A stretch of DNA of 64,000 nucleotides from NCBI GenBank assembly GCA_026415675.1, contig JAOAGQ010000043.1, forward strand, positions 1-64,000. Reading direction: 5' to 3'. Below the pieces are notes generated by a model. That model saw only the letters and a program-made list of their open reading frames with translations. It was not told where the DNA came from and ran no database searches. Source of the stretch: Syntrophorhabdaceae bacterium. GTDB lineage: Bacteria; Desulfobacterota; Syntrophorhabdia; Syntrophorhabdales; Syntrophorhabdaceae. The first letter of the stretch is position 1. Each line of letters begins with the position of its first letter. Made by a program: the position numbers and the translations under genes. Shown piece by piece: positions 1-64,000 of this stretch.

Positions 1-1
1 C

Positions 2-328
2 CCCGCAAGTAACCTGTCAAAATACTTAACTGGTTTACAGGCAGCGGATCCAGCGGCCTATACTGCATTTAAGGCAACCCTTGATAGTATCGTTGCAAGG
101 GGTAGTAACAGTGCCCTTTCATCCCTTGCCAATCTCGCAACTTCCGTTGAAACAGATCCGAACGGCACAAACGCCGTATCAGCAGTACAGACGGTCTTAA
201 AGGATGCCCAGACGAACTATGCAACCATGATGGAGACGATGCTTGCGACACTACACCCCGGATACTATGCAACGGTCAAACACGTGGGCAATCAAGTATA
301 TGTAACGACCCTCCATAAAAAACAGTGA
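2..328 (+). CDS. Unknown protein, 3' end only
   Basis: A frame open from the left edge to a TGA shows the last 108 residues of a protein whose start lies outside the window. The visible part is rich in Ala, Thr, Ser and Asn, has few charged residues and ends in a short basic tail (LHKKQ). That composition suggests a secreted or surface protein, but I recognise no family and assign no function. A strong intrinsic terminator begins 12 nt after the stop, so this is probably the last gene of its transcript. Confidence 0.6.
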   Translation, partial: PASNLSKYLTGLQAADPAAYTAFKATLDSIVARGSNSALSSLANLATSVETDPNGTNAVSAVQTVLKDAQTNYATMMETMLATLHPGYYATVKHVGNQVYVTTLHKKQ

Positions 329-340
329 TCAAATGAGATA

Positions 341-375
341 AAAAAGGCGCTTCCCCATCGGAAGCGCCTTTTTTT
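341..375 (+). terminator. Intrinsic terminator
   Basis: Perfect 11-bp stem (344-354 with 360-370, arm aaggcgcttcc), 5-nt loop and a run of seven T. It ends the transcript of the unknown gene to its left. The A-rich left flank means it could also stop minus-strand transcription. Confidence 0.93.
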
Positions 376-388
376 GTATGGTGGTTTT

Positions 389-913
389 GTGTTGTTTCTT
401 AAAAATAACAATTTAGGTTATGGTTTAAAAGGGGCTATCTACAGGATAATTCTTTTTCTTTTCCTTTTTGTGCCCATTTACCTTTTCGGCCAGACCCAGC
501 AAGATATAGAAAACATCCTCAATTCCGCAGAAGGTCTATTTAAATCCATGAAGGTCAAAAATTATAAGGAGATATGGAACCACCTCTCTGAGAGGTCAAA
601 AAAGACGATCATAAGCGATGTGTATAAGGAACTTTCGAAAAAAGAGAGGGATAAATACACAGAAGAGCGGATCAGGGAAGATTTCGAAAGATGCGGCACT
701 ATCTGTAACTCCTACTGGAATGTTTTTTTGATGAACTTTGACCCCGATTTAGCCCTTGAACAGAGCACCTGGAAGATAGGTTCAATAAAAAAGGATAGTG
801 CAGAGGTAATTCTAAAGCATAAGACGTCCCCCAAGCCTGCCATAATCAAGATGTATAGAGAAAATGAGAGGTGGAGGGTGGGGCTTACCGAGTCCTTCTG
901 GGCGAGGAAGTGA
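389..913 (+). CDS. Hypothetical protein with N-terminal signal or anchor
   Basis: No family recognised. About 174 residues, with a hydrophobic segment near residues 16-34 (IILFLFLFVPIYLFG) that looks like an uncleaved signal or single membrane anchor. A charged soluble domain follows, containing DVYKELSKKERDKY and two Cys (CGTIC). A TTG at 374 would put the start inside the upstream terminator T-run, so GTG 389 or TTG 392, 4-7 nt after a GGTGG, is more likely. The start is uncertain. The protein is probably exported and faces the periplasm. The next gene starts 9 nt downstream, so the two may be co-transcribed. Confidence 0.6.
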   Translation: MLFLKNNNLGYGLKGAIYRIILFLFLFVPIYLFGQTQQDIENILNSAEGLFKSMKVKNYKEIWNHLSERSKKTIISDVYKELSKKERDKYTEERIREDFERCGTICNSYWNVFLMNFDPDLALEQSTWKIGSIKKDSAEVILKHKTSPKPAIIKMYRENERWRVGLTESFWARK

Positions 914-922
914 GGTAAATAT

Positions 923-1408
923 ATGGCAGACTATGATGATGAGAGGCCAAACTGGCGGGAGATAGACAGGAAAAAGGATAGAAGCAGACACTATGGAAGG
1001 CAGGATAAGACCGAAAAGAAAGATCTGCCGAAAGATAGGTGGAACATGGCAAGGCGGAAAGAGGCCCTCGATAGGCTCTTTATGGGGGATAAAGGCACAG
1101 TTGAGCACGATAGGGCTTATAACAGGATCCACAAAACTTACGGAACTGCCAGTTTTGCCACAAATGTAAAGAGATACATAGAAAAGTACGGTCTCCCCGA
1201 TGATGTATCGACACTCCTTCTCTGTCTCGATACAAAGGAGAAGGAGGTCGTTTTACCGGTGATGGATAAACTTGCCTTAGTTTATAAGGCTTCTACGCCT
1301 CGGGAAAAGGAAGATATTAAAAGAAAGCTCTCCATCATAAAAATGACGGATAAATCGATTGAAATAAGGGAAAAGGCGGAAGAGGTGTTGCACCTTATCT
1401 TTGCCTAA
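923..1408 (+). CDS. Hypothetical charged helical protein
   Basis: A 161-residue protein with a very charged, probably disordered N-terminus (residues 1-50, rich in Asp, Arg and Lys). A helical C-terminal half follows, containing YIEKYGLPDDVSTLLLCLDTKEKEVV and ending in EEVLHLIFA. The alternating helices in residues 90-160 resemble a short HEAT-like or helical-bundle unit, but I cannot name a family. There is no signal peptide, so it should be cytoplasmic. It follows the preceding hypothetical by 9 nt, and its stop overlaps the convergent cysteine-rich gene by 4 nt. Function unknown. Confidence 0.65.
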   Translation: MADYDDERPNWREIDRKKDRSRHYGRQDKTEKKDLPKDRWNMARRKEALDRLFMGDKGTVEHDRAYNRIHKTYGTASFATNVKRYIEKYGLPDDVSTLLLCLDTKEKEVVLPVMDKLALVYKASTPREKEDIKRKLSIIKMTDKSIEIREKAEEVLHLIFA

Positions 1409-1596
1409 CCCTTATCCCTTATAAACCTCCTGATTGAACGGTCGTATGTGGCCTCCCCTTCCTTTGAGAAGAAGCAACCGGGGATCTCGTTCATCTTTAA
1501 GTGGTAGGAGACACACTCACAGCATCTACCCTTTTTATCACAGGGTTCATAGGTACAGGTGCATCTCTTTTTATTCTTATCTAGGGAACACTCCAT
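1405..1596 (-). CDS. Small cysteine-rich protein (DUF6485-like)
   Basis: A 63-residue protein with seven Cys in its first half: C3, then CTC, C, CC and C within residues 12-28 (motifs CTCTYEPC and GRCCEC). It probably binds a metal or Fe-S cluster. It resembles the DUF6485 family of small cysteine-rich proteins in anaerobes, a call made from memory of the Cys pattern. A clear AAGGAGGGG precedes the ATG. It is the third gene of a minus-strand run after enolase and LarA. The role is unknown; its abundance of Cys fits an anaerobic cytoplasm. Confidence 0.7.
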   Translation of the reverse strand: MECSLDKNKKRCTCTYEPCDKKGRCCECVSYHLKMNEIPGCFFSKEGEATYDRSIRRFIRDKG

Positions 1597-1617
1597 AGCC
1601 CCTCCTTATAAAGGAAT

Positions 1618-2874
1618 TTAATCACAAAAAGTCAACGTACTTGAGCCGTTGGGTATGATGTAACACAACTTCTCAGAGCCGTCATCGACTTCATAAATCG
1701 CATCCATTACGTCCTTCTTCGGGATAAGCCCCATCTTTTTTACGGTCTCATCCTCGAGCTCTGATACAAAATAGATCCTGCACCTCTCTGCCTTTAGCCT
1801 CGTTGCATAGGCGGTCTGGGAATAGACCTTATCGCTTTTCCTCACATGGGGTTCCATCTCAAAAGAAGACCCGTAATCAAACCACTTCAAGAATTCACCG
1901 CTTCCAAGACCGTCTTTACATTCACCGACAACAACCATCGAGCCCCCATCTTTTATAGCACCCATCGCGTGTTCTATCGCCTTATGGGACTGGATAAAGT
2001 TTATATCCTTTGGAAACCCCCCTACACTCACCACTACAACATCCGCCCTTTCATCCACCTTAACCTGAAAATACCTTTTATACCATTCGCACCCTTCTTC
2101 ATGGGCATACCTTATATGACCGGAAAAGATATTCACAATGTTCTTTTTATCATCGAGGACTGTATTTATAAGAAACATAGGGGTCTTTATCAGGGAAATC
2201 CCCTCCATGATCTCCTCATGCATGGGGTTACCGTGGAGTACGCCTGACCTTGCCTTTTCGTGTTTTCCCGGCTTCTCTTTGTTGAATACCTCCCTGTGGA
2301 TGCCTATTATGGTCTCATAGCCTGCAATCCCTGGGAATATGGACTTCCTTCCTCCTCCAAACCCTGCGAGATAATGGAAGTTTATAGAACCTGTAACAAT
2401 CGCCGCATCTGCCTCAAGAAGCATTTTGTTTAGCACCACATCCAGACCGGATCGGGTCTTTCCGAAAGGGGCAAGGACTTTCTCATCGAAACAGTCGTGG
2501 TCTACACAGGGTATCTCCTTAAAAATCCTTTCCGACACTATATTTCTCTGTTCCTCTTCCGTATGTTTCCTGTGGTTCCCCATCGCAAAGATGATCTTTA
2601 CCGTGTGGTCCTTTAGGTACTGATCCTTTAGAATGGGGAGTATACGCTCCATCGCCGCATACCTTGTCACATCAGGAACAACGATCAGGATCTCTTTAAA
2701 CGGTCTCACCCATTCTGAAAACCGCTCTTCCTGAATAGGGTTTTCAAGGCTATTTAAAAGGGTCTCATAAACGGGCAGGGCAGGGGGGTCCCTATGTGTC
2801 AAAGTAGATACCTTCCATGAGCTGGGTAAATCGACCCTTATGGACCTCTCACCATATTTTAGAGCATACTCCAT
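1618..2874 (-). CDS. larA: LarA-family nickel-dependent racemase (DUF2088)
   Basis: A 418-residue member of the lactate racemase LarA family. LarA uses a nickel-pincer nucleotide (NPN) cofactor to racemise 2-hydroxy acids by hydride transfer. Visible motifs are GNHRKHT (around residue 99), CVDHDCFD, and HYLAGFGGGRKSIFPGI, whose Lys corresponds to the covalent NPN-binding lysine of LarA. The His residues of the first two motifs match the catalytic pair. Length is normal. The gene starts 18 nt after enolase on the same strand. The cofactor genes larB, larC and larE are not in the window. The family includes racemases and epimerases for several 2-hydroxy acids, so the substrate cannot be assigned. 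Confidence 0.88.
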   Translation of the reverse strand: MEYALKYGERSIRVDLPSSWKVSTLTHRDPPALPVYETLLNSLENPIQEERFSEWVRPFKEILIVVPDVTRYAAMERILPILKDQYLKDHTVKIIFAMGNHRKHTEEEQRNIVSERIFKEIPCVDHDCFDEKVLAPFGKTRSGLDVVLNKMLLEADAAIVTGSINFHYLAGFGGGRKSIFPGIAGYETIIGIHREVFNKEKPGKHEKARSGVLHGNPMHEEIMEGISLIKTPMFLINTVLDDKKNIVNIFSGHIRYAHEEGCEWYKRYFQVKVDERADVVVVSVGGFPKDINFIQSHKAIEHAMGAIKDGGSMVVVGECKDGLGSGEFLKWFDYGSSFEMEPHVRKSDKVYSQTAYATRLKAERCRIYFVSELEDETVKKMGLIPKKDVMDAIYEVDDGSEKLCYIIPNGSSTLTFCD

Positions 2875-2892
2875 TCATATTCTCCAAAAATT

Positions 2893-4272
<1,380 letters not shown>

Positions 4273-4286
4273 TCAAGGAGGTGAAT

Positions 4287-5009
4287 ATGTCTTACAGAAC
4301 CTTTTTTTATGCAGCATTTGCCCTATACCTTCTCTTTGCCCCTTTCGGTATCTCTGCCGGGGAGGATGTGGATCCCAAGATATTGGAAAAATTTAAAAAA
4401 TCTTATCCGATGGCTCAGGCGGAGAGGTTAAACAAGACCGACATTGAAGGCATGTACGAGGTGATTGCCCCGGGGAGGATATTCTACTATTTTCCAGAAA
4501 AAAACTATCTCTTTGCAGGGGCCCTCTGGGCCTCCCCTAATAGAAACCTTACAGAGGAGAGGCTCGGTGAAATTCTCACAGAAAAGGTAAAAGCTCTACC
4601 CCTTGAAAAGGCTTTAAAGATAGGGGATGGCAAGATAAAGGTCATCGAGTTCACAGACCCCGACTGTCCCTACTGCAGGGATGCATCTAAATTCCTCTCT
4701 TCCCAGTCAAATATTACCCGTTATATTTTCTTCACCCCCCTTCCCATCCATAAAGAGGCGGAACAGAAGATAAAATATATATTCTGCGCCAAAGACAGGG
4801 AGAGGGCATACGAAGAGGCGATGACAGGTAAACTTGACAACAAAAAATTCGAAATATGTAACGATGATAAAGTGGTAAGACTCTTAAACGAACATAAACA
4901 GATTTCAGCATCGGTTGGGATAAACAGTACCCCTCAGTTCTGGATAAATGGTAAAAGGGTGGCAGGGGCCAATATAAACCTCATGAAAAGCCTCCTCGGC
5001 GTGAAATAG
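4287..5009 (+). CDS. DsbC-like periplasmic thiol:disulfide isomerase
   Basis: A 240-residue exported protein with an N-terminal signal peptide (cleavage probably after ISA near residue 24). A DsbC/G-type dimerisation region spans about residues 30-95, and a thioredoxin-fold domain carries the active-site motif DPDCPYC. The cis-Pro motif appears as NSTPQFWINGKRV, and a second Cys pair (FCAKD and EICND) matches the structural disulfide of DsbC. Such proteins isomerise wrong disulfides in the periplasm or help cytochrome c maturation. ATG 4287 is chosen over GTG 4281 because AAGGAGG sits 5 nt upstream of it. The gene is monocistronic between divergent eno and convergent gpsA. Confidence 0.85.
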   Translation: MSYRTFFYAAFALYLLFAPFGISAGEDVDPKILEKFKKSYPMAQAERLNKTDIEGMYEVIAPGRIFYYFPEKNYLFAGALWASPNRNLTEERLGEILTEKVKALPLEKALKIGDGKIKVIEFTDPDCPYCRDASKFLSSQSNITRYIFFTPLPIHKEAEQKIKYIFCAKDRERAYEEAMTGKLDNKKFEICNDDKVVRLLNEHKQISASVGINSTPQFWINGKRVAGANINLMKSLLGVK

Positions 5010-5053
5010 AGACGGGCAGATATAGTGGTTCCGATAAATAATGGAGGAGGACT

Positions 5054-6049
5054 CTAATAGAATTCTTCCTTCAGGGCCCTTCTCTTTATATCGTTTATGG
5101 AGTCCTGAAGCCTTTTTCCATTGAATATAACCATATAGAGTTCTTCCGTTATAGGCATATCGATGGAGAGTCTCTTTGAGAGTTCATATGCGGCCTTAAC
5201 GGTATAATACCCTTCCACCACCATGTTCTGGGCGCTTATGATATCCTCAGGTTTCTTACCCTTTGCAAGTTCGTTTCCAAAGGCCCTGTTTCTACTTAAG
5301 TGGCCGTATGATGTGAGGATTAAATCACCCATCCCTGATAAGCCCATAAAGGTCTTCTCTTTGGCACCCATAGCACGACCAAGCCTCATGATCTCCACAA
5401 GGGCCCTTGTTGCGTAAGCGGCCTGCGTATTCGTCCCGAGCCCAAGCCCTTCTATGATACCTGCCCCGATGGCCATCACATTCTTCATCGCCCCCCCTAA
5501 CTCAACCCCTATAACATCTCTACTCGTATAGATGCGAAAATTATCGGAATGTAGGTTTTTCTGAAAATCATAGGCTACCCTACTTTTGTTCGATGCTATC
5601 ACCACCGATGTAAACATATCGAGGGCTACCTCTTTGGCAAAGGATGGGCCCGATAAGACGGCAACAGAAGGATTTTTCACCCCTAACAGTATCTGTACTA
5701 CCTCGCTCATACGGAGTAACGTACCGTTTTCTATACCTTTGGTGAGGATCAGGATGTTCTTATCGGAAAGTTCCGCTGAGATCTTACCGATCGTCTCTCT
5801 TAATGCGATGGAGGGGGTAGCGATTACTACGTCCTTTGAGAATAGCGGTATATCCCGAAGATCCTTTGTAAAATTTATATTTTCCGGTAGATCAAAGCCT
5901 GGCAGGTACATATCGTTTACCCTATTGCGTAAGAGTTGTCCGTAGAGGTTCTCTTCATAGACCCATAAGAGTACCTCGATACCCTTTCTCGCACAGTGGA
6001 TAGAAAAGGCGGTACCCCATGCCCCTGCCCCGATGATACTGATCCTCAT
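5054..6049 (-). CDS. gpsA: Glycerol-3-phosphate dehydrogenase [NAD(P)+]
   Basis: Reduces dihydroxyacetone phosphate to sn-glycerol 3-phosphate for phospholipid synthesis, in the cytoplasm. The 331-residue protein starts with the Rossmann motif IIGAGAWGTAFS. It also has the family signatures LSGPSFAKEV, the catalytic Lys in GGAMKNVMAIGAGI, and GLSGMGDLILT. Length is typical. It begins 12 nt after the gyrA stop on the same strand, so the two are probably one transcript. Its end is convergent with the DsbC-like gene, with no clear terminator between them. Confidence 0.96.
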   Translation of the reverse strand: MRISIIGAGAWGTAFSIHCARKGIEVLLWVYEENLYGQLLRNRVNDMYLPGFDLPENINFTKDLRDIPLFSKDVVIATPSIALRETIGKISAELSDKNILILTKGIENGTLLRMSEVVQILLGVKNPSVAVLSGPSFAKEVALDMFTSVVIASNKSRVAYDFQKNLHSDNFRIYTSRDVIGVELGGAMKNVMAIGAGIIEGLGLGTNTQAAYATRALVEIMRLGRAMGAKEKTFMGLSGMGDLILTSYGHLSRNRAFGNELAKGKKPEDIISAQNMVVEGYYTVKAAYELSKRLSIDMPITEELYMVIFNGKRLQDSINDIKRRALKEEFY

Positions 6050-6061
6050 ATATCTTATTCC

Positions 6062-8476
6062 TCAATCTTCACTTACAACCACGGCACCACTTATCTTTTC
6101 CCCTTCCTTTAGATCCATGAGTTTTACCCCCAGACCTCCCCTTTTCTGGATGGGGATATCCTGAACCTTGAAGCGTATGGTTCTCCCCGTATCCGTAACG
6201 AGGATCACCTCATCGTTCTCTTTTATCTGTTTCAGGCAGACAACCTGACCGTTCTTTTCCCTGCACCTCACGTTGATTATCCCTTTGCCACCCCTTGACT
6301 GGATCCTGTATTCATCGCATGGGGCCCTCTTCCCAAAACCTTTCTCCGTAACGGTAAAGACGTTGCATTCGGGGCTCACCTTCTCAACGGAGGCCACCTC
6401 ATCCTCCTTCAGCAGTCTAATACCCCTTATTCCGTATGCGGTCCTTCCCATGGGCCTCACTTCCTTTTCGTTGAACCTGATAGACATCCCCTTCTTTGTC
6501 GCAATGATAATCTCATTCTCTCCTTCTGTTTCGAGGACATCTATAAGGGTATCTCCCTCGGGAAGACCGATCACCCTTATACCTGAAGAACGGATATTCT
6601 TTAAGGCCCCGAGGCTCACCTTCTTGACCTGGCCTTTTTTCGTTACAAGTAAAAGGTATTTATCCTCGCTGAACTCCTTTACGTGGGCAATGGCCGCTAT
6701 CCTCTCGTTTTTATCCATATGGATCAGGTTTACTATGGGCTTCCCCCTTGAGGACATCGGGGCCTCCGGTATCTCATGCACCTTTACCATGTGGGCCTTT
6801 CCACTGTTTGTAAAGAATATGATATAGCTGTGGGTGGAGGCGGTGTAGAGATGGTCAACAAAGTCCTCATCCTTCACTATTATCCCTATCCTCCCCTTAC
6901 CACCCCTCGCCTGGTGTTTGTACTGGTCGAGGGGGGTTCTCTTTATATAACCGTTGAAGGTTATGGTCACCACCACCTCTTCCTCTTTAATCATATCCTC
7001 TACTTTAATCTCGGGGAGTTCATCCACGATCTCTGTTAACCTGCCATCGCCGTATTTTTCTCTCACCTCCACCAGTTCCTCTTTTACCACATTTAAGAGT
7101 ATCCTCTCCTCCCTCAATATCTCCTCGAGTCTCCTTATCTCCTCTACTGTAGCTTTAAAGTCTTCCATAATCTTATTTCTCTCGAGGGATGTAAGCCTCT
7201 GGAGTCTCATCTCGAGGATACTTGTCGCCTGTTTTTCTGAAAAACCAAACCTATCCATAAGGGATATTCTTGCCTCTTGAACATTCTTCGACTTCTTGAT
7301 AAGACTTATAATCTCATCTATATGTTCGAGGGCCTTCTTTAAACCTTCCAGTATGTGGAGTCTCTCCCTCGCTTTGTTTAGCTCAAAGGTAGACCTCTTT
7401 GTGACGATCTCCTTCCTGAATTTTACAAACTCTCCGATCAACTGGATAAGATTTAAGGTCTTAGGTTCGTTGTTCACTATGGTCAGGAAAATGATACCGA
7501 ATGTGGTCTGAAGCTGGGTATGTTTGTACAGCTTATTCAGGATGGGCATCGCCATCTCCCCCCTTTTCAATTCAAGGACTATCCTCATACCCTCCCGGTT
7601 AGACTCATCCTTTATGTTCGATATACCTTCTATTCTCTTCGTGTTGATAAGCTCCACTATATTTTCAATGAGCCTCGCCTTGTTTACCTGATAGGGTATT
7701 TCGGTGATGACGATCGCCTCTCTACCGTCTTTCTTCTTCTCGATCACCGCCCTTGCCCTCAGGATTATATGGCCCTTCCCTGTCTCATAGGCCTCCCTTA
7801 TCCCCTGTCTTCCGTAAATTATGGCCCGAGTAGGAAAGTCAGGTCCTGGTATGAGCCCCATCATTTCATCAAGGGTGATCGAAGGGTTATCTATATAGGC
7901 AATAATACCGTTTATGATCTCTGTGAGGTTATGGGGAGGGATATTTGTCGCCATACCGACGGCGATACCGGAAGAACCGTTTATGAGTAAATTTGGTATT
8001 TTAGAGGGAAGGACCGTAGGTTCGATTAAGGAGTCGTCATAGTTGGGTTTAAATACCACGGTCTCCTTCTCTATGTCCTTTAATATCTCCTCTGCCATCC
8101 TCGTGAGCCTTACTTCTGTATACCTCATGGCAGCAGGGGCATCGCCGTCGATGGAACCAAAGTTTCCCTGTCCGTCTATCAGCGGGTATCTTAAGGAAAA
8201 ATCCTGTACCATCCTTGTGATCGCATCGTATACCGCCTGGTCACCGTGGGGATGGTACTTACCTATCACATCTCCCACAACCCTTGCGGATTTTTTGTAT
8301 GGCTTGTCATGGGTATTACCCAGTTCATACATTGCATAGAGTATCCTCCTGTGGACAGGTTTCAACCCATCCCGTATATCGGGCAATGCCCTGCCTATAA
8401 TCGTGCTCATCGCATAGTCGAGATACGACCTCTTCATCTCCTCTTCAATAGGTACAGTCATAACGGATGCATGCAT
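6062..8476 (-). CDS. gyrA: DNA gyrase subunit A
   Basis: The breakage-reunion subunit of DNA gyrase, which introduces negative supercoils using the ATPase GyrB (gyrB is not in the window). The 804-residue protein carries the quinolone-binding helix region ([13 protein letters not shown]), the catalytic Tyr119 in AAMRYTE, and six C-terminal beta-pinwheel repeats. The GyrA box QARGGKG marks it as gyrase rather than ParC. The residue matching E. coli Ser83 is Gln80 here (codon at 8237-8239), while the residue matching Asp87 is kept. ATG 8476 is preferred to TTG 8479 because GGAGG lies 7 nt upstream of the ATG. Confidence 0.97.
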
Positions 8477-8558
8477 CAAAGGGCCTCCATTTTAATCGAA
8501 TTTGAAATTGTGGATTTCAGAATAAATATGTCTTTAATCTACCATAAAGATTAACCTG

Positions 8559-8586
8559 TTGACAAATGAGAAGATATTAATAGAAA
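8559..8586 (+). promoter_or_regulatory. Promoter for the lipoprotein-truA pair
   Basis: TTGACA (8559-8564), a 16-nt spacer and TAGAAA (8581-8586). The start codon at 8596 follows the -10 box by only 9 nt and no ribosome site is visible, so a leaderless or almost leaderless mRNA is predicted. Confidence 0.6.
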
Positions 8587-8595
8587 ATAAATACC

Positions 8596-8862
8596 ATGAG
8601 ATTAGCCTGTATATGTCTTATTTCCTTCTTGATCCTTTTAGGAGCCACCTCCTGCAACAAAGAGGTCAAAGGCCTTAAAGAGGAGATCAGGCTTTTAAGG
8701 GAGGAAAACAATTTTTTAAGGGCCGAGAACATAAGCCTTAAAAAGGAACTGGAAGAACTCTATAAAAGGCTTGATGGTAAGTCTTCTATGGCAGGAAAGG
8801 AAAGTTTGCCTTCAAATACAACCCAGAAAATAGAAGGGAACGGCCAGAAGAAGGCCCGATGA
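8596..8862 (+). CDS. Small coiled-coil lipoprotein
   Basis: An 88-residue protein with a type II signal peptide (hydrophobic residues 3-16, lipobox-like GATSC with Cys20). A heptad-rich helix spans residues 25-60 (KGLKEEIRLLREENNFLRAENISLKK split across the coil), followed by a Ser/Gln/Lys tail. It resembles the small Lpp-like or coiled-coil lipoproteins that sit in the inner or outer membrane, but no named family is evident. Its TGA overlaps the truA ATG (ATGA), so translation is coupled. No ribosome site precedes the ATG; see the promoter entry. Confidence 0.7.
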   Translation: MRLACICLISFLILLGATSCNKEVKGLKEEIRLLREENNFLRAENISLKKELEELYKRLDGKSSMAGKESLPSNTTQKIEGNGQKKAR

Positions 8863-9593
8863 GAAACATCGCTCTCATTGTATCATACGATGGGACCAGC
8901 TATCACGGATGGCAATGTCAGCCGAACTTAAGAACCATTGAACAGACCCTAAAGGAAGGGATAGAAAGGATAGTAAACCATCCGATAAAGATGTATAGCG
9001 GTGCCAGAACGGACAGGGGTGTCCACGCATACGGACAGGTGGTAAGCTTTCTTACCGAATCGCGGGTGGCCAGAAAAGGCCTAATCCTGGGGCTAAATAG
9101 CCTTCTGCCTCAGGATATAAGGGTAATTGATGCAGTGGATAAGGATATGGATTTTAATGCCCGTTATTCGGCAAAGAGTAAACTTTATATCTATACCATC
9201 TTGAATACCCCTTACGATTCCCCTTTTTATACAAGATACACATGGCATATACCCTACCCTATGGATACCCCTTCTATGAACAGGGCGATAAGATATATCC
9301 TTGGAGCCCATGACTTTTCCTCCTTCAAAAAAAAGGATGAGGTCTATAAAAGCCATATAAGAGAGATCCTTATGGCAGGGGTGAAAAGGCGGGGACCTTT
9401 CATCCATATCTTTGTAGAAGGCACAGGTTTTATGAGGTATATGGTGAGGAATATCGTGGGTACCATCACCTATGTAGGTTTTGGAAAAATATCAGAAGCG
9501 GATTTTCTCTCCATTCTAAACGCAAAGGACAGGGATGCCGCAGGGCCAACAGCCCCAGCAAAGGGCCTCGCCCTAAGAAGGATAACATATTGA
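8859..9593 (+). CDS. truA: tRNA pseudouridine synthase A
   Basis: Converts uridines 38-40 in the tRNA anticodon arm to pseudouridine. The 244-residue protein shows the TruA fold and signatures: SYDGTSYHGWQ at the N-terminus, the catalytic Asp in SGARTDRGVHA, FNARYSAKSK and the C-terminal GTGFMRYMVRNIVGT motif. Length is typical. It overlaps the small lipoprotein gene by 4 nt and shares its promoter. The following 58 nt before the convergent ThDP gene contain no good terminator. Confidence 0.96.
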   Translation: MRNIALIVSYDGTSYHGWQCQPNLRTIEQTLKEGIERIVNHPIKMYSGARTDRGVHAYGQVVSFLTESRVARKGLILGLNSLLPQDIRVIDAVDKDMDFNARYSAKSKLYIYTILNTPYDSPFYTRYTWHIPYPMDTPSMNRAIRYILGAHDFSSFKKKDEVYKSHIREILMAGVKRRGPFIHIFVEGTGFMRYMVRNIVGTITYVGFGKISEADFLSILNAKDRDAAGPTAPAKGLALRRITY

Positions 9594-9651
9594 CATTTTT
9601 ACATTTTTTGGATTTTTGGGGATTTAGACTAAAAAGACCTCGACAGGTTTC

Positions 9652-11244
9652 CTATACCCAGGGAGGGGGCAACACAGGCGATGTAAATTCTACCAGATAG
9701 GGGGTATCCCAGGAGATATCCTTTAACAATATTTTTTTTAGGCCCTCCAAGGTTTTCGTCCTTTTCGCCTTAATTCCGAAGGAAGAGGCGAGCCTTAAAA
9801 AGTCAGGGTTATTAAGTAACATGGTGCCCTTCATACCGTATCGCCTTGTCATTGCATCCTCAAGGATACCGTATCCTCCGTTGTTGTGGACGATGATAAC
9901 AACGGGGATATCGTACTTTATGATCGTTGATAATTCAGATACCGTAGGGAGGATTCCGCCATCACCAACGATACAGAGACATGGTCTACTCCTCATCCCT
10001 ATCTTTGCCCCTATGGCCACAGGCAAGGCACAGAAAACAGGGGAGATACCCCTCGGCATTATGAATGCATTCTGTTCATATACGGGAAAATAGTATTCTG
10101 CCCAGTAGGAAGGATAGTTCAACTCACATACCAGCATGGTCTCATCCGGAATCACATCCCTTATGGTTTTTACCATTCTATAACCTATGTGTTCTCTGCC
10201 CAACCTATTTAACTCCCTTTCATACCTTTTTTTAAGATAGATTAAATCCCATTCAAAGTTCTTATCTTCAAAAACCCCACTTAAACCTTTCATCAAGGAA
10301 TCGATATCCCCTGTTATCTTAAGGGAGGCCCTATAGTTTTTATCCATCCATCTCTCATCGAAGTCTATATGGACAAGCTCTTTTAGTCTTACCCCCCTCC
10401 TTACCGCATCCGCCTCCCTCAATCTCGTCCCGATCGCCAGTATCAGATCAGAAAGTTCTACCATCTCCCGGACGACCCCTCTCTGCATGATATTACCGAA
10501 GGCATAAATCGCATCTTCCCTTACCACCCCTTTGCCGTCTGTCGTCGTAAGAAAAGGTATAGAGGATCTAAGGCATATCTTTTCTATTAAAACCCTCCCC
10601 TCACGGGACATAAGCCCCCTCCCCCCTATAATAAGGGGCCTTTTTTTCCGGAATAAAATCTTTTCAAGGGTACTCTCCCCGTCTTTCTTCTCTTCTATAA
10701 TCGCCTGATCCCTCCTGTGTTCAAGGATATCCGTGGTATTAGAGATTTCCCTTTCAAGAAAAGGGTGAGGGATTGAGACCAAAACAGGGCCTTTTCTGCC
10801 CCCTTTTGCTTTATCGTATGCCTGGTTAAGGACAGATAAGGTTTTTTCAGGGTCTGTTACGGTAAAGGTGCTCTTCGTGATACCTCTGAACATCCCTTCA
10901 GGTTCTGAAAGCTCGTGGAGGGTGCCTCTTCCGGTTTTTTCTACCCCTGTGTCGATGTGTATTATCACAAGGGGGATATCGTCGTTATAAGCCTCCATAC
11001 ATACCGTTACAACATTACCCAGCCCTGGCCCCGGAGTTACTATGATCGTGCCGGTCTTCCCTGTGGACCTTGCGTATCCGTCGGCCATAAATCCTGCCCC
11101 AGACTCGTGTCTACCCATATAAACATTGATATTTTCAAAAGATAGGGCTTCTATGAGAGGAAGGGTGTGAATACCTGGCAGATGGAAAATATCGTTAACC
11201 CTTTTTTCCTTAAAAAACTCGATTATCCCTGTTTTTACAAGCAT
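9652..11244 (-). CDS. ThDP-dependent enzyme, acetolactate synthase-like
   Basis: A 530-residue thiamine diphosphate enzyme with the three-domain layout of the ALS/POX/decarboxylase family. The N-terminal Pyr domain has the activating Glu in GRHESGAGFMADGYAR. The central domain contains RPLIIGGRGLMSREGR. The C-terminal PP domain has the GDGG...NNGGYG cofactor motif (about residues 428-460). No regulatory subunit follows, and the protein is more diverged than biosynthetic IlvB, so I do not call it acetolactate synthase. A 2-oxoacid decarboxylase (for example of the guanidino-oxopentanoate type) is possible given the divergent arginine/polyamine genes, but this is a guess. No clear ribosome site precedes the ATG. 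Confidence 0.8.
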   Translation of the reverse strand: MLVKTGIIEFFKEKRVNDIFHLPGIHTLPLIEALSFENINVYMGRHESGAGFMADGYARSTGKTGTIIVTPGPGLGNVVTVCMEAYNDDIPLVIIHIDTGVEKTGRGTLHELSEPEGMFRGITKSTFTVTDPEKTLSVLNQAYDKAKGGRKGPVLVSIPHPFLEREISNTTDILEHRRDQAIIEEKKDGESTLEKILFRKKRPLIIGGRGLMSREGRVLIEKICLRSSIPFLTTTDGKGVVREDAIYAFGNIMQRGVVREMVELSDLILAIGTRLREADAVRRGVRLKELVHIDFDERWMDKNYRASLKITGDIDSLMKGLSGVFEDKNFEWDLIYLKKRYERELNRLGREHIGYRMVKTIRDVIPDETMLVCELNYPSYWAEYYFPVYEQNAFIMPRGISPVFCALPVAIGAKIGMRSRPCLCIVGDGGILPTVSELSTIIKYDIPVVIIVHNNGGYGILEDAMTRRYGMKGTMLLNNPDFLRLASSFGIKAKRTKTLEGLKKILLKDISWDTPYLVEFTSPVLPPPWV

Positions 11245-11302
11245 ATAGACACAATTTCACTGAGTTTAACATACTAATCATAAAAGTTAAATAAAATATT
11301 AC

Positions 11303-11331
11303 TTGACAAAAACAAAAATTATTTGTTTAAT
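11303..11331 (+). promoter_or_regulatory. Promoter with inverted repeat upstream of XRE-cupin gene
   Basis: TTGACA (11303-11308), a 17-nt spacer and TTTAAT (11326-11331). An inverted repeat ATTATT-N5-AATAAT (11318-11334) overlaps the -10 box and could be an operator for the regulator it drives or for the divergent ThDP gene. The AT-rich 123-nt gap between the two genes holds nothing else I can identify. Confidence 0.55.
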
Positions 11332-11367
11332 AATGTAAACTTTTAATTAGCTTATATTGTTATTATT

Positions 11368-11919
11368 ATGAATATCGATGGTACAAGTATAGGTGAACGG
11401 ATAAAGATGTTAAGGCAGGCCAAATCTCTGACCCAGGAAGAGCTCGCAGTGAGGGCAGGTCTGACGAAGGGGTTCATTTCCCAGGTGGAACGGAACCTCA
11501 CATCCCTCTCTGTGGAGAGCCTGATCGGCATTCTCGATGCCCTTGACGAAAAACCGTCCACATTCTTCAGCGGTGGTTTTGAAGAGAAGATAGTGTTCAA
11601 ACAGAAGGACAGGGTCGACTTAGAACATGAAGGGGTGAAGATATTCCAGATTTTAGTACCAGCTGCCCAGAACAGGCAGATGGATCCAGCCCTACTTGAA
11701 CTTGATGTGAATGAAAAGACACAAGAAGATGGGCCCCATGAGGGTGAAGAATTTGGTTATGTTCTCTCCGGTAGCATTGAGCTCGTCTTCGGTGGAAAAT
11801 CATACAAGTTGAAAAAGGGTGAGTGTTTTTATTTCAAGGCATCAAAGAAACATTATATAGCAAACAGGAGAAATAGTAAGGCATGCGTCTTATGGGTATC
11901 TTCGCCTCCCAATTTTTAA
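11368..11919 (+). CDS. XRE-cupin transcriptional regulator
   Basis: A 183-residue regulator with an XRE helix-turn-helix (residues 8-63, IGERIKMLRQAKSLTQEELA then GLTKGFISQVER) joined to a C-terminal cupin_2 domain (about 105-178, HEGEEFGYVLSGSIEL and KKGECFYFKA). Regulators with this architecture, such as PuuR of E. coli, sense small metabolites through the cupin. Here it lies between a divergent ThDP enzyme and the arginine-to-spermidine genes, so control of polyamine synthesis is a reasonable inference. The ligand is not evident from sequence. No ribosome site precedes the ATG; the mRNA would have about 30 nt of leader. Confidence 0.88.
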   Translation: MNIDGTSIGERIKMLRQAKSLTQEELAVRAGLTKGFISQVERNLTSLSVESLIGILDALDEKPSTFFSGGFEEKIVFKQKDRVDLEHEGVKIFQILVPAAQNRQMDPALLELDVNEKTQEDGPHEGEEFGYVLSGSIELVFGGKSYKLKKGECFYFKASKKHYIANRRNSKACVLWVSSPPNF

Positions 11920-11966
11920 TAACCCTTATAATAGGGTATATAAAAATTATTTAAGGAGAGGCCAAA

Positions 11967-12080
11967 TTGAATATATACGGGATCCATGTACGGAAAGATT
12001 TTTATTTTCCACTTAAAAAAAACTGCAGACAAGACAGGCAGACACTAAAAAATTTGGGAGGTGGCCAAAATGATCATTAA
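11967..12080 (+). CDS. Possible 37-aa leader peptide upstream of arginine decarboxylase
   Basis: A short frame starts at TTG 11967, six nt after AAGGAGAGG, and runs 37 codons to TAA at 12078-12080, ending 11 nt inside the next gene in another frame. The product would be basic, with Arg at residues 9, 21 and 24 and Lys-Lys at 17-18. A good ribosome site in front of so short a frame, overlapping the start of the arginine decarboxylase, suggests a leader peptide coupled to that gene. It could also be chance, since the ribosome site may serve nothing. Confidence 0.35.
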   Translation: MNIYGIHVRKDFYFPLKKNCRQDRQTLKNLGGGQNDH

Positions 12081-12543
12081 AACACCAACGAGGTTTTTCC
12101 TTGTAAGTGGTACTTCAGAAGGTTTCTCCCATTTAAACGCCTTTGATGGCGCATTAATGGCATCCGGGGTGGGCGACACAAACCTTGTAAGGATGAGCAG
12201 CATCCTGCCCCCAGGCTGTAAAGAGATTTTACCACCCCCCACCTCACTACCCCATGGAGCCCTTGTGCCTGTCGCATACGCATCGATAGTAAGCGATGTA
12301 CCGGGAGAAGTGATTTCCGCCGCTGTGGCCATCGGTATACCTCAGGATGAAACCCTTGCCGGCCTCATAATGGAATACTCAGCAAAAGCAGACGAGCAGA
12401 CCGTGGTACAGCAGGTAAAGAAGATGGTGGAAAAGGGCATGGAGATGAGAAGGCGTGCCATAAAAGAGATAAAATCCATCTCCGCCACACACAAGGTGGT
12501 AAATATCGGGGCAGCCTTTGCAGGCGTTGTTCTGTGGGATTAA
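12070..12543 (+). CDS. pdaD: Pyruvoyl-dependent arginine decarboxylase
   Basis: Decarboxylates arginine to agmatine with a covalently bound pyruvoyl group made by self-cleavage of the chain. The 157-residue protein matches PvlArgDC: FLVSGTSEGFSHLNAFDGAL at the N-terminus, the cleavage-site Ser pair S43-S44 in LVRMSSILPPG, and the C-terminal Glu-rich helix. ATG 12070 has GGAGG 7 nt upstream, better than GTG 12061, which lies inside that site. This enzyme starts the polyamine pathway completed by the next three genes. The family is typical of archaea, chlamydiae and some anaerobes. Confidence 0.93.
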   Translation: MIIKTPTRFFLVSGTSEGFSHLNAFDGALMASGVGDTNLVRMSSILPPGCKEILPPPTSLPHGALVPVAYASIVSDVPGEVISAAVAIGIPQDETLAGLIMEYSAKADEQTVVQQVKKMVEKGMEMRRRAIKEIKSISATHKVVNIGAAFAGVVLWD

Positions 12544-12612
12544 ACCCTGTTTGAAAGCCCTTTTTAAGAACAGAGTTTTTATACTTTTCCGTACCCAATT
12601 TTACAGAAAAAA

Positions 12613-13455
12613 ATGAACGGGGTATTCCATAAAGAGTATATCGGTGCAAAATCGAACGGGGTATTACCGAGCATTATTCTCCTTGGCTGCCCCCTCGATA
12701 TCACCTCCTCCTTCAGGGGGGGTACAAAATTTGCCCCTGAGAGCATAAGGAGGGCTTCTTGGACCCTCGAGACCTATAGTCCCTACCAGAAGAGAGATTT
12801 ATCGGATATAAGATTTACCGATGTAGGGGATATTGAACTGCCCTCTGGGAATCTCCATGGTAGCCTTGAGATCATTGAGGGAACGATTAAAAAAATGGTG
12901 GAAGGCAACACCAAATTTCTCATCTTCGGGGGTGAACACTTAACCACTTATCCCATCGTAAAGGCCGTAAAAAAACACTTTCCCGATTTACAACTCGTCC
13001 ATTTTGACGCCCATTTAGACCTAAGGGATGTATACGAGGGAGAAAGACTCTCCCATGCTACAGTGATTAAAAGGGTCAAAGAACTGGGTGTAGAAAATAT
13101 ATTTCAGATCGGTATCAGATCAGGAACAAAAGAGGAATTCGAAGAGGCCCATCTTTTCGATTCCCCCTCTATGCTCAAAGAAAAACTAAAAGGTGATGTC
13201 CCCTTATACATCACCTTTGACCTCGATGTGTTTGACCCATCCCTTGCCCCGGGGGTGACAACCCCTGAACCTGGGGGACTTACCTTCAAAGAGGTGATGG
13301 AGTTTTTTTCTGTTCTGAGAGAAAAAAACATCATAGGGGGAGATATCGTTGAGCTTTCTCCTGATTACGATCCCACGTTTGTTTCATCTATATGTGCCGC
13401 TAAGGTTGCAAGGGAGATGATTATGCTTTTAACCACAAAAGGAGAGAAAGGATGA
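12613..13455 (+). CDS. speB: Agmatinase
   Basis: Hydrolyses agmatine to putrescine and urea with a binuclear Mn centre. The 280-residue ureohydrolase keeps the metal-binding motifs in order: GGEHLT, HFDAHLDLRD, a SHAT motif, and DLDVFDPSLAPGVTTPEPGG. It is called agmatinase rather than arginase because arginine decarboxylase lies directly upstream and the carboxyspermidine genes directly downstream. Its last four bases overlap the start of the next gene (ATGA), which implies coupled translation. Confidence 0.93.
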   Translation: MNGVFHKEYIGAKSNGVLPSIILLGCPLDITSSFRGGTKFAPESIRRASWTLETYSPYQKRDLSDIRFTDVGDIELPSGNLHGSLEIIEGTIKKMVEGNTKFLIFGGEHLTTYPIVKAVKKHFPDLQLVHFDAHLDLRDVYEGERLSHATVIKRVKELGVENIFQIGIRSGTKEEFEEAHLFDSPSMLKEKLKGDVPLYITFDLDVFDPSLAPGVTTPEPGGLTFKEVMEFFSVLREKNIIGGDIVELSPDYDPTFVSSICAAKVAREMIMLLTTKGEKG

Positions 13456-14690
13456 CAAGACAAAAAAAGCAGGGAAGGATCATGATCATAGGGGCAGGGG
13501 GGGTGGCAAGGGTTGCAGCCCATAAGTGTGCCCAGGTGCCTGATGTCTTTCAACATATAATGGTTGCGAGCAGGACGATTTCAAAGTGCGAGTCCATAAA
13601 GGACGATATAGAAAAGAGGTACGGGAGAAAGATAGAAGTGGCCCAGGTGGATGCCGATTGTGTGCCTGAACTCGTAAGTCTTATAGAAAAGTTCAGGCCA
13701 GATATAGTCTTAAACCTCGCCCTACCCTATCAGGACCTACATATAATGGATGCTTGCCTTGCTACAGGGGTAGATTACATCGATACGGCAAACTATGAAC
13801 CCCCCGATGAAGCCCACTTTGAATATAGCTGGCAGTGGGCTTATAATGAACGATTTAAAGAAAAAGGTATCATGGCGGTACTGGGTTCGGGCTTTGATCC
13901 CGGGGTCACAAACGTATTTACCGCTTATGGTCAGAAACATATTTTCGATGAGATCAACTACCTCGACATACTCGACTGTAACGCCGGTGCCCACGGCCAT
14001 CCCTTCGCAACGAACTTCAACCCCGAGATAAACATAAGGGAGGTAACCCAGGTCGTTCGTCACTGGAGGGAAGGGGTATGGGTGGAGACACCTCCAATCA
14101 TAGAAGAAGGGTGCGTCCATTTCACCTTTGATTATCCTGTAGTGGGACCAAAGGAGAGCTATTTACTATACCATGAAGAACTCGAATCTCTCGTGCTGAA
14201 CATAAAGGGTATAAAAAGGGCAAGGTTCTGGATGACCTTCTCGGATAATTATCTCAACCATTTGAGGGTCTTAAAAAATGTTGGGATGACGAGGATCGAT
14301 GAGGTGGAATACGAAGGTCACAAGATAGTCCCTATAAAATTTTTAAAGGCCTTACTCCCCGAACCTTCTTCCTTAGGGGTAAGATATAAAGGAAAGACGG
14401 TGATAGGGAATGTAATGACAGGTAAAAAGGACGGTAAAATCATAACAAAATACATATATAACGTCTGTGACCACGAAGAGGCGTATAAAGAGACAGGTAC
14501 CCAGGCGATAGCATATACAACAGGTGTCCCTGCCATGATAGGGGCTATGCTCGTGATGACAGGGGTATGGGATGAACCTGGGGTATACAACATAGAGCAA
14601 CTCGACCCCGATCAATTCATGGATGCCTTAAATACTTACGGGCTCCCCTGGCAGGTGGTAGAACATAAACCATTGCCCGACCATTTTTAG
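13452..14690 (+). CDS. Carboxy(nor)spermidine dehydrogenase
   Basis: A 412-residue saccharopine-dehydrogenase-fold enzyme. Carboxyspermidine dehydrogenase condenses aspartate semialdehyde with putrescine (or diaminopropane) and reduces the Schiff base with NADPH, giving carboxyspermidine (or carboxynorspermidine). Seen: the Rossmann motif IMIIGAGGVARVAAHKCA, the family motif YIDTANYE, GSGFDPGVTNVF, and NAGAHGHPFATNFNPEINIRE. It sits between agmatinase and the decarboxylase NspC, so putrescine is the likely amine and spermidine the end product. Distinguished from lysine-pathway homologues mainly by this context. Confidence 0.92.
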   Translation: MTRQKKQGRIMIIGAGGVARVAAHKCAQVPDVFQHIMVASRTISKCESIKDDIEKRYGRKIEVAQVDADCVPELVSLIEKFRPDIVLNLALPYQDLHIMDACLATGVDYIDTANYEPPDEAHFEYSWQWAYNERFKEKGIMAVLGSGFDPGVTNVFTAYGQKHIFDEINYLDILDCNAGAHGHPFATNFNPEINIREVTQVVRHWREGVWVETPPIIEEGCVHFTFDYPVVGPKESYLLYHEELESLVLNIKGIKRARFWMTFSDNYLNHLRVLKNVGMTRIDEVEYEGHKIVPIKFLKALLPEPSSLGVRYKGKTVIGNVMTGKKDGKIITKYIYNVCDHEEAYKETGTQAIAYTTGVPAMIGAMLVMTGVWDEPGVYNIEQLDPDQFMDALNTYGLPWQVVEHKPLPDHF

Positions 14691-14722
14691 AAATAGAATC
14701 TAAATACGACCGGGTTACAGAA

Positions 14723-16018
14723 ATGCTCGAGGGCGACACAATAGAAAAATACCACTTATTACCTGATAAAAAGAGAAAAAGGTTACTGGCCAACCTCGAT
14801 GAGAACGATTTAATATCCCTGACAGGGGCATTGCAGGACTTAAAAAAGGAAGTATTCAAAAGAAAAGAGGATGTCTTTTTGAATCTCCCCTATGATGAAA
14901 TCCCGACCCCGGCCTATCTCATAGATGAGACCTTGATTGAGGAGAACATGAAGCTCCTTAAGTATGTAAAGGATAGAACGGGGTGTAAAATACTCCATGC
15001 CTTAAAGGCCTATGCAACCTCTGCAACGTTCCCGTTGATGAGAAGGTATCTCGATGGGGTATGCGCAAGCGGTCTTAACGAGGCAAGACTTGGTTTTGAA
15101 AAATTCAAAAAAGAGGTACATACCTTTGCGGCGGCCTACAGGGAAGATGAGATAAAGGGGGTGATTAAGTATTCGGATACCATCATATTCAACTCTTTTT
15201 ATCAGCTCGAAAGATATGGAAGATGGGCAAAGGAGGAAGGCCTTTCTATAGGCCTCAGGGTGAACCCTGGATATTCTGAGGTCGAAAATCCCATGTATAA
15301 TCCCTGCGGAAACACCTCACGGCTCGGGATTATCCATACGGTCTTCGATTCCCATTATGAGAGTTACAGTCATCTCGTCGATGGCCTCCATTTTCATGCC
15401 CTGTGTCAACAAAATTCAGATGTCCTCGAAAGGGTACTCGATGCCTTTGAGGGGTTATTCGGAAAGTACCTCCGGGGATTAAAGTGGATTAACTTTGGGG
15501 GAGGGCACCATATAACCAGGGATGGGTATGACATTGAACGTCTCATAGGTCTTATAAACCGTTTCAAAAAGAAATATGGGGTTACCATATATTTAGAACC
15601 AGGAGAGGCGAGTGTTTTAAATGCCGGTGTTCTCGTATCTACGGTCCTCGACATCGTTAAGAATAAGGAGGAGATCGCCATAATAGACGCCTCTGCCGAG
15701 GCGCATATGCCCGATGTGCTCCTTATGCCATATAGACCCCATATTATAGGGTCTGATATGCCCTATGTGAAAAAGTATACGTATGTGATAGGGGGCCCCA
15801 GTTGTCTTGCCGGGGATACGGTAGGGACATACTCCTTTGACAGACCACTAAAAATAGGCGATAGGGTTGTTTTTACGGATATGGCCCTATACAGCATTGT
15901 GAAGAACACAACCTTTAACGGGATTAACCTACCCTCCATATTGGTTTTGGGGAAAGATGGAAGCATCAGGGTTACAAAAAAGTTCGGATATAAAGATTAC
16001 AAAAATAGGTTATCATAA
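14723..16018 (+). CDS. nspC: Carboxy(nor)spermidine decarboxylase with N-terminal extension
   Basis: A PLP fold-III decarboxylase that turns carboxyspermidine into spermidine. The conserved body begins near residue 58 with IPTPAYLIDETLIEENM and includes the PLP lysine in ILHALKAYA, GLHFHALCQQ, INFGGGHHIT, LEPGEA and the active-site Cys in GGPSCLAGD. About 57 residues precede the usual NspC start and form a charged helical segment. The protein is therefore longer (431) than typical family members (roughly 370-400). An internal start closer to the conserved body cannot be excluded, but no good ribosome site is seen there. Confidence 0.9.
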   Translation: MLEGDTIEKYHLLPDKKRKRLLANLDENDLISLTGALQDLKKEVFKRKEDVFLNLPYDEIPTPAYLIDETLIEENMKLLKYVKDRTGCKILHALKAYATSATFPLMRRYLDGVCASGLNEARLGFEKFKKEVHTFAAAYREDEIKGVIKYSDTIIFNSFYQLERYGRWAKEEGLSIGLRVNPGYSEVENPMYNPCGNTSRLGIIHTVFDSHYESYSHLVDGLHFHALCQQNSDVLERVLDAFEGLFGKYLRGLKWINFGGGHHITRDGYDIERLIGLINRFKKKYGVTIYLEPGEASVLNAGVLVSTVLDIVKNKEEIAIIDASAEAHMPDVLLMPYRPHIIGSDMPYVKKYTYVIGGPSCLAGDTVGTYSFDRPLKIGDRVVFTDMALYSIVKNTTFNGINLPSILVLGKDGSIRVTKKFGYKDYKNRLS

Positions 16019-16068
16019 AGGTAAAAAGGTTTGGTGTAACAAGGGATATACTCAAAAGAGGTGAGACT

Positions 16069-16842
16069 ATGGAACCAGTAAAAATCATGCCGTGTCTTGA
16101 CATTAAAAACGGTAAGGTGGTTAAAGGGGTGAATTTTGTCGATATCAGGGATGCGGGGGATCCCGTAGAGAATGCCATATACTATGAGAAAGAAGGGGCC
16201 GATGAACTCGCCTTCCTCGATATTGCGGCAACATTAGAGAATAGAAAGACCCGACTCGACTGGGTAAACCAGGTTGCCTCTGTAATCAAAATACCCCTGA
16301 CCGTTGGAGGGGGGATCTCAACCCTCGACGATATAGAGCTTACATTAAAGGCAGGGGCAACAAAAATCTCCATAAATACGGCCGCAGTATATAACCCTGA
16401 ACTGATAAGAGAGGCGGCAAGGATCTTCGGCTCCGAGAGGGTTACCGTTGCCATAGATGTGAGGAGAAATAAAGGGTTTCGTTCGGGTTTCGAGGTGGTT
16501 GTGTCAGGGGGTACAAAACCGGTAGGTAAAGATGCAATTGAATGGGCAAAAACATGTGAGGACCTGGGGGCAGGGGTTTTGCTACCAACGAGTATGGATG
16601 GGGATGGAACCCTAAAGGGCTACGACCTTGAGCTTTTAAGTGCGATAACAGGAACGGTAACAATCCCGGTGGTTGCCTCAGGAGGGGCCGGCACCCTCGA
16701 ACATTTTTATGATGGGGCAGTAAAAGGAAAGGCCCAGATACTTCTCGCGGCATCCGTCTTCCATTTTAGGACATTCACGGTCAGGCAAGTAAAGGAGTAT
16801 TTAAAGGTCAGAGGGGTAAATGTTAGGATAGAGGAACAGTGA
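16069..16842 (+). CDS. hisF: Imidazole glycerol phosphate synthase, cyclase subunit
   Basis: The HisF barrel subunit of IGP synthase, which uses ammonia from the HisH glutaminase to close the imidazole ring in histidine synthesis. The 257-residue TIM barrel has both catalytic Asp residues (IMPCLDIKNGKVVKG and VTVAIDVRR), the phosphate sites TVGGGI and VASGGAGT, and the loop PTSMDGDGT. No hisH or other his gene is nearby, and it follows polyamine genes. Its stop overlaps the GTG of the SfsA fusion gene (GTGA). The preceding gap has GAGGTGAG as ribosome site. Confidence 0.95.
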   Translation: MEPVKIMPCLDIKNGKVVKGVNFVDIRDAGDPVENAIYYEKEGADELAFLDIAATLENRKTRLDWVNQVASVIKIPLTVGGGISTLDDIELTLKAGATKISINTAAVYNPELIREAARIFGSERVTVAIDVRRNKGFRSGFEVVVSGGTKPVGKDAIEWAKTCEDLGAGVLLPTSMDGDGTLKGYDLELLSAITGTVTIPVVASGGAGTLEHFYDGAVKGKAQILLAASVFHFRTFTVRQVKEYLKVRGVNVRIEEQ

Positions 16843-17969
16843 ACATAAAACCCTTTGAGGGATTCGAAAAGGCGGTATTTAAAAAAAGACTCAACAGATT
16901 CCTTGTAGAATCCGATATAAACGGAAAAACCATTTTAGCCCATCTTCCCAATCCTGGAAGGCTATGGAATCTGCTAAACGACGGAAGCTCACTATTTGTC
17001 ATAAAGGATGAGAAAAGAGATGGCAGGGGCACTATATACACCGCAATCGCTGCGGTAAAGGATGGAAGGCCTGTACTATTACATACCCATTATACAAACA
17101 CCATTGTTGAAAGGCTCATTGAAAACAAAGAGATACCGGGGTTTGAAGGGTACACCGTAGAAAAAAGAGAGGTTACGATGGGGAATAGCCGGTTTGATTT
17201 CATGCTTAGAGAGAGAAAGGGAAACAAAAGGATGCTCCTCGAGGTAAAGTCGTGTACCCTTTTCCATAACGGTGTGGCCCTTTTCCCCGATGCGGTCACA
17301 GAAAGGGGGAAAAAGCACTTAATAGAGCTTGCCTTATCTTCTTACCCGGGGTCAGTCTTCTTCGTTGTACACTCCCCTTCTGTAGACTATTTTCTTCCTG
17401 AATACCATGTGGATCCTGAATTTTCTGAAACCCTTTACTCCCTAAAGGATTCTATTTCGATCAGGGCCTTTGCCCTTCCCTGGACTGACGAACTCTCACT
17501 TTCGGGAACGATAAAACCCCTTTCCATCCCATGGCATGTATATGAAAGAGAAAAAAGAGATGGGGGAGGCTATATCCTCATATTGTATCTCCCCGAAGAC
17601 ACCATAATAAAGATAGGGGCCCTCGGTGATCTCTTCTTCAAAAGGGGTTACTATGTATATGTGGGTTCTGCCGTAAAAAACCTCACATCGAGGATCGTAA
17701 GGCACAAGAAGAAACATAAGAGACTCTTCTGGCATATAGACTACTTAAGAGAGAAGGCAGAACTGATCCACGCTATCCCTGTACGTTCGTCAAGAAGGAT
17801 AGAATGCGATATGGCCCATTCGTTGTTTGCCGTTATCCACAACACCATAGCCGGTTTCGGTGTCTCCGATTGTAAATGCCCCTCCCACCTGTTCTACATG
17901 GAACAAAATCCTGTCTATACGAGAAACTTTACCGATATCCTTTTTGATTACAGGACCCCCTCTATTTAA
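16839..17969 (+). CDS. sfsA: SfsA nuclease-like protein fused to a DUF123 domain
   Basis: A 376-residue two-domain protein. Residues 1-235 are SfsA, first known as sugar fermentation stimulation protein and related to restriction-type nucleases (signatures HLPNPGRLWNLL, RFDFMLRE, LLEVKSCTL, FPDAVTERGKKHL). Residues about 245-350 are a DUF123 domain of the GIY-YIG nuclease group (GYYVYVGSAVKNLTSRIVRH, HWHIDYL-like, then CKCPSHLFY). A fused pair of nuclease-like folds suggests nucleic-acid processing, but neither domain has a firmly established substrate. GTG start overlapping the hisF stop. Confidence 0.88.
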   Translation: MNIKPFEGFEKAVFKKRLNRFLVESDINGKTILAHLPNPGRLWNLLNDGSSLFVIKDEKRDGRGTIYTAIAAVKDGRPVLLHTHYTNTIVERLIENKEIPGFEGYTVEKREVTMGNSRFDFMLRERKGNKRMLLEVKSCTLFHNGVALFPDAVTERGKKHLIELALSSYPGSVFFVVHSPSVDYFLPEYHVDPEFSETLYSLKDSISIRAFALPWTDELSLSGTIKPLSIPWHVYEREKRDGGGYILILYLPEDTIIKIGALGDLFFKRGYYVYVGSAVKNLTSRIVRHKKKHKRLFWHIDYLREKAELIHAIPVRSSRRIECDMAHSLFAVIHNTIAGFGVSDCKCPSHLFYMEQNPVYTRNFTDILFDYRTPSI

Positions 17970-18006
17970 ACCCCATTCGATTCTTTCTTGTAAGCATTAA
18001 TTATCA

Positions 18007-18036
18007 TTGACTATTTGTAAGATTATCTGTTATCTT
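18007..18036 (+). promoter_or_regulatory. Extended -10 promoter for ffh
   Basis: TTGACT (18007-18012), an 18-nt spacer and TATCTT (18031-18036), preceded by TGT as in an extended -10 element. The ffh ATG begins 7 nt after the -10 box, just where transcription should start, and no ribosome site exists. A leaderless mRNA is predicted. Confidence 0.6.
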
Positions 18037-18043
18037 AATAGCT

Positions 18044-19375
18044 ATGTTTGAAAAACTTCAGGAAAGATTAGAGGCCACCTTCAAGAAAATAAGGGGGCAC
18101 GGAAAACTAACAGAGGATAATATAAAGGATTCTCTCAGGGAAGTGAGAATAGCCCTTCTTGAAGCGGATGTAAACTACAAAGTCGCAAAAGATTTTCTCG
18201 AGAGGGTCAAAGAGAAGGCAATAGGGGGAGAAGTGTTAACGAGTATTACCCCCGGCCAGCTTTTTGTCCGGATCGTCTACGATGAACTGTGCGAGCTTTT
18301 AGGGAAGGTAAATAAACCCCTCGATGTCTCCGGCTCCCCCCCTGTGTCTGTAATGCTTGTGGGGCTTCAAGGCTCGGGGAAGACAACAACTGCGGGAAAA
18401 CTCGCCATATTTCTGAAAAAGAAGGGGAGAAGGCCCCTCCTCGTCCCTTCGGATGTCTATAGACCTGCGGCGATAGAACAGTTGACGAAGATCGGTAGCC
18501 AGATAAATATGCCTGTATTCTCATCGAAGGGTTTCGATGACCCGTTGAAGATATGTGTAGAGGCAAAGGCATATGCAATGAAAAATGGCTTAGATACATT
18601 GATTGTAGACACCGCAGGAAGGCTCCATATAGACGAGGAGATGATACAGGAACTCATCGATCAGAAGAGATACTTAAACCCTAAAGAAACCCTCCTTGTT
18701 CTCGATGCTATGACAGGTCAGGATGCGGTGAATATCGCCAAGACCTTCGATGAGAAACTGAACGTAGACGGGATTGTACTTACAAAACTGGATGGGGATA
18801 CAAGAGGGGGTGCCGCAATCTCGATCAAAGCGGTGACGGGAAAACCAATTAAGTTTATTGGCGTAGGGGAAAAACTGGACACCCTCGAGCCCTTCCACCC
18901 TGAAAGGATGGCGTCCCGCATACTGGGCATGGGGGATGTGATATCCCTTGTGGAAAAGGCCCAGGATATCTTCGATGAGAAAAAGGCGAGGGAACTTGAA
19001 AAAAAGTTGCGAAAAGACGAGTTTACCCTTGAAGATTTCAGAGATCAGATAAAACAGATGAAAAAGCTCGGCTCCATCGAATCGATTCTGAGTATGGTCC
19101 CTGGTTTTAACAAATTCAAAGGGATGATCAATTTTTCAGAGGCGGAGAAGGAGATTAAAAAGATTGAGGCGATTATAAACTCTATGACCCCAAAGGAAAG
19201 GCTTTATCCCCATATTATAGACGGCAGTAGAAGGCTCAGGATATCGAAGGGGAGTGGAACAAAAGTACAGGATGTAAACGAACTTTTACGTAGATATCTC
19301 GAGACGAAGAAGATGATAAAAAAATTTGCAAAGGGTGGCATGAAAGGCTTCCCTAAAGAATTAATGATGAGATAG
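18044..19375 (+). CDS. ffh: Signal recognition particle protein Ffh
   Basis: The SRP54-type GTPase that, with 4.5S RNA, brings ribosomes making membrane proteins to FtsY. The 443-residue protein has the N domain (1-85), the G domain with [43 protein letters not shown] and the methionine-rich M domain from about 300, ending [14 protein letters not shown]. Length is normal. It heads a plus-strand unit with rpsP, khpA and rimM. The 4.5S RNA gene was not found in the window. Confidence 0.97.
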
Positions 19376-19386
19376 GAGGTGAAACT

Positions 19387-19644
19387 TTGTCGGTAAGATT
19401 CAGATTGTCCCGTTACGGTTCTAAAAAGAAACCATTTTACAGAATAGTCGTTGCTGACAGCCGTTATCCAAGCGACGGCAGGTTTATCGAGAAGGTTGGT
19501 ACATATGACCCGATACAGAATCCAGCCCAGGTAACCCTCGATAAAGAAAAAATAAAGGCGTGGTATGAAAAAGGTGCCAAACCCACCAAAACCGTTGAGA
19601 GCATATTTAAGAAGGAAGGGGTCCTGAAAGAGGTAACACAATAA
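19387..19644 (+). CDS. rpsP: 30S ribosomal protein S16
   Basis: An 85-residue small-subunit protein with the usual N-terminus [20 protein letters not shown] and the motif [18 protein letters not shown]. The start is TTG 19387, six nt after a strong AGGAGGT that begins within the ffh stop codon; no ATG or GTG is available. Use of TTG for a highly expressed ribosomal protein is unusual. It lies 11 nt after ffh and before khpA, as in many bacteria. Confidence 0.97.
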
Positions 19645-19662
19645 TCATATGGAGGTTAAGCC

Positions 19663-19896
19663 GTGTTGAAAGAGTTGATCGAGTATATGGCAAAGGCTTT
19701 GGTTGACAACCCTGATCAGGTAAAAGTTTCTGAGATTGAAGGGGAAAAGACTTCTGTTATCGAACTGAATGTCTCAAAGGATGATTTGGGTAAGGTAATA
19801 GGGAAGCAGGGAAGGACCGCTCGGGCGATGAGAACGATACTGAGCGCTGCTTCCACAAAGGTTAGGAAAAGGGCGGTACTTGAAATTATAGAATGA
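19663..19896 (+). CDS. khpA: KH-domain RNA-binding protein KhpA
   Basis: A 77-residue single KH domain protein with the GxxG loop in [18 protein letters not shown], which contacts RNA. KhpA (YlqC) proteins act in post-transcriptional control, often with KhpB. It starts at GTG 19663 with GGAGG 9 nt upstream. Its stop overlaps the rimM start (ATGA). The order rpsP-khpA-rimM is widely conserved. Confidence 0.95.
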
Positions 19897-20387
19897 AGTA
19901 CGTGCCTATAGGCAGGATAACATCTGCTCACGGCGTAAAGGGTGAGGTAAAATTTTACTATTACAATGAAAAAAAAGAGGTGTTTTACAGTTACACCTCT
20001 TTTTTTATTCAAAAAGATGGTTTATGGTTTGAACTCAAACCTGTAAGCAAAAGACCCTATAAAAATGTTTTTATTATAAAATTTAAAGGTTTAGAAAGGT
20101 TAGAGGACGTAGAGTCTCTTATAAAAAATGAGTTATATGTGAGAAAAAAAGACCTCCCGAAACTCGATGAAGACGAGTACTACGTTTATGAACTCGTTGG
20201 GATGGAGGTCTTCGATGAAGATGGGGAAAAGATAGGTACCGTATCGGGGATCATTCGTACAGGTTCAAACGATTGTCTCGATATAAAAGGCCATAAAGAC
20301 ATCCTCGTCCCTATGGTGGAAGAATACATCATCTCCATTGACAGAAAACATTCAAGGGTCATTATAAGAAGCAGTCCGTTCAGCTAA
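19893..20387 (+). CDS. rimM: 16S rRNA processing protein RimM
   Basis: Assists 30S head assembly by binding S19. The 164-residue protein has the N-terminal beta barrel with [15 protein letters not shown] and a C-terminal PRC-barrel ([15 protein letters not shown], then [10 protein letters not shown] and LVPMVEEYI). Overlaps khpA by 4 nt. In most bacteria trmD and rplS follow; here a 91-nt gap with its own promoter and a different gene follow instead, so the operon is cut short. Confidence 0.95.
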
Positions 20388-20407
20388 TACAAAGTGATTT
20401 TCCCCTA

Positions 20408-20436
20408 TTGACATAAAATCATAATAGTTGTATATT
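20408..20436 (+). promoter_or_regulatory. Near-consensus promoter for the PxxKW gene
   Basis: TTGACA (20408-20413), a 17-nt spacer and TATATT (20431-20436), with an AT-rich leader and AAGGAGGTGATG before the ATG at 20479. It marks the end of the ffh-rimM unit and the start of a separate transcript. Confidence 0.75.
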
Positions 20437-20478
20437 TATGCGCTTTTTTAATTTTATATTTAAGGAGGTGATGCCGGT

Positions 20479-20763
20479 ATGCAGTGTCAATCAGTAAAAC
20501 CTGGGGTTGAGTGTATATTCATGAAAAAAACGGGCTGTTCATACAACGGGGGCACCTGCTACACGATTGTTGAAAACTGTGAGGGGTGCGCAAAGGTCGC
20601 TGAGTTTGAAACAGGCAAATACTGCCTCAGCTTTCCCTACCCTGCACAAAAATGGCAAAAGGGTGTATGTCCGATGTCCACCCACGTAAAGAAAGTGCAG
20701 AAGGTTGAGGAACAGAAGATAAACCCCCTCAAGGCATCGAAGAGGGCTGCTGGTAAAAAGTAA
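20479..20763 (+). CDS. PxxKW family cysteine-rich protein
   Basis: A 94-residue protein with nine Cys, mostly in pairs (VECIF, GCSYNGGTCY, NCEGCAKV, KYCLSF, GVCPM), and the motif FPYPAQKW that names the PxxKW family of sulfate reducers and relatives. Cys spacing suggests a metal or Fe-S site; the Lys-rich tail (residues 72-94) is probably disordered. It has its own strong promoter and ribosome site, so it should be well expressed. The function of the family is unknown. Confidence 0.85.
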   Translation: MQCQSVKPGVECIFMKKTGCSYNGGTCYTIVENCEGCAKVAEFETGKYCLSFPYPAQKWQKGVCPMSTHVKKVQKVEEQKINPLKASKRAAGKK

Positions 20764-20820
20764 GGGTTTCTATTCAACCTATTTATAAAATCAGCACGAA
20801 AATGAAACTTAAAACTCTCT

Positions 20821-20866
20821 ATAAAAAATGGTGTAGCGTATGTGTGTAAACTTTTACGCTACACCA
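20821..20866 (-). terminator. Minus-strand hairpin terminator
   Basis: Perfect 12-bp inverted repeat (20829-20840 with 20855-20866, arm tggtgtagcgta). On the minus strand it is followed by six T (20828-20823), as in an intrinsic terminator; on the plus strand no T-run follows. It is placed to stop transcripts coming from leuS-lptE after they cross rpsT in antisense. It may also weakly end the PxxKW transcript. Confidence 0.65.
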
Positions 20867-20888
20867 AATTGGATTACAGAAATTATAT

Positions 20889-20918
20889 TTGACTTGTAGC
20901 AGAGATACATGGTAGAAA
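20889..20918 (+). promoter_or_regulatory. Promoter for rpsT
   Basis: TTGACT (20889-20894), an 18-nt spacer and TAGAAA (20913-20918), 28 nt upstream of the TTG start. Weak at the -10 box but well placed between the hairpin and the gene. Confidence 0.5.
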
Positions 20919-20946
20919 TAATCCTTAACTTTCAAGGAGGTAACGA

Positions 20947-21216
20947 TTGAAGAAGAATAAATCGGCGATAAAAAAGGCAAGGCAATCAGAAGAGAGAAGG
21001 TTGAGAAATTCCCATGTAAAGTCGACCATGAAGACGAAGATAAAAAAAGTAATGGTTGCCCTGGGGGAGAAGAAAAAAGAGGATATAGACCTCCTGTTCA
21101 GAGAGGCGATAGCTTACATAAGTAAGGCGTCATCGAAAGGCGTGATACATAGAAATAATGCCGCAAGAAAGATCTCAAGACTTGCAAAAAAGGTAAACGC
21201 TAATACCACCACTTAA
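20947..21216 (+). CDS. rpsT: 30S ribosomal protein S20
   Basis: An 89-residue basic helical protein binding 16S rRNA, with the usual KKNKSAIKKARQSEERRLRN N-terminus and NNAARKISRLAKKV near the end. The start is TTG 20947, six nt after a perfect AAGGAGG; no ATG fits. S20 genes often have a non-AUG start linked to autoregulation, known for E. coli (UUG). Its stop overlaps the end of convergent lptE by 4 nt. Confidence 0.96.
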   Translation: MKKNKSAIKKARQSEERRLRNSHVKSTMKTKIKKVMVALGEKKKEDIDLLFREAIAYISKASSKGVIHRNNAARKISRLAKKVNANTTT

Positions 21217-21758
21217 TAATCAATCAGTAGTATGGAGACAAACTTTCTTGCCATACGGGCTGAAAGCCTCGATATGGCATCCCTTTTGTTGTAGTCCTCT
21301 GCGTTGACATCGTCAGTTCTGTATACTTCCATCTCCGTCATCGCCCACCTCTTTATGAGATTGCCGTTACTCCTATAAAGGGCAAGGTCCACAACAACGG
21401 TCATATTCTTTTCCACTATAACCCCGAGGGCATTCATCGATGTGGGGGCTATCCTTATAGACCTTATGCTCCCCTCTATGTAACCATCCCCACCCCCTTG
21501 ATTTATTTTAAAAAGACCACTTGAGACTATCTCTTTTGTAAAGGCATCGGTAACATACATCGAAACATGGGGATCAAAGGTCATGTTTTTAAACATACCT
21601 ATGGAAATGGAGGATATCTCCCCCCCGAATATACCTTTTTCCCTCACCAACTGATAACCACAGGAAGGGAGGATCAGCAACATAGATAGAATCACCGTAC
21701 ATGGGAGGAGCAAGGGATAGATTTTTTTTCTCACCTCAATACCCCATCCTTTTAGCAT
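21213..21758 (-). CDS. lptE: LPS assembly lipoprotein LptE
   Basis: The outer-membrane lipoprotein that plugs LptD and helps place lipopolysaccharide in the outer leaflet. The 181-residue protein has a signal peptide, a lipobox LPSC with CGYQL after cleavage (Cys33), and the LptE pattern [19 protein letters not shown]. Identity rests on this pattern and on position right after leuS, where lptE commonly lies. Overlaps leuS by 7 nt. It indicates an LPS-bearing outer membrane. Last gene of a nine-gene minus-strand run. Confidence 0.85.
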
Positions 21759-24226
21759 ACGATATTTACAAGCTTATTCGGGATAATGATCATCTTTCTT
21801 ATATCTTTCCCCTCTGTGTACTTCTTCACCTTCTCGAGCGAAAGGACGATCTCTCTTAGCCTCTCCTCATCGATGTCCCTTTCCACCTCACAGGTCTCTC
21901 TCAATTTACCGTTTATCTGTATGGCAACCGTTACTTTGTCCTCAACGGTATATTCGTCCTTATAGGTAGGCCAACTGCTACCGATCTCTTTTCCGTCTTT
22001 CCCTATCATCTCCCACAACTCTTCTGAAATATGGGGTACAAACGGGTAAAGAAGGCGCATAAGTATTTCAATAGCCCCTTTCAGAAGCCCCCTCTCTTCC
22101 ACAGTGTCCCTATCCTTTTCGATAAAACGGTATATGGCATTCACTAGCTCCATGATCCCGGCTATTGCGGTATTTAAGTGAAACCGCTCTATATCCTCTG
22201 TGACCTTTTTTATCGTTTGATGGAGCTTTACGGTTAGCCTGAAACTATCGTCTTTTTTCGAAGCAAGTTCATATATGGCATCAGAACCCTTTAAAATCTC
22301 TTCCCTCTCCGCAACAAGTCTCCAGACCCTGTTTAGGAATCTTATCGAACCCTCGATACCCTTATCACTCCACTCAAGGTCCTTTTCCGGAGGGGAGGCG
22401 AAGAGACAGTATAAACGGGTGGCATCGGCACCATATCTCTCAACAAGGTAGTCGGGGTCTACGACGTTTCCCTTTGATTTGCTCATCTTAGCCCCGTCTT
22501 TTATCACCATACCCTGGGTAAGGAGGTTTGTAAAAGGTTCCCTCACACTTACCAACCCCAATTCGTTCAGCACCCTGTTGAAAAACCTGGAATATAAGAG
22601 ATGGAGTACCGCATGTTCCACCCCTCCTATATACTGGTCTACCGGCATCCAGTAGTCGACCCTTTCCTTATCGAGAGGGCCTATAGAGTATTCGGGGCAC
22701 GCATATTTAAGGTAATACCAGGATGATTCGACAAAAGTATCCATCGTATCCGTTTCTCTTCTTCCCTTACCCTTACAGGAGGGACAGGTAGTCTCATAAA
22801 AACGGGGGTCCTCTGCCAGAGGGGACTTTCCTACAACGGTTACGTCCACATCGAGGGGTAATCTTACAGGGAGATCTTCGTATGGTACAGGAACGATACC
22901 GCATTTCTCACAGTAGATGATAGGTATTGGGGCCCCCCAGTATCTCTGTCTTGAGATCCCCCAATCCCTGAGCCTATAGTTCACCGTCCCCTTTCCCACA
23001 TTAATACTTTCGAGATAGGAGATGATCTTCGGGATGGCCTCTCTGTTATGCATACCGTTGAACATGCCCGAATTCACCATGATGCCGTCCCCTTCATAGG
23101 CAGATTCCATTGAGGAGACATCGAAAAAACCACCTTCCGGCATAATCGTGAGGACAACGGGTATATTGTACTCCTTTGCGAATTCAAAATCCCTCTGGTC
23201 ATGGGCAGGGACAGACATAATAGCCCCTGTTCCATATTCCATCAAGACAAAATTCCCTATATAAATCGGGACTTTCTCACCGTTTATCGGATTTATCCCA
23301 TACCTCCCTGTAAAGACACCTTCCTTTTTCAGGTTAAGATCCCCCCTAAAACTCCTATCCTGTGTCTTAGCCTTCTGGATAAATCTATTTGCATCTTCTT
23401 CATAGGGGGTTCCTCTGGGCAACTCTGTTGAAAGAGGGTGCTCGGGGGCAAGGACCATAAAGGTTACACCGTAGAGGGTATCAGGCCTTGTTGTAAATAT
23501 CTTCAAGGGTCTTCCATCCTCCAGTTTGAAATCGACCTCTACACCATAACTCTTTCCTATCCAGTTCTTCTGCATGTTGAGAACCCTTTCGGGCCAACCT
23601 GTTAATCTATCGCAGTACTCATACAACTCATCGGCGTATCGGGTTATGGCAAAAAACCACTGGGTCAACTCCTTCTGTATCACCTCCTCCCCGCACCTCC
23701 AGCACCTGCCGTCTTCCACCTGTTCATTTGCCAAGACCGTCTGACAAAAAACACAGTAGTTGACCGGGGCATTCTTCCGGTATACGAGACCTTTTTCATA
23801 CATCTTAAGGAACATCCACTGCTCCCAGCGGTAGTATTCGGGGTCACAGGTGGCTATTTCCCTTCTCCAATCGTAGCTGAAACCAAGCCTTTTTAACTGC
23901 TTTCTCATGTATTCAATATTTTCAAACGTCCATTTAGCAGGATGGACACCGTGTTTTATCGCGGCGTTCTCCGCGGGCATACCAAAGGCATCCCACCCCA
24001 TTGGGTGGAGGACATTATAACCCTGCATCCTCTTGTACCTTGCCAGAACATCCCCGATGGAATAGTTCCTTACATGCCCCATATGGATCCTCCCCGATGG
24101 GTATGGAAACATCTCGAGGAGGTAATACTTTTCTTTTTCCTTTGTTTCCTCCACATGGAACTGCCCTGTCTCTTCCCAGATCCTCTGCCTTTTCTCTTCA
24201 ATAGTCTGTGGGTCGTACTGCCTCAT
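21752..24226 (-). CDS. leuS: Leucyl-tRNA synthetase
   Basis: Class I synthetase that charges tRNA-Leu. The 824-residue protein has the HIGH-type motif in [17 protein letters not shown], the Cys-rich zinc-type insert ([22 protein letters not shown]), the CP1 editing domain ([20 protein letters not shown]) and the KMSKS loop in [14 protein letters not shown]. Length is typical of bacterial LeuRS. GAGGTAAAG precedes the ATG. It follows argG by 26 nt in the same operon. Confidence 0.97.
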
Positions 24227-24252
24227 CTCTTTACCTCTTTATCTCGTTCAAC

Positions 24253-25452
24253 TTAACGGTTCATCATAGCCCTTATCCTGAGCCTTAAGGCATTCAGTTT
24301 TATAAAACCTCCTGCATCTTCCTGTCGATACACGGAATCCTCATCAAATGTGGCAAAATCCTTCATATAGAGTGACCTTTCCGATTTTCTCCCTACGATG
24401 ATACAGTTGCCTTTATAGAGTTTGACCCTCACCGTCCCTGAGACCCCCCTCTGTACCTCATCGGTAAATGCCTTTATCGCATTCATTTCAGGGGAATACC
24501 AGAATCCATAGTATATGAGTTCGGAAACCTTCGGTATCAGGCTGTCCCTTAGGTGCATCACCTCTCTATCCATGGTGATGGACTCTATAGCCCTGTGGGC
24601 AGCATGGAGTATCGTGCATCCCGGGGTCTCGTAGACACCCCTCGATTTCATACCGACAAACCTATTTTCCACAATATCCACTCTCCCTATCCCATTCTCC
24701 CCTCCGAGCTTGTTCAGATGGGCCACAAGTCTATACGGGGATAGGGCCTCACCATCTACCATCACCGGGATACCATCCTCAAAGGTAATCTCAAGGTATG
24801 TGGGCCTGTCCGGGGCCTTCTCCGGGGATACCGTTGTTATAAACATCGATTCATCAGGTTCCCTCCACGTATCCTCAAGGATCCCCCCTTCATAGCTTAT
24901 ATGCATTAGATTCCTGTCCATACTGTAGGGCTTCTCTTTGGTTACAGGGACATCGATCCCATGGGCCACCGCATAATCGATAAGGTCCATCCGGGATTTA
25001 AACTTCCATATCCTCCACGGGGCGATCACCTTGATATTCGGTTCAATGGCATAGTATGTAAGCTCAAACCTCACCTGGTCGTTTCCTTTGCCCGTTGCAC
25101 CGTGGGATACAGCATCCGCCCCTTCTGCTTTCGCTATCTCAATCTGCCTCTTCGCAATCAGAGGTCGAGCGATGGATGTCCCCATAAGATAGCTTCCCTC
25201 GTATACCGCATTTGCCTTTATCGCAAAGAAGATGAAGTCTCTCGCAAACTCCTCCTTCAGATCCTCGATATAGACCTTGGAAGCCCCTGTCTTTAATGCC
25301 TTTTCTCTAAGACCGAAAAGCTCCTCTTCCTGGCCTATATCTGCAGCATAGGCAATTACCTCACACCCATACTCTTCTTTTAGCCATTTTAATATCACCG
25401 ATGTATCAAGCCCCCCTGAATAGGCAAGAACCACCTTTTTTACGTTATCCAT
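24253..25452 (-). CDS. argG: Argininosuccinate synthase
   Basis: Joins citrulline and aspartate with ATP to form argininosuccinate in arginine synthesis. The 399-residue protein has the ATP-binding loop [30 protein letters not shown] and the substrate motif [18 protein letters not shown] precedes the ATG. It lies 21 nt after argF. argH, the last step, is not in the window. Confidence 0.97.
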
Positions 25453-25473
25453 GAATATACCTCCAAATAAAAA

Positions 25474-26385
25474 TCATACACCTTTAATAAGCCACTCCAG
25501 AATCGCCTTCTGGACGTGGAGCCTGTTTTCAGCCTGGGTGAAGATCGTCTCCTGATGTCTTTCGAAGACCGTATCGGATATCTCCTGATTCCTGTGGGCA
25601 GGCAGGCAATGCAATACAATCACATCTTCCTTTGCCACCTCGAGAAGTCTCTCGTCTATCGCGAATGGGACAAAGGCCTTCTCCCTCTTTAAGCGCTCCT
25701 CTTCCTGTCCCATACTCACCCAGACATCCGTATTTACCACATCCGCCCCTTTTGCTGCCCCATATGGGTCATGGGTTAGACTAAAACCTTTTAACCCTTC
25801 CGCCTTTTTGAGAATACCTCTTTCAGGCTCATACCCTTCTGGGGTAGCTATGGAGAGGTTTAATCCAAACAGTATAGCCGCCTCTATCCATGAATTGGCC
25901 ATGTTGTTGCCGTCCCCTATATATGCGATCTTCAAATCTTTTAGGTTACCCTTTATCTCCTGTATAGTGAATACATCCGATAACACCTGACAGGGGTGAT
26001 ATAGGTCGGTGAGGCCGTTTATCACAGGTATTGTAGCCCACTTTGCCATTTCCTCTACGGTTTCCTGGGCGTATGTCCTTATCATGATCCCGTCTACATA
26101 ACGGCTTAACACCCGGGCCGTATCCTTTATGGGCTCCCCCCTTCCTATCTGGGTTTCACTTGAATGCATATTGATCGCATATCCTCCGAGTTCCCTGATG
26201 GCCACCTCAAAGGAAACCCTCGTTCTTGTCGATGCCTTTTCAAATATCATGGCAAGGGACTTATCCTTCAAGGGCTTATACTCAACCCCTTCCCTCCGTT
26301 TACCCTTCAACACCCCTGCCCTATCGAGTAAAAATTGCCCTTCTTCAGTCGTTATATCCAGTAACTTTGTAAAATCTCTCTTCAT
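25474..26385 (-). CDS. argF: Ornithine carbamoyltransferase
   Basis: Makes citrulline from ornithine and carbamoyl phosphate. The 303-residue protein has the carbamoyl phosphate motif FEKASTRTRVSFE, YHPCQVLSD, the ornithine-binding DVWVSMGQE and the HCLPAHR motif with its catalytic Cys. Length is typical. It lies 26 nt after argD in the arginine block. Confidence 0.97.
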   Translation of the reverse strand: MKRDFTKLLDITTEEGQFLLDRAGVLKGKRREGVEYKPLKDKSLAMIFEKASTRTRVSFEVAIRELGGYAINMHSSETQIGRGEPIKDTARVLSRYVDGIMIRTYAQETVEEMAKWATIPVINGLTDLYHPCQVLSDVFTIQEIKGNLKDLKIAYIGDGNNMANSWIEAAILFGLNLSIATPEGYEPERGILKKAEGLKGFSLTHDPYGAAKGADVVNTDVWVSMGQEEERLKREKAFVPFAIDERLLEVAKEDVIVLHCLPAHRNQEISDTVFERHQETIFTQAENRLHVQKAILEWLIKGV

Positions 26386-26411
26386 TTTTCACCTTCTTGA
26401 TCTACTTTTCC

Positions 26412-27602
26412 TCATAGATACCTTTCAAAGACCTTATCTGCCACCTTGATGAAGATATCTATCTCTTCGCTTGTTACGATTAGGGGGGGCACGAGTCTTA
26501 AGATATGGCCCTTTGTACAGTTTATGATGACACCTTCCTTCAAAAATTCCTTCTGCAAGGCATCCCCGTCTACGGATACCTCAACGCCTAATAGAAGCCC
26601 CATACCCCTTATGTCGGTGATAAAGGGATACTTTCTCTTTAAGTTTACCAGTTCTCCAAAGAGGTATTCTCCTGCCTTCTGTGATTGTTTGAGAACCCCC
26701 TCGTTTATAAGCGTGTTTAGGGTTGCGAGGACTGCAGCAGAGGCAAGGGGGTTTCCCCCGAAGGTCGATGCATGGGTTCCAGGGACAAAGGCATCCATAA
26801 TGCTATCCTTTGCGATTATGGCCCCCACAGGGAAACCATTACCCAGACCTTTAGCAAGACTTATGATGTCGGGTTCTATACCGTAATGCTCATAACAGAA
26901 TAATTTACCTGTCCTCCCGATCCCTGTCTGGACTTCATCGATTATCAGGAGGATATCCCTCTCCCTGGTAAAATCCCTCAATTCCTTTATATAATCCTTC
27001 TCCGCCACATATACTCCCCCCTCTGCCTGGATCAACTCTATCAAGACCGCACAGGTCTTTTCATCTGTGGCCCTTTTCAGTGCATCGAGATCATTAAAAG
27101 GTACAAAATTGAAACCTTCAAGCATCGGGGGAAACCCTTCATGGAATTTCCTCTGGCCTGTGGCGGAGAGGGTTGCCATAGTTCTACCGTGAAAAGAGTT
27201 TTCCATCGCAATAATGGCGTATCTGCCCTCACCGTATCTTTTCCATGAATAGCGCCTTGCAAGTTTTATCGCTGCTTCATTTGCCTCTGCCCCACTGTTA
27301 CAGAAAAATACCTTATCTCCGAAAGAATGGGCAACGAGGGCCTCGGCGGCCTTCACCTGAGGTTCGATAAAAAACAGATTCGATATATGGGTCAGTTTAC
27401 CTGCCTGTGTTGTAATTGCCTCAACCACATCCCTGTGACAATGGCCGAGATTGCACACCGCAATCCCCGATAAAAAATCGAGATAACGTCTCCCTGTCAT
27501 ATCCCACACCCAGCAACCCTCCCCTTTGACAATCGCCACAGGGTTCCTACTGTAAGTGTTTGCAAGGTATCTCACCCCTTTTTCTATCAGTTCTGCCTGC
27601 AT
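26412..27602 (-). CDS. argD: Acetylornithine aminotransferase
   Basis: PLP enzyme that converts N-acetylglutamate semialdehyde to N-acetylornithine and may also serve in lysine synthesis. The 396-residue fold-I protein has FFCNSGAEANEAAIKLAR, LLIIDEVQTGIGRTGKLF and the Schiff-base Lys in SLAKGLGNGFPVGA. It lies 3 nt after argB. The missing argC and argJ/argA steps must be elsewhere. Confidence 0.96.
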   Translation of the reverse strand: MQAELIEKGVRYLANTYSRNPVAIVKGEGCWVWDMTGRRYLDFLSGIAVCNLGHCHRDVVEAITTQAGKLTHISNLFFIEPQVKAAEALVAHSFGDKVFFCNSGAEANEAAIKLARRYSWKRYGEGRYAIIAMENSFHGRTMATLSATGQRKFHEGFPPMLEGFNFVPFNDLDALKRATDEKTCAVLIELIQAEGGVYVAEKDYIKELRDFTRERDILLIIDEVQTGIGRTGKLFCYEHYGIEPDIISLAKGLGNGFPVGAIIAKDSIMDAFVPGTHASTFGGNPLASAAVLATLNTLINEGVLKQSQKAGEYLFGELVNLKRKYPFITDIRGMGLLLGVEVSVDGDALQKEFLKEGVIINCTKGHILRLVPPLIVTSEEIDIFIKVADKVFERYL

Positions 27603-27605
27603 ACC

Positions 27606-29814
<2,209 letters not shown>

Positions 29815-29823
29815 CTATCACCC

Positions 29824-30360
29824 CTATTCCAGTAACTCCTCGATGACAATCCTGTCGTTTGTGTAGATGCATATCTCCGAGGCTATGAGCATAGACTCTC
29901 TTACGATCTCCGAGGCCTTAAGGTCTGTATGTTTTATAAGGGCCTTTGCCGCTGCCTTTGCGTACGCTCCACCAGAACCTATCGCCGCAATACCATCATC
30001 CGGCTCGATCACATCCCCTGTCCCGGAGAGGATAAGGGTATGCTCTCTATCGGCCACGACAAGGAGCGCCTGAAGCCTTCTTAATGCCCTGTCCATCCTC
30101 CAGTCTTTTGCGAGTTCTACAGAAGCCCTTACGATATTACCGTTATACTGTTCCAGTTTCTTTTCAAACCTTTCAAAAAGGGTGAATGCATCCGCGGTAG
30201 CACCGGCAAAACCGGCGAGACATCTATCGTTATAGAGTTTACGGACCTTCTTTGCCGTATGCTTCATAACGGTAGTTTCGAGGGTGACCTGACCGTCACC
30301 GCCAATGGCAACACCTCCGTTATGTCTAACACACAAGACCGTTGTACCTGTCATTTTCAT
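29824..30360 (-). CDS. hslV: HslV, peptidase of the HslVU protease
   Basis: Proteasome-type threonine peptidase. The 178-residue protein must lose its first residues to expose the catalytic Thr6 of [10 protein letters not shown]. Other signatures are [24 protein letters not shown] and [16 protein letters not shown]. It lies 2 nt after xerC, and the order xerC-hslV-hslU is a widely conserved arrangement. Confidence 0.97.
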
Positions 30361-30362
30361 TA

Positions 30363-31250
30363 TTACCTTCTTGGATGAGATCTATCGTAGATCTCCATGA
30401 GTTTATCCATGGAGACATGGGTATATTTCTGGGTGGTAGAGAGATTGGCATGGCCGAGCAACTCCTGGATACTCCTTAAGTCTGCCCCTGAATCGAGCAT
30501 ATGGGTAGCGAAAGAATGGCGGATACCATGGAGGGCAAGGTTTTTAAAAAGGCTTATCCTCAACTGGTGTTTCTTCATGATGTTTAAAAGACCCCTGTAA
30601 GTCAATCGTCCCCCACCCCTGTTTACAAAAAGGGGGGCTCTTTCCTGGTAAAACCCCTTTTCCTTTAAAACTCCCATATACTCCTCAATATAATGCCTTG
30701 CCTTTTCTCCAAAGGGGAGGATCCTCTCTTTTCCGCCTTTCCCTTTTACTTTAACCCACATTGCATCAATATGCAAATCCCCTATATCTATATTCAGGAC
30801 TTCCTGAGCCCTCATGCCGGTTGAGTACATAAGTTCAAAGATCGCACAGTTCCTTATGTTCAAAAACCCTTCCCTCGGCAGATTATCAAGAAAACGGAAC
30901 ATCTCGTCAATCGTGTAGAATTTGGGCAGGTGTTTTTCCACCTTCGGGTTCTTTATCACGCTCGCGATATTCTCCTCCGTATAACCCTTTTTTTTCATAA
31001 ATTTGAAAAATACTTTTATGGAGGAGACCTTTCTCGCCAGGGATGACTTCTTGAGACCCCTATATATGCTCGAAAGATAAGACCTTATCGTATTATGGTC
31101 AATGCCATCTATCCTATTTTTTTCAAGAAAGGTGATAAAATCGTCGATATCCGCCCTGTACGCCCTTTTCGTGTTAGGGGGGGCCCCCTTCTCTATTTCG
31201 AGATATCTATAGAAAGACAACGCCGCATCCTTTATGGTTTTTGTATCCAT
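30363..31250 (-). CDS. xerC: Tyrosine recombinase XerC
   Basis: Site-specific recombinase that resolves chromosome dimers at dif. The 295-residue protein has a SAM-like N-terminal DNA-binding domain (1-90) and the catalytic domain with Arg in [11 protein letters not shown], Lys in [13 protein letters not shown], the [13 protein letters not shown] box, [14 protein letters not shown] with its His and the nucleophile Tyr. No second Xer gene or dif site was recognised. It heads the long hslVU-arg-leuS operon and shows no ribosome site, matching a leaderless mRNA from the promoter just upstream. Confidence 0.94.
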
Positions 31251-31259
31251 GAGAGTATT

Positions 31260-31287
31260 ATTCTATAATTTTTTTCCAAATAATCAA
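31260..31287 (-). promoter_or_regulatory. Promoter for the xerC operon
   Basis: Minus strand: TTGATT (31287-31282), a 16-nt spacer and TAGAAT (31265-31260). Only 9 nt separate the -10 box from the xerC ATG at 31250 and no ribosome site is present, so the transcript should be leaderless or nearly so. Confidence 0.6.
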
Positions 31288-31314
31288 GTAAATTCAACTA
31301 AATCAACACCATGT

Positions 31315-31326
31315 GGCTTATAAGCC
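31315..31326. repeat. 12-bp palindrome between xerC and feoB
   Basis: GGCTTATAAGCC is a perfect palindrome in the 159-nt divergent gap, upstream of the feoB promoter. It could be an operator; it does not resemble a Fur box. The rest of the gap is AT-rich. Confidence 0.3.
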
Positions 31327-31367
31327 CTGATTCCATCGACCGCCTTTTCAAATTTTTCTCCCATAAT

Positions 31368-31396
31368 TTGACATTGTAAACCATCCATAGTAAGAC
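31368..31396 (+). promoter_or_regulatory. Possible promoter for feoB
   Basis: TTGACA (31368-31373) with a 17-nt spacer and a poor -10 box TAAGAC (31391-31396). The ATG is 13 nt further on and lacks a ribosome site. Low confidence at the -10 box. Confidence 0.4.
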
Positions 31397-31409
31397 TTAA
31401 TTTATTCTT

Positions 31410-33659
31410 ATGGATACCGAACACATACCGATCACATCCTTTGAAGAAGGGGAAGAGGGAGTTGTATACGAGATAACAGGCGGTGAAGGCTTGATCACCC
31501 GACTGGCAGGGATGGGTATCATTCCAGGAATAAGGATAAAGGTCTTAAGAAATATCAGGGGTCTTGTCATTGTCCTCGCCTCTGATACGAGGATAGCCCT
31601 GGGAAAAGGGCAGGCAGGACACATACTCGCCAAAAAGAGTCCACCTCCACAGAAAGACGAGGAGGAGATAAAAAAAGAGAAGAAAACCATCCTTGTTGCC
31701 CTCGCAGGCCAACCCAATGTAGGAAAGTCAACGGTCTTCAATATGCTTACAGGCCTCTCCCAGCATGTGGGCAACTGGCCGGGGAAGACCGTTGAGAAGA
31801 TAGAGGGTATCCACGAAACAGAAGAGATGGAGATGAGGATCGTTGATCTCCCTGGCACTTACAGCCTCAGTGCCTTCTCCGAAGAGGAACGGGTTGCAAG
31901 GGACTTCATCATTCACGAACACCCCGATGTGATTGTCCTTCTCGTCAATGCTTCCGCCCTTGAGCGAAGTCTCTATCTTTTATCAGAACTTTTGATACTA
32001 GGGCCTCCTGTAATTGTGGCCGTCAATATGATAGACGTTGCCGAATCTCAGGGGGTAAGGATAGATATCGATATGCTTCAAAATTCCCTCCAGTTGCCCG
32101 TTGTGGAGATGATAGCGACAAAGAACAGAGGCATAAAAGAGCTCATCTTGACCATCCAAAGACTTGTTAACGGTGAGTTGAGGTATAACCCCAAGATTCC
32201 AGAGGTGAGCCCTGACCATAGACACATATACGATCGGATCATTGAGCTTCTGGGAGAGCACGCCTCTCCTCCCCATCCTGACGTTTGGCTTGCGGTAAAA
32301 CTGATGGAAGGGGATTCGGAGGCGATTAAGGAGATGAAAGAACTGCTCCCGGAGAAGACGTGGAATGAGATCAATCTCCTCCTCTCAAAACACGAAGATG
32401 CCCTGCGGGCGGTGGTAGGGGGAAGATACGACTGGATAGAGAGGATCACGAGGGCCTCTGTATCAAGGTTCAAAATGGGACAGGTCCTCATAACGGACCG
32501 TATTGACCACGCCTTAACCCGCCCCATAATCGGTGTACCTTTTCTCCTCGCCATACTGGCCTTTGTATTCTTTCTCACCTTCAAGCTCGGCTATCCCGTC
32601 CAGAAATGGCTCGAATCAAGAATGGGAGATATCGCTCGATTTATTGAGTTAAATTTATCAGGAATACCCCTTTGGTTTAAAGGTCTCCTCCTGGATGGTA
32701 TCATAGGCGGGGCAGGATCTGTCCTCGTCCTCGTTCCCATACTTTTCATATTCTTCTCTGCCATGTCCTTTCTCGAGGATGTGGGCTATATGTCAAGGGC
32801 CGCATTCGTTATGGACAGGTTTATGCACATAATAGGTCTCCACGGGAAGAGCTTCCTTCCTTTATGCCTCGGTTTTGGCTGCAATGTCCCTTCCATCATG
32901 GGCTCAAGGATAATAGAGTCAAAGAGGGCAAGGCTTCTCACGATCATGCTAATACCTTTTGTTCCCTGTACTGCAAGAATGGCAAGCGTTACGTTCATAG
33001 CGGCATCGGTCTTTGGAGAAAAAGGGGGGGTTGTCGCATGGGCCCTTATAGCCTTGAACCTTATAGCCCTTGGCCTAACAGGGATGGTGATGAACAGGCT
33101 TTTTTTTAAAAACGAACCTGTTCCTTTTATACTCGAGCTACCCCTTTACCACAAACCGAATCTAAAAACGATCTGGATTGAGGTCTGGACAAGGGTATGG
33201 CTATTCATAAAGAAGGCAGGAACAATTATCCTCGGTGTCTCTGTAATCGTATGGGCCTTGTCAAATTTTCCCGGAGAAAGCATAGAATCGAGTATACTCG
33301 GTCGACTTGGTCATGCCATTGAACCTTTAGGGGCCCCCCTCGGTCTTGACTGGAAAATGATAGTAGCCCTCCTTGCGAGTATTATGGCAAAAGAGAATTC
33401 CATCGCTACCCTGGGGGTGTTGTATAACGTAGGCGAAACAGGCCTTGTAAATGTTTTGTCTGAAACGATAAGCCATGCCTCTTCCCTATCTTTTCTTGTG
33501 ACTTTAATGCTTTTTATACCCTGTGTATCGACTATAGCGGTAATGAAACAGGAGATGAATGATAAAAGGTGGTTTGCCGGGGTATTTATTTTTACCCTCG
33601 CCCTATCGTACGGGGGAGGAGCCCTTGCTTACAGAATAGCCCTACTTTTTGGTCTTTGA
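31410..33659 (+). CDS. feoB: FeoA-FeoB fusion ferrous iron transporter
   Basis: Inner-membrane Fe(II) importer. The 749-residue protein begins with a FeoA SH3-like domain (about 8-78, LAGMGIIPGIRIKVLRN), then a Pro/Lys-rich linker, then FeoB. The GTPase domain has GQPNVGKSTVFN (G1), VDLPGTYSLSAFS (G3) and NMID (G4). The membrane part has the two gate repeats with cysteines, FVPCTARMA and FIPCVSTIA, and LPLCLGFGCNVPSIMGSR. Fusion replaces a separate FeoA. No Fur box was recognised upstream. The gene has no downstream partner; marR converges on it. Confidence 0.95.
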   Translation: MDTEHIPITSFEEGEEGVVYEITGGEGLITRLAGMGIIPGIRIKVLRNIRGLVIVLASDTRIALGKGQAGHILAKKSPPPQKDEEEIKKEKKTILVALAGQPNVGKSTVFNMLTGLSQHVGNWPGKTVEKIEGIHETEEMEMRIVDLPGTYSLSAFSEEERVARDFIIHEHPDVIVLLVNASALERSLYLLSELLILGPPVIVAVNMIDVAESQGVRIDIDMLQNSLQLPVVEMIATKNRGIKELILTIQRLVNGELRYNPKIPEVSPDHRHIYDRIIELLGEHASPPHPDVWLAVKLMEGDSEAIKEMKELLPEKTWNEINLLLSKHEDALRAVVGGRYDWIERITRASVSRFKMGQVLITDRIDHALTRPIIGVPFLLAILAFVFFLTFKLGYPVQKWLESRMGDIARFIELNLSGIPLWFKGLLLDGIIGGAGSVLVLVPILFIFFSAMSFLEDVGYMSRAAFVMDRFMHIIGLHGKSFLPLCLGFGCNVPSIMGSRIIESKRARLLTIMLIPFVPCTARMASVTFIAASVFGEKGGVVAWALIALNLIALGLTGMVMNRLFFKNEPVPFILELPLYHKPNLKTIWIEVWTRVWLFIKKAGTIILGVSVIVWALSNFPGESIESSILGRLGHAIEPLGAPLGLDWKMIVALLASIMAKENSIATLGVLYNVGETGLVNVLSETISHASSLSFLVTLMLFIPCVSTIAVMKQEMNDKRWFAGVFIFTLALSYGGGALAYRIALLFGL

Positions 33660-33661
33660 TG

Positions 33662-34114
33662 TTAACGGGTATTTTTAAGGAGCCTTTTCACCTTATTCAA
33701 TAGCTCAAGCTTCTCCTGTTCGGTAAACCCTTTAAGCATAGTATTCATATTCTCGTCTCTTTCCTTTTCTATCTTCGCAAGGGTATCCCTGCCCTTTTTT
33801 GTGATCTCGAGTATCGTGACCCTCTCATCGTTAGGGTCCGACTTCCTCACAATAAAACCGTTTTTTTCAAGCCTCTTTGCAATGCCTGTCATGTTTGCCC
33901 CCGGAACAAGCATAATCCTGCTAACATCGGTGATCCTGCATTGACCCCCCTGGGAAGCATCGAGGACCCTTAAAACATTATACTGGGGGAAGGAGAGGTC
34001 GTACTTCCTGAAGATGGCGGAGACAACCCTCTTGAATGTCTCTGCTGCCCTCACAAAGGCCATAAGAACAGTCTCATCAGGACTCAAATCGCTTTTATAC
34101 TCCATATTTGGCAT
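33662..34114 (-). CDS. MarR family regulator
   Basis: A 150-residue winged-helix repressor type protein: helices around residues 15-45, recognition region GGQCRITDVSRIMLVPGANMTGIAKRLE (in two parts), wing SDPNDERVTILEITKKG, and a C-terminal dimer helix. MarR proteins often bind phenolic or aromatic compounds. It is divergent from the FAD oxidase/Fe-S cluster, with three 15-bp tandem repeats in the 240-nt gap, so it is the likely regulator of that cluster. ATG 34114 is favoured by GAGG 7 nt upstream. Confidence 0.88.
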   Translation of the reverse strand: MPNMEYKSDLSPDETVLMAFVRAAETFKRVVSAIFRKYDLSFPQYNVLRVLDASQGGQCRITDVSRIMLVPGANMTGIAKRLEKNGFIVRKSDPNDERVTILEITKKGRDTLAKIEKERDENMNTMLKGFTEQEKLELLNKVKRLLKNTR

Positions 34115-34185
34115 CAATCCACCTCATCAGTTACCTTGATTAATAGATATCAAACATTATATCAATTTACTAAATAGCATACCAG

Positions 34186-34230
34186 AAAATAAATATGTTG
34201 AAAATAAATATGTTGATATTTTATATGTTG
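34186..34230. repeat. Three tandem 15-bp repeats in the marR/FAD oxidase gap
   Basis: Two identical units aaaataaatatgttg (34186-34200, 34201-34215) and a third diverged unit atattttatatgttg (34216-34230) lie head to tail. Each ends in ATATGTTG. A TTGACT (34228-34233) overlaps the last unit and could be a -35 box for the plus-strand cluster, though the matching -10 is weak. Spacing of 15 bp is compatible with several regulator dimers side by side; MarR is the obvious candidate. Confidence 0.7.
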
Positions 34231-34357
34231 ACTTTTTGGTTCTCCCTGTGGTATTTCAAGTATCAGGGCAATGGCGTTGTTTCTAAGACACATCTGGGGT
34301 GATTTTTTCGGCAAAAAAAGCAGTGAGTGTAATATAGCCTAAGAACAAGGAGGTAAA

Positions 34358-35815
34358 ATGCGAATCAAAAATGAACTTGCAAAAATCGTGGGCAAGGATT
34401 ATGTGAGCGAAAGCATGGAAGACCGCGTTAAGTATTCGCGGGATGAGAGCCTGCTCCCGCCAGGTATACCCGATGCGGTGGTATGGCCTGGAAGCGCCGA
34501 AGAGGTTTCAAAGGTCGTTGTATGGTGTAATGAGAAGGACATCCCTGTTGTACCTGTAAGCTCTAAGGTACACTTTTACGGGTGTACCATTCCCAAGCAG
34601 GGCGGTATAGTCGTTGACCTCGGAAGGATGAACAAGATCCTCGAGATCGATACCGAAAATAGGCTTGCCAGGTTTGAGGCAGGGGTAACATGGGAACAAC
34701 TCGTAGAGGAACTTGAGAAAAAGGGCCTAAGGCCGATCCTTCCCTTACTACCCCCTGGCAACAGGTCAGTCTTAACGGACACACTGGAAAGAGAGGTATC
34801 GACAAACATCGTCTATGATTATGGGGAGCCGATGCAGTCTGCAGAGGTTGTCTGGCCTACAGGGGAGATCTTCAGATGTGGTTCTGCAAGCGTAAACGGT
34901 TTTCCCGATTCAAAATCGAGAGGGGCAAACCCATCCGGTCCTGGCCTTGACTTCTATCGGTTTCTCCAGCAGGCACAGGGTACCATGGGTATCGTTACAT
35001 GGATAAGCATCAAGGCAGAGAACATTCCAAAGATAGATAAGATATTCTTTGCCCCGGTAGAAGACCTCGCCTATGCCCAGGATTTTCTCTACAGGATACT
35101 CCCGAGGAGGATTGGCCAGGAGTGTTTACTATTGAATAACGTAGATTTTGCCGCCATTCTATCGGCAAAAGGTTTCGGTGATTTCGATGTCTTAAGGGCA
35201 AAACTGCCCCCATGGACCCTTATCCTCACGATAAGCGGCTTAATCAGGAGACCGGAAGAGAAGATCGCATATGAGGAGAAATTCTTAAATCAAGTTTTGA
35301 CCCATGAATTCCAGAAGATGGCGTTAACGGATAACCTGCCAGGTTTTCCAGGCCTCGGAAGGCTCCTCATGCCTATGCTCCGGAGACCGTGGCCGTCTAA
35401 CCTACCTTACTGGAAGAGTACGGTAAAGGGTGGATTCCAGAATCTATTCTTCATCACAAAACCCAATCAGACCCCTATGTTTATGGAAATCATGGAGATG
35501 GTAGCCTCCCGTTATGGTTATCCCATAGCTGATATAGGTAGCTACATACAGCCCATCGAGCACAACCGGGCATGTCAGGTTGAGTTCACTTTCTTCTATG
35601 ACCCCGATGATGATGTTGAGAAGGCGTTTATCGGGGATTTGTACATCGATGCCGCAAAGGCATTGATGAACGAAGGGGCATTCTTCACAAGACCATACGG
35701 CAAACTTGCCTCTATCATTTATGACCGCGCTGCCAACTATACGATGACGTTGAAAAGGCTAAAAAAGGTTTTTGATCCGAAGAATATCATGAATCCCGGA
35801 AATTTGTGCTTCTAA
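34358..35815 (+). CDS. FAD-binding oxidase, VAO/PCMH family (cluster subunit 1)
   Basis: A 485-residue flavoprotein of the vanillyl-alcohol oxidase / FAD-linked oxidase family. The N-terminal PCMH FAD domain has DAVVWPGSAEEVSKVV, IPVVPVSSKVHFYG and GGIVVDLGRMNKILEID. The cap domain leads to the C-terminal KKVFDPKNIMNPGNLCF. Relatives include the GlcD subunit of glycolate oxidase, D-lactate dehydrogenases and 4-cresol dehydrogenase. AAGGAGGTAAA precedes the ATG. It ends 11 nt before a GlcF-like Fe-S protein and a second FAD oxidase, so electrons from a hydroxylated substrate probably pass to the Fe-S protein. Substrate not determinable; an aromatic or phenolic compound is a hypothesis from the MarR context. 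Confidence 0.85.
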   Translation: MRIKNELAKIVGKDYVSESMEDRVKYSRDESLLPPGIPDAVVWPGSAEEVSKVVVWCNEKDIPVVPVSSKVHFYGCTIPKQGGIVVDLGRMNKILEIDTENRLARFEAGVTWEQLVEELEKKGLRPILPLLPPGNRSVLTDTLEREVSTNIVYDYGEPMQSAEVVWPTGEIFRCGSASVNGFPDSKSRGANPSGPGLDFYRFLQQAQGTMGIVTWISIKAENIPKIDKIFFAPVEDLAYAQDFLYRILPRRIGQECLLLNNVDFAAILSAKGFGDFDVLRAKLPPWTLILTISGLIRRPEEKIAYEEKFLNQVLTHEFQKMALTDNLPGFPGLGRLLMPMLRRPWPSNLPYWKSTVKGGFQNLFFITKPNQTPMFMEIMEMVASRYGYPIADIGSYIQPIEHNRACQVEFTFFYDPDDDVEKAFIGDLYIDAAKALMNEGAFFTRPYGKLASIIYDRAANYTMTLKRLKKVFDPKNIMNPGNLCF

Positions 35816-35826
35816 GGAGGGCTAAG

Positions 35827-37149
35827 ATGGAAAAACGAAAAGATCGTTACGATACACCAAAAAAGAAGGTTGCACTCGATGTAACCGATTTAAACAATTT
35901 TACCTACGATATGAGCCGTTGTATCAAGTGCAAGGGTTGCTACTGGGTTGAGCACACCTACATGCCAGGTATCAATTTTTCGGTAAGATGTCCGAGCAAC
36001 TACTGGAACGACTTCGATTCATACGGTGCCTTTGGCAAGATGAGAATAGGACTTGCGGTGGCCGAAGGCAGGATGGAATGGACAGATAAGTTACTGGAGA
36101 TCATATACGCCGACCCCCTATGCGGGGCCTGCGATGTGGGATGCAAGAGAAACCTTGACCTCGAGATAGGGCTTACCCTTGAGGCGTTAAGGATAAAGGC
36201 CGTTAAAGATGGTGCCGGCCCTATGCCTGCCCACAAAAAGATCGCAAAGAATATCGCCACAAAGCACAATCAGTTTGGCTCCATCCATGATAACAGAAAA
36301 AAATGGGTCACAAAGGATATCAAGGTGGCGGCAAAGGCGGATACAATTTACTTTGCAGGTTGCTCCGCATCCTATGTAAATCAGGATATAGCAAAGGCAA
36401 CGGCCAAGGTCTTAAACGCTGCAGGTATTAATTTTATGCTGATGGAGGATGAGTGGTGCTGTGGAAATACCCTTTACTCCGTTGGGATGATCGATGAGGC
36501 AAGGGAACTCGCAAAGAGGAACGTAGAGGCGATCAAAAAGTCAGGGGCAAAGACCCTCGTCACAAGCTGCGCCGAGTGTTACAGGATGTTTAAGGTCGAC
36601 TATCCTAAGATGCTCGATATCTCTACAGACAATCTCGGCTTCAAGGTCGTACATTTCATCGAGGTGGCGGATGAGGCGATCAAGAAGGGCAGTCTAAAAC
36701 CAAATAAACCTGTTGACATAAGGTTCACCTATCACGATTCCTGCGGGGTGAGCAGACTATGCGATCCGTGGACACCGTGGAAAGGCGAGAGAGGCTGGAT
36801 GGGTATGGTGAGCCCCTCTCTTAAGAGGAGGAGAGGAACAATGGGCCTTTATTCACAGACGAGGAATATCTTGAATGCGATCCCCGGGGCAAAATTTGTC
36901 GAGATGCCCCGAACGAGGGAGAACGCCTTCTGTTGCGGGGCAGGAAGGGGAACAAAAGAGGCATTCCCTGATTTGGCAAACACTTCTGCAAAACACCGTC
37001 TTGATGAGGTGAAGCATGTGAGTGCCGAGGTCCTCGTCTCTGCATGTCCCTGGTGTAAGAGTAATTTCAACCAGGCCATAAAGGAAAACGGTGATGCGGT
37101 GAAAGTAATGGATATTTCAGAACTTGTCCTTGCTTCATTGGAAATTTAA
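35827..37149 (+). CDS. CCG-domain Fe-S oxidoreductase (GlcF/HdrD-like)
   Basis: A 440-residue electron-transfer protein. Two N-terminal cluster motifs are seen: C32-x2-C35-x2-C38 plus C55, and C99-x2-C102-x3-C106 (LCGACDVGC). Two cysteine-rich CCG domains follow, the first with FAGCSAS, WCCGNTL and TSCAECY, the second with HDSCGVSRL, FCCGAGRG and ACPWCKS, as in HdrD/HdrB and GlcF where they bind noncubane 4Fe-4S clusters. ATG 35827 follows AAGGAGGG. No membrane segments. It is flanked by two FAD oxidases and is the likely electron collector for both; its own acceptor is not in the cluster. Confidence 0.88.
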   Translation: MEKRKDRYDTPKKKVALDVTDLNNFTYDMSRCIKCKGCYWVEHTYMPGINFSVRCPSNYWNDFDSYGAFGKMRIGLAVAEGRMEWTDKLLEIIYADPLCGACDVGCKRNLDLEIGLTLEALRIKAVKDGAGPMPAHKKIAKNIATKHNQFGSIHDNRKKWVTKDIKVAAKADTIYFAGCSASYVNQDIAKATAKVLNAAGINFMLMEDEWCCGNTLYSVGMIDEARELAKRNVEAIKKSGAKTLVTSCAECYRMFKVDYPKMLDISTDNLGFKVVHFIEVADEAIKKGSLKPNKPVDIRFTYHDSCGVSRLCDPWTPWKGERGWMGMVSPSLKRRRGTMGLYSQTRNILNAIPGAKFVEMPRTRENAFCCGAGRGTKEAFPDLANTSAKHRLDEVKHVSAEVLVSACPWCKSNFNQAIKENGDAVKVMDISELVLASLEI

Positions 37150-37160
37150 GGAGGCAGAAT

Positions 37161-38774
37161 ATGAGTATACAAAAACAGGCATATAACGCTTTAGAGGCAG
37201 TCGTAGGTTCAAAGTATATATCCGATGACCCTGTGATCTGTGAAGGGTACAGGTCAGGTCCTGGTGGGTACGAAAGTGGTCTCGGTTACGAGAGGGTGAT
37301 GACAAAGATACCAGGGGCCGTGATCATGCCCAAGACCACAGAAGAGGTGCAGCAGATAGTAAAGATCTGCAACAGGTACAAGGTTCCCTACGTACCATAT
37401 GCAACAGGTTTTTATGGTCCCCGTTCCCATTGCCATGTGGAGAACGAACTCTTAATCGACCTGAAACGGATGAATCAGTTCGAGATCGATGAAAAACACT
37501 TCTATATAGTTGTAGGTCCCGGGGTGATTTATTCCCCTATCCAGCAGGAGGCCTTCAACAAAGGGGCCTATGTGGTCATAGGTGGTGGTGGAGCCCAGGC
37601 CTCTGCCATTGCCAATCTCATTGGTGATGGCTGGTCTCCGTTGAGCCACAGGATAGGTCTTCCCCACAGGCGTATCCTCGGGACAGAACTCGTCCTTCCC
37701 GATGGAGAGCTTGTAAAGATGGGTTCTTTGGCCCACGGCGATGACCCCTTCTGGGGAGAAGGGCCGGGCCCTGACTTAAGGGGTCTTTTAAGGGGTTTTA
37801 CAGGTTTGAGGGGATGTTTGGGTATCGTCACAAAGATGGCGATCAAGACCTTACCGTTCCAGCCCGAACCGCTGATACCTACCGGTATCTCCCCCAATAC
37901 GGCCCTTGCCCTGCCGCAGAAAAGGGTGAAATGGGTGAACTACCAGATGCCCTCTAAGGCAGCCCAGGTGAAGGCGATGTTTGAGATAGGGAAGGCGGAG
38001 ATTGCAGGGGCTGTAACAAAGGTTCCTCTCTTCTGGCGGGCCATTGCCAAGGCGGAATGCAAAGAGGAGTTCTGGGAAATCTGGGGCAAAGAAAACGAGG
38101 ATACGATAAAGAACTTCTTTATCGTAAGGGTGCTCCTCATAGGTTACACTTCAGAGGAGCAGATGGAATACGACGAGAACGTCCTCAACGATATCATGAA
38201 GGAGCTTGGGGGTATCCCGAGACCCACAAAGCCTTCCGATGAATCATGGCTTAAAAATGCCGACTCGGCAGGTATGTGGCTTATGTGCGGTTCCTATGTC
38301 TCTGTGGACTATATCATCGAATCTCTCTCTCAGGCAACGGTCCACGGCGAATACTATGCTGAGCTGAAGAGAAAATATACACCGCCTCTCATGCCTGACT
38401 ATGGTGACCCGGGTTGGTTCCAGAGCTTTGAACTCGGTCATCAGGGTTATTCAGAGTTCCTCGTATACTGGGATCAGGATGAGGATACCACAGGGGTTGA
38501 CCACTTCTACCTTGAGACATCCAAGATGAACATAAGAGAGCGTTTCTACACATCCCTCTTAGGTCCTCACCAGCCATTATTCCTCACAGGACCAAAATAC
38601 GGGCCCAATTACCACGAATGGCTGTTGAAAGTGAAGAACGAGTTTGATCCTCTCTGGGTCTGCCATCCTCCTGTACCTCTCGCCCATGATGACTTTGTCA
38701 ACAGGGCCGAATGGATGAAACCGTTGAAGGACTGGGAAAGCCCCGAGAAGCTCCCGATGCCCGAATGGAAATAG
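37161..38774 (+). CDS. FAD-binding oxidase, VAO/PCMH family (cluster subunit 2)
   Basis: A 537-residue second flavoprotein of the same superfamily as subunit 1 but clearly diverged. Seen: PGAVIMPKTTEEVQQIVK, VPYVPYATGFYGP, LLIDLKRMNQFEID, an extended glycine-rich loop AYVVIGGGGAQASAIANLIGDG and GLRGCLGIVTKM. It is closer in shape to 4-cresol dehydrogenase type proteins than to GlcD, judging by length and cap. It lacks the usual PG(K/R)-type C-terminus of subunit 1. Starts 11 nt after the Fe-S gene with AAGGAGG and is followed by a strong terminator. A heteromeric complex of both flavoproteins with the Fe-S protein is inferred. Confidence 0.82.
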   Translation: MSIQKQAYNALEAVVGSKYISDDPVICEGYRSGPGGYESGLGYERVMTKIPGAVIMPKTTEEVQQIVKICNRYKVPYVPYATGFYGPRSHCHVENELLIDLKRMNQFEIDEKHFYIVVGPGVIYSPIQQEAFNKGAYVVIGGGGAQASAIANLIGDGWSPLSHRIGLPHRRILGTELVLPDGELVKMGSLAHGDDPFWGEGPGPDLRGLLRGFTGLRGCLGIVTKMAIKTLPFQPEPLIPTGISPNTALALPQKRVKWVNYQMPSKAAQVKAMFEIGKAEIAGAVTKVPLFWRAIAKAECKEEFWEIWGKENEDTIKNFFIVRVLLIGYTSEEQMEYDENVLNDIMKELGGIPRPTKPSDESWLKNADSAGMWLMCGSYVSVDYIIESLSQATVHGEYYAELKRKYTPPLMPDYGDPGWFQSFELGHQGYSEFLVYWDQDEDTTGVDHFYLETSKMNIRERFYTSLLGPHQPLFLTGPKYGPNYHEWLLKVKNEFDPLWVCHPPVPLAHDDFVNRAEWMKPLKDWESPEKLPMPEWK

Positions 38775-38787
38775 CAAAAAAGCGATT

Positions 38788-38820
38788 AAAAAACCCCGCC
38801 TTCTGGCGGGGTTTTTATTT
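38788..38820. terminator. Bidirectional terminator between FAD oxidase and acyl-CoA ligase
   Basis: Stem aaaccccgcc (38791-38800) with ggcggggttt (38805-38814), loop ttct, and T-runs on both strands. The stop codon of the minus-strand ligase (38815-38817) touches the stem. Confidence 0.93.
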
Positions 38821-40359
38821 TAGTTCACTCTTTTTTATCTTCCCCGAGGCCGTCTTCGGGAGTTTATCGATAAACTGGATATATTTTGGGAGTTTATACC
38901 TTGCAAGCCTTTCGTTTAGAAAGGCGTATATCTCTTCCTCTTTCAACTCTTTCCCTTCTTTTACCACGATATACGCCTTCCCCACCTCGTTCCATTTTTT
39001 ATCAGGCACACCGATAACAGCGGCATCTTTTATATGGGGGTGTTCGAGTAAGACCTTCTCTATCTCTGCGGGGTATACGTTCTCCCCTCCACTTATATAC
39101 ATATCCTTCTTTCTATCAACAATATAGACGTAACCATCCTCATCCATCATCGCGAGATCCCCTGTATAGAACCATCCGTCCCTTATCACCTCATCGGTTA
39201 AGTCTTCTTTATTCCAGTAACCGTTCATTACAATGGGTCCTTTCACGGCCACCTCGCCGACCTCCCCCTTTTTGACAGGCCTTCCCTCATCATCCACGAT
39301 GACAACCTCACTGTGCATGACAGGTTGCCCAACGGAACCCATCTTTTCCATGGCCTTCTCCATGGGGAGCCAGAAGAGTGTGGATACCTCAGTCAATCCA
39401 TACACCTGTGATAGGGCTATACCCTTTTTTGCGTATTCCTGCAAAAGGGAGACGGGGACCCTCTCCCCTCCTGTAAAGCAGCACTTAAGGGAACTTAAAT
39501 CATAATCGTCTAAACGGCATTCGTTGATGATAAAGCTATAGACGGTGGCAGGCATCTCGAGGATCGTTACCCTGTATTTTTCTATGGTCTTTAGAATCTC
39601 CTCCGGGGTGAATCTCTTCTTTATGATCACCGTCCCCCCTCTATATATCACAGGGGACATATCGACTATAAGACCTCCCGAATGGAAAAGGGGTCTCATA
39701 ACAATCCCTACATCCTTCCTTGACAGGTCATAGTAGATATTCGCATTTAACACATTGAAGAATGTCTTTCTGTGGGAAAGTACCGCCCCCTTCGGAAGAC
39801 CCGTTGTCCCCGATGTATACATGAGTATGTGGGGGTCATCATCCCCTGCATTCCACGTAATAATAGGCGGGGAATCGGGACATGTGTTGAGAAGCTCGTC
39901 GTAGTCCATGGCCCAGTCAGGCGTTGCCCCCCTCTTTCCCTCCTCCCCTGTGGAACAGGCTATATTCACCTTCATGGGAAGCCTTTTTCTTAACCGTTCT
40001 GCATTTTCCAGAAAATCGTAGTCAAACATGATAAAATCCGTTCCACAGTCCTTTAAGATGAGTTCAAGCTCTGGAAGGGCCAACCTCCAGTTCAGGGGCA
40101 CCATAATCGCCCCTATACCGGATATGGCAAAGAATATCTCTATGAATTGTCTTGAGTTCCTCAAGAGGAGGGCGATTCTATCCCCTTTTTTTACACCCTG
40201 GTTGAGAAAAAGATGGGAGATCCTGTTTACGTTGCTTTTAAACTGGCTATACGTATAGGGTATACCCTCGGAGATGATGGCTATTTTGTCGGGCTGTATC
40301 TTTGCCCATTTGGTGATCCATTCACATACATTTATTAAATTTGTCTTCTCCTCTTTCAT
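38815..40359 (-). CDS. AMP-forming acyl-CoA synthetase
   Basis: A 514-residue adenylate-forming ligase that activates a carboxylic acid as acyl-AMP and then acyl-CoA. Motifs: MYTSGTTGLPKGAVLSH (A3), SQVYGLTEVS (A5), GWFYTGDLAMMDEDGYV (A7), VDRKKDMYISGGENVYP (A8) and the catalytic Lys in LPKTASGKIKKSEL (A10). The class holds both fatty-acid and aromatic-acid ligases, and the substrate cannot be read from the motifs. It converges with the FAD oxidase cluster, so an acid made there could be its substrate, but it has no shared promoter. Confidence 0.92.
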   Translation of the reverse strand: MKEEKTNLINVCEWITKWAKIQPDKIAIISEGIPYTYSQFKSNVNRISHLFLNQGVKKGDRIALLLRNSRQFIEIFFAISGIGAIMVPLNWRLALPELELILKDCGTDFIMFDYDFLENAERLRKRLPMKVNIACSTGEEGKRGATPDWAMDYDELLNTCPDSPPIITWNAGDDDPHILMYTSGTTGLPKGAVLSHRKTFFNVLNANIYYDLSRKDVGIVMRPLFHSGGLIVDMSPVIYRGGTVIIKKRFTPEEILKTIEKYRVTILEMPATVYSFIINECRLDDYDLSSLKCCFTGGERVPVSLLQEYAKKGIALSQVYGLTEVSTLFWLPMEKAMEKMGSVGQPVMHSEVVIVDDEGRPVKKGEVGEVAVKGPIVMNGYWNKEDLTDEVIRDGWFYTGDLAMMDEDGYVYIVDRKKDMYISGGENVYPAEIEKVLLEHPHIKDAAVIGVPDKKWNEVGKAYIVVKEGKELKEEEIYAFLNERLARYKLPKYIQFIDKLPKTASGKIKKSELK

Positions 40360-40423
40360 CGCCGATTCTTATTGTATACAATATTTAAGACAAAGTAAAG
40401 CCATTGGGTAAATTACAGGAAGG

Positions 40424-41083
40424 TCATACTCCCTGAAATATTTCTTTCATCTCGATAAGACCCCTTATATCGGGGATAATGAAATCTGCCCCCACCTCTT
40501 CAAAACCCCGCCTCTCCGTCCTTCCTGTTAGCACCCCCACCGTCAGCATCCCCGCCGTTTTACCCCCTATGATATCTGTTGGGTGATCCCCGACCATGAT
40601 GGCCTCCTCCGGCAATACCATCACCTTTTCAAGGGCAACCTTGGGGTGTTTTGGATCCGGTTTCACATACCTCGTATCATCCCTTGTGACGGAGCAGTCG
40701 ATATACCTATCCATATCAGGAAAGACCAACCTCAATACGTCTCTACTCGTCCTCGTGATTATACATAACCTTATACCCCTTCTTTTGAGCCCTGACAGGA
40801 CTTCCCTTGCATAGAAAAAGAGGTCTTTCCCTCTCCCTGCCTCCATCTCAATAAAATTCAACCTATCAAAGGCTTCTTCTTTAAAGATGTGATTAAAAGG
40901 CTCCTCTAACCTCTCGGAGATAGAGTATATGGTCTCGATTATATATTCCCCTCCAAGTTCGACTATAACCTCAGAAGGAACATACCTCTCGGCGATCTTT
41001 AAAATCTCAGATTTTATACGGGTAAAGTTTAAGGTGAGAGGGGTCAGGGTTCCATCGAAATCAAAGACTACGGCCTTTATCAT
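40424..41083 (-). CDS. HAD-superfamily phosphatase
   Basis: A 219-residue HAD-IA hydrolase with motif I VVFDFDGTLTPL (nucleophile Asp), a helical cap (about 20-95), motif II CIITRTS, motif III Lys in YVKPDPKHPKVAL and motif IV MVGDHPTDIIGG. The fold resembles phosphoglycolate phosphatases. It follows serA by 28 nt in an operon with a class V aminotransferase, so phosphoserine phosphatase activity is an attractive inference, not shown by sequence. Confidence 0.85.
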   Translation of the reverse strand: MIKAVVFDFDGTLTPLTLNFTRIKSEILKIAERYVPSEVIVELGGEYIIETIYSISERLEEPFNHIFKEEAFDRLNFIEMEAGRGKDLFFYAREVLSGLKRRGIRLCIITRTSRDVLRLVFPDMDRYIDCSVTRDDTRYVKPDPKHPKVALEKVMVLPEEAIMVGDHPTDIIGGKTAGMLTVGVLTGRTERRGFEEVGADFIIPDIRGLIEMKEIFQGV

Positions 41084-41111
41084 ATCTTCAGATTACCCTG
41101 GCCCCTGGTCT

Positions 41112-42692
41112 TTATATCAAATCGATCCTCTTTGCCAGTATCACGTTAGGTAACGATTGTACCTCCCTGATAACCGCATCGTCGACCTCCTGGTCGAGGT
41201 CGAGTAAGGAGATGGCAAGCCCTCCCTGGCTCTCCCTGCCAAAATGCATACGGGCGATATTAAGGCCCCTCAAGAAGAACACGTTTCCAATACCTGCTAT
41301 AACTCCGGGCTTATCGTAATTGTACACGAGGAGCATATGCTCACTCATCCCTGCTTCGAGGTACACATTGTTCACCTTGACTATCCTCGGCTCCTTTTTC
41401 CCGAAGATGGTGCCCTGAACCGTATTCTGTCCCTGCTGGCCCCTCACGGTTATCACAAGGAGGGATAGATAGTCTTCATGGTCTCCTGAAGTGGTCTCTT
41501 TTATCTTTATGCCCCTTGCCTTCGCCATAATAGGGGCATTTACATAGTTTACGGCTTCGAGTTGTTTGCCCAGTATCCCCTTCAATGTCGCCTGGGTTAG
41601 GATCTTCGTGTCCGTGTTCGCCACATTCCCGATATACTGTATCTCCACCTCGTTTATTGGAAAATCTGTAATTGTTGAGACGAATGCCCCGAGATTTTCC
41701 GCAAGTTTTAGATAAGGACTGATCGTCCTTGCAACCTCCATCGATATGGGAGGGGTATTTACACTATTTTTTATGACCCCGTTTTTGAAAAAGTCTACAA
41801 TTTGGTTTGCTATGTCTATTGCGACCTTATCCTGCGCCTCTTTCGTTGAAGCCCCGAGGTGGGGGGTACATACCGTCTTATCAGAGAGGACAAGGGGGTT
41901 ATCGGGGGGTGGGGGTTCCTGATCAAAAACATCGAGGGCAGCACATGCGATATGTCCTTTTTCCAGTGCCTCAAGAAGGTCTTTTTCGTTTACAATGGGA
42001 CCTCTCGCCACATTGATGAGGATGGCACCCTTTTTCATCTTTCCTATCGTGTCTTTGTTTATCATGTTCCTTGTATCCTTCACAAGGGGGACATGGATGG
42101 CGATAAAGTCTGATTGGCTCAAAAGCGTATCAAAATCAACGAGCTTAATCCCCTTGCTTTCTGCAAAGTCTTTTGAAACATAGGGGTCATAGGCAATGAC
42201 TTTCATACCCAATGCCAGGGCCTTCTCCGCAACGATAGAGCCTATATTACCCACACCTATTACGCCCAGGGTCTTCTCATATAGCTCAATACCCATGAGC
42301 ATCTTCTTCTCCCATTTCCCTTGTTTCATCGTCCTGTCCGCAAGGGCTATCTTTCTTGCAGCGGCAAACATAAGGGCAATGGAATGCTCCGCCGCGGCAA
42401 GGGCGTTTCCCTGAGGGGTATTCATCACAACGATACCCTTCTCCGTTGCTGCCGCCACATCCACATTATCCACCCCTATACCTGCCCTTCCTATGACCTT
42501 AAGGTTATCCCCTTTTTCAATAACCTCTCTTGTTACTTTGGTTGCACTCCGTACGATGAGGGCATCGTATTCCCCTATGATCCTCTGGAGTTCCTCCCCT
42601 TTCAAACCTGTCTTTACATCTCCCTGCAGGCCGTTTGAAGTCAATATCTCCATCGCTTTGTCTGATAAGGCATCAGCAATAAGTATCTTCAT
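41112..42692 (-). CDS. serA: D-3-phosphoglycerate dehydrogenase
   Basis: First step of serine synthesis, oxidising 3-phosphoglycerate with NAD. The 526-residue long form has the substrate-binding N-domain, the Rossmann motif GVIGVGNIGSIVAEKA, active-site Arg in INVARGPIVNEKDL, Glu in ALDVFDQEPP, His in CTPHLGASTKEAQ, an intervening ASB domain (about 315-450) and a C-terminal ACT domain (VYLEAGMSEHMLLVYNYD then DLDQEVDDAVI). The ACT domain suggests serine feedback. AAGGAGC precedes the ATG. Confidence 0.96.
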   Translation of the reverse strand: MKILIADALSDKAMEILTSNGLQGDVKTGLKGEELQRIIGEYDALIVRSATKVTREVIEKGDNLKVIGRAGIGVDNVDVAAATEKGIVVMNTPQGNALAAAEHSIALMFAAARKIALADRTMKQGKWEKKMLMGIELYEKTLGVIGVGNIGSIVAEKALALGMKVIAYDPYVSKDFAESKGIKLVDFDTLLSQSDFIAIHVPLVKDTRNMINKDTIGKMKKGAILINVARGPIVNEKDLLEALEKGHIACAALDVFDQEPPPPDNPLVLSDKTVCTPHLGASTKEAQDKVAIDIANQIVDFFKNGVIKNSVNTPPISMEVARTISPYLKLAENLGAFVSTITDFPINEVEIQYIGNVANTDTKILTQATLKGILGKQLEAVNYVNAPIMAKARGIKIKETTSGDHEDYLSLLVITVRGQQGQNTVQGTIFGKKEPRIVKVNNVYLEAGMSEHMLLVYNYDKPGVIAGIGNVFFLRGLNIARMHFGRESQGGLAISLLDLDQEVDDAVIREVQSLPNVILAKRIDLI

Positions 42693-42718
42693 ATTTTGCT
42701 CCTTTTCTTATTCTTACC

Positions 42719-43858
42719 CTACATATCTTTCAATACATCCACAGCCTTTGCGACCCCTGCCCCCATTTCAAACTTATACCCCAGATCCCGGAGGGTAAAC
42801 TCAAGGGCAGAGATTGCCGTTATGACATCATATTTATCCGCATAGCCAAGGGTTGCGATCCTGAATATCTTGCCCTTTAGTTGATCCTGACCACCTGCTC
42901 CTGTTACACCGTATTTTTTCCATAGTGTTTTATAAATAGCCTGCCCATCTATTCCTTCGGGGGCGCATATGGCGGTTACCGCAGGGCTCGGATTTTTTGC
43001 AAATATCTTAAGCCCGAGGGCCTTTGCCCCTTCCCTTGTAGCCCTTGCAAGGCCATCTATCCTTCTGTAAACATTCTCAAGACCCTCTGCCTTGATCATC
43101 TTCAAGGATTCCCTAAGACCTATTATAAGAGAGATCGCAGGGGTAAAGTTTGTCTGATTTTTTTGAAGGTTTGTAAGCTCTTTCGCCCAATTAAAATAGA
43201 ATTTGGGGAGTTTTGACTTTTTGTTAAACTCCCACGCCTTGTCACTGACACCTGCAAAGGATAAACCGGGCGGTAACATGAGTGCCTTCTGAGAGCCCCC
43301 TACAAGGACATCTATGTGCCATTCATCCTGGGGGAGTTCAAAGACGCCGATACCTGTTATACCATCGACGACGAGTATGGTATCGGGATAGTTCTTCACG
43401 ATCCCTGCCACCTCTTTCACCGGAAACATCGCCCCTGTCGATGTCTCCGTTGCCTGCATGTAGACCGCCTTACAATCGGGGTTACCCTTTAATGCCTTCT
43501 CCACATCGGCAACGTCTAATTCTTCTCCCCACGGTAAGTCTATGTTTATAGTCTCAACACCGTACGCTTTACATATATTTGCCCATCTTTCTCCAAATTT
43601 TCCACTCCTTATACAGATCGCCTTATCCCCTGGAGAGAGGGTGTTTGTCACGGCACTCTCCATGGCCCCCGTGCCTGAAGATGCAAAGATCAGGACCTCG
43701 TTCTTTGAGCCGAAGAGATATTTGAGATTTTCCCTCACTTCCTCGAGGACCTCTTCAAAGAGAGGATTTCTGTGATGGATGATAGGCTCCGCCATCTTTA
43801 AAAGTACCTCAGGCGGTATTGCCGTTGGCCCAGGGGCAAGTAAATACCTCTTTTCCAT
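42719..43858 (-). CDS. Class V aminotransferase (alanine-glyoxylate / phosphoserine type)
   Basis: A 379-residue PLP fold-I aminotransferase of the AGT/serine-pyruvate family: N-terminus KRYLLAPGPTAIPPEVL, SSGTGAMESAVTNTLSPGD, VVDGITGIGVFELP and the Schiff-base Lys in LVGGSQKALMLPPG. It is paired with serA (26 nt gap), as is seen in several anaerobes that lack classical SerC. Here it probably makes phosphoserine from 3-phosphohydroxypyruvate, though glyoxylate or pyruvate amination is possible. ATG 43858 is chosen, with AAGGAGG 6 nt upstream, over TTG 43864. The 226-nt gap to fdhD holds no feature I can support. Confidence 0.88.
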   Translation of the reverse strand: MEKRYLLAPGPTAIPPEVLLKMAEPIIHHRNPLFEEVLEEVRENLKYLFGSKNEVLIFASSGTGAMESAVTNTLSPGDKAICIRSGKFGERWANICKAYGVETINIDLPWGEELDVADVEKALKGNPDCKAVYMQATETSTGAMFPVKEVAGIVKNYPDTILVVDGITGIGVFELPQDEWHIDVLVGGSQKALMLPPGLSFAGVSDKAWEFNKKSKLPKFYFNWAKELTNLQKNQTNFTPAISLIIGLRESLKMIKAEGLENVYRRIDGLARATREGAKALGLKIFAKNPSPAVTAICAPEGIDGQAIYKTLWKKYGVTGAGGQDQLKGKIFRIATLGYADKYDVITAISALEFTLRDLGYKFEMGAGVAKAVDVLKDM

Positions 43859-44084
43859 AATCAACCTCCTTTTATGTGCCTATATAGGACTTGATGGTGC
43901 TTTTAATAACCAAAGATGAAACCTGGTGATCGGATGGTAAATAGAAACGATGTTAATCTCATATAATGGATGGCTCTTCATGGTTCCATCTTTCAAGATA
44001 AATGGTTCGTTAACATCTTAAAATCAAGTGTAAATTTTTACCAAAATATGAACAAAAAGACAAGAGAAAACCCAAGGAAACAGG

Positions 44085-44900
44085 CTAAGATGGTATTATG
44101 ATCCTCTCGGGGCAAGTATACACATTACCCCGGTGATTCCTTAAAAAACCTACTATCGTAAGGTTTGACCTTCTTGCAAGTTCAATGGCAAGGGATGTTG
44201 GGGGAGAAACACCGCAGAGTATCTCAACACCAAACCTTGCGGCCTTCTGGGCCATCTCAAAGCTTATCCTTGAACTCAAAACTATTATCCCTGCCTCTAC
44301 TCTCTTTTTATTTAAAAGCACCTTACCGATCGCCTTATCGAGGGCATTGTGTCTTCCCACATCCTCTGAAAACGCCAGGAGAGACCCCGTAGGCGTAAAG
44401 ATCCCTGCTGCGTGGGTTCCCCCTGTCAGGGGAAAGACCTCCTGTTTCTCAAGTAAAGTCTTTTGAAAAGAGATGAGGTTACGGATATCGATTCTTATCC
44501 TCTCTTCTATCCTTTTTATATCCCGAGATACACCGTCTATGATATCGGAACCACAGATCGCACAACTCGAATATACAGGAAACCTCCTCTTCAAACTATC
44601 CTGCCTGTTCTTTCCAGATACCTCCCCCTTTAAATACATATTTACCCTGTTCTGGTTCATATCTCCGCAGTAGTTTATCCCCATTACATCATCTATCGAT
44701 TCTATGATACCTTCGCTAAAACATAAACCAAGGGCAAGGGGTATCTCTTCTCCGGGCATGCGCATGGTAAGAAAGAATTGTTCCCCATCTATAAAAATCT
44801 CGAGGGGTTCCTCCCTTATCACCACATCCTCTGTCTCTATCCGTTCCCCATTTAAAAATTTCAGGATGTTAATCTTCGCGACCCATGGGAACTCTTCCAT
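44085..44900 (-). CDS. fdhD: Formate dehydrogenase accessory sulfurtransferase FdhD
   Basis: Moves sulfur from IscS to the molybdenum/tungsten bis-MGD cofactor of formate dehydrogenase, needed for its activity. The 271-residue protein has the Cys motif SSCAICGSD, the loop PLTGGTHAAGIF, EDVGRHNALDKAIG and SSRISFEMAQKA. AAGGGGG precedes the ATG. No formate dehydrogenase genes lie in the window, but its presence implies one in the genome, in line with the one-carbon genes downstream. Confidence 0.95.
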   Translation of the reverse strand: MEEFPWVAKINILKFLNGERIETEDVVIREEPLEIFIDGEQFFLTMRMPGEEIPLALGLCFSEGIIESIDDVMGINYCGDMNQNRVNMYLKGEVSGKNRQDSLKRRFPVYSSCAICGSDIIDGVSRDIKRIEERIRIDIRNLISFQKTLLEKQEVFPLTGGTHAAGIFTPTGSLLAFSEDVGRHNALDKAIGKVLLNKKRVEAGIIVLSSRISFEMAQKAARFGVEILCGVSPPTSLAIELARRSNLTIVGFLRNHRGNVYTCPERIIIPS

Positions 44901-44998
44901 CTAAAACCCCCTTTATATGAAAGTCATTACCTTAATCTATTTTATATGATTTTGCCTTTTTTTAACACCAAACATCTCCTCCCCTGGGTGTTACCATT

Positions 44999-45027
44999 TT
45001 CCCATCTTTTTTACTTCTATATATAAA
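44999..45027 (+). promoter_or_regulatory. Probable promoter of amt-glnB
   Basis: TTCCCA (44999-45004), a 17-nt spacer and TATAAA (45022-45027). Transcription would begin near 45034, just before the first leader hairpin. No sigma54 GG-N10-GC pair was found here, which is unusual for a nitrogen-controlled amt gene. Confidence 0.5.
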
Positions 45028-45051
45028 AGCACAGGGATGTGTGGCTGACAT

Positions 45052-45083
45052 AGGCGTTCATAAAATATATGGACGCCTTTTTT
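45052..45083 (+). terminator. Leader hairpin 1 of amt
   Basis: Arms 45052-45060 and 45070-45078 (aggcgttca / tggacgcct, one G-U pair) with a 9-nt loop and six T. No plus-strand gene lies upstream within 44.9-45.05 kb, so it can only act on an amt leader transcript. Confidence 0.7.
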
Positions 45084-45099
45084 ATTAAATTCAAGACAA

Positions 45100-45144
45100 A
45101 GGCGTCATAATCAAGGGATAGAGATTATAGACGCCTATTTTTTT
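45100..45144 (+). terminator. Leader hairpin 2 of amt, next to the ribosome site
   Basis: Arms 45100-45112 and 45123-45136 form 13 bp with one bulged A, a 10-nt loop and seven T (45138-45144). The T-run abuts the GGAGGT of amt. Its outer arm aggcgtc is complementary to the right arm of hairpin 1, so the two hairpins can exchange partners. Confidence 0.75.
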
Positions 45145-45154
45145 GGAGGTGCGT

Positions 45155-46510
45155 ATGAAAAAGTCGGTATTGGTATTAATGTTATTATTGTCGCTTCTGT
45201 TTGTTGTATGTGCTTTTGCCTCGGAACCTGAAAAAAAGGGGGAAGAGGTGCTCGCCCAGAACCCCATCTCTCCCCAACCGAAGGTGGATACAGGGGATAC
45301 CGCTTGGCTCCTTGTGTCGTCTGCCCTTGTCTTACTTATGACACCAGGGCTTGCCTTTTTCTATGGAGGTATGGTGGGGAAAAAAAACGTCCTTGGTATA
45401 CTAATGCAATGTTTTACCATCATGTGTATAATCAGTATCCAGTGGATTCTCTTCGGTTATAGCCTCTCCTTTGCCCCTGGAAAGGGCTTCTTCGGGGCCC
45501 TGGACTGGATCGGGCTAAAAGGGGTGGGTCTTGAACCGTATAAGGATTATGCGGCAACCATACCCCATCAGTTGTTCACAGTATTCCAGTTGATGTTCGC
45601 CATCATAACCCCCGCATTGATCATAGGTGCCTTTGCGGAGAGGATGAAGTTTTCCGCATTTGTGGTCTTCATAATCCTCTGGTCGATCTTTGTATATGAT
45701 CCTGTCTGCCACTGGGTATGGGGGATAGGAGGCTGGCTTAAAGAGATGGGGGCCCTCGATTTTGCAGGGGGAACGGTGGTACACATAAATGCCGGGATTG
45801 CAGCCCTCGTATCCGCTATCGTGATAGGTAAGAGAAGAGGAGATGCCCATAAGGCCATCCTACCCCATAACCTTCCCTTTACGATACTCGGGACCGCTTT
45901 ACTCTGGTTTGGATGGTTCGGTTTTAATGCAGGGAGTGCCTTATCCGCAAACGGTCTTGCTGTTAATGCCTTTGTGGTAACCAATACCGCCGCAGCAGCA
46001 GCAGGCTTAATGTGGGCGGTTCTTGACTGGATATTCAATGAAAAACCGACCGTACTCGGTACTGCAACGGGATCTGTAGCAGGCCTTGTTGCGATAACCC
46101 CTGCCGCAGGTTACGTAAGTGCGCTGTCGGCCATAGTAATCGGTTTTTCAGTAAGTATATTCTGTTTTATCGCCGTAACCGTTATAAAGCCCCGTTTTGG
46201 GTACGATGATGCCCTGGATGTATTCGGGGTCCATTGTATCGGGGGTATATGGGGTGCTATTGCGACAGGGCTATTTGCGTCAAAGGGTATAAACCCTGAT
46301 GGGGCGAACGGGCTCTTCTTTGGAAATCCCAAGCAGTTGTATGTCCAAGTGGTTGCCGTTGCCGTAACTATAGTATACAGTTTTATAGTGAGTTTTATCA
46401 TCCTCAAGGTGGTAGATATCTTTATGAAGATAAGGGTAACAGATAAGGAAGAGACGATGGGTCTCGATCTCACCCAGCATCATGAAAATGCATATACAAT
46501 AATAGAATAG
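45155..46510 (+). CDS. amt: Ammonium transporter Amt
   Basis: Inner-membrane ammonium channel, 451 residues. A signal-peptide-like N-terminus (1-20) and a short periplasmic stretch precede eleven predicted membrane helices. The pore twin His residues are in [16 protein letters not shown] and [18 protein letters not shown]; the gate Phe and Trp region is in [14 protein letters not shown] cytoplasmic tail of about 30 residues could bind P-II. ATG 45155 follows GGAGGT by 4 nt; TTG 45143 would lie in the terminator T-run. Expressed together with the P-II gene 10 nt downstream. Confidence 0.96.
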
Positions 46511-46520
46511 GAGGGCTCAA

Positions 46521-46862
46521 ATGAAGCTTATCATTGCCATCATAAAACCGGACAGGCTTGACGCAGTAAAGAAAGAGCTGTATAAGGCGGATGTAAACCT
46601 TATTACGGTGAATGAGGTCTTAGGTCACGGCAGACAGATGGGGATAACAGAGGTATACAGAGGGGCAAAGGAGATGGGGAATCTATTAAGGAAAATACGT
46701 CTCGAGATTGCCGTAAACGAAGACTTCGTGGAACCGACGATTAAGGCGATAATAAAAGGGGCACAAACAGGGGAGGTGGGGGACGGTAAGATATTTGTCC
46801 TCGACCTTCTCGATTGCATAAGGATCAGAACGGAAGAAAGGGGAAATATCGCAATCGGATAA
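46521..46862 (+). CDS. glnB: P-II nitrogen regulator, variant lacking Tyr51
   Basis: A 113-residue trimeric P-II signal protein that senses 2-oxoglutarate and ATP/ADP and usually gates the adjacent Amt. The N-terminus [16 protein letters not shown] and the motif [11 protein letters not shown] are standard. Aligned without gaps to E. coli GlnB, the T-loop reads [17 protein letters not shown]: Tyr46 is kept but the uridylylated Tyr51 is Glu. It should therefore escape GlnD modification. Being linked to amt it could also be named glnK. A terminator follows at once. Confidence 0.93.
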
Positions 46863-46896
46863 AGAAGGTTACCAAAATGGCGCTTTTTTTACTTTT

Positions 46897-46927
46897 AAAA
46901 AAGAGACACAATGCCGTGTCTCTTTTA
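46897..46927 (+). terminator. Terminator after amt-glnB
   Basis: Perfect 11-bp stem aaaagagacac (46900-46910) with gtgtctctttt (46917-46927), 6-nt loop, T-run within the arm end. Separates amt-glnB from glnN. The following AT-rich stretch to 47081 presumably holds the glnN promoter, but no convincing boxes were identified. Confidence 0.88.
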
Positions 46928-47081
46928 CCCCATAAGTTTTATACTCATCTCAATGCGGGAGAACAGAGCCGTTCACACATAACCTCAACGTTAGGGGCGA
47001 TGGCAATCTTTTAAGGTTTGCTGTTATAAAATTAAAAAAAAGTTTAAAATATAACAATTACAAAAAAGAAAGGGAGATCAT

Positions 47082-49178
47082 ATGGAACTCACAGAGATTT
47101 TTGGATCAAACGTTTTTAACGACAAGGTTATGAGGGAACGCCTTCCGAAACAGGTCTACCAGATTATGAGAGAGACGATCGAAAAGGATAAACCGTTGAG
47201 ACCTGACATTGCCGATGTTGTTGCAAATGCCATGAAAGATTGGGCTATAGAAAAAGGGGCAACCCACTATACCCATTGGTTTCAACCTCTAACAGGTGTA
47301 ACAGCGGAAAAACATGACTCATTCATATCCCAGACATCAGAAGGGGGCATTCTTCTTGAGTTTTCAGGAAAGCAGTTGATCCAAGGGGAACCCGACGCAT
47401 CATCCTTCCCGAGCGGCGGTTTAAGAAGTACCTTTGAGGCAAGGGGGTATACGGTATGGGACTGCACCTCCCCGGCGTTCTTAAAGACCGATGAGGCAGG
47501 GAATGTAACCCTTACCATCCCCACCGCATTCTACTCATATAATGGGGAAGCCCTGGATAAGAAGACACCTCTTTTGAGGTCCATGAAAGCGGTATCCAAA
47601 CAGGCCTTAAGGGTCTTAAGGGCCCTCGGCAACACAACATCCCAGAGGGTCACATCCACGGTGGGTCCAGAACAGGAATATTTCCTGGTCGATAAGAATA
47701 TGTACCTGAAAAGAATAGATCTCATACTCACAGGAAGGACCCTATTCGGTAGTCCGGCCCCGAAAGGTCAGGAGCTTGAGGATCAGTATTTCGGTTCCAT
47801 AAAGGACAGGGTCTCAAAATATATGAACGAACTGAATAGAGAACTATGGAAGATGGGCATCACCGCGAAGACCCAGCATAACGAGGTCGCCCCTTCCCAG
47901 TATGAGATGGCCCCCATCTTCTCAACGACGAATATAGCGGCCGACCATAACCAGCTTGTCATGGAGACCATGCAGAAGGTTGCTTTGCGGAATGGTCTTG
48001 TATGCCTCCTCCATGAGAAACCTTATGCCGGCATAAATGGTTCTGGCAAACACTGCAACTGGTCCCTGTCAACGGATGATGGGATAAACCTCTTAGAACC
48101 CGGTCATACCCCTCATGATAATTTACAGTTTCTCCTGTTTATAAGTGCTCTTATAAAGGCGGTCGATACCCACGCGGACATTCTTAGGGCAACATGCGCC
48201 CATGCAGGAAACGACCACCGTCTGGGGGCAAACGAGGCCCCTCCGGCGATCATGTCCATATTTATGGGGGACGAGTTGACAGAAATTCTTGAGAAGCTCG
48301 CAAAAGGGGAGAGGGTCTCCAAAAAGGGCGTACAGTATATGAATGTGGGTGTCGATACCCTCCCTGCGATCCCCAAGGACAATACGGACAGGAACAGGAC
48401 ATCTCCCTTTGCCTTTACGGGTAATAAGTTCGAGTTCAGAACGGTCGGTTCTTCCCAGTCCATATCGGGACCAAACGTTACCCTGAACACGATTGTGGCA
48501 GAGGCCCTCGATGAGATCGCAACCCGCCTTGAAAAGGCAGAAGACATCAACCAGGAAGCGGCCTCCATCATAAAAGAGATATACCAAAAACATAGCAGGG
48601 TCATCTTCAACGGCAATAACTATTCTGAAGAATGGGTACAGGAGGCTGCCAGAAGAGGGTTACCAAACATAACAAATTCTGTAGATGCCCTAAAGGCCTT
48701 TGTTACGGATAAGTCTTTAAATCTCTTTGAAAAATACGGTGTCCTCTCCCATAAAGAGTTGCACTCCCGTTTTGAGATCTATATGGAGACATACTCAAAG
48801 GAGATAAATATAGAGGGGAATACCGCGGTCTATATGACAAAGAGACTGTTCCTCCCCGCTGTGATGGAATATGTGACATTTCTCTCCGATTCCATTTATA
48901 AGGCAAGGGCCATATCTATAGATTCCTATACACAGGAGGAACTGCTAAAGAAAATAAACGACCTTTTGACTTCTGCATATAAGAACTTAAAAAGACTCGA
49001 GATGGCCTTGGAGGAGGCACAGACCATATCCGATACGGTCAAAAAGGCTGAAAAATATAGAGACGATGTTTTAACCGCCATGCAGGCTTTAAGAAAAGAT
49101 ATTGACGCCCTTGAGACTTATATACCTGAGGATAAGTGGCCTGTCCCGACATATAAGGATCTCCTTTTCAAACTATAA
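47082..49178 (+). CDS. glnN: Glutamine synthetase type III
   Basis: ATP-dependent ammonia assimilation into glutamine. The 698-residue length and the motifs [48 protein letters not shown] and [16 protein letters not shown] mark the GSIII (GlnN) family, found in Bacteroides, cyanobacteria and some anaerobes, and distinct from GlnA. The C-terminal third includes a helical region (TYKDLLFKL end). It follows the amt-glnB pair and precedes amidotransferase and glutamate synthase genes, making a full GS-GOGAT set. Confidence 0.96.
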
Positions 49179-49186
49179 TGCATCTC

Positions 49187-49214
49187 TTTGGGGTAGCCGT
49201 ACGGCTACCCCAAA
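49187..49214. terminator. 28-bp perfect palindrome after glnN
   Basis: tttggggtagccgt followed directly by its reverse complement (acggctaccccaaa), 9 nt after the glnN stop. The long stem suggests a terminator or mRNA-end stabiliser, though T-runs are short. The rest of the 257-nt gap to 49435 is AT-rich with a small hairpin (agcac 49273-49277 / gtgct 49284-49288) and no identifiable gene. Confidence 0.6.
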
Positions 49215-49435
49215 ATAGTGCCATCTCGAAAAGACTTCATTTTTGTTTTATTTTATGATATATTAACTATCAAGCACATCGAGGTGCTACTTCCTTCAAT
49301 GTATCCAAGAAGGCTCAGCATAGACTGAACACGGTCGTTCAAAAAAGGTCAACGTATATAGACTCAAGTTATATCCCGTATCTATTTGAGGTGATTTAAT
49401 ACTTTTTTATCTGGACCTAAACGAGAAGGGGTAAA

Positions 49436-50176
49436 ATGAAAGGAAAAGCACTATTTATAAAACATGTAGAAACAGAAGGGCCCGGCTACCTTGAGGATTT
49501 TTTCAGGGATAACGGTTTTTCCACCGAGACGATAGAACTCTCTCGTGGGGAAAGGATACCCAATGATTTGTCTGAAATAGATTCTGTAATCATCCTCGGG
49601 GGGCCTATGAATGTCTATGAAGAGGATAGGTACCCATTTCTTGTGGAGGAGGGGGATTTCATAAAGAAGATAATAGAGGAAAAGATACCATTACTCGGCA
49701 TATGCTTGGGGGCACAACTTCTCGCAAAGGCCTGTGGAGCACCGGTAGTTAGGTCACCAAAAAAAGAGATAGGCTGGTATAGGGTCAATATTACCGACGA
49801 TGGGGAAAAAGACCCTCTCTTCAAAGGCTTAGAGCGTTCCTTTCCGGTCTTTCAGTGGCATGAGGATATGTTCCATATACCCACCCAGGGCAGTCTCCTT
49901 GCAAGGGGAAGGCTCTGTAAAAATCAGGCTTTTAAAATCGGTTCCTCCTCCTATGGTCTTCAGTTCCATATCGAGGTTACAGAGGAGATGGTTGAATCGT
50001 GGTTAGAGGAGATAGATATGCCAAAGAGGAGGAAAAGTAGAATCCTTGGGGATACCTATAAAAATATAAAATTGCTTCGTACTCAAAGGGAAAGACTATT
50101 CCAAAATCTGGCGATGATCCTTGCCCAATCATCCAAAAAGGGTGATGAAAAGGGGGGAGGAAAAAAATGGATATAA
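49436..50176 (+). CDS. Class I glutamine amidotransferase, GMP synthase-like
   Basis: A 246-residue GATase1 domain protein. The nucleophile Cys is in LLGICLGAQLLAKACG and the His/Glu pair in YGLQFHIEVTEEM, so a glutaminase triad is present. Such stand-alone proteins (GMP synthase glutaminase-like) have mostly unknown acceptors. It lies between glnN and the MvhD/MetV genes, 48 nt before the former. Ammonia donation or hydrolysis of a gamma-glutamyl compound in nitrogen metabolism is plausible. The Lys/Gly-rich tail KKGDEKGGGKKW is odd but probably unstructured. Confidence 0.85.
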   Translation: MKGKALFIKHVETEGPGYLEDFFRDNGFSTETIELSRGERIPNDLSEIDSVIILGGPMNVYEEDRYPFLVEEGDFIKKIIEEKIPLLGICLGAQLLAKACGAPVVRSPKKEIGWYRVNITDDGEKDPLFKGLERSFPVFQWHEDMFHIPTQGSLLARGRLCKNQAFKIGSSSYGLQFHIEVTEEMVESWLEEIDMPKRRKSRILGDTYKNIKLLRTQRERLFQNLAMILAQSSKKGDEKGGGKKWI

Positions 50177-50224
50177 CGGGTATTTTTGCAATATTATATA
50201 AATATGCAACAGGAGGCATATAAC

Positions 50225-50656
50225 ATGGAAACAAAAGAGGAAAGACAAGGGTTAAACTTCTATTTCTTTTTCTGCCAGAGGATAGATAAGGAGCAAGAAA
50301 AAAATAGAAGAACGATAGAGAAAAGTATGGGAGATAAAGTAAGGTTATTTCCCATTCCCTGCAGCGGAAGGATTGAACCGATCCATATCTTAAGGGCCTT
50401 AGAAAAGGGGGCGGATAAAGTATATGTTTTGACCTGTAGGGAAGGCCTCTGTAGATACCGTGAAGGTAATCTCAGGGCAAAAAAGAGGGTTTCATACGCC
50501 CAGAAGCTGATGGAAGAGATCGGTCTTGAGAAGGAGCGGGTAGAGCTTATCAACCTTAAAAAAGAAAATGGCATGACGATAGATACCCTTGTTGAGGATC
50601 TTGTAGGCAAAAAGACAAACATAGGGTCCTCACCATTGAATAAACCTTTACTGTAA
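50225..50656 (+). CDS. MvhD/FlpD-like electron-transfer subunit
   Basis: A 143-residue member of the hydrogenase iron-sulfur subunit family (MvhD, FrhD, FlpD), which links heterodisulfide reductase-type complexes to dehydrogenases through a 2Fe-2S site. Motifs kept: PCSGRIEPIHILRALEKGADKVYV with Cys46 and TCREGLCRYREGN with Cys71 and Cys76. The usual Cys-rich N-terminus CCNWCSY is reduced to a single Cys17 in FFFCQR. ATG 50225 has AGGAGG 8 nt upstream. It precedes metV by 36 nt. HdrA, its normal partner, is absent from the window. Confidence 0.85.
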   Translation: METKEERQGLNFYFFFCQRIDKEQEKNRRTIEKSMGDKVRLFPIPCSGRIEPIHILRALEKGADKVYVLTCREGLCRYREGNLRAKKRVSYAQKLMEEIGLEKERVELINLKKENGMTIDTLVEDLVGKKTNIGSSPLNKPLL

Positions 50657-50692
50657 TGTAATGGGCATAGCAAAGATAAAAGGAGAATAGGC

Positions 50693-51361
50693 ATGATAAC
50701 CGCGGAGAGAAAGCCCTTTGAAGAAATAAAGGAAATGGTAAAGCCATACAGCAAGCTGCTTGTGGTCGGCTGTGGAACCTGTGTGGCCGAGTGTGCTGCA
50801 GGAGGAGAAAAAGAGGTGGCCCTTCTCGCCTCTGCCCTGAGGATGGAGGCAAGGATGGAGAATAGAGTTGTGGAGATTGACGAAATGACTCTGGATAGAC
50901 AGTGTGTCTATGAATTTATAGACCAGCTCACCGAAACTGTAGACAACTACGATGCCATCCTCTCCTTGGGCTGCGGGGCAGGGGTTCAGGCAGTATCCGA
51001 TGTCTTCCCTGACATGACCGTTCTGCCTGCTTTAAACACAACATTCCTCGGAGAAACGAAAGCCCCCGGGGTCTGGATGGAAAATTGCAGGGGCTGCGGT
51101 GATTGCAAGCTCCATATCTTTGGGGCGATCTGTCCTGTGGCGAGATGTGCAAAGGGCCTCTTCAATGGACCCTGCGGTGGTTCGAAAGATAAAAGGTGTG
51201 AAGTCCATCCCGATACCCCCTGCGCATGGCATATGATCATAGAGCGCCTTGAGAAGAAGGGTCGTCTCGAGCAACTGAACAATATATACCCCCCCGTAGA
51301 CTGGTCTACTGGACAGGGAAAGGGACCCAGAAAAATAGAGAGAGAGGACCAGATGATATGA
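50693..51361 (+). CDS. metV: MetV, Fe-S partner of methylene-THF reductase
   Basis: A 222-residue Fe-S/zinc protein equal to the MTHFR C-terminal domain family (MetV), the partner subunit of MetF in acetogens. It has a first Cys motif GCGTCVAECAAGGEKEV and a dense C-terminal region ENCRGCGDCKLH, CPVARCAKGLFNGPCGG, CEV and PCAW. In Moorella and related organisms MetV joins MetF to an electron-donor complex. Its last bases overlap the metF ATG (ATGA), so both are made together. Acts in the cytoplasm in the methyl branch of one-carbon metabolism. Confidence 0.9.
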   Translation: MITAERKPFEEIKEMVKPYSKLLVVGCGTCVAECAAGGEKEVALLASALRMEARMENRVVEIDEMTLDRQCVYEFIDQLTETVDNYDAILSLGCGAGVQAVSDVFPDMTVLPALNTTFLGETKAPGVWMENCRGCGDCKLHIFGAICPVARCAKGLFNGPCGGSKDKRCEVHPDTPCAWHMIIERLEKKGRLEQLNNIYPPVDWSTGQGKGPRKIEREDQMI

Positions 51362-52281
51362 AAAGAGAGAGCAATTTAAAAAAAGTGCTATCGGCCGGCC
51401 ATTTTGCAGTCACAGCAGAGTGTGGTCCCCCGAAGGGAGCCGATGAAGGCCCGATAAAGAAAAAAGGGGGCATGCTGAAAGGTTATGTGGACAGCGTTAA
51501 CGTAACGGATAATCAGACCGGGGTTGTTCGTCTCTCTTCTCTTGCCGCATGTGTGATCCTTAAGGAGGAGGGGATCGATCCTGTACTCCAGATGGTTACC
51601 CGAGACAGAAACAGGATTGCCCTCCAATCCGACATACTCGGCGCATCTGCCCTCGGTATAAGGAATATCCTCTGTTTAAGTGGAGACCACCAATCTTTTG
51701 GCAACCAGAAAGGGGCAAAGGGTGTCTTTGATATAGACTCCATACAACTCATCCATACGGTAAAGACCATGAGGGACGAAGGGAAGATAATAGGAGGCGA
51801 AGCCCTTACAGCCCCACCCCAGCTTTTTATAGGGGCCGCGGAGAATCCCTTTGCGGATCCCTTTTCATACAGAGTCTTACGTCTCGGAAAGAAGATAAGG
51901 GCAGGGGCGGAGTTCATCCAGACCCAGTGTATATATGATATTCCCCGATTCAAAGAGTGGATTGGTATGGTGAGAGATGAGGGTATGGATCAAAAAGTCT
52001 ATATTCTCGGCGGTATCACCCCTCTCAAATCAGCAAAAATGGCAGAATATATGAATGGCCATGTGGCAGGTATCACCATCCCGGAAGGGATCATCGATAG
52101 GATGAAAAAGGTACCCCCTAAAGACCAGCGTGAAGAAGGGATAAAAATTGCCATCGAAACGATAGAGGCCTTAAAAGAGATGAAGGGCATCCACGGTGTA
52201 CATATTATGGCCATAGAATGGGAAGAGATAGTCCCCCAGATAGTGGAGAAGGCAAACCTGTACCCCAGACCATCCCTATAA
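51358..52281 (+). CDS. metF: 5,10-methylenetetrahydrofolate reductase
   Basis: FAD enzyme that reduces methylene-THF to methyl-THF, or runs in reverse in some anaerobes. The 307-residue barrel has the catalytic-region AVTAECGPPKGAD, NVTDNQTGVVRLSSLA, NILCLSGDH, GAEFIQTQCIYDIPRF and GGITPLKSAKMAEYM. It is shorter than eukaryotic MTHFR, as usual for bacteria, and its electrons likely come by MetV and the MvhD-like protein rather than directly from NADH. The glutamate-synthase-like Fe-S gene begins 12 nt downstream. Confidence 0.94.
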   Translation: MKRESNLKKVLSAGHFAVTAECGPPKGADEGPIKKKGGMLKGYVDSVNVTDNQTGVVRLSSLAACVILKEEGIDPVLQMVTRDRNRIALQSDILGASALGIRNILCLSGDHQSFGNQKGAKGVFDIDSIQLIHTVKTMRDEGKIIGGEALTAPPQLFIGAAENPFADPFSYRVLRLGKKIRAGAEFIQTQCIYDIPRFKEWIGMVRDEGMDQKVYILGGITPLKSAKMAEYMNGHVAGITIPEGIIDRMKKVPPKDQREEGIKIAIETIEALKEMKGIHGVHIMAIEWEEIVPQIVEKANLYPRPSL

Positions 52282-52293
52282 GGAGCTTATTTT

Positions 52294-53682
52294 ATGCCAA
52301 AAAAATACCATATCCATACATCTTCCGTTCAAAACAGGTTACCGAAGATCATAAAGTCCGGCGTCATCGCCTGGGAGGAGGGATGCCTCAAATGTGCGAG
52401 GTGTGTGAAAAAAGAATGCGTATATAAAGTATACGAAAAAAGGGGTCTCGATGGAGAGAGTATGGTCGACTCCACTGATACCATGTGTATGGATTGCTTC
52501 AGGTGTGTCCAGAACTGTCCCAATCGCCTGATCCAGAAAGGCATAAACCCCCTGTACAGGGACATGGGTGATGAGTACTGGACACCGGATATCATCTCTA
52601 ATATCTGGTTTCAGGCAGAAACAGGGAGGATCCCCGTCTCCGGGGCAGGATATGGAGGGCCTTTCTCTGGGCCTGGCTTTGATTCCATGTGGACGGATAT
52701 GTCAGAGATCGTACGGCCCACAAGGGACGGTATCCATGGTCGAGAATACATAAGTACAACGGTGGATATCGGAAGAAAACCGATGTACCTCGAATTCGGA
52801 GATGACGGCTCTCTGTTAACCCCCATACCGCCTCTCGTAGAAATTCCCCTCCCCGTTATATTTGATCTACTCCCCTTCTCCCCTCCAGGAGATAATATAC
52901 CCCAGTCTCTAATCGCCGGTGCCCGTTCTATAAACACATATGTGATTATGAAATGGTCCTATCTTAAGGAGAAGGGTATAAGCCCTCTTCAGAATATCAT
53001 ACCCTTTTTGGATGGGAACACCGATGATATAGAAGAGGGAGTGATAAAATCCATACCCATTATAGAGATACCTGATCGTGGAGAGCCGGTCTCGGTCCAG
53101 AATAGATTAAACGAGATAAACCCCCAGCTCGTCGTGATGATTAGGGTCGAACTTGCCCCAGGCATTGAAGAAAAGGCCTGTGATCTCACGAAAAAAGGGG
53201 CCCATACGCTCCACCTCTGTGCCGATGAGTTCGGCAATGAGCAGGCGGAGAAACCCCTCTTTATCAAAGACAGGGTAAGATCCGTGCACGGCACCTTGGT
53301 AGAGAAAGGCATAAGGGATCAGGTAACGTTACTTGCCAGTGGGGGCATTGCCATGGCCGAACATATGGCAAAACTCATTATCTGTGGTGCCGACTGTGTT
53401 GCCGTAGACATACCCCTTCTCGTCGCCATGGAATGTAGGATATGCCGTCGCTGTAAAGAAGGACTGTCGTGTCCCGCAAAGCTTGAAACCGTAGAACCCC
53501 AGTGGGGTGGCAAAAGGATAACGAACCTCATGGGGGGCTGGCATAACCAGCTCCTCGAGGTATTAGGGGCGATGGGAATGAGAGAGGTGAGAAGGCTCCG
53601 GGGAGAAATGGGTAGGGCTATGTTTTTTGAGGACCTTGAGAGGGAGGTCTTTTCAAATCTCGGACAAAGGGGGCAAGGGTGA
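52294..53682 (+). CDS. Degenerate glutamate synthase-like Fe-S protein
   Basis: A 462-residue protein with two N-terminal 4Fe-4S motifs (C31, C34, C37, C42 and C65, C68, C71, C75) and a domain related to the FMN domain of glutamate synthase. The C-terminal part keeps LLASGGIAMAEHMAKLIICGAD and the cluster motif MECRICRRCKEGLSC. But the segments that in its neighbour read GGMSFG, CTGEGG and GSYGGTGAAPD are here replaced by unrelated sequence (LPFSPPGDN and CADEFGNEQAEK). It has probably lost glutamate synthase catalysis and serves as electron carrier or scaffold. It overlaps the next gene by 4 nt. Confidence 0.8.
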   Translation: MPKKYHIHTSSVQNRLPKIIKSGVIAWEEGCLKCARCVKKECVYKVYEKRGLDGESMVDSTDTMCMDCFRCVQNCPNRLIQKGINPLYRDMGDEYWTPDIISNIWFQAETGRIPVSGAGYGGPFSGPGFDSMWTDMSEIVRPTRDGIHGREYISTTVDIGRKPMYLEFGDDGSLLTPIPPLVEIPLPVIFDLLPFSPPGDNIPQSLIAGARSINTYVIMKWSYLKEKGISPLQNIIPFLDGNTDDIEEGVIKSIPIIEIPDRGEPVSVQNRLNEINPQLVVMIRVELAPGIEEKACDLTKKGAHTLHLCADEFGNEQAEKPLFIKDRVRSVHGTLVEKGIRDQVTLLASGGIAMAEHMAKLIICGADCVAVDIPLLVAMECRICRRCKEGLSCPAKLETVEPQWGGKRITNLMGGWHNQLLEVLGAMGMREVRRLRGEMGRAMFFEDLEREVFSNLGQRGQG

Positions 53683-55202
53683 TGGTGTGTTCTGAAGATA
53701 GTTTTGTCTTTCCCAAGGTAGAGAGGGCAAGAAGCCGTTTTAAAAATGCCCTCGGAAAATTCAAAATAATAATAGATAAGAGATGTAATAACTGCGGGTT
53801 GTGTATCGAATTATGTCCCTTCGGGGTATTTAAAAAGGGGGCAAAGAGACCAAAACCGCAGAACGACCATCTATGTATCGGCTTTGTATGTAGAAAAAAC
53901 CCCTATCATTGTGTGGATAGGTGTCCTAAAGGGGCGATATCCCTTTTTGTAAATCCCTCCTTCGAGATTTTAGGGGATAGAAGGTGGACCGGGGATCTCC
54001 TTGTAAGTACATGGCATATGGCGGAGACAGGGAGCATACCCCATCAGGGATTAAACTATAAAACAGGTGATTCAAGGGGGGGCTTCGATAAGCTCCGCTT
54101 TGTTTTTCCCGAGAAACTTCCTGAAGGGACTTATAATGGAGAGATAGATACCGCTATTGAGCTTAATAGATCCAACGATGGTCGTCCAAATGTAAGAATC
54201 CCTATACCTCTATATCTCGGGGGCATGTCCTTTGGGTCTGTAAGTATAACAACCATGCTTTCAAGGGTAAAGGCGGCCGCTGCCCTCGGTACATTCTGTT
54301 GTACAGGAGAAGGGGGATACCCGGAGGAGCTTATACCTTACGACGACCATGTGATCACCCAGGTTGCCACAGGCCTTTTCGGGGTTCGGGAAGAGACGAT
54401 AAAAAGGGTTCGCATAGTGGAATTCAAGTATGCCCAAGGGGCAAAACCTGGGCTCGGCGGACACCTTTTAGGGGATAAGGTAACACCAAGGGTGGCAAGG
54501 ATGAGGGAGGCGGTTGTAGGGAGTGCCCTATTCTCTCCTTTTCCTTTTCACAGCGTCTATTCTGTAGAAGACCATAAGAAACATGTAGACTGGATAAAGG
54601 AGATAAATCCGAGGGCCCTTGTTTCGGTGAAGGTCTCTACACCGACCGATGTGGACATGGTGGCTGTGGGTAGTTACTACGCAGGGGCCCATATAGTCCA
54701 TCTCGATGGTAGTTACGGCGGTACAGGGGCTGCCCCTGATATAGCGAAGAAGAATATCGCCATGCCGATAGAATACGCCATTCCAAAAGTGCACAAGTTC
54801 CTCATAGAAGAAGGTATCAGGGACAGGATAACCATCATAGCGAGCGGGGGGATAAGAACCGCATACGATATGGCTAAGGCCATTGCCCTTGGGGCTGATG
54901 GGGTCTGTCTTGGAACTGCCGACCTTGTAGCCCTCGAATGTATACGTTGCCATCACTGCGAATCAGGCAGGGGCTGTGCGAGGGGTATTGCAACAACGGA
55001 CCCTGAACTATCGAATTTGGTTGAGCTAAAATGGGGTACCCAGAGGATCATCAATTTGTATATCGCATGGCGGGAGCAGCTTATCGATATTTTAAGGCGT
55101 CTTGGAATGAAGAGCGTAACAGAACTCGTTGGAAGGTACGATACCCTCGTCCACCTCGATTATGTGAAAAAGGAGGAGGTCAGAGGGGAGATGGAAGATT
55201 GA
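53679..55202 (+). CDS. Glutamate synthase, FMN/Fe-S subunit (archaeal type)
   Basis: A 507-residue GltB2-type subunit. Two ferredoxin motifs open the protein (C36, C39, C42, C46 and C66, C71, C78, C82). The FMN barrel keeps all main motifs: LGGMSFGSVSITT, CTGEGGYPEE, KPGLGGHLLG, VKVSTPTDVDM, LDGSYGGTGAAPD, IASGGIRTAYDMAKAIALGADGV split in two, and the cluster motif LECIRCHHCESGRGC. It makes glutamate from 2-oxoglutarate and ammonia channelled from the next subunit. No NAD(P)H-binding GltD is present here, so ferredoxin or the MvhD/Fe-S neighbour should give electrons. Confidence 0.9.
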   Translation: MMVCSEDSFVFPKVERARSRFKNALGKFKIIIDKRCNNCGLCIELCPFGVFKKGAKRPKPQNDHLCIGFVCRKNPYHCVDRCPKGAISLFVNPSFEILGDRRWTGDLLVSTWHMAETGSIPHQGLNYKTGDSRGGFDKLRFVFPEKLPEGTYNGEIDTAIELNRSNDGRPNVRIPIPLYLGGMSFGSVSITTMLSRVKAAAALGTFCCTGEGGYPEELIPYDDHVITQVATGLFGVREETIKRVRIVEFKYAQGAKPGLGGHLLGDKVTPRVARMREAVVGSALFSPFPFHSVYSVEDHKKHVDWIKEINPRALVSVKVSTPTDVDMVAVGSYYAGAHIVHLDGSYGGTGAAPDIAKKNIAMPIEYAIPKVHKFLIEEGIRDRITIIASGGIRTAYDMAKAIALGADGVCLGTADLVALECIRCHHCESGRGCARGIATTDPELSNLVELKWGTQRIINLYIAWREQLIDILRRLGMKSVTELVGRYDTLVHLDYVKKEEVRGEMED

Positions 55203-55210
55203 GGTGACAA

Positions 55211-57859
55211 ATGAGGATGAAAGAGATAGCCAAGGCAATCATAGATTCAAGAAAGGATCTACCCCCTGGGGCTGCGCATATCAATAGATACGATATGGAC
55301 ATAGAGGAAGGGGGATGCGGTGTCACAGGGTTTGCCTGTAATATACCTGTGAGCGGTCGCCATATAATTGAGCCTTCCGTTCAGATGCACAACCGGGGAA
55401 ACGGGAAAGGGGGAGGTATAGCAGCCGTTGGATTGACCCCGGAAAAGCTCGGGGTCAGCAGGGAGGTACTGGAAAACGATTTTATCCTCCAGATAGCCCT
55501 CCTCGATAAATCTGTGTTGAATGAGATGGAGGCGAGGTTTATCCGTCCATACTTCTCGGTAGATCACGAAGCCTTTGTGGAGACCGTAGAGGATTATCGT
55601 GATATATCCGGCCTTGAGGTGAAACCCCCCGATGTGAAACGTTATTTTGTCCGGGTTAAACCCGAGGTGCTCGACCGTTTCGGAAGAGAAAAGGGTCTAC
55701 AAAGACTCTCTTTAGACAAGATAGAAGAGGAGTTCATCTATCAGAATTCTTATAATTTAAACTTGAACCTGTACAGTGCCCTGGGAGAGAAAAAGGCCTT
55801 TGTCCTCTCCCACGGGAAGAATATGATGATCCTGAAGATAGTGGGCTATGCGGAAATGGCTGCCATGTACTATAAACTCGAGAATTTTGAGGCCCATATC
55901 TGGATAGCCCATCAACGCTATCCTACCAAAGGAAGGGTATGGCATCCGGGAGGTGCCCATCCTTTTATAGGTCTAAATGAAGCATTGGTCCACAACGGGG
56001 ATTTTGCAAACTACCATTCCGTATCGGAATACCTTAAACAGAGGCATGTATACCCCCTGTTTCTGACGGACACAGAGGTCTCCGTCCTTGTCTTTGACCT
56101 TCTAAACAGGGTCTACGGGTACCCCCTCGAGTATATCATAGAGGCCCTTGCCCCCACAGGGGAGCTGGATTTCGACCATCTTCCCGATGAAAAAAAAGAG
56201 ATATATAGACAGATACAGGCAGCACACATCCACGGTTCCCCTGATGGACCCTGGTTTTTTATCATCGCGAGAAATGATGTTAAAAAGGGAGAGTTTCAGC
56301 TCATCGGTATCACCGACACCTCCATGTTGAGACCACAGGTCTTTGCCTTGCAGAAGGGCGATGTCGAGATAGGGCTTATATGTTCAGAAAAACAGGCGAT
56401 AGATGCCACCCTTGAGAGCCTCTTCAAGGAAGATCCCAGATTCGGGAAAGTCGCCGATATGTACTGGAATGCAAGAGGGGGGAGCTATTCGGACGGTGGT
56501 GCCTTTGTCTTTACCGTAAAAAAGGATAGAAACGGCGGCCATACCCTCGAGTGTACCGATAAATTTGGTCGGATTAAAGAGATAGAGCAGAAGGAGAAAC
56601 CTCTCGATTTTTCAGTGAAACCATCCGTTTTGAAAAGGGAAAAAATAAGAGGCCTTAATGAAATAATCGATATTTTTGAAGAAAACTCAACGTACGAATT
56701 ATTCCGTGGCATAACACCACTTATTCCAACATGGAATTACGAAGAGTTTCAAACTGTTATCGACACTATCAAAGGCTTTGCGGAAAAAGATCAGTTAAAA
56801 GAAAAGGTGATAGAGCTACTCACCCTCCTTCTCGATATGCGTTACCATACAGGGGCCTTAAGGCGCAGGTCAATCTTGCAGATACTAACGGATGCCCTTG
56901 ACTCTATTTTTCTAAAGACCCCTTCCATAGAAGATATGTCATCGACAGGCTATGGAAAGGGCATAAACTTTGAGACAAGGAAAAGTATAAGACCCCCGAG
57001 AGGAGAAGAGCAGGTGCTCTTTGCCGATGCGAGTCGGTTTCCCCCTGAAGGGGATGAATCCTTTGCCCGACTCATATCGGATGCCTATGCCCTCGGATGG
57101 AAGAGGTTTATCTGTTTCAGACATAGGGGACAACGCTTTCTGGGATGCGGTCTTGGCCCGGACACAAAGGGTGTACGGATTGATGCTTACGGGTCAACCG
57201 GGGACTACCTCGCCTCAGGCATTGACGGGATGGAGATATATGTCCATGGAAACGGCCAAGATCAACTCGGACAGATCATAAAAGCAGGAAAACTCGTTGT
57301 TTACGGAGATGTAGGTCAGACATTCATGTACGGAGCCAAAGGGGGAGAGGTATACGTGATGGGAAACGCCGCAGGGAGACCCCTTATAAATGCGGTAGGT
57401 AGACCTAGAGTTGTAATAAACGGTACTGCCCTTGACTTTCTCGCCGAATCTTTTATGGCCGGCGATCCCCATAATAACGGGGGATTTGTCGTATTGAACG
57501 GTCTTACCTTCGATAGCAAAGGTAAAATAGTATTCTACGATACCCCCTATCCAGGCTCTAACCTCTTCTCCCTTGCCTCAGGAGGTGCTATTTTTGTGAG
57601 AGACCCCTATAAAAAGATCGTGCCGGAGCAGTTAAACGGCGGTCAGATTATGCCCTTTGAGGAGAGGGACTGGCAACTGATCCTCCCATATCTAAAGGAG
57701 AACGAACGTCTCTTCGGTATAACTATAGAAGAGTTGCTCACCGTTGATGGTGTACAGAGAGAGCCGTATGATGTATACCGTACAATCGGGGCTGTAAAAC
57801 TATCGATGCTCGCCGGCACAGCATTAATCGCAAACGAAGAGTGGGAGGAAGAGTTGTAG
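55211..57859 (+). CDS. Glutamate synthase glutaminase plus GXGXG subunit
   Basis: An 882-residue fusion of two glutamate synthase parts. The N-terminal class II amidotransferase has its nucleophile at Cys36 (EGGCGVTGF), so a 35-residue propeptide must be removed. Further motifs are SVQMHNRGNGKGGG, HQRYPTKGRVWHPGGAHPF and LVHNGDFANY. After a linker (about 470-640) comes a GXGXG beta-helix domain with GDVGQTFMYGAKGGEVYVMG and GRPLINAVGRPRVVIN. With the preceding FMN subunit this yields a complete synthase split as 1+3 and 2. It is the last gene of the block. Confidence 0.9.
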   Translation: MRMKEIAKAIIDSRKDLPPGAAHINRYDMDIEEGGCGVTGFACNIPVSGRHIIEPSVQMHNRGNGKGGGIAAVGLTPEKLGVSREVLENDFILQIALLDKSVLNEMEARFIRPYFSVDHEAFVETVEDYRDISGLEVKPPDVKRYFVRVKPEVLDRFGREKGLQRLSLDKIEEEFIYQNSYNLNLNLYSALGEKKAFVLSHGKNMMILKIVGYAEMAAMYYKLENFEAHIWIAHQRYPTKGRVWHPGGAHPFIGLNEALVHNGDFANYHSVSEYLKQRHVYPLFLTDTEVSVLVFDLLNRVYGYPLEYIIEALAPTGELDFDHLPDEKKEIYRQIQAAHIHGSPDGPWFFIIARNDVKKGEFQLIGITDTSMLRPQVFALQKGDVEIGLICSEKQAIDATLESLFKEDPRFGKVADMYWNARGGSYSDGGAFVFTVKKDRNGGHTLECTDKFGRIKEIEQKEKPLDFSVKPSVLKREKIRGLNEIIDIFEENSTYELFRGITPLIPTWNYEEFQTVIDTIKGFAEKDQLKEKVIELLTLLLDMRYHTGALRRRSILQILTDALDSIFLKTPSIEDMSSTGYGKGINFETRKSIRPPRGEEQVLFADASRFPPEGDESFARLISDAYALGWKRFICFRHRGQRFLGCGLGPDTKGVRIDAYGSTGDYLASGIDGMEIYVHGNGQDQLGQIIKAGKLVVYGDVGQTFMYGAKGGEVYVMGNAAGRPLINAVGRPRVVINGTALDFLAESFMAGDPHNNGGFVVLNGLTFDSKGKIVFYDTPYPGSNLFSLASGGAIFVRDPYKKIVPEQLNGGQIMPFEERDWQLILPYLKENERLFGITIEELLTVDGVQREPYDVYRTIGAVKLSMLAGTALIANEEWEEEL

Positions 57860-58193
57860 CTCTTCCTTTCCCTTTTTTCTCACAAATAGTTGATTCTGCA
57901 ACAATTTTATCTTGACAAATTTGGATACTAAATATAGTATCAATATATAGATTATAACTGTATATTGGGGTATGGGTATATAAAAAGCATTTTTTATATT
58001 GGTGATATTTGTTGATTTTAAAAACAAAAAATAAGTACAATAGAGTTGGATTAAGTAAAATTAAAAATTTATCAAAAACTGTTAACACACGGTTTTTAAG
58101 GAATTTTATAGCCTTATATAAGGTTACTGGCGGTAGCCTTTTAAAATTTTGTATGATAGAAAGGATTACTACTTAAACGGAGGGTTCTGAGCA
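57860..58193 (+). promoter_or_regulatory. Leader and control region of the exopolysaccharide cluster
   Basis: This 334-nt AT-rich gap holds a promoter (TTGACA 57912-57917, 17-nt spacer, TAGTAT 57935-57940). An inverted repeat GATACT-N6-AGTATC (57924-57941) fills the space between the two boxes and covers the -10, as a repressor operator would. A leader of about 245 nt follows, with a palindrome ccttatataagg (58112-58123) and a terminator-like hairpin (58120-58144). No gene or tRNA was recognised in it. Confidence 0.6.
58120..58144 (+). terminator. Terminator-like hairpin in the EPS leader
   Basis: aaggttac (58120-58127) pairs with gtagcctt (58133-58140) with one G-U, followed by TTTT. Its left arm overlaps the palindrome ccttatataagg, so the two structures exclude each other. 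It lies 50 nt before the first gene and may act as an attenuator. Confidence 0.45.
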
Positions 58194-58940
58194 TTGAGGT
58201 GTTTAGCAAAGAGAATAACGGTGATCCTGATCATCCTTTCTTCTCTTTCTCCCTTTGGTTGCGGAGGACCTATGGTGAAAAATCCTGCAAATTTTGCCGT
58301 TCCCCAGACCCATATCTATCCGAGACCCGAACTCTTTACCCCAGATACCCCCTATAAAATACAGGTAGGGGATACACTCGATATCAAATTCTTCTATAAC
58401 CCTGAATTGAACGAGAGGGACCTCCCGGTTAGACCTGATGGAAGGATCTCCCTCCAGTTGATAGATGAGGTATATGTGGCAGGCTTGACACCCCTTGAAC
58501 TGCGAGACCTCCTAAAGAAGAAATACGAAACAACGGAACTTAAAAATGTCGAGATATCGGTTATAGTCCGTTCTTTCAGCCATCAGAAGGTCTTCGTAGA
58601 CGGTGAGGTGGGCGTTCCAACCCTTGTACCCATTATGGGCCAGCTCACGGTCATGCAGGCGATAGCCCAGGCAAGGGGCATGAAGGAGACTGCCCGGAGA
58701 TGGGAGGTGATCGTAATAAGGTTCGGAAGAGACCATAAACCCATGATAACGACCGTTAACCTCGACAAGGTCTTAGACGGTACCGATTTGAACCAGGATA
58801 TACTCCTTATGCCTTACGATATCGTCTATGTCCCCAGATCTCCTATAGCAAACTTTGACCTTTGGGTGGACCAGTATATAAGAAGGGCTCTGCCTTTCCC
58901 CCTTCCCTCCCCTGTTCCCACCCCTACTATAAACTATTAA
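58194..58940 (+). CDS. Polysaccharide export protein (Wza/XrtA type)
   Basis: A 248-residue outer-membrane lipoprotein of the OPX family. Signal peptide with lipobox ending FGC (Cys23), a poly_export domain (about 50-135, YKIQVGDTLDIKFFYNPELN and RPDGRISLQLIDEVYVAGLTP) and an SLBB domain (HQKVFVDGEVGVPTLVPI). It should form the outer-membrane exit for the polymer. The start is TTG 58194, 9 nt after GGAGGG. Similar to the XrtA/PEP-CTERM exopolysaccharide export protein by context. Confidence 0.9.
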   Translation: MRCLAKRITVILIILSSLSPFGCGGPMVKNPANFAVPQTHIYPRPELFTPDTPYKIQVGDTLDIKFFYNPELNERDLPVRPDGRISLQLIDEVYVAGLTPLELRDLLKKKYETTELKNVEISVIVRSFSHQKVFVDGEVGVPTLVPIMGQLTVMQAIAQARGMKETARRWEVIVIRFGRDHKPMITTVNLDKVLDGTDLNQDILLMPYDIVYVPRSPIANFDLWVDQYIRRALPFPLPSPVPTPTINY

Positions 58941-58959
58941 AGGAGTTTGTGGTGATTCT

Positions 58960-60351
58960 ATGAAAGAGAAAACACCTACCTTAAGCTTAAGGGATCTCCT
59001 CACAATCTTTTTTAAACATAAATACAAGATAGTCTTTTCGTTTTTGCCCATCACCATAGTAACGATTTATGTAGCCCTAACCCTTCCCACCCACTATGTG
59101 GCAAAATCGGTGATTATGGTAAAACCGGGCAGAGAATTCGCCCCTGTAGCGGATGTGGCCATATCGGAGACGAGGATACCAACTATCAATACCGAGACCA
59201 TGATAAACACGGAGATCCAGATCCTCTCGAGCCATGACCTGATAGCCCGGGTTGTAAACGAAATAGGGGCCACAAATTTGTACCCTGAACTTAGAACCAC
59301 AGGCGTTTCAAAACAGCTCGCGGAGAAGGCGGCTGTAGATCGATTCTTGCAGGATCTCCTTGCCAAACCTGTGAAGACGAGTAATGCCATTGAGATATAC
59401 TACAGACATCCAAACCCCCAGATGGCGGCCAGGGTATTAAACACCCTTGTCGAATTCTTAAAGGATAAACACCTCCAGATTTTCGGGGAGACAAAATCCC
59501 CTTTTATAGAAGAACAACTAAAAGTTTACGAGAACAAACTCCGGGAAGCGGTGGAAAGGTTGCAGACCTTTAAAGATAAAAACCAGATTTCCAATCTAAG
59601 AGACCAGTACTACTTCCTCATAGGAAAGAAAACAGAGATTGAGTCTGCATTAAAGCTTGAGACGAGCAGACTGGAAGAGATAAAGAAGAAGATAGCCTTT
59701 CTCCAGAGCCAGAAGAAGAAGGCGGTGTCAGACCTCTATACGGCAAGTGTGGGCTCGAAACTCGTGGATCTCGAGACAAAGGAGATGCAGCTTTTGGCTA
59801 CGTACAAAGAGAACAGCCGACCTGTAATCCAGATCAGAAAAGAGATCCAGAAGGTGAAGGATGCCCTTCGTCAGTACGAGGAAGAGTTGAAAGAGAGTCA
59901 AGAATGGACTTCCCTACAGGCGGATATCGGGCCCCAGGAATTGAAGATAAATAACTTAAAACAGCAGTATATAGCCCTGGAAAAACAGCTCGCCATGTTG
60001 AGTCTTGCCGGGGAGGAATTAAACAAGCTTGAGAGGGATGCCCAGGTTGCCCAGTCCACATACGAGACATATCTTAAAAAATACGAAGAGGCCCGTATAG
60101 CGGAAGAGATGGACAGAAAGAAGATCACGAACATTCAGATCATAGAGACCGCTGCTGTGCCCAGCATTCCTGTTAAAACAAATCAGAGGAAGGTACTGGG
60201 CGTTGGTTTTTTTCTTGCCGTTGCCGTCAGTTTTGGTTTAGCCTATATGGCAGAGTATATACCTCAGGGTATGACAACCGTCGACAGCGTAACTAAATAC
60301 ATACGTTTGCCTGTACTTGTGGCTGTTTCGTATAAGGTACCAAGGGGGTAA
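58960..60351 (+). CDS. Polysaccharide chain-length determinant (Wzz/GumC-like)
   Basis: A 463-residue inner-membrane PCP protein. One membrane helix near residues 24-46, a Wzz domain with NTEIQILSSHDLIARVV, long periplasmic coiled coils (about 180-380), and a second helix near the C-terminus (VLGVGFFLAVAVSFGLAYM). It sets polymer length and connects the export channel with the cytoplasmic kinase-like protein. No kinase domain is fused. AAGGAG lies upstream. Matches the XrtA-system chain-length determinant. Confidence 0.9.
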   Translation: MKEKTPTLSLRDLLTIFFKHKYKIVFSFLPITIVTIYVALTLPTHYVAKSVIMVKPGREFAPVADVAISETRIPTINTETMINTEIQILSSHDLIARVVNEIGATNLYPELRTTGVSKQLAEKAAVDRFLQDLLAKPVKTSNAIEIYYRHPNPQMAARVLNTLVEFLKDKHLQIFGETKSPFIEEQLKVYENKLREAVERLQTFKDKNQISNLRDQYYFLIGKKTEIESALKLETSRLEEIKKKIAFLQSQKKKAVSDLYTASVGSKLVDLETKEMQLLATYKENSRPVIQIRKEIQKVKDALRQYEEELKESQEWTSLQADIGPQELKINNLKQQYIALEKQLAMLSLAGEELNKLERDAQVAQSTYETYLKKYEEARIAEEMDRKKITNIQIIETAAVPSIPVKTNQRKVLGVGFFLAVAVSFGLAYMAEYIPQGMTTVDSVTKYIRLPVLVAVSYKVPRG

Positions 60352-60354
60352 AAG

Positions 60355-61638
60355 TTGTATCTAAATTATTATGGCTTAAAGAGAGAACCCTTCCACATCA
60401 CACCTGACCCAGATTTTCTCTTTCTAAGCGATAGCCATAAACAGGCCCTTGCCTCAATGATGTATGCCATTGAGAAGAAAAAGGGTTTTGCCGCAATAAC
60501 AGGTGGTGTGGGTGTTGGGAAGACAACAGTATTGCGCTCCTATCTCGAAAAGATGGACCACTCAAACCTCAAACTCATTTACATCTTCAACCCAAATATA
60601 CCTTTTAAGACCCTTGTGGCTGTGATCCTCCAGGAGCTGGGGGCAAAGCCCATTACATATGACATATCCGATATGGTACAGCAACTCCACCTTGTGCTTA
60701 TAGACGAGTACAGCGCAGGAAGGGATGTGGTTGTAATCATAGATGAGGCACAGAATATGCCTGTCGAGACACTGGAAAACTTGCGGATGCTCTCAAACCT
60801 TGAGACCTCAACGGACAAACTCATACAGATCATACTCATAGGGCAGACGGAGTTCGATGAGATTCTCAACAAATTCGAACTGAGACAGTTGAAGCAGCGT
60901 ATCGCCATAAGGGCGACGATTACCCCCCTATCACCCCAAGAGAGTCTCGCCTATATCAAGCACAGGCTTATGAAGGCCGGTATGAGGGAAGGACAACTCT
61001 ATTCGATATTCACGAAGAGTGCCCTAAACATGATCATCGAGCATTCAAAGGGTATCCCAAGGGTAATCAACATCCTCTGCGATAATGCCCTGATCACCGG
61101 TTTCGGCCATCAGGAGTACCCTATCACAACAAAGACAACAAGGGAAGTGATAAACGATTTCAGTCGGATCGGAAAAAAGAAGGAGTTTACCCTTTTTAAA
61201 TGGGAATACGCTGCCCTTGCCACCCTTCTTTTGATTTTGTCTGTCTTTCTCATGACGTCAGAGAAGAACCCTGTTGTTACCGCGATCACAGAAATCATAT
61301 GGAACAGAACAAAACCAAACATCGTTAAGGAAGATGTAAATCTCATACCGAGAAAGATACCCATCAAACCGGCATCGGAGACCCGAGAGGATAAGCCGGT
61401 GAAAAAGGAAGAGTTAAAAGAGTTCGATGAAGGTGCCGTTGTAAAGATCGTGGGTAAAGGGGAAAACCTCTTTCAACTCATCGAAGATGTATACGGAATA
61501 AGGGATAGAAGGTTTATAGACAGGGAACTCATTGAACTCCTGAAAAAGAGTAATCCCCATATAAAAGATTTTAATTCGATTAGTGCAGGGGAGAAGATCA
61601 TCTTCCCGAGAATTTCTAAACTCAAGGACAGCCTTTGA
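60355..61638 (+). CDS. XrtA-associated ATPase (ExeA-like AAA) with C-terminal LysM-like domain
   Basis: A 427-residue protein. The N-terminus MYLNYYGLKREPFHITPDP is typical of ExeA/PEP-CTERM ATPases, followed by Walker A GGVGVGKTTVLRS, Walker B VVVIIDEAQNMP and a sensor region KQRIAIRATITPLSPQE. A single membrane helix (about 282-299, YAALATLLLILSVFLM) leads to a probably periplasmic C-terminal part with a LysM-like motif KGENLFQLIEDVYG and SAGEKIIFP. TTG start 3 nt after the previous stop with AAGGGGG upstream. Likely energises or organises polymer assembly. Confidence 0.87.
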   Translation: MYLNYYGLKREPFHITPDPDFLFLSDSHKQALASMMYAIEKKKGFAAITGGVGVGKTTVLRSYLEKMDHSNLKLIYIFNPNIPFKTLVAVILQELGAKPITYDISDMVQQLHLVLIDEYSAGRDVVVIIDEAQNMPVETLENLRMLSNLETSTDKLIQIILIGQTEFDEILNKFELRQLKQRIAIRATITPLSPQESLAYIKHRLMKAGMREGQLYSIFTKSALNMIIEHSKGIPRVINILCDNALITGFGHQEYPITTKTTREVINDFSRIGKKKEFTLFKWEYAALATLLLILSVFLMTSEKNPVVTAITEIIWNRTKPNIVKEDVNLIPRKIPIKPASETREDKPVKKEELKEFDEGAVVKIVGKGENLFQLIEDVYGIRDRRFIDRELIELLKKSNPHIKDFNSISAGEKIIFPRISKLKDSL

Positions 61639-62348
61639 GCAAGATATTTGAGGCATTAGAGCACGCAAAGCAGAAATTAAGGCACTCCAAAACCGTCTCG
61701 ACGGTCACAGAGACATCAAGGCTGAACATGGAGTATGACATGATTCAGCTATACCAGATGGTAAGCCATGCAATTACCCAGAAAGGGTACAAGATATTTC
61801 AGATTATCGGCTCTGTTGCAAGGGAAGGGGCCTCCACAATCTCGAGGGAATTTGCAAGTACCCTCGCCATGAGACTCGGCAAAAACGTCCTTCTCCTCGA
61901 TGCGGACCCAGAAATTCCCACCCACCATCAAGCTTTTAATATAAACATCACAAGGGATATGAAGAGCGTGATAAAGGGAGGGACCCCTATTGTTGAAGCA
62001 TTATACAGGGTAGAGGATACAAGCCTTTTCATAGCAGCGATGTCCGTTAGTGATTCCTATGGGGCAGATCTTTTCGATTCTCCTCGGATAGATAGGGTAT
62101 GGGAGGAGTTCAAAAGGAGATTCGATATAGTGATCGTGGACTCGCCCCCTGGAGGAGCATCGCCTATAGGTTTCACAATATGCCGTACCGTTGATGCGGT
62201 GATTCTCGTCGTTGAAGCGGAGAAAACGAGATGGCCCGTTGTGCTCAACGTCAAGGAAAGGCTTTTGCAGAACGGAGCAAACATAATAGGGGTCGTCTTC
62301 AACAAAAGGAAATTCTACATCCCAGGATGGATTTACAGAAGGCTTTAA
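61635..62348 (+). CDS. CpsD/CapB-type kinase-like protein with altered Walker A
   Basis: A 237-residue protein of the BY-kinase/ParA-like family. The N-terminus SKIFEALEHAKQKL is typical. The Walker A site reads GSVAREGASTIS (59-70), in which the usual Lys is Ala66; Walker A' (VLLLDADPEIP) and B (DIVIVDSPPGG) remain. There is no C-terminal Tyr cluster, only two Tyr in YIPGWIYRRL. Autokinase activity is therefore doubtful. TTG start overlaps the previous TGA (TTGA). It should still pair with the chain-length determinant in the membrane. Confidence 0.85.
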   Translation: MSKIFEALEHAKQKLRHSKTVSTVTETSRLNMEYDMIQLYQMVSHAITQKGYKIFQIIGSVAREGASTISREFASTLAMRLGKNVLLLDADPEIPTHHQAFNINITRDMKSVIKGGTPIVEALYRVEDTSLFIAAMSVSDSYGADLFDSPRIDRVWEEFKRRFDIVIVDSPPGGASPIGFTICRTVDAVILVVEAEKTRWPVVLNVKERLLQNGANIIGVVFNKRKFYIPGWIYRRL

Positions 62349-62389
62349 TTTTCACAGACAATTTTATAGAAAAATAAAGGGCAAAAAGA

Positions 62390-63523
62390 TTGGCCTCAGG
62401 GATTTGCGCAACACTTATTGATAGGGAATATGGGATCTATCTTGAAGAGTACTTCAATGAACTCCTCCGCATAGAGAGAAAGAGATCAGAACGCTCCAAA
62501 AACCATTTTCTCATGTTCCTCCTCGACTTGAGCAGGTTTGAGGAAAGGGAAGACAAAAAGGATATTATAAAAAAGCTCACAAATGCCGTTAAACCTTCAA
62601 TAAGAGAGATAGACGTGCTCGGATGGTACAGGTATGATACAGTGATAGGTATCATATTCCGGGAGATGAAAGAAGGGGCCGGGTGTTCAAGTCCTGTAAG
62701 GGATATGCTCCTCAAAAGGATATACACACATCTTCAGAAGGCATTAGATTTAGAAGAAATCAGAAATATCCTTGTGTCATGCCACTCTTTCCCTGAAAAA
62801 ACTGAGATACTCCTCTCCAATACACCCTTTGACCTCGATCTTTACCCTGACCTCATGCTCACAACAAAATCGCCCTTAAAAACATTCTCCTTCTTCATCA
62901 AAACGTTAATGGATGTATTTGGAAGCCTCATCGGCATCATAATCCTGTCCCCATTGATGATAGCCATCGCGATACTTGTAAAACTCTCCTCCCCGGGTCC
63001 CATACTCTTTAAACAGGAAAGGGTGGGGCTTTTCGGAAAGACCTTTACCTTTTTGAAGTTTAGAACCATGTATGTCCATGAAAGAGATGATATCCACAAG
63101 GAGTTTATCTCAAAGTTCATCACAGGCCAACTGGAAGAAGGGAAGGAGAAGGAGGAGAAAGAGAAGGTCTTCAAAATAAAGGATGACCCGAGGGTAACCC
63201 CCATCGGGCGTATATTGAGAAAGTTGAGTCTCGATGAGTTGCCCCAGCTATTCAATGTCCTGAAGGGGGATATGTCCCTTGTAGGACCTAGACCACCCAT
63301 ACCCTATGAATACGAACAGTACGATATATGGCACAAAGGGAGGATCCTTGAATTTAAACCGGGGATCACAGGTCTATGGCAGGTAGAGGGAAGGAGTGCC
63401 ACAACATTCAACGAAATGGTCAGACTTGATCTAAGATATATTCGAGAATGGTCTTTATGGCTTGATATCAAGATACTCTTTAAAACGGTTTTTGTGGTCA
63501 TAAAGGGAAAAGGCGCCTATTGA
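62390..63523 (+). CDS. Initiating sugar transferase with degenerate GGDEF-like N-domain
   Basis: A 377-residue polyprenyl-phosphate sugar-1-phosphate transferase (WbaP/WcaJ group) that starts polymer repeat units on the lipid carrier. The C-terminal half has one membrane hairpin (about 168-200), ILFKQERVGLFGKTFTFLKFRTM, LRKLSLDELPQLFNVLKGDMS and GPRPPIPYEYEQY with PGITGLWQVEGRS. The first 155 residues resemble a GGDEF fold: IREIDVLGWYRYDTVIGII stands where the GG(D/E)EF motif would be, so it is not active as a cyclase. TTG start. Confidence 0.88.
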   Translation: MASGICATLIDREYGIYLEEYFNELLRIERKRSERSKNHFLMFLLDLSRFEEREDKKDIIKKLTNAVKPSIREIDVLGWYRYDTVIGIIFREMKEGAGCSSPVRDMLLKRIYTHLQKALDLEEIRNILVSCHSFPEKTEILLSNTPFDLDLYPDLMLTTKSPLKTFSFFIKTLMDVFGSLIGIIILSPLMIAIAILVKLSSPGPILFKQERVGLFGKTFTFLKFRTMYVHERDDIHKEFISKFITGQLEEGKEKEEKEKVFKIKDDPRVTPIGRILRKLSLDELPQLFNVLKGDMSLVGPRPPIPYEYEQYDIWHKGRILEFKPGITGLWQVEGRSATTFNEMVRLDLRYIREWSLWLDIKILFKTVFVVIKGKGAY

Positions 63524-63560
63524 TTCACAAATGGCATAAAAAAAATAGAGAGGTATAAAT

Positions 63561-64000
63561 ATGTTGAAAGTCGGTGTGATTGGATACGGCTACTGGGGTC
63601 CCAATATCGTGAGGAATTTCATGTCTCTCGATGAAGCAAAGGTGGTCTATGTTTGCGACCTCCTTGATGATATGCTGAAGAAGGCCAAAAAGGTCTATCC
63701 CTCTGTTAGTATTACAAAAAATTACGAGGACATCTGTTTAGCAAAGGATATCGATGTTGTAGCGATCGTTACCCCTGTCTTCACCCATTACGAGATGGCA
63801 AAGAAGGCCCTTCTAAACGGTAAACACGTCTTTGTGGAAAAACCTTTCACATACACCGTTGAACAGGCAGAGGAGTTGATCGAGATAGCAGAGAAGAGAA
63901 ATCTAAAAATTATGGTAGATCACACGTTCCTTTTTACCGGTTCAGTGAGAAAGATAAAAGAGATCATCGACTCGGGGATGCTCGGGAGGCTCTTCTATTT
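63561..64000 (+). CDS. Gfo/Idh/MocA oxidoreductase, 5' part
   Basis: The first 146 residues of an NAD-dependent sugar oxidoreductase, cut by the right edge. The Rossmann motif VGVIGYGYWGPNIVRNF and the EKP motif HVFVEKPFTYTVEQAEEL are clear. Proteins starting this way include WlbA-type UDP-HexNAcA dehydrogenases that make modified sugars for surface polysaccharides. Starts 37 nt after the sugar transferase, with GAGAGGT upstream. The substrate is probably a nucleotide sugar of the polymer. Confidence 0.9.
   Translation, partial: MLKVGVIGYGYWGPNIVRNFMSLDEAKVVYVCDLLDDMLKKAKKVYPSVSITKNYEDICLAKDIDVVAIVTPVFTHYEMAKKALLNGKHVFVEKPFTYTVEQAEELIEIAEKRNLKIMVDHTFLFTGSVRKIKEIIDSGMLGRLFY

Follow-up and report, generated by a model that had tools for sequence, protein, structure and literature searches.

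Glutamate synthase is a main entry point for nitrogen assimilation. Electrons are known to reach it from NAD(P)H via GltD, from ferredoxin and probably from F420. In the 64,000-nucleotide stretch of bacterial DNA analyzed here (the window), the genes of a split glutamate synthase lie in one run with those of a MetVF-type methylene-tetrahydrofolate (THF) reductase, with neither GltD nor HdrABC beside them. This raises the question of how the synthase receives its electrons, and whether the reductase supplies them.

Six contiguous genes in the window

Open reading frames and Pfam matches place MvhD, MetV, MetF, GltX, GltB2 and a GltB1+3 fusion in an unbroken plus-strand run at 50225–57859, with intergenic spacing of −4 to +36 bases (Table 1). 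This agrees with an earlier sequence-only reading, which had described the same order with small gaps and overlaps. GltX is our name for the divergent Fe-S protein gene. The MvhD gene starts with an ATG at 50225, preceded by an AGGAGG-like site. Genes for Amt, PII and glutamine synthetase lie upstream of the block and a terminator-like hairpin lies downstream. The putative glutamine amidotransferase gene holds the same position in close relatives.

Table 1. Features of the locus, in window coordinates
Feature	Position	Strand	Evidence
Ammonium transporter Amt	45143..46510	+	TIGR00836, 489 bits, above cut-off
PII regulator	46521..46862	+	PF00543, 91.9 bits
Glutamine synthetase type III	47082..49178	+	PF12437, 266 bits
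Class-I glutamine amidotransferase, putative, no assigned role	49436..50176	+	PF00117, 80.6 bits
MvhD/FlpD-type [2Fe-2S] protein, divergent subfamily	50225..50656	+	PF02662, 97.6 bits
MetV	50693..51361	+	PF12225, 122 bits
MetF flavoprotein	51358..52281	+	PF02219, 134 bits
GltX, proposed electron adaptor	52294..53682	+	PF01645 in last third only, 48 bits; Fer4
GltB2, FMN synthase subunit, N-terminal Fe-S domain	53679..55202	+	PF01645, 315 bits; Fer4
GltB1+GltB3 fusion	55211..57859	+	PF01493 (GXGXG) 46.5 bits, above cut-off; PF13522 (glutaminase) 25.8 bits, below cut-off 27
Terminator-like hairpin, 12 pairs then CCTTTTTTCT	57843..57870	+	At block end

The same search found no GltD or HdrABC gene beside the six genes, and none of the ten proteins scanned at the locus had a Pfam match to an FrhB-like subunit. 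The view that the usual electron-input partners are missing thus stands for the operon but not for the genome: an Hdr-linked MetVF set is encoded on another contig, GltD-type domains occur elsewhere (e.g. an NfnAB-like fusion, 1160 bits), none of them beside a GltB. Some relatives carry hdrCBA within the cluster.

GltX and the glutamate synthase subunits

GltB2 retains the invariant QGAKPGLGGHL motif (alignment A6), matching the QGAKPGxGG pattern of the FMN synthase domain, and the solved structures closest to it are those of glutamate synthases (E 4e-52). In the GltB1+3 fusion, CGVTGF was read by eye at Cys36 behind a 35-residue leader, a candidate for the N-terminal Cys of a class-II glutaminase domain. 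GltX, previously taken for a GltS-like Fe-S protein, proved to be homologous to GltB2 over its full length (hhalign 100%, E 1.9e-67). It has a 44-residue gap relative to GltB2 that spans the invariant catalytic segment KYAQGAKPGLGGHL...SPFPFHSVYS, and it keeps 12 Fe-S cysteines, eight N-terminal and four C-terminal (alignments A1 and A2). By these alignments GltX is evidently a decayed GltB2 paralogue with the catalytic loop lost and the Fe-S cysteines retained, and it was excluded as an active glutamate synthase because that loop is absent. Its AlphaFold2 model (pLDDT 82, pTM 0.82) matches TIM-barrel structures. Natural GltX-GltB2 fusions occur at L034/L144, L103, L105 and L111; the AlphaFold2 fold of L103 has a pTM of 0.50, too low to read the interface. 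Alignment A3, which combined the fusions with single GltX and GltB2 rows, misplaced GltX on the GltB2 half, and A5 was used instead.

Recurrence of the block and its variants

Conservation in relatives had been proposed as a check on the block, and the complete order MvhD-MetV-MetF-GltX-GltB2-GltB13 is indeed kept in 48 of the 80 closest named GltX loci, in several phyla including Nitrospirota and Spirochaetota. Since this order recurs across families and phyla, an artefact or chance neighbourhood can be ruled out. More than 550 GltX loci were found altogether, mostly in uncultured anaerobes. GltX is present in all 33 sampled genomes with this GltB2 subtype (hand count from tables), and MvhD in 73 of 73 loci with a readable upstream side, including loci without MetVF.

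The best-sampled set includes about 11 loci with MvhD but no MetVF, and seven with MetV but no MetF; MetF occurs without MetV in three loci and in one tandem copy besides. MetVF is therefore dispensable to the synthase. MvhD remains next to GltX in loci that lack MetVF. The two together therefore look like an electron input in place of GltD, and we consider it very probable that they form the input module. MvhD had earlier been grouped with MetVF, which it does adjoin at our locus; it belongs with GltX and GltB too, as these MetVF-free loci indicate, along with L108, where one MvhD gene lies 5' of MetVF and another 5' of GltX.

The donor modules differ among loci: MetVF, MetV alone, MetF with HdrCBA, or a D-hydroxyacid-dehydrogenase-like flavoprotein. 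In four genomes (L142, L143, L166, L167) the same slot is filled by an FAD_binding_4 plus Fe-S dehydrogenase, and a single 1924-aa chain at L138 combines an FAD_binding_4 dehydrogenase, a GltX-like part and GltB2. Gene positions also vary, with MetVF downstream of gltB13 in L053 and L072 (MetV likewise in L064), hdrC, hdrB and hdrA directly 3' of gltB13 in L098, L112 and L115, and an HdrA-HdrC-MvhD-MetVF set joined to MvhD-GltX-GltB in L108. In the tree, GltX clades track module type across phyla. Tree-distance correlations among the locus genes, calculated without an unlinked control gene, were 0.94 for MvhD-MetV and 0.73 for GltX-MetF; such co-inheritance falls short of proving contact.

A second MetVF in the same genome

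The locus MetF (PF02219) adjoins MetV (PF12225) and conserves E21, D110 and Q190, whose catalytic role we assume from E. coli MetF, and all 13 of 13 conserved cysteines are present in MetV. The pair can be assigned to the MetVF type on this basis, with putative activity. A separate HdrC-HdrB-HdrA-MvhD-MetV-MetF set sits on contig C70 of the same genome. For this reason the window MetVF is a dedicated second paralogue, and its reading as a Moorella-type complex minus Hdr was rejected. Both locus proteins fall in clades distinct from Hdr-cluster copies, including those of their own genome. The locus MvhD keeps Cys30, 59, 84 and 89 (in the numbering of the reference used for the alignment, whose start lies 13 codons upstream). 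It does not have the CxxC/U motif found in the Hdr-linked copy of its own genome.

Comparison with known systems

The type IV HdrABC-MvhD-MetVF complex of Moorella thermoacetica and Sporomusa ovata shares MvhD, MetV and MetF in that order, and the same cofactors are expected. In that complex MvhD links MetVF to HdrA, whereas at our locus GltX-GltB2-GltB13 stands in for HdrABC, MetV and MetF belong to separate clades and MvhD is without CxxC/U; the C70 set is of the normal kind. The split archaeal-type glutamate synthase (GltB1/GltB2/GltB3) has the same domain division and the ferredoxin-like N-terminal Fe-S domain on GltB2. The locus differs from it by the GltB1-GltB3 fusion and by a GltB2 subtype that adds the decayed paralogue GltX and, nearly always, MvhD. 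NADPH glutamate synthase GltBD shares both half-reactions and the synthase fold, but our operon has no GltD or NAD(P)H-binding subunit. A precedent for another input module replacing GltD is the F420-dependent glutamate synthase of methanogens and ANME (PMC3087415, PMC9012536); its input is FrhB/F420, by purification still unproven (PMC3087415), in place of MvhD and GltX with MetVF or other donors.

Proposed electron path and alternatives

In the mechanism that we propose, GltB1+3 would free ammonia from glutamine and GltB2, with its FMN and Fe-S centers, would reduce 2-iminoglutarate. The relay in place of GltD would consist of GltX as an Fe-S wire, holding the place of HdrA at the locus MvhD, and of MvhD as a [2Fe-2S] plug through which the dedicated MetVF (flavin in MetF, Fe-S in MetV) would dock, giving the path MetF-MetV-MvhD-GltX-GltB2. 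Glutamate synthesis has a potential of about −60 mV by our own estimate from textbook energies. Methyl-THF oxidation has an E0' of −200 mV (PMC9430772). The favored direction would accordingly be methyl-THF oxidation driving glutamate synthesis, roughly 0.14 V downhill, and direct coupling is plausible. In Sporomusa pulldowns MvhD contacts both MetF and HdrA (PMC9430772), and a MetVF enzyme oxidizing methyl-THF reduced FAD and rubredoxin and not ferredoxin (PMC8760232), so a higher-potential acceptor fits.

From the gene order, homology, conserved residues, co-inheritance, fusions and module swaps observed for the block, we infer a single complex joining C1 redox to glutamate formation, together with its physical contacts, electron path and direction. 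Electronic coupling of MetVF to MvhD and GltX is slightly favored, and the chances are about even for a split synthase with an alternative electron input to which a dedicated MetVF docks through MvhD. We propose only tentatively that methyl-THF donates the electrons instead of being formed as a second product. It is possible, if somewhat doubtful, that one complex draws electrons for making glutamate straight from methyl-THF, with no need for NAD(P)H or free ferredoxin. Such a complex would be both a fifth methylene-THF reductase type and a glutamate synthase powered by C1 units, built on a general GltX+MvhD adaptor that accepts interchangeable dehydrogenases.

Because both GltX and GltB2 have Fe-S domains of the ferredoxin type, free ferredoxin may suffice. 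Either ferredoxin or an MvhD fed by Hdr, hydrogenase or formate dehydrogenase elsewhere could supply a hub for GltB2 and MetVF, leaving methylene-THF reduction and glutamate synthesis as parallel biosynthetic sinks. The MetVF-free loci, the clusters that include hdrCBA, the composite L108 and the conserved MetF residues are in line with this, as is the ferredoxin dependence of purified MetVF enzymes in vitro (PMC8760232). We nevertheless judge it rather unlikely, given that a donor-type dehydrogenase takes the same slot in relatives, even fused to GltB2, and that the C70 set already covers methylene-THF reduction. Electronic contact might be lacking altogether if a ferredoxin-dependent synthase and a ferredoxin-dependent MetVF are simply co-transcribed for nitrogen and C1 assimilation, as the upstream nitrogen genes and the loci with MetVF or MetV behind gltB13 could suggest. 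The single order kept across phyla by a dedicated MetVF clade, the constant presence of MvhD and the retention of all 13 cysteines by MetV in loci without MetF render this improbable. Very unlikely is a bifurcation in which an external HdrA, the usual partner of MvhD, directs electrons partly to ferredoxin and partly to GltX-GltB2 or MetVF, with the synthase as the high-potential branch; several HdrA-type proteins are encoded elsewhere in the genome and hdrCBA follows gltB13 in three relatives, but the window has no adjacent hdr gene and its MvhD is without the motif of the Hdr-linked copy.

Among the papers searched, none was found on MetVF with glutamate synthase or on such a cluster, in agreement with the earlier statement that the complex was not known to have been described. 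The presence of the block in hundreds of mostly uncultured anaerobic bacteria suggests that one-carbon metabolism and nitrogen assimilation are directly linked in a way not yet described. A conserved replacement for GltD with swappable donors would define a further class of glutamate synthase, represented by more than 550 loci. If MetVF is truly coupled to it, Wood-Ljungdahl C1 chemistry would be joined to nitrogen assimilation, with a bearing on what serves MetVF-type reductases as electron partner in the cell (PMC8760232), and the six genes make this question testable. No MTHFR besides the locus MetF was found in two genomes (G012 and G033), which suggests that this MetF is able to act in ordinary folate reduction as well.

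Gene content of the block and nature of GltX

Six open reading frames stand in an unbroken row with spacings of -4 to +36 bases, which bears out the uninterrupted plus-strand order with small gaps or overlaps claimed by the sequence-only reading. In gene order, Pfam identifies MvhD/FlpD, MetV (DUF5981), MetF (MTHFR), an Fe-S protein with only a partial Glu_synthase match, GltB2, and a GXGXG protein (GltB13, the GltB1+3 fusion) whose glutaminase match is weak. The fourth gene, here named GltX, was read earlier as a GltS-like Fe-S protein; the Fe-S assignment stands and the GltS likeness gives way to full-length alignment with GltB2 (hhalign 100%, E 1.9e-67). A 44-residue gap of this alignment takes in the invariant GltB2 stretch around KYAQGAKPGLGGHLLG...SPFPFHSVYS. 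Eight N-terminal cysteines and a C-terminal CxxCxxCx5C are retained in nearly all of 46 sequences, and the AlphaFold2 model (pLDDT 82, pTM 0.82) resembles FMN TIM barrels, glutamate synthases among them. We therefore conclude that GltX is a decayed synthase paralogue retained as an Fe-S protein. Its most conserved motif, PVSGAGYGG...MWTDMSEIVRPTRDGIHGREYI, covers residues 115-151, the low-confidence region of the model, as would be seen if these residues became ordered only against a partner.

Coordinates of the block and of further features in the window, its genome and related loci
Feature	Coordinates	Strand	Remarks
Six-gene block	window 50225-57859	plus
GltX	window 52294-53682	plus	fourth gene
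Amt, PII, type III glutamine synthetase, class-I amidotransferase		same as block	5' of block
Hairpin	window 57843-57870		12 pairs + T-run, end of block
Polysaccharide export/synthesis cluster	window 58194-63523		3' of operon; by eye Wza-like, Wzc-like, ATPase, kinase, sugar transferase
485-aa ORF	window 34358-35815		directly 5' of CCG protein
CCG Fe-S protein	window 35806-37149		447 aa
Lactate racemase-like protein	window 1618-2874
Hdr-linked MvhD	L134:7960-8376		own contig C70; in-frame TGA at CCEHU, candidate selenocysteine
Protein with partial Glu_synthase match	L002:1081-2904		own contig C10; 608 aa
Two tandem sets	L091:7707-21368		one with MetV + MetF, second with MetF only
Large glutamate synthase ORF	L050:15845-21369		1511 aa; directly after split synthase
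Large glutamate synthase ORF	L069:11446-16965		1527 aa; directly after split synthase

Distribution and variants of the locus

Among 60 related genomes searched, 35 (the window's own included) have a strong GltX match, with GltB2 adjacent in every inspected case where the contig extends further; in G004 and G046 GltX lies at a contig end, hence GltB2 is cut or fragmentary. All 33 genomes with GltB2 of this subtype (roughly 260-320 bits with PF01645) also have GltX, by a hand count from tables. At least 556 relatives were confirmed on named genome contigs, and since only the best 80 were retained, this set leans towards the window's own type. These 80 are mostly from Thermodesulfobacteriota/Deltaproteobacteria and also take in Nitrospirota, Spirochaetota, Planctomycetota, Chloroflexota and one Latescibacterota record.

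As the earlier reading expected, the order is kept in relatives, with MvhD-MetV-MetF-GltX in 48 of these best 80 loci; 11 have MvhD-GltX with MetVF unseen in the locus, and seven MvhD-MetV-GltX without MetF. MvhD-MetF-GltX without MetV occurs in L098, L112, L115 and the second tandem copy of L091; in the first three, gltB13 is directly followed by hdrC, hdrB and hdrA (hdrC of L115 assigned by ORF size). MetVF lies 3' of gltB13 in L053 and L072, as MetV does at the edge of L064. L108 reads HdrA-like, HdrC-like, MvhD-MetV-MetF, MvhD-GltX-GltB2-GltB13, and so carries MvhD twice. MvhD is found in 73 of 73 loci with the upstream side covered, about 1.5 kb further upstream in L106. In L142, L143, L166 and L167, from the window's family, a FAD_binding_4/Fer4 flavoprotein resembling D-lactate/glycolate dehydrogenases precedes GltX instead, and L138 joins such a flavoprotein, a GltX-like portion (29% identity, lacking the conserved motif and the C-terminal cysteines) and GltB2 in one 1924-aa chain. 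GltX and GltB2 are fused in L034/L144, L103, L105 and L111; the predicted fold of a natural fusion has a pTM of 0.50, too low to judge the interface. In L050 and L069 the gene after the large synthase encodes GltD-type domains, so that both systems stand in tandem.

Dedicated MetVF copies

The proposed lack of an HdrABC partner beside MetVF holds at the block; elsewhere in this genome, contig C70 carries a second MetF in the order HdrC-HdrB-small ORF-HdrA (1474 aa)-MvhD-MetV-MetF. In trees, 28 of 31 locus MetF rows fall into one clade (support 96) apart from the Hdr-linked copies, locus MetV is likewise separate from these, and locus MvhD has a single cysteine where Hdr-linked MvhD has CCEHU. 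TGA also lies inside two other FlpD matches of this genome (contigs C39, C38). Tree distances of the locus genes correlate (Spearman 0.71-0.94, 25 loci, computed without an unlinked control gene). Locus MetF retains E21, D110 and Q190, and MetV keeps 13 of 13 cysteines even where MetF is absent. In the MetV-less group D110 is substituted in at least 60%; MetF of this type (L098, L112, L115, L029, L030), having lost Asp110 in most members, may act on another substrate.

Proposed electron path

Nearly all variants retain both MvhD and GltX alongside GltB2, which makes this pair the leading candidate to supply GltB2 with electrons instead of GltD. The genes before them vary, usually encoding a redox module with flavin or Fe-S centres, as would suit an adaptor serving changing upstream modules. 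In Sporomusa pulldowns MvhD contacts MetF, HdrA and HdrB, and MetV contacts HdrA and MetF (PMC9430772); in the block, by contrast, GltX would take HdrA's place. We infer physical contact among the block proteins as well as the electron direction.

Taking textbook energies for the glutamate dehydrogenase reaction and for glutamine hydrolysis, we estimate the glutamate synthase couple at about -60 mV. Compared with this estimate, the methylene-/methyl-THF couple at -200 mV (PMC9430772) means that methyl-THF could drive the synthase. A methyl-THF-oxidising MetVF enzyme passes electrons to FAD and rubredoxin and leaves ferredoxin unreduced (PMC8760232). Two observations count against MetVF as donor: it is dispensable, some GltX-GltB2 loci being without it, and no MTHFR other than the locus MetVF turned up in G012 and G033. 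The Wood-Ljungdahl protein CdhC/AcsB occurs in the own genome and in 50 of 60 relatives, so methyl-THF metabolism is in place whichever role MetVF has. A GltD-type partner encoded elsewhere may also act on the synthase; an NfnAB-like, GltD-type fusion (1160 bits) lies outside the block. Such a cluster may have been described earlier outside the open-access literature.

Elsewhere in the window, the 485-aa ORF and the CCG Fe-S protein might form a lactate or other hydroxyacid dehydrogenase. Many relatives have proteins sized like the 608-aa protein of contig C10, with the same partial match.
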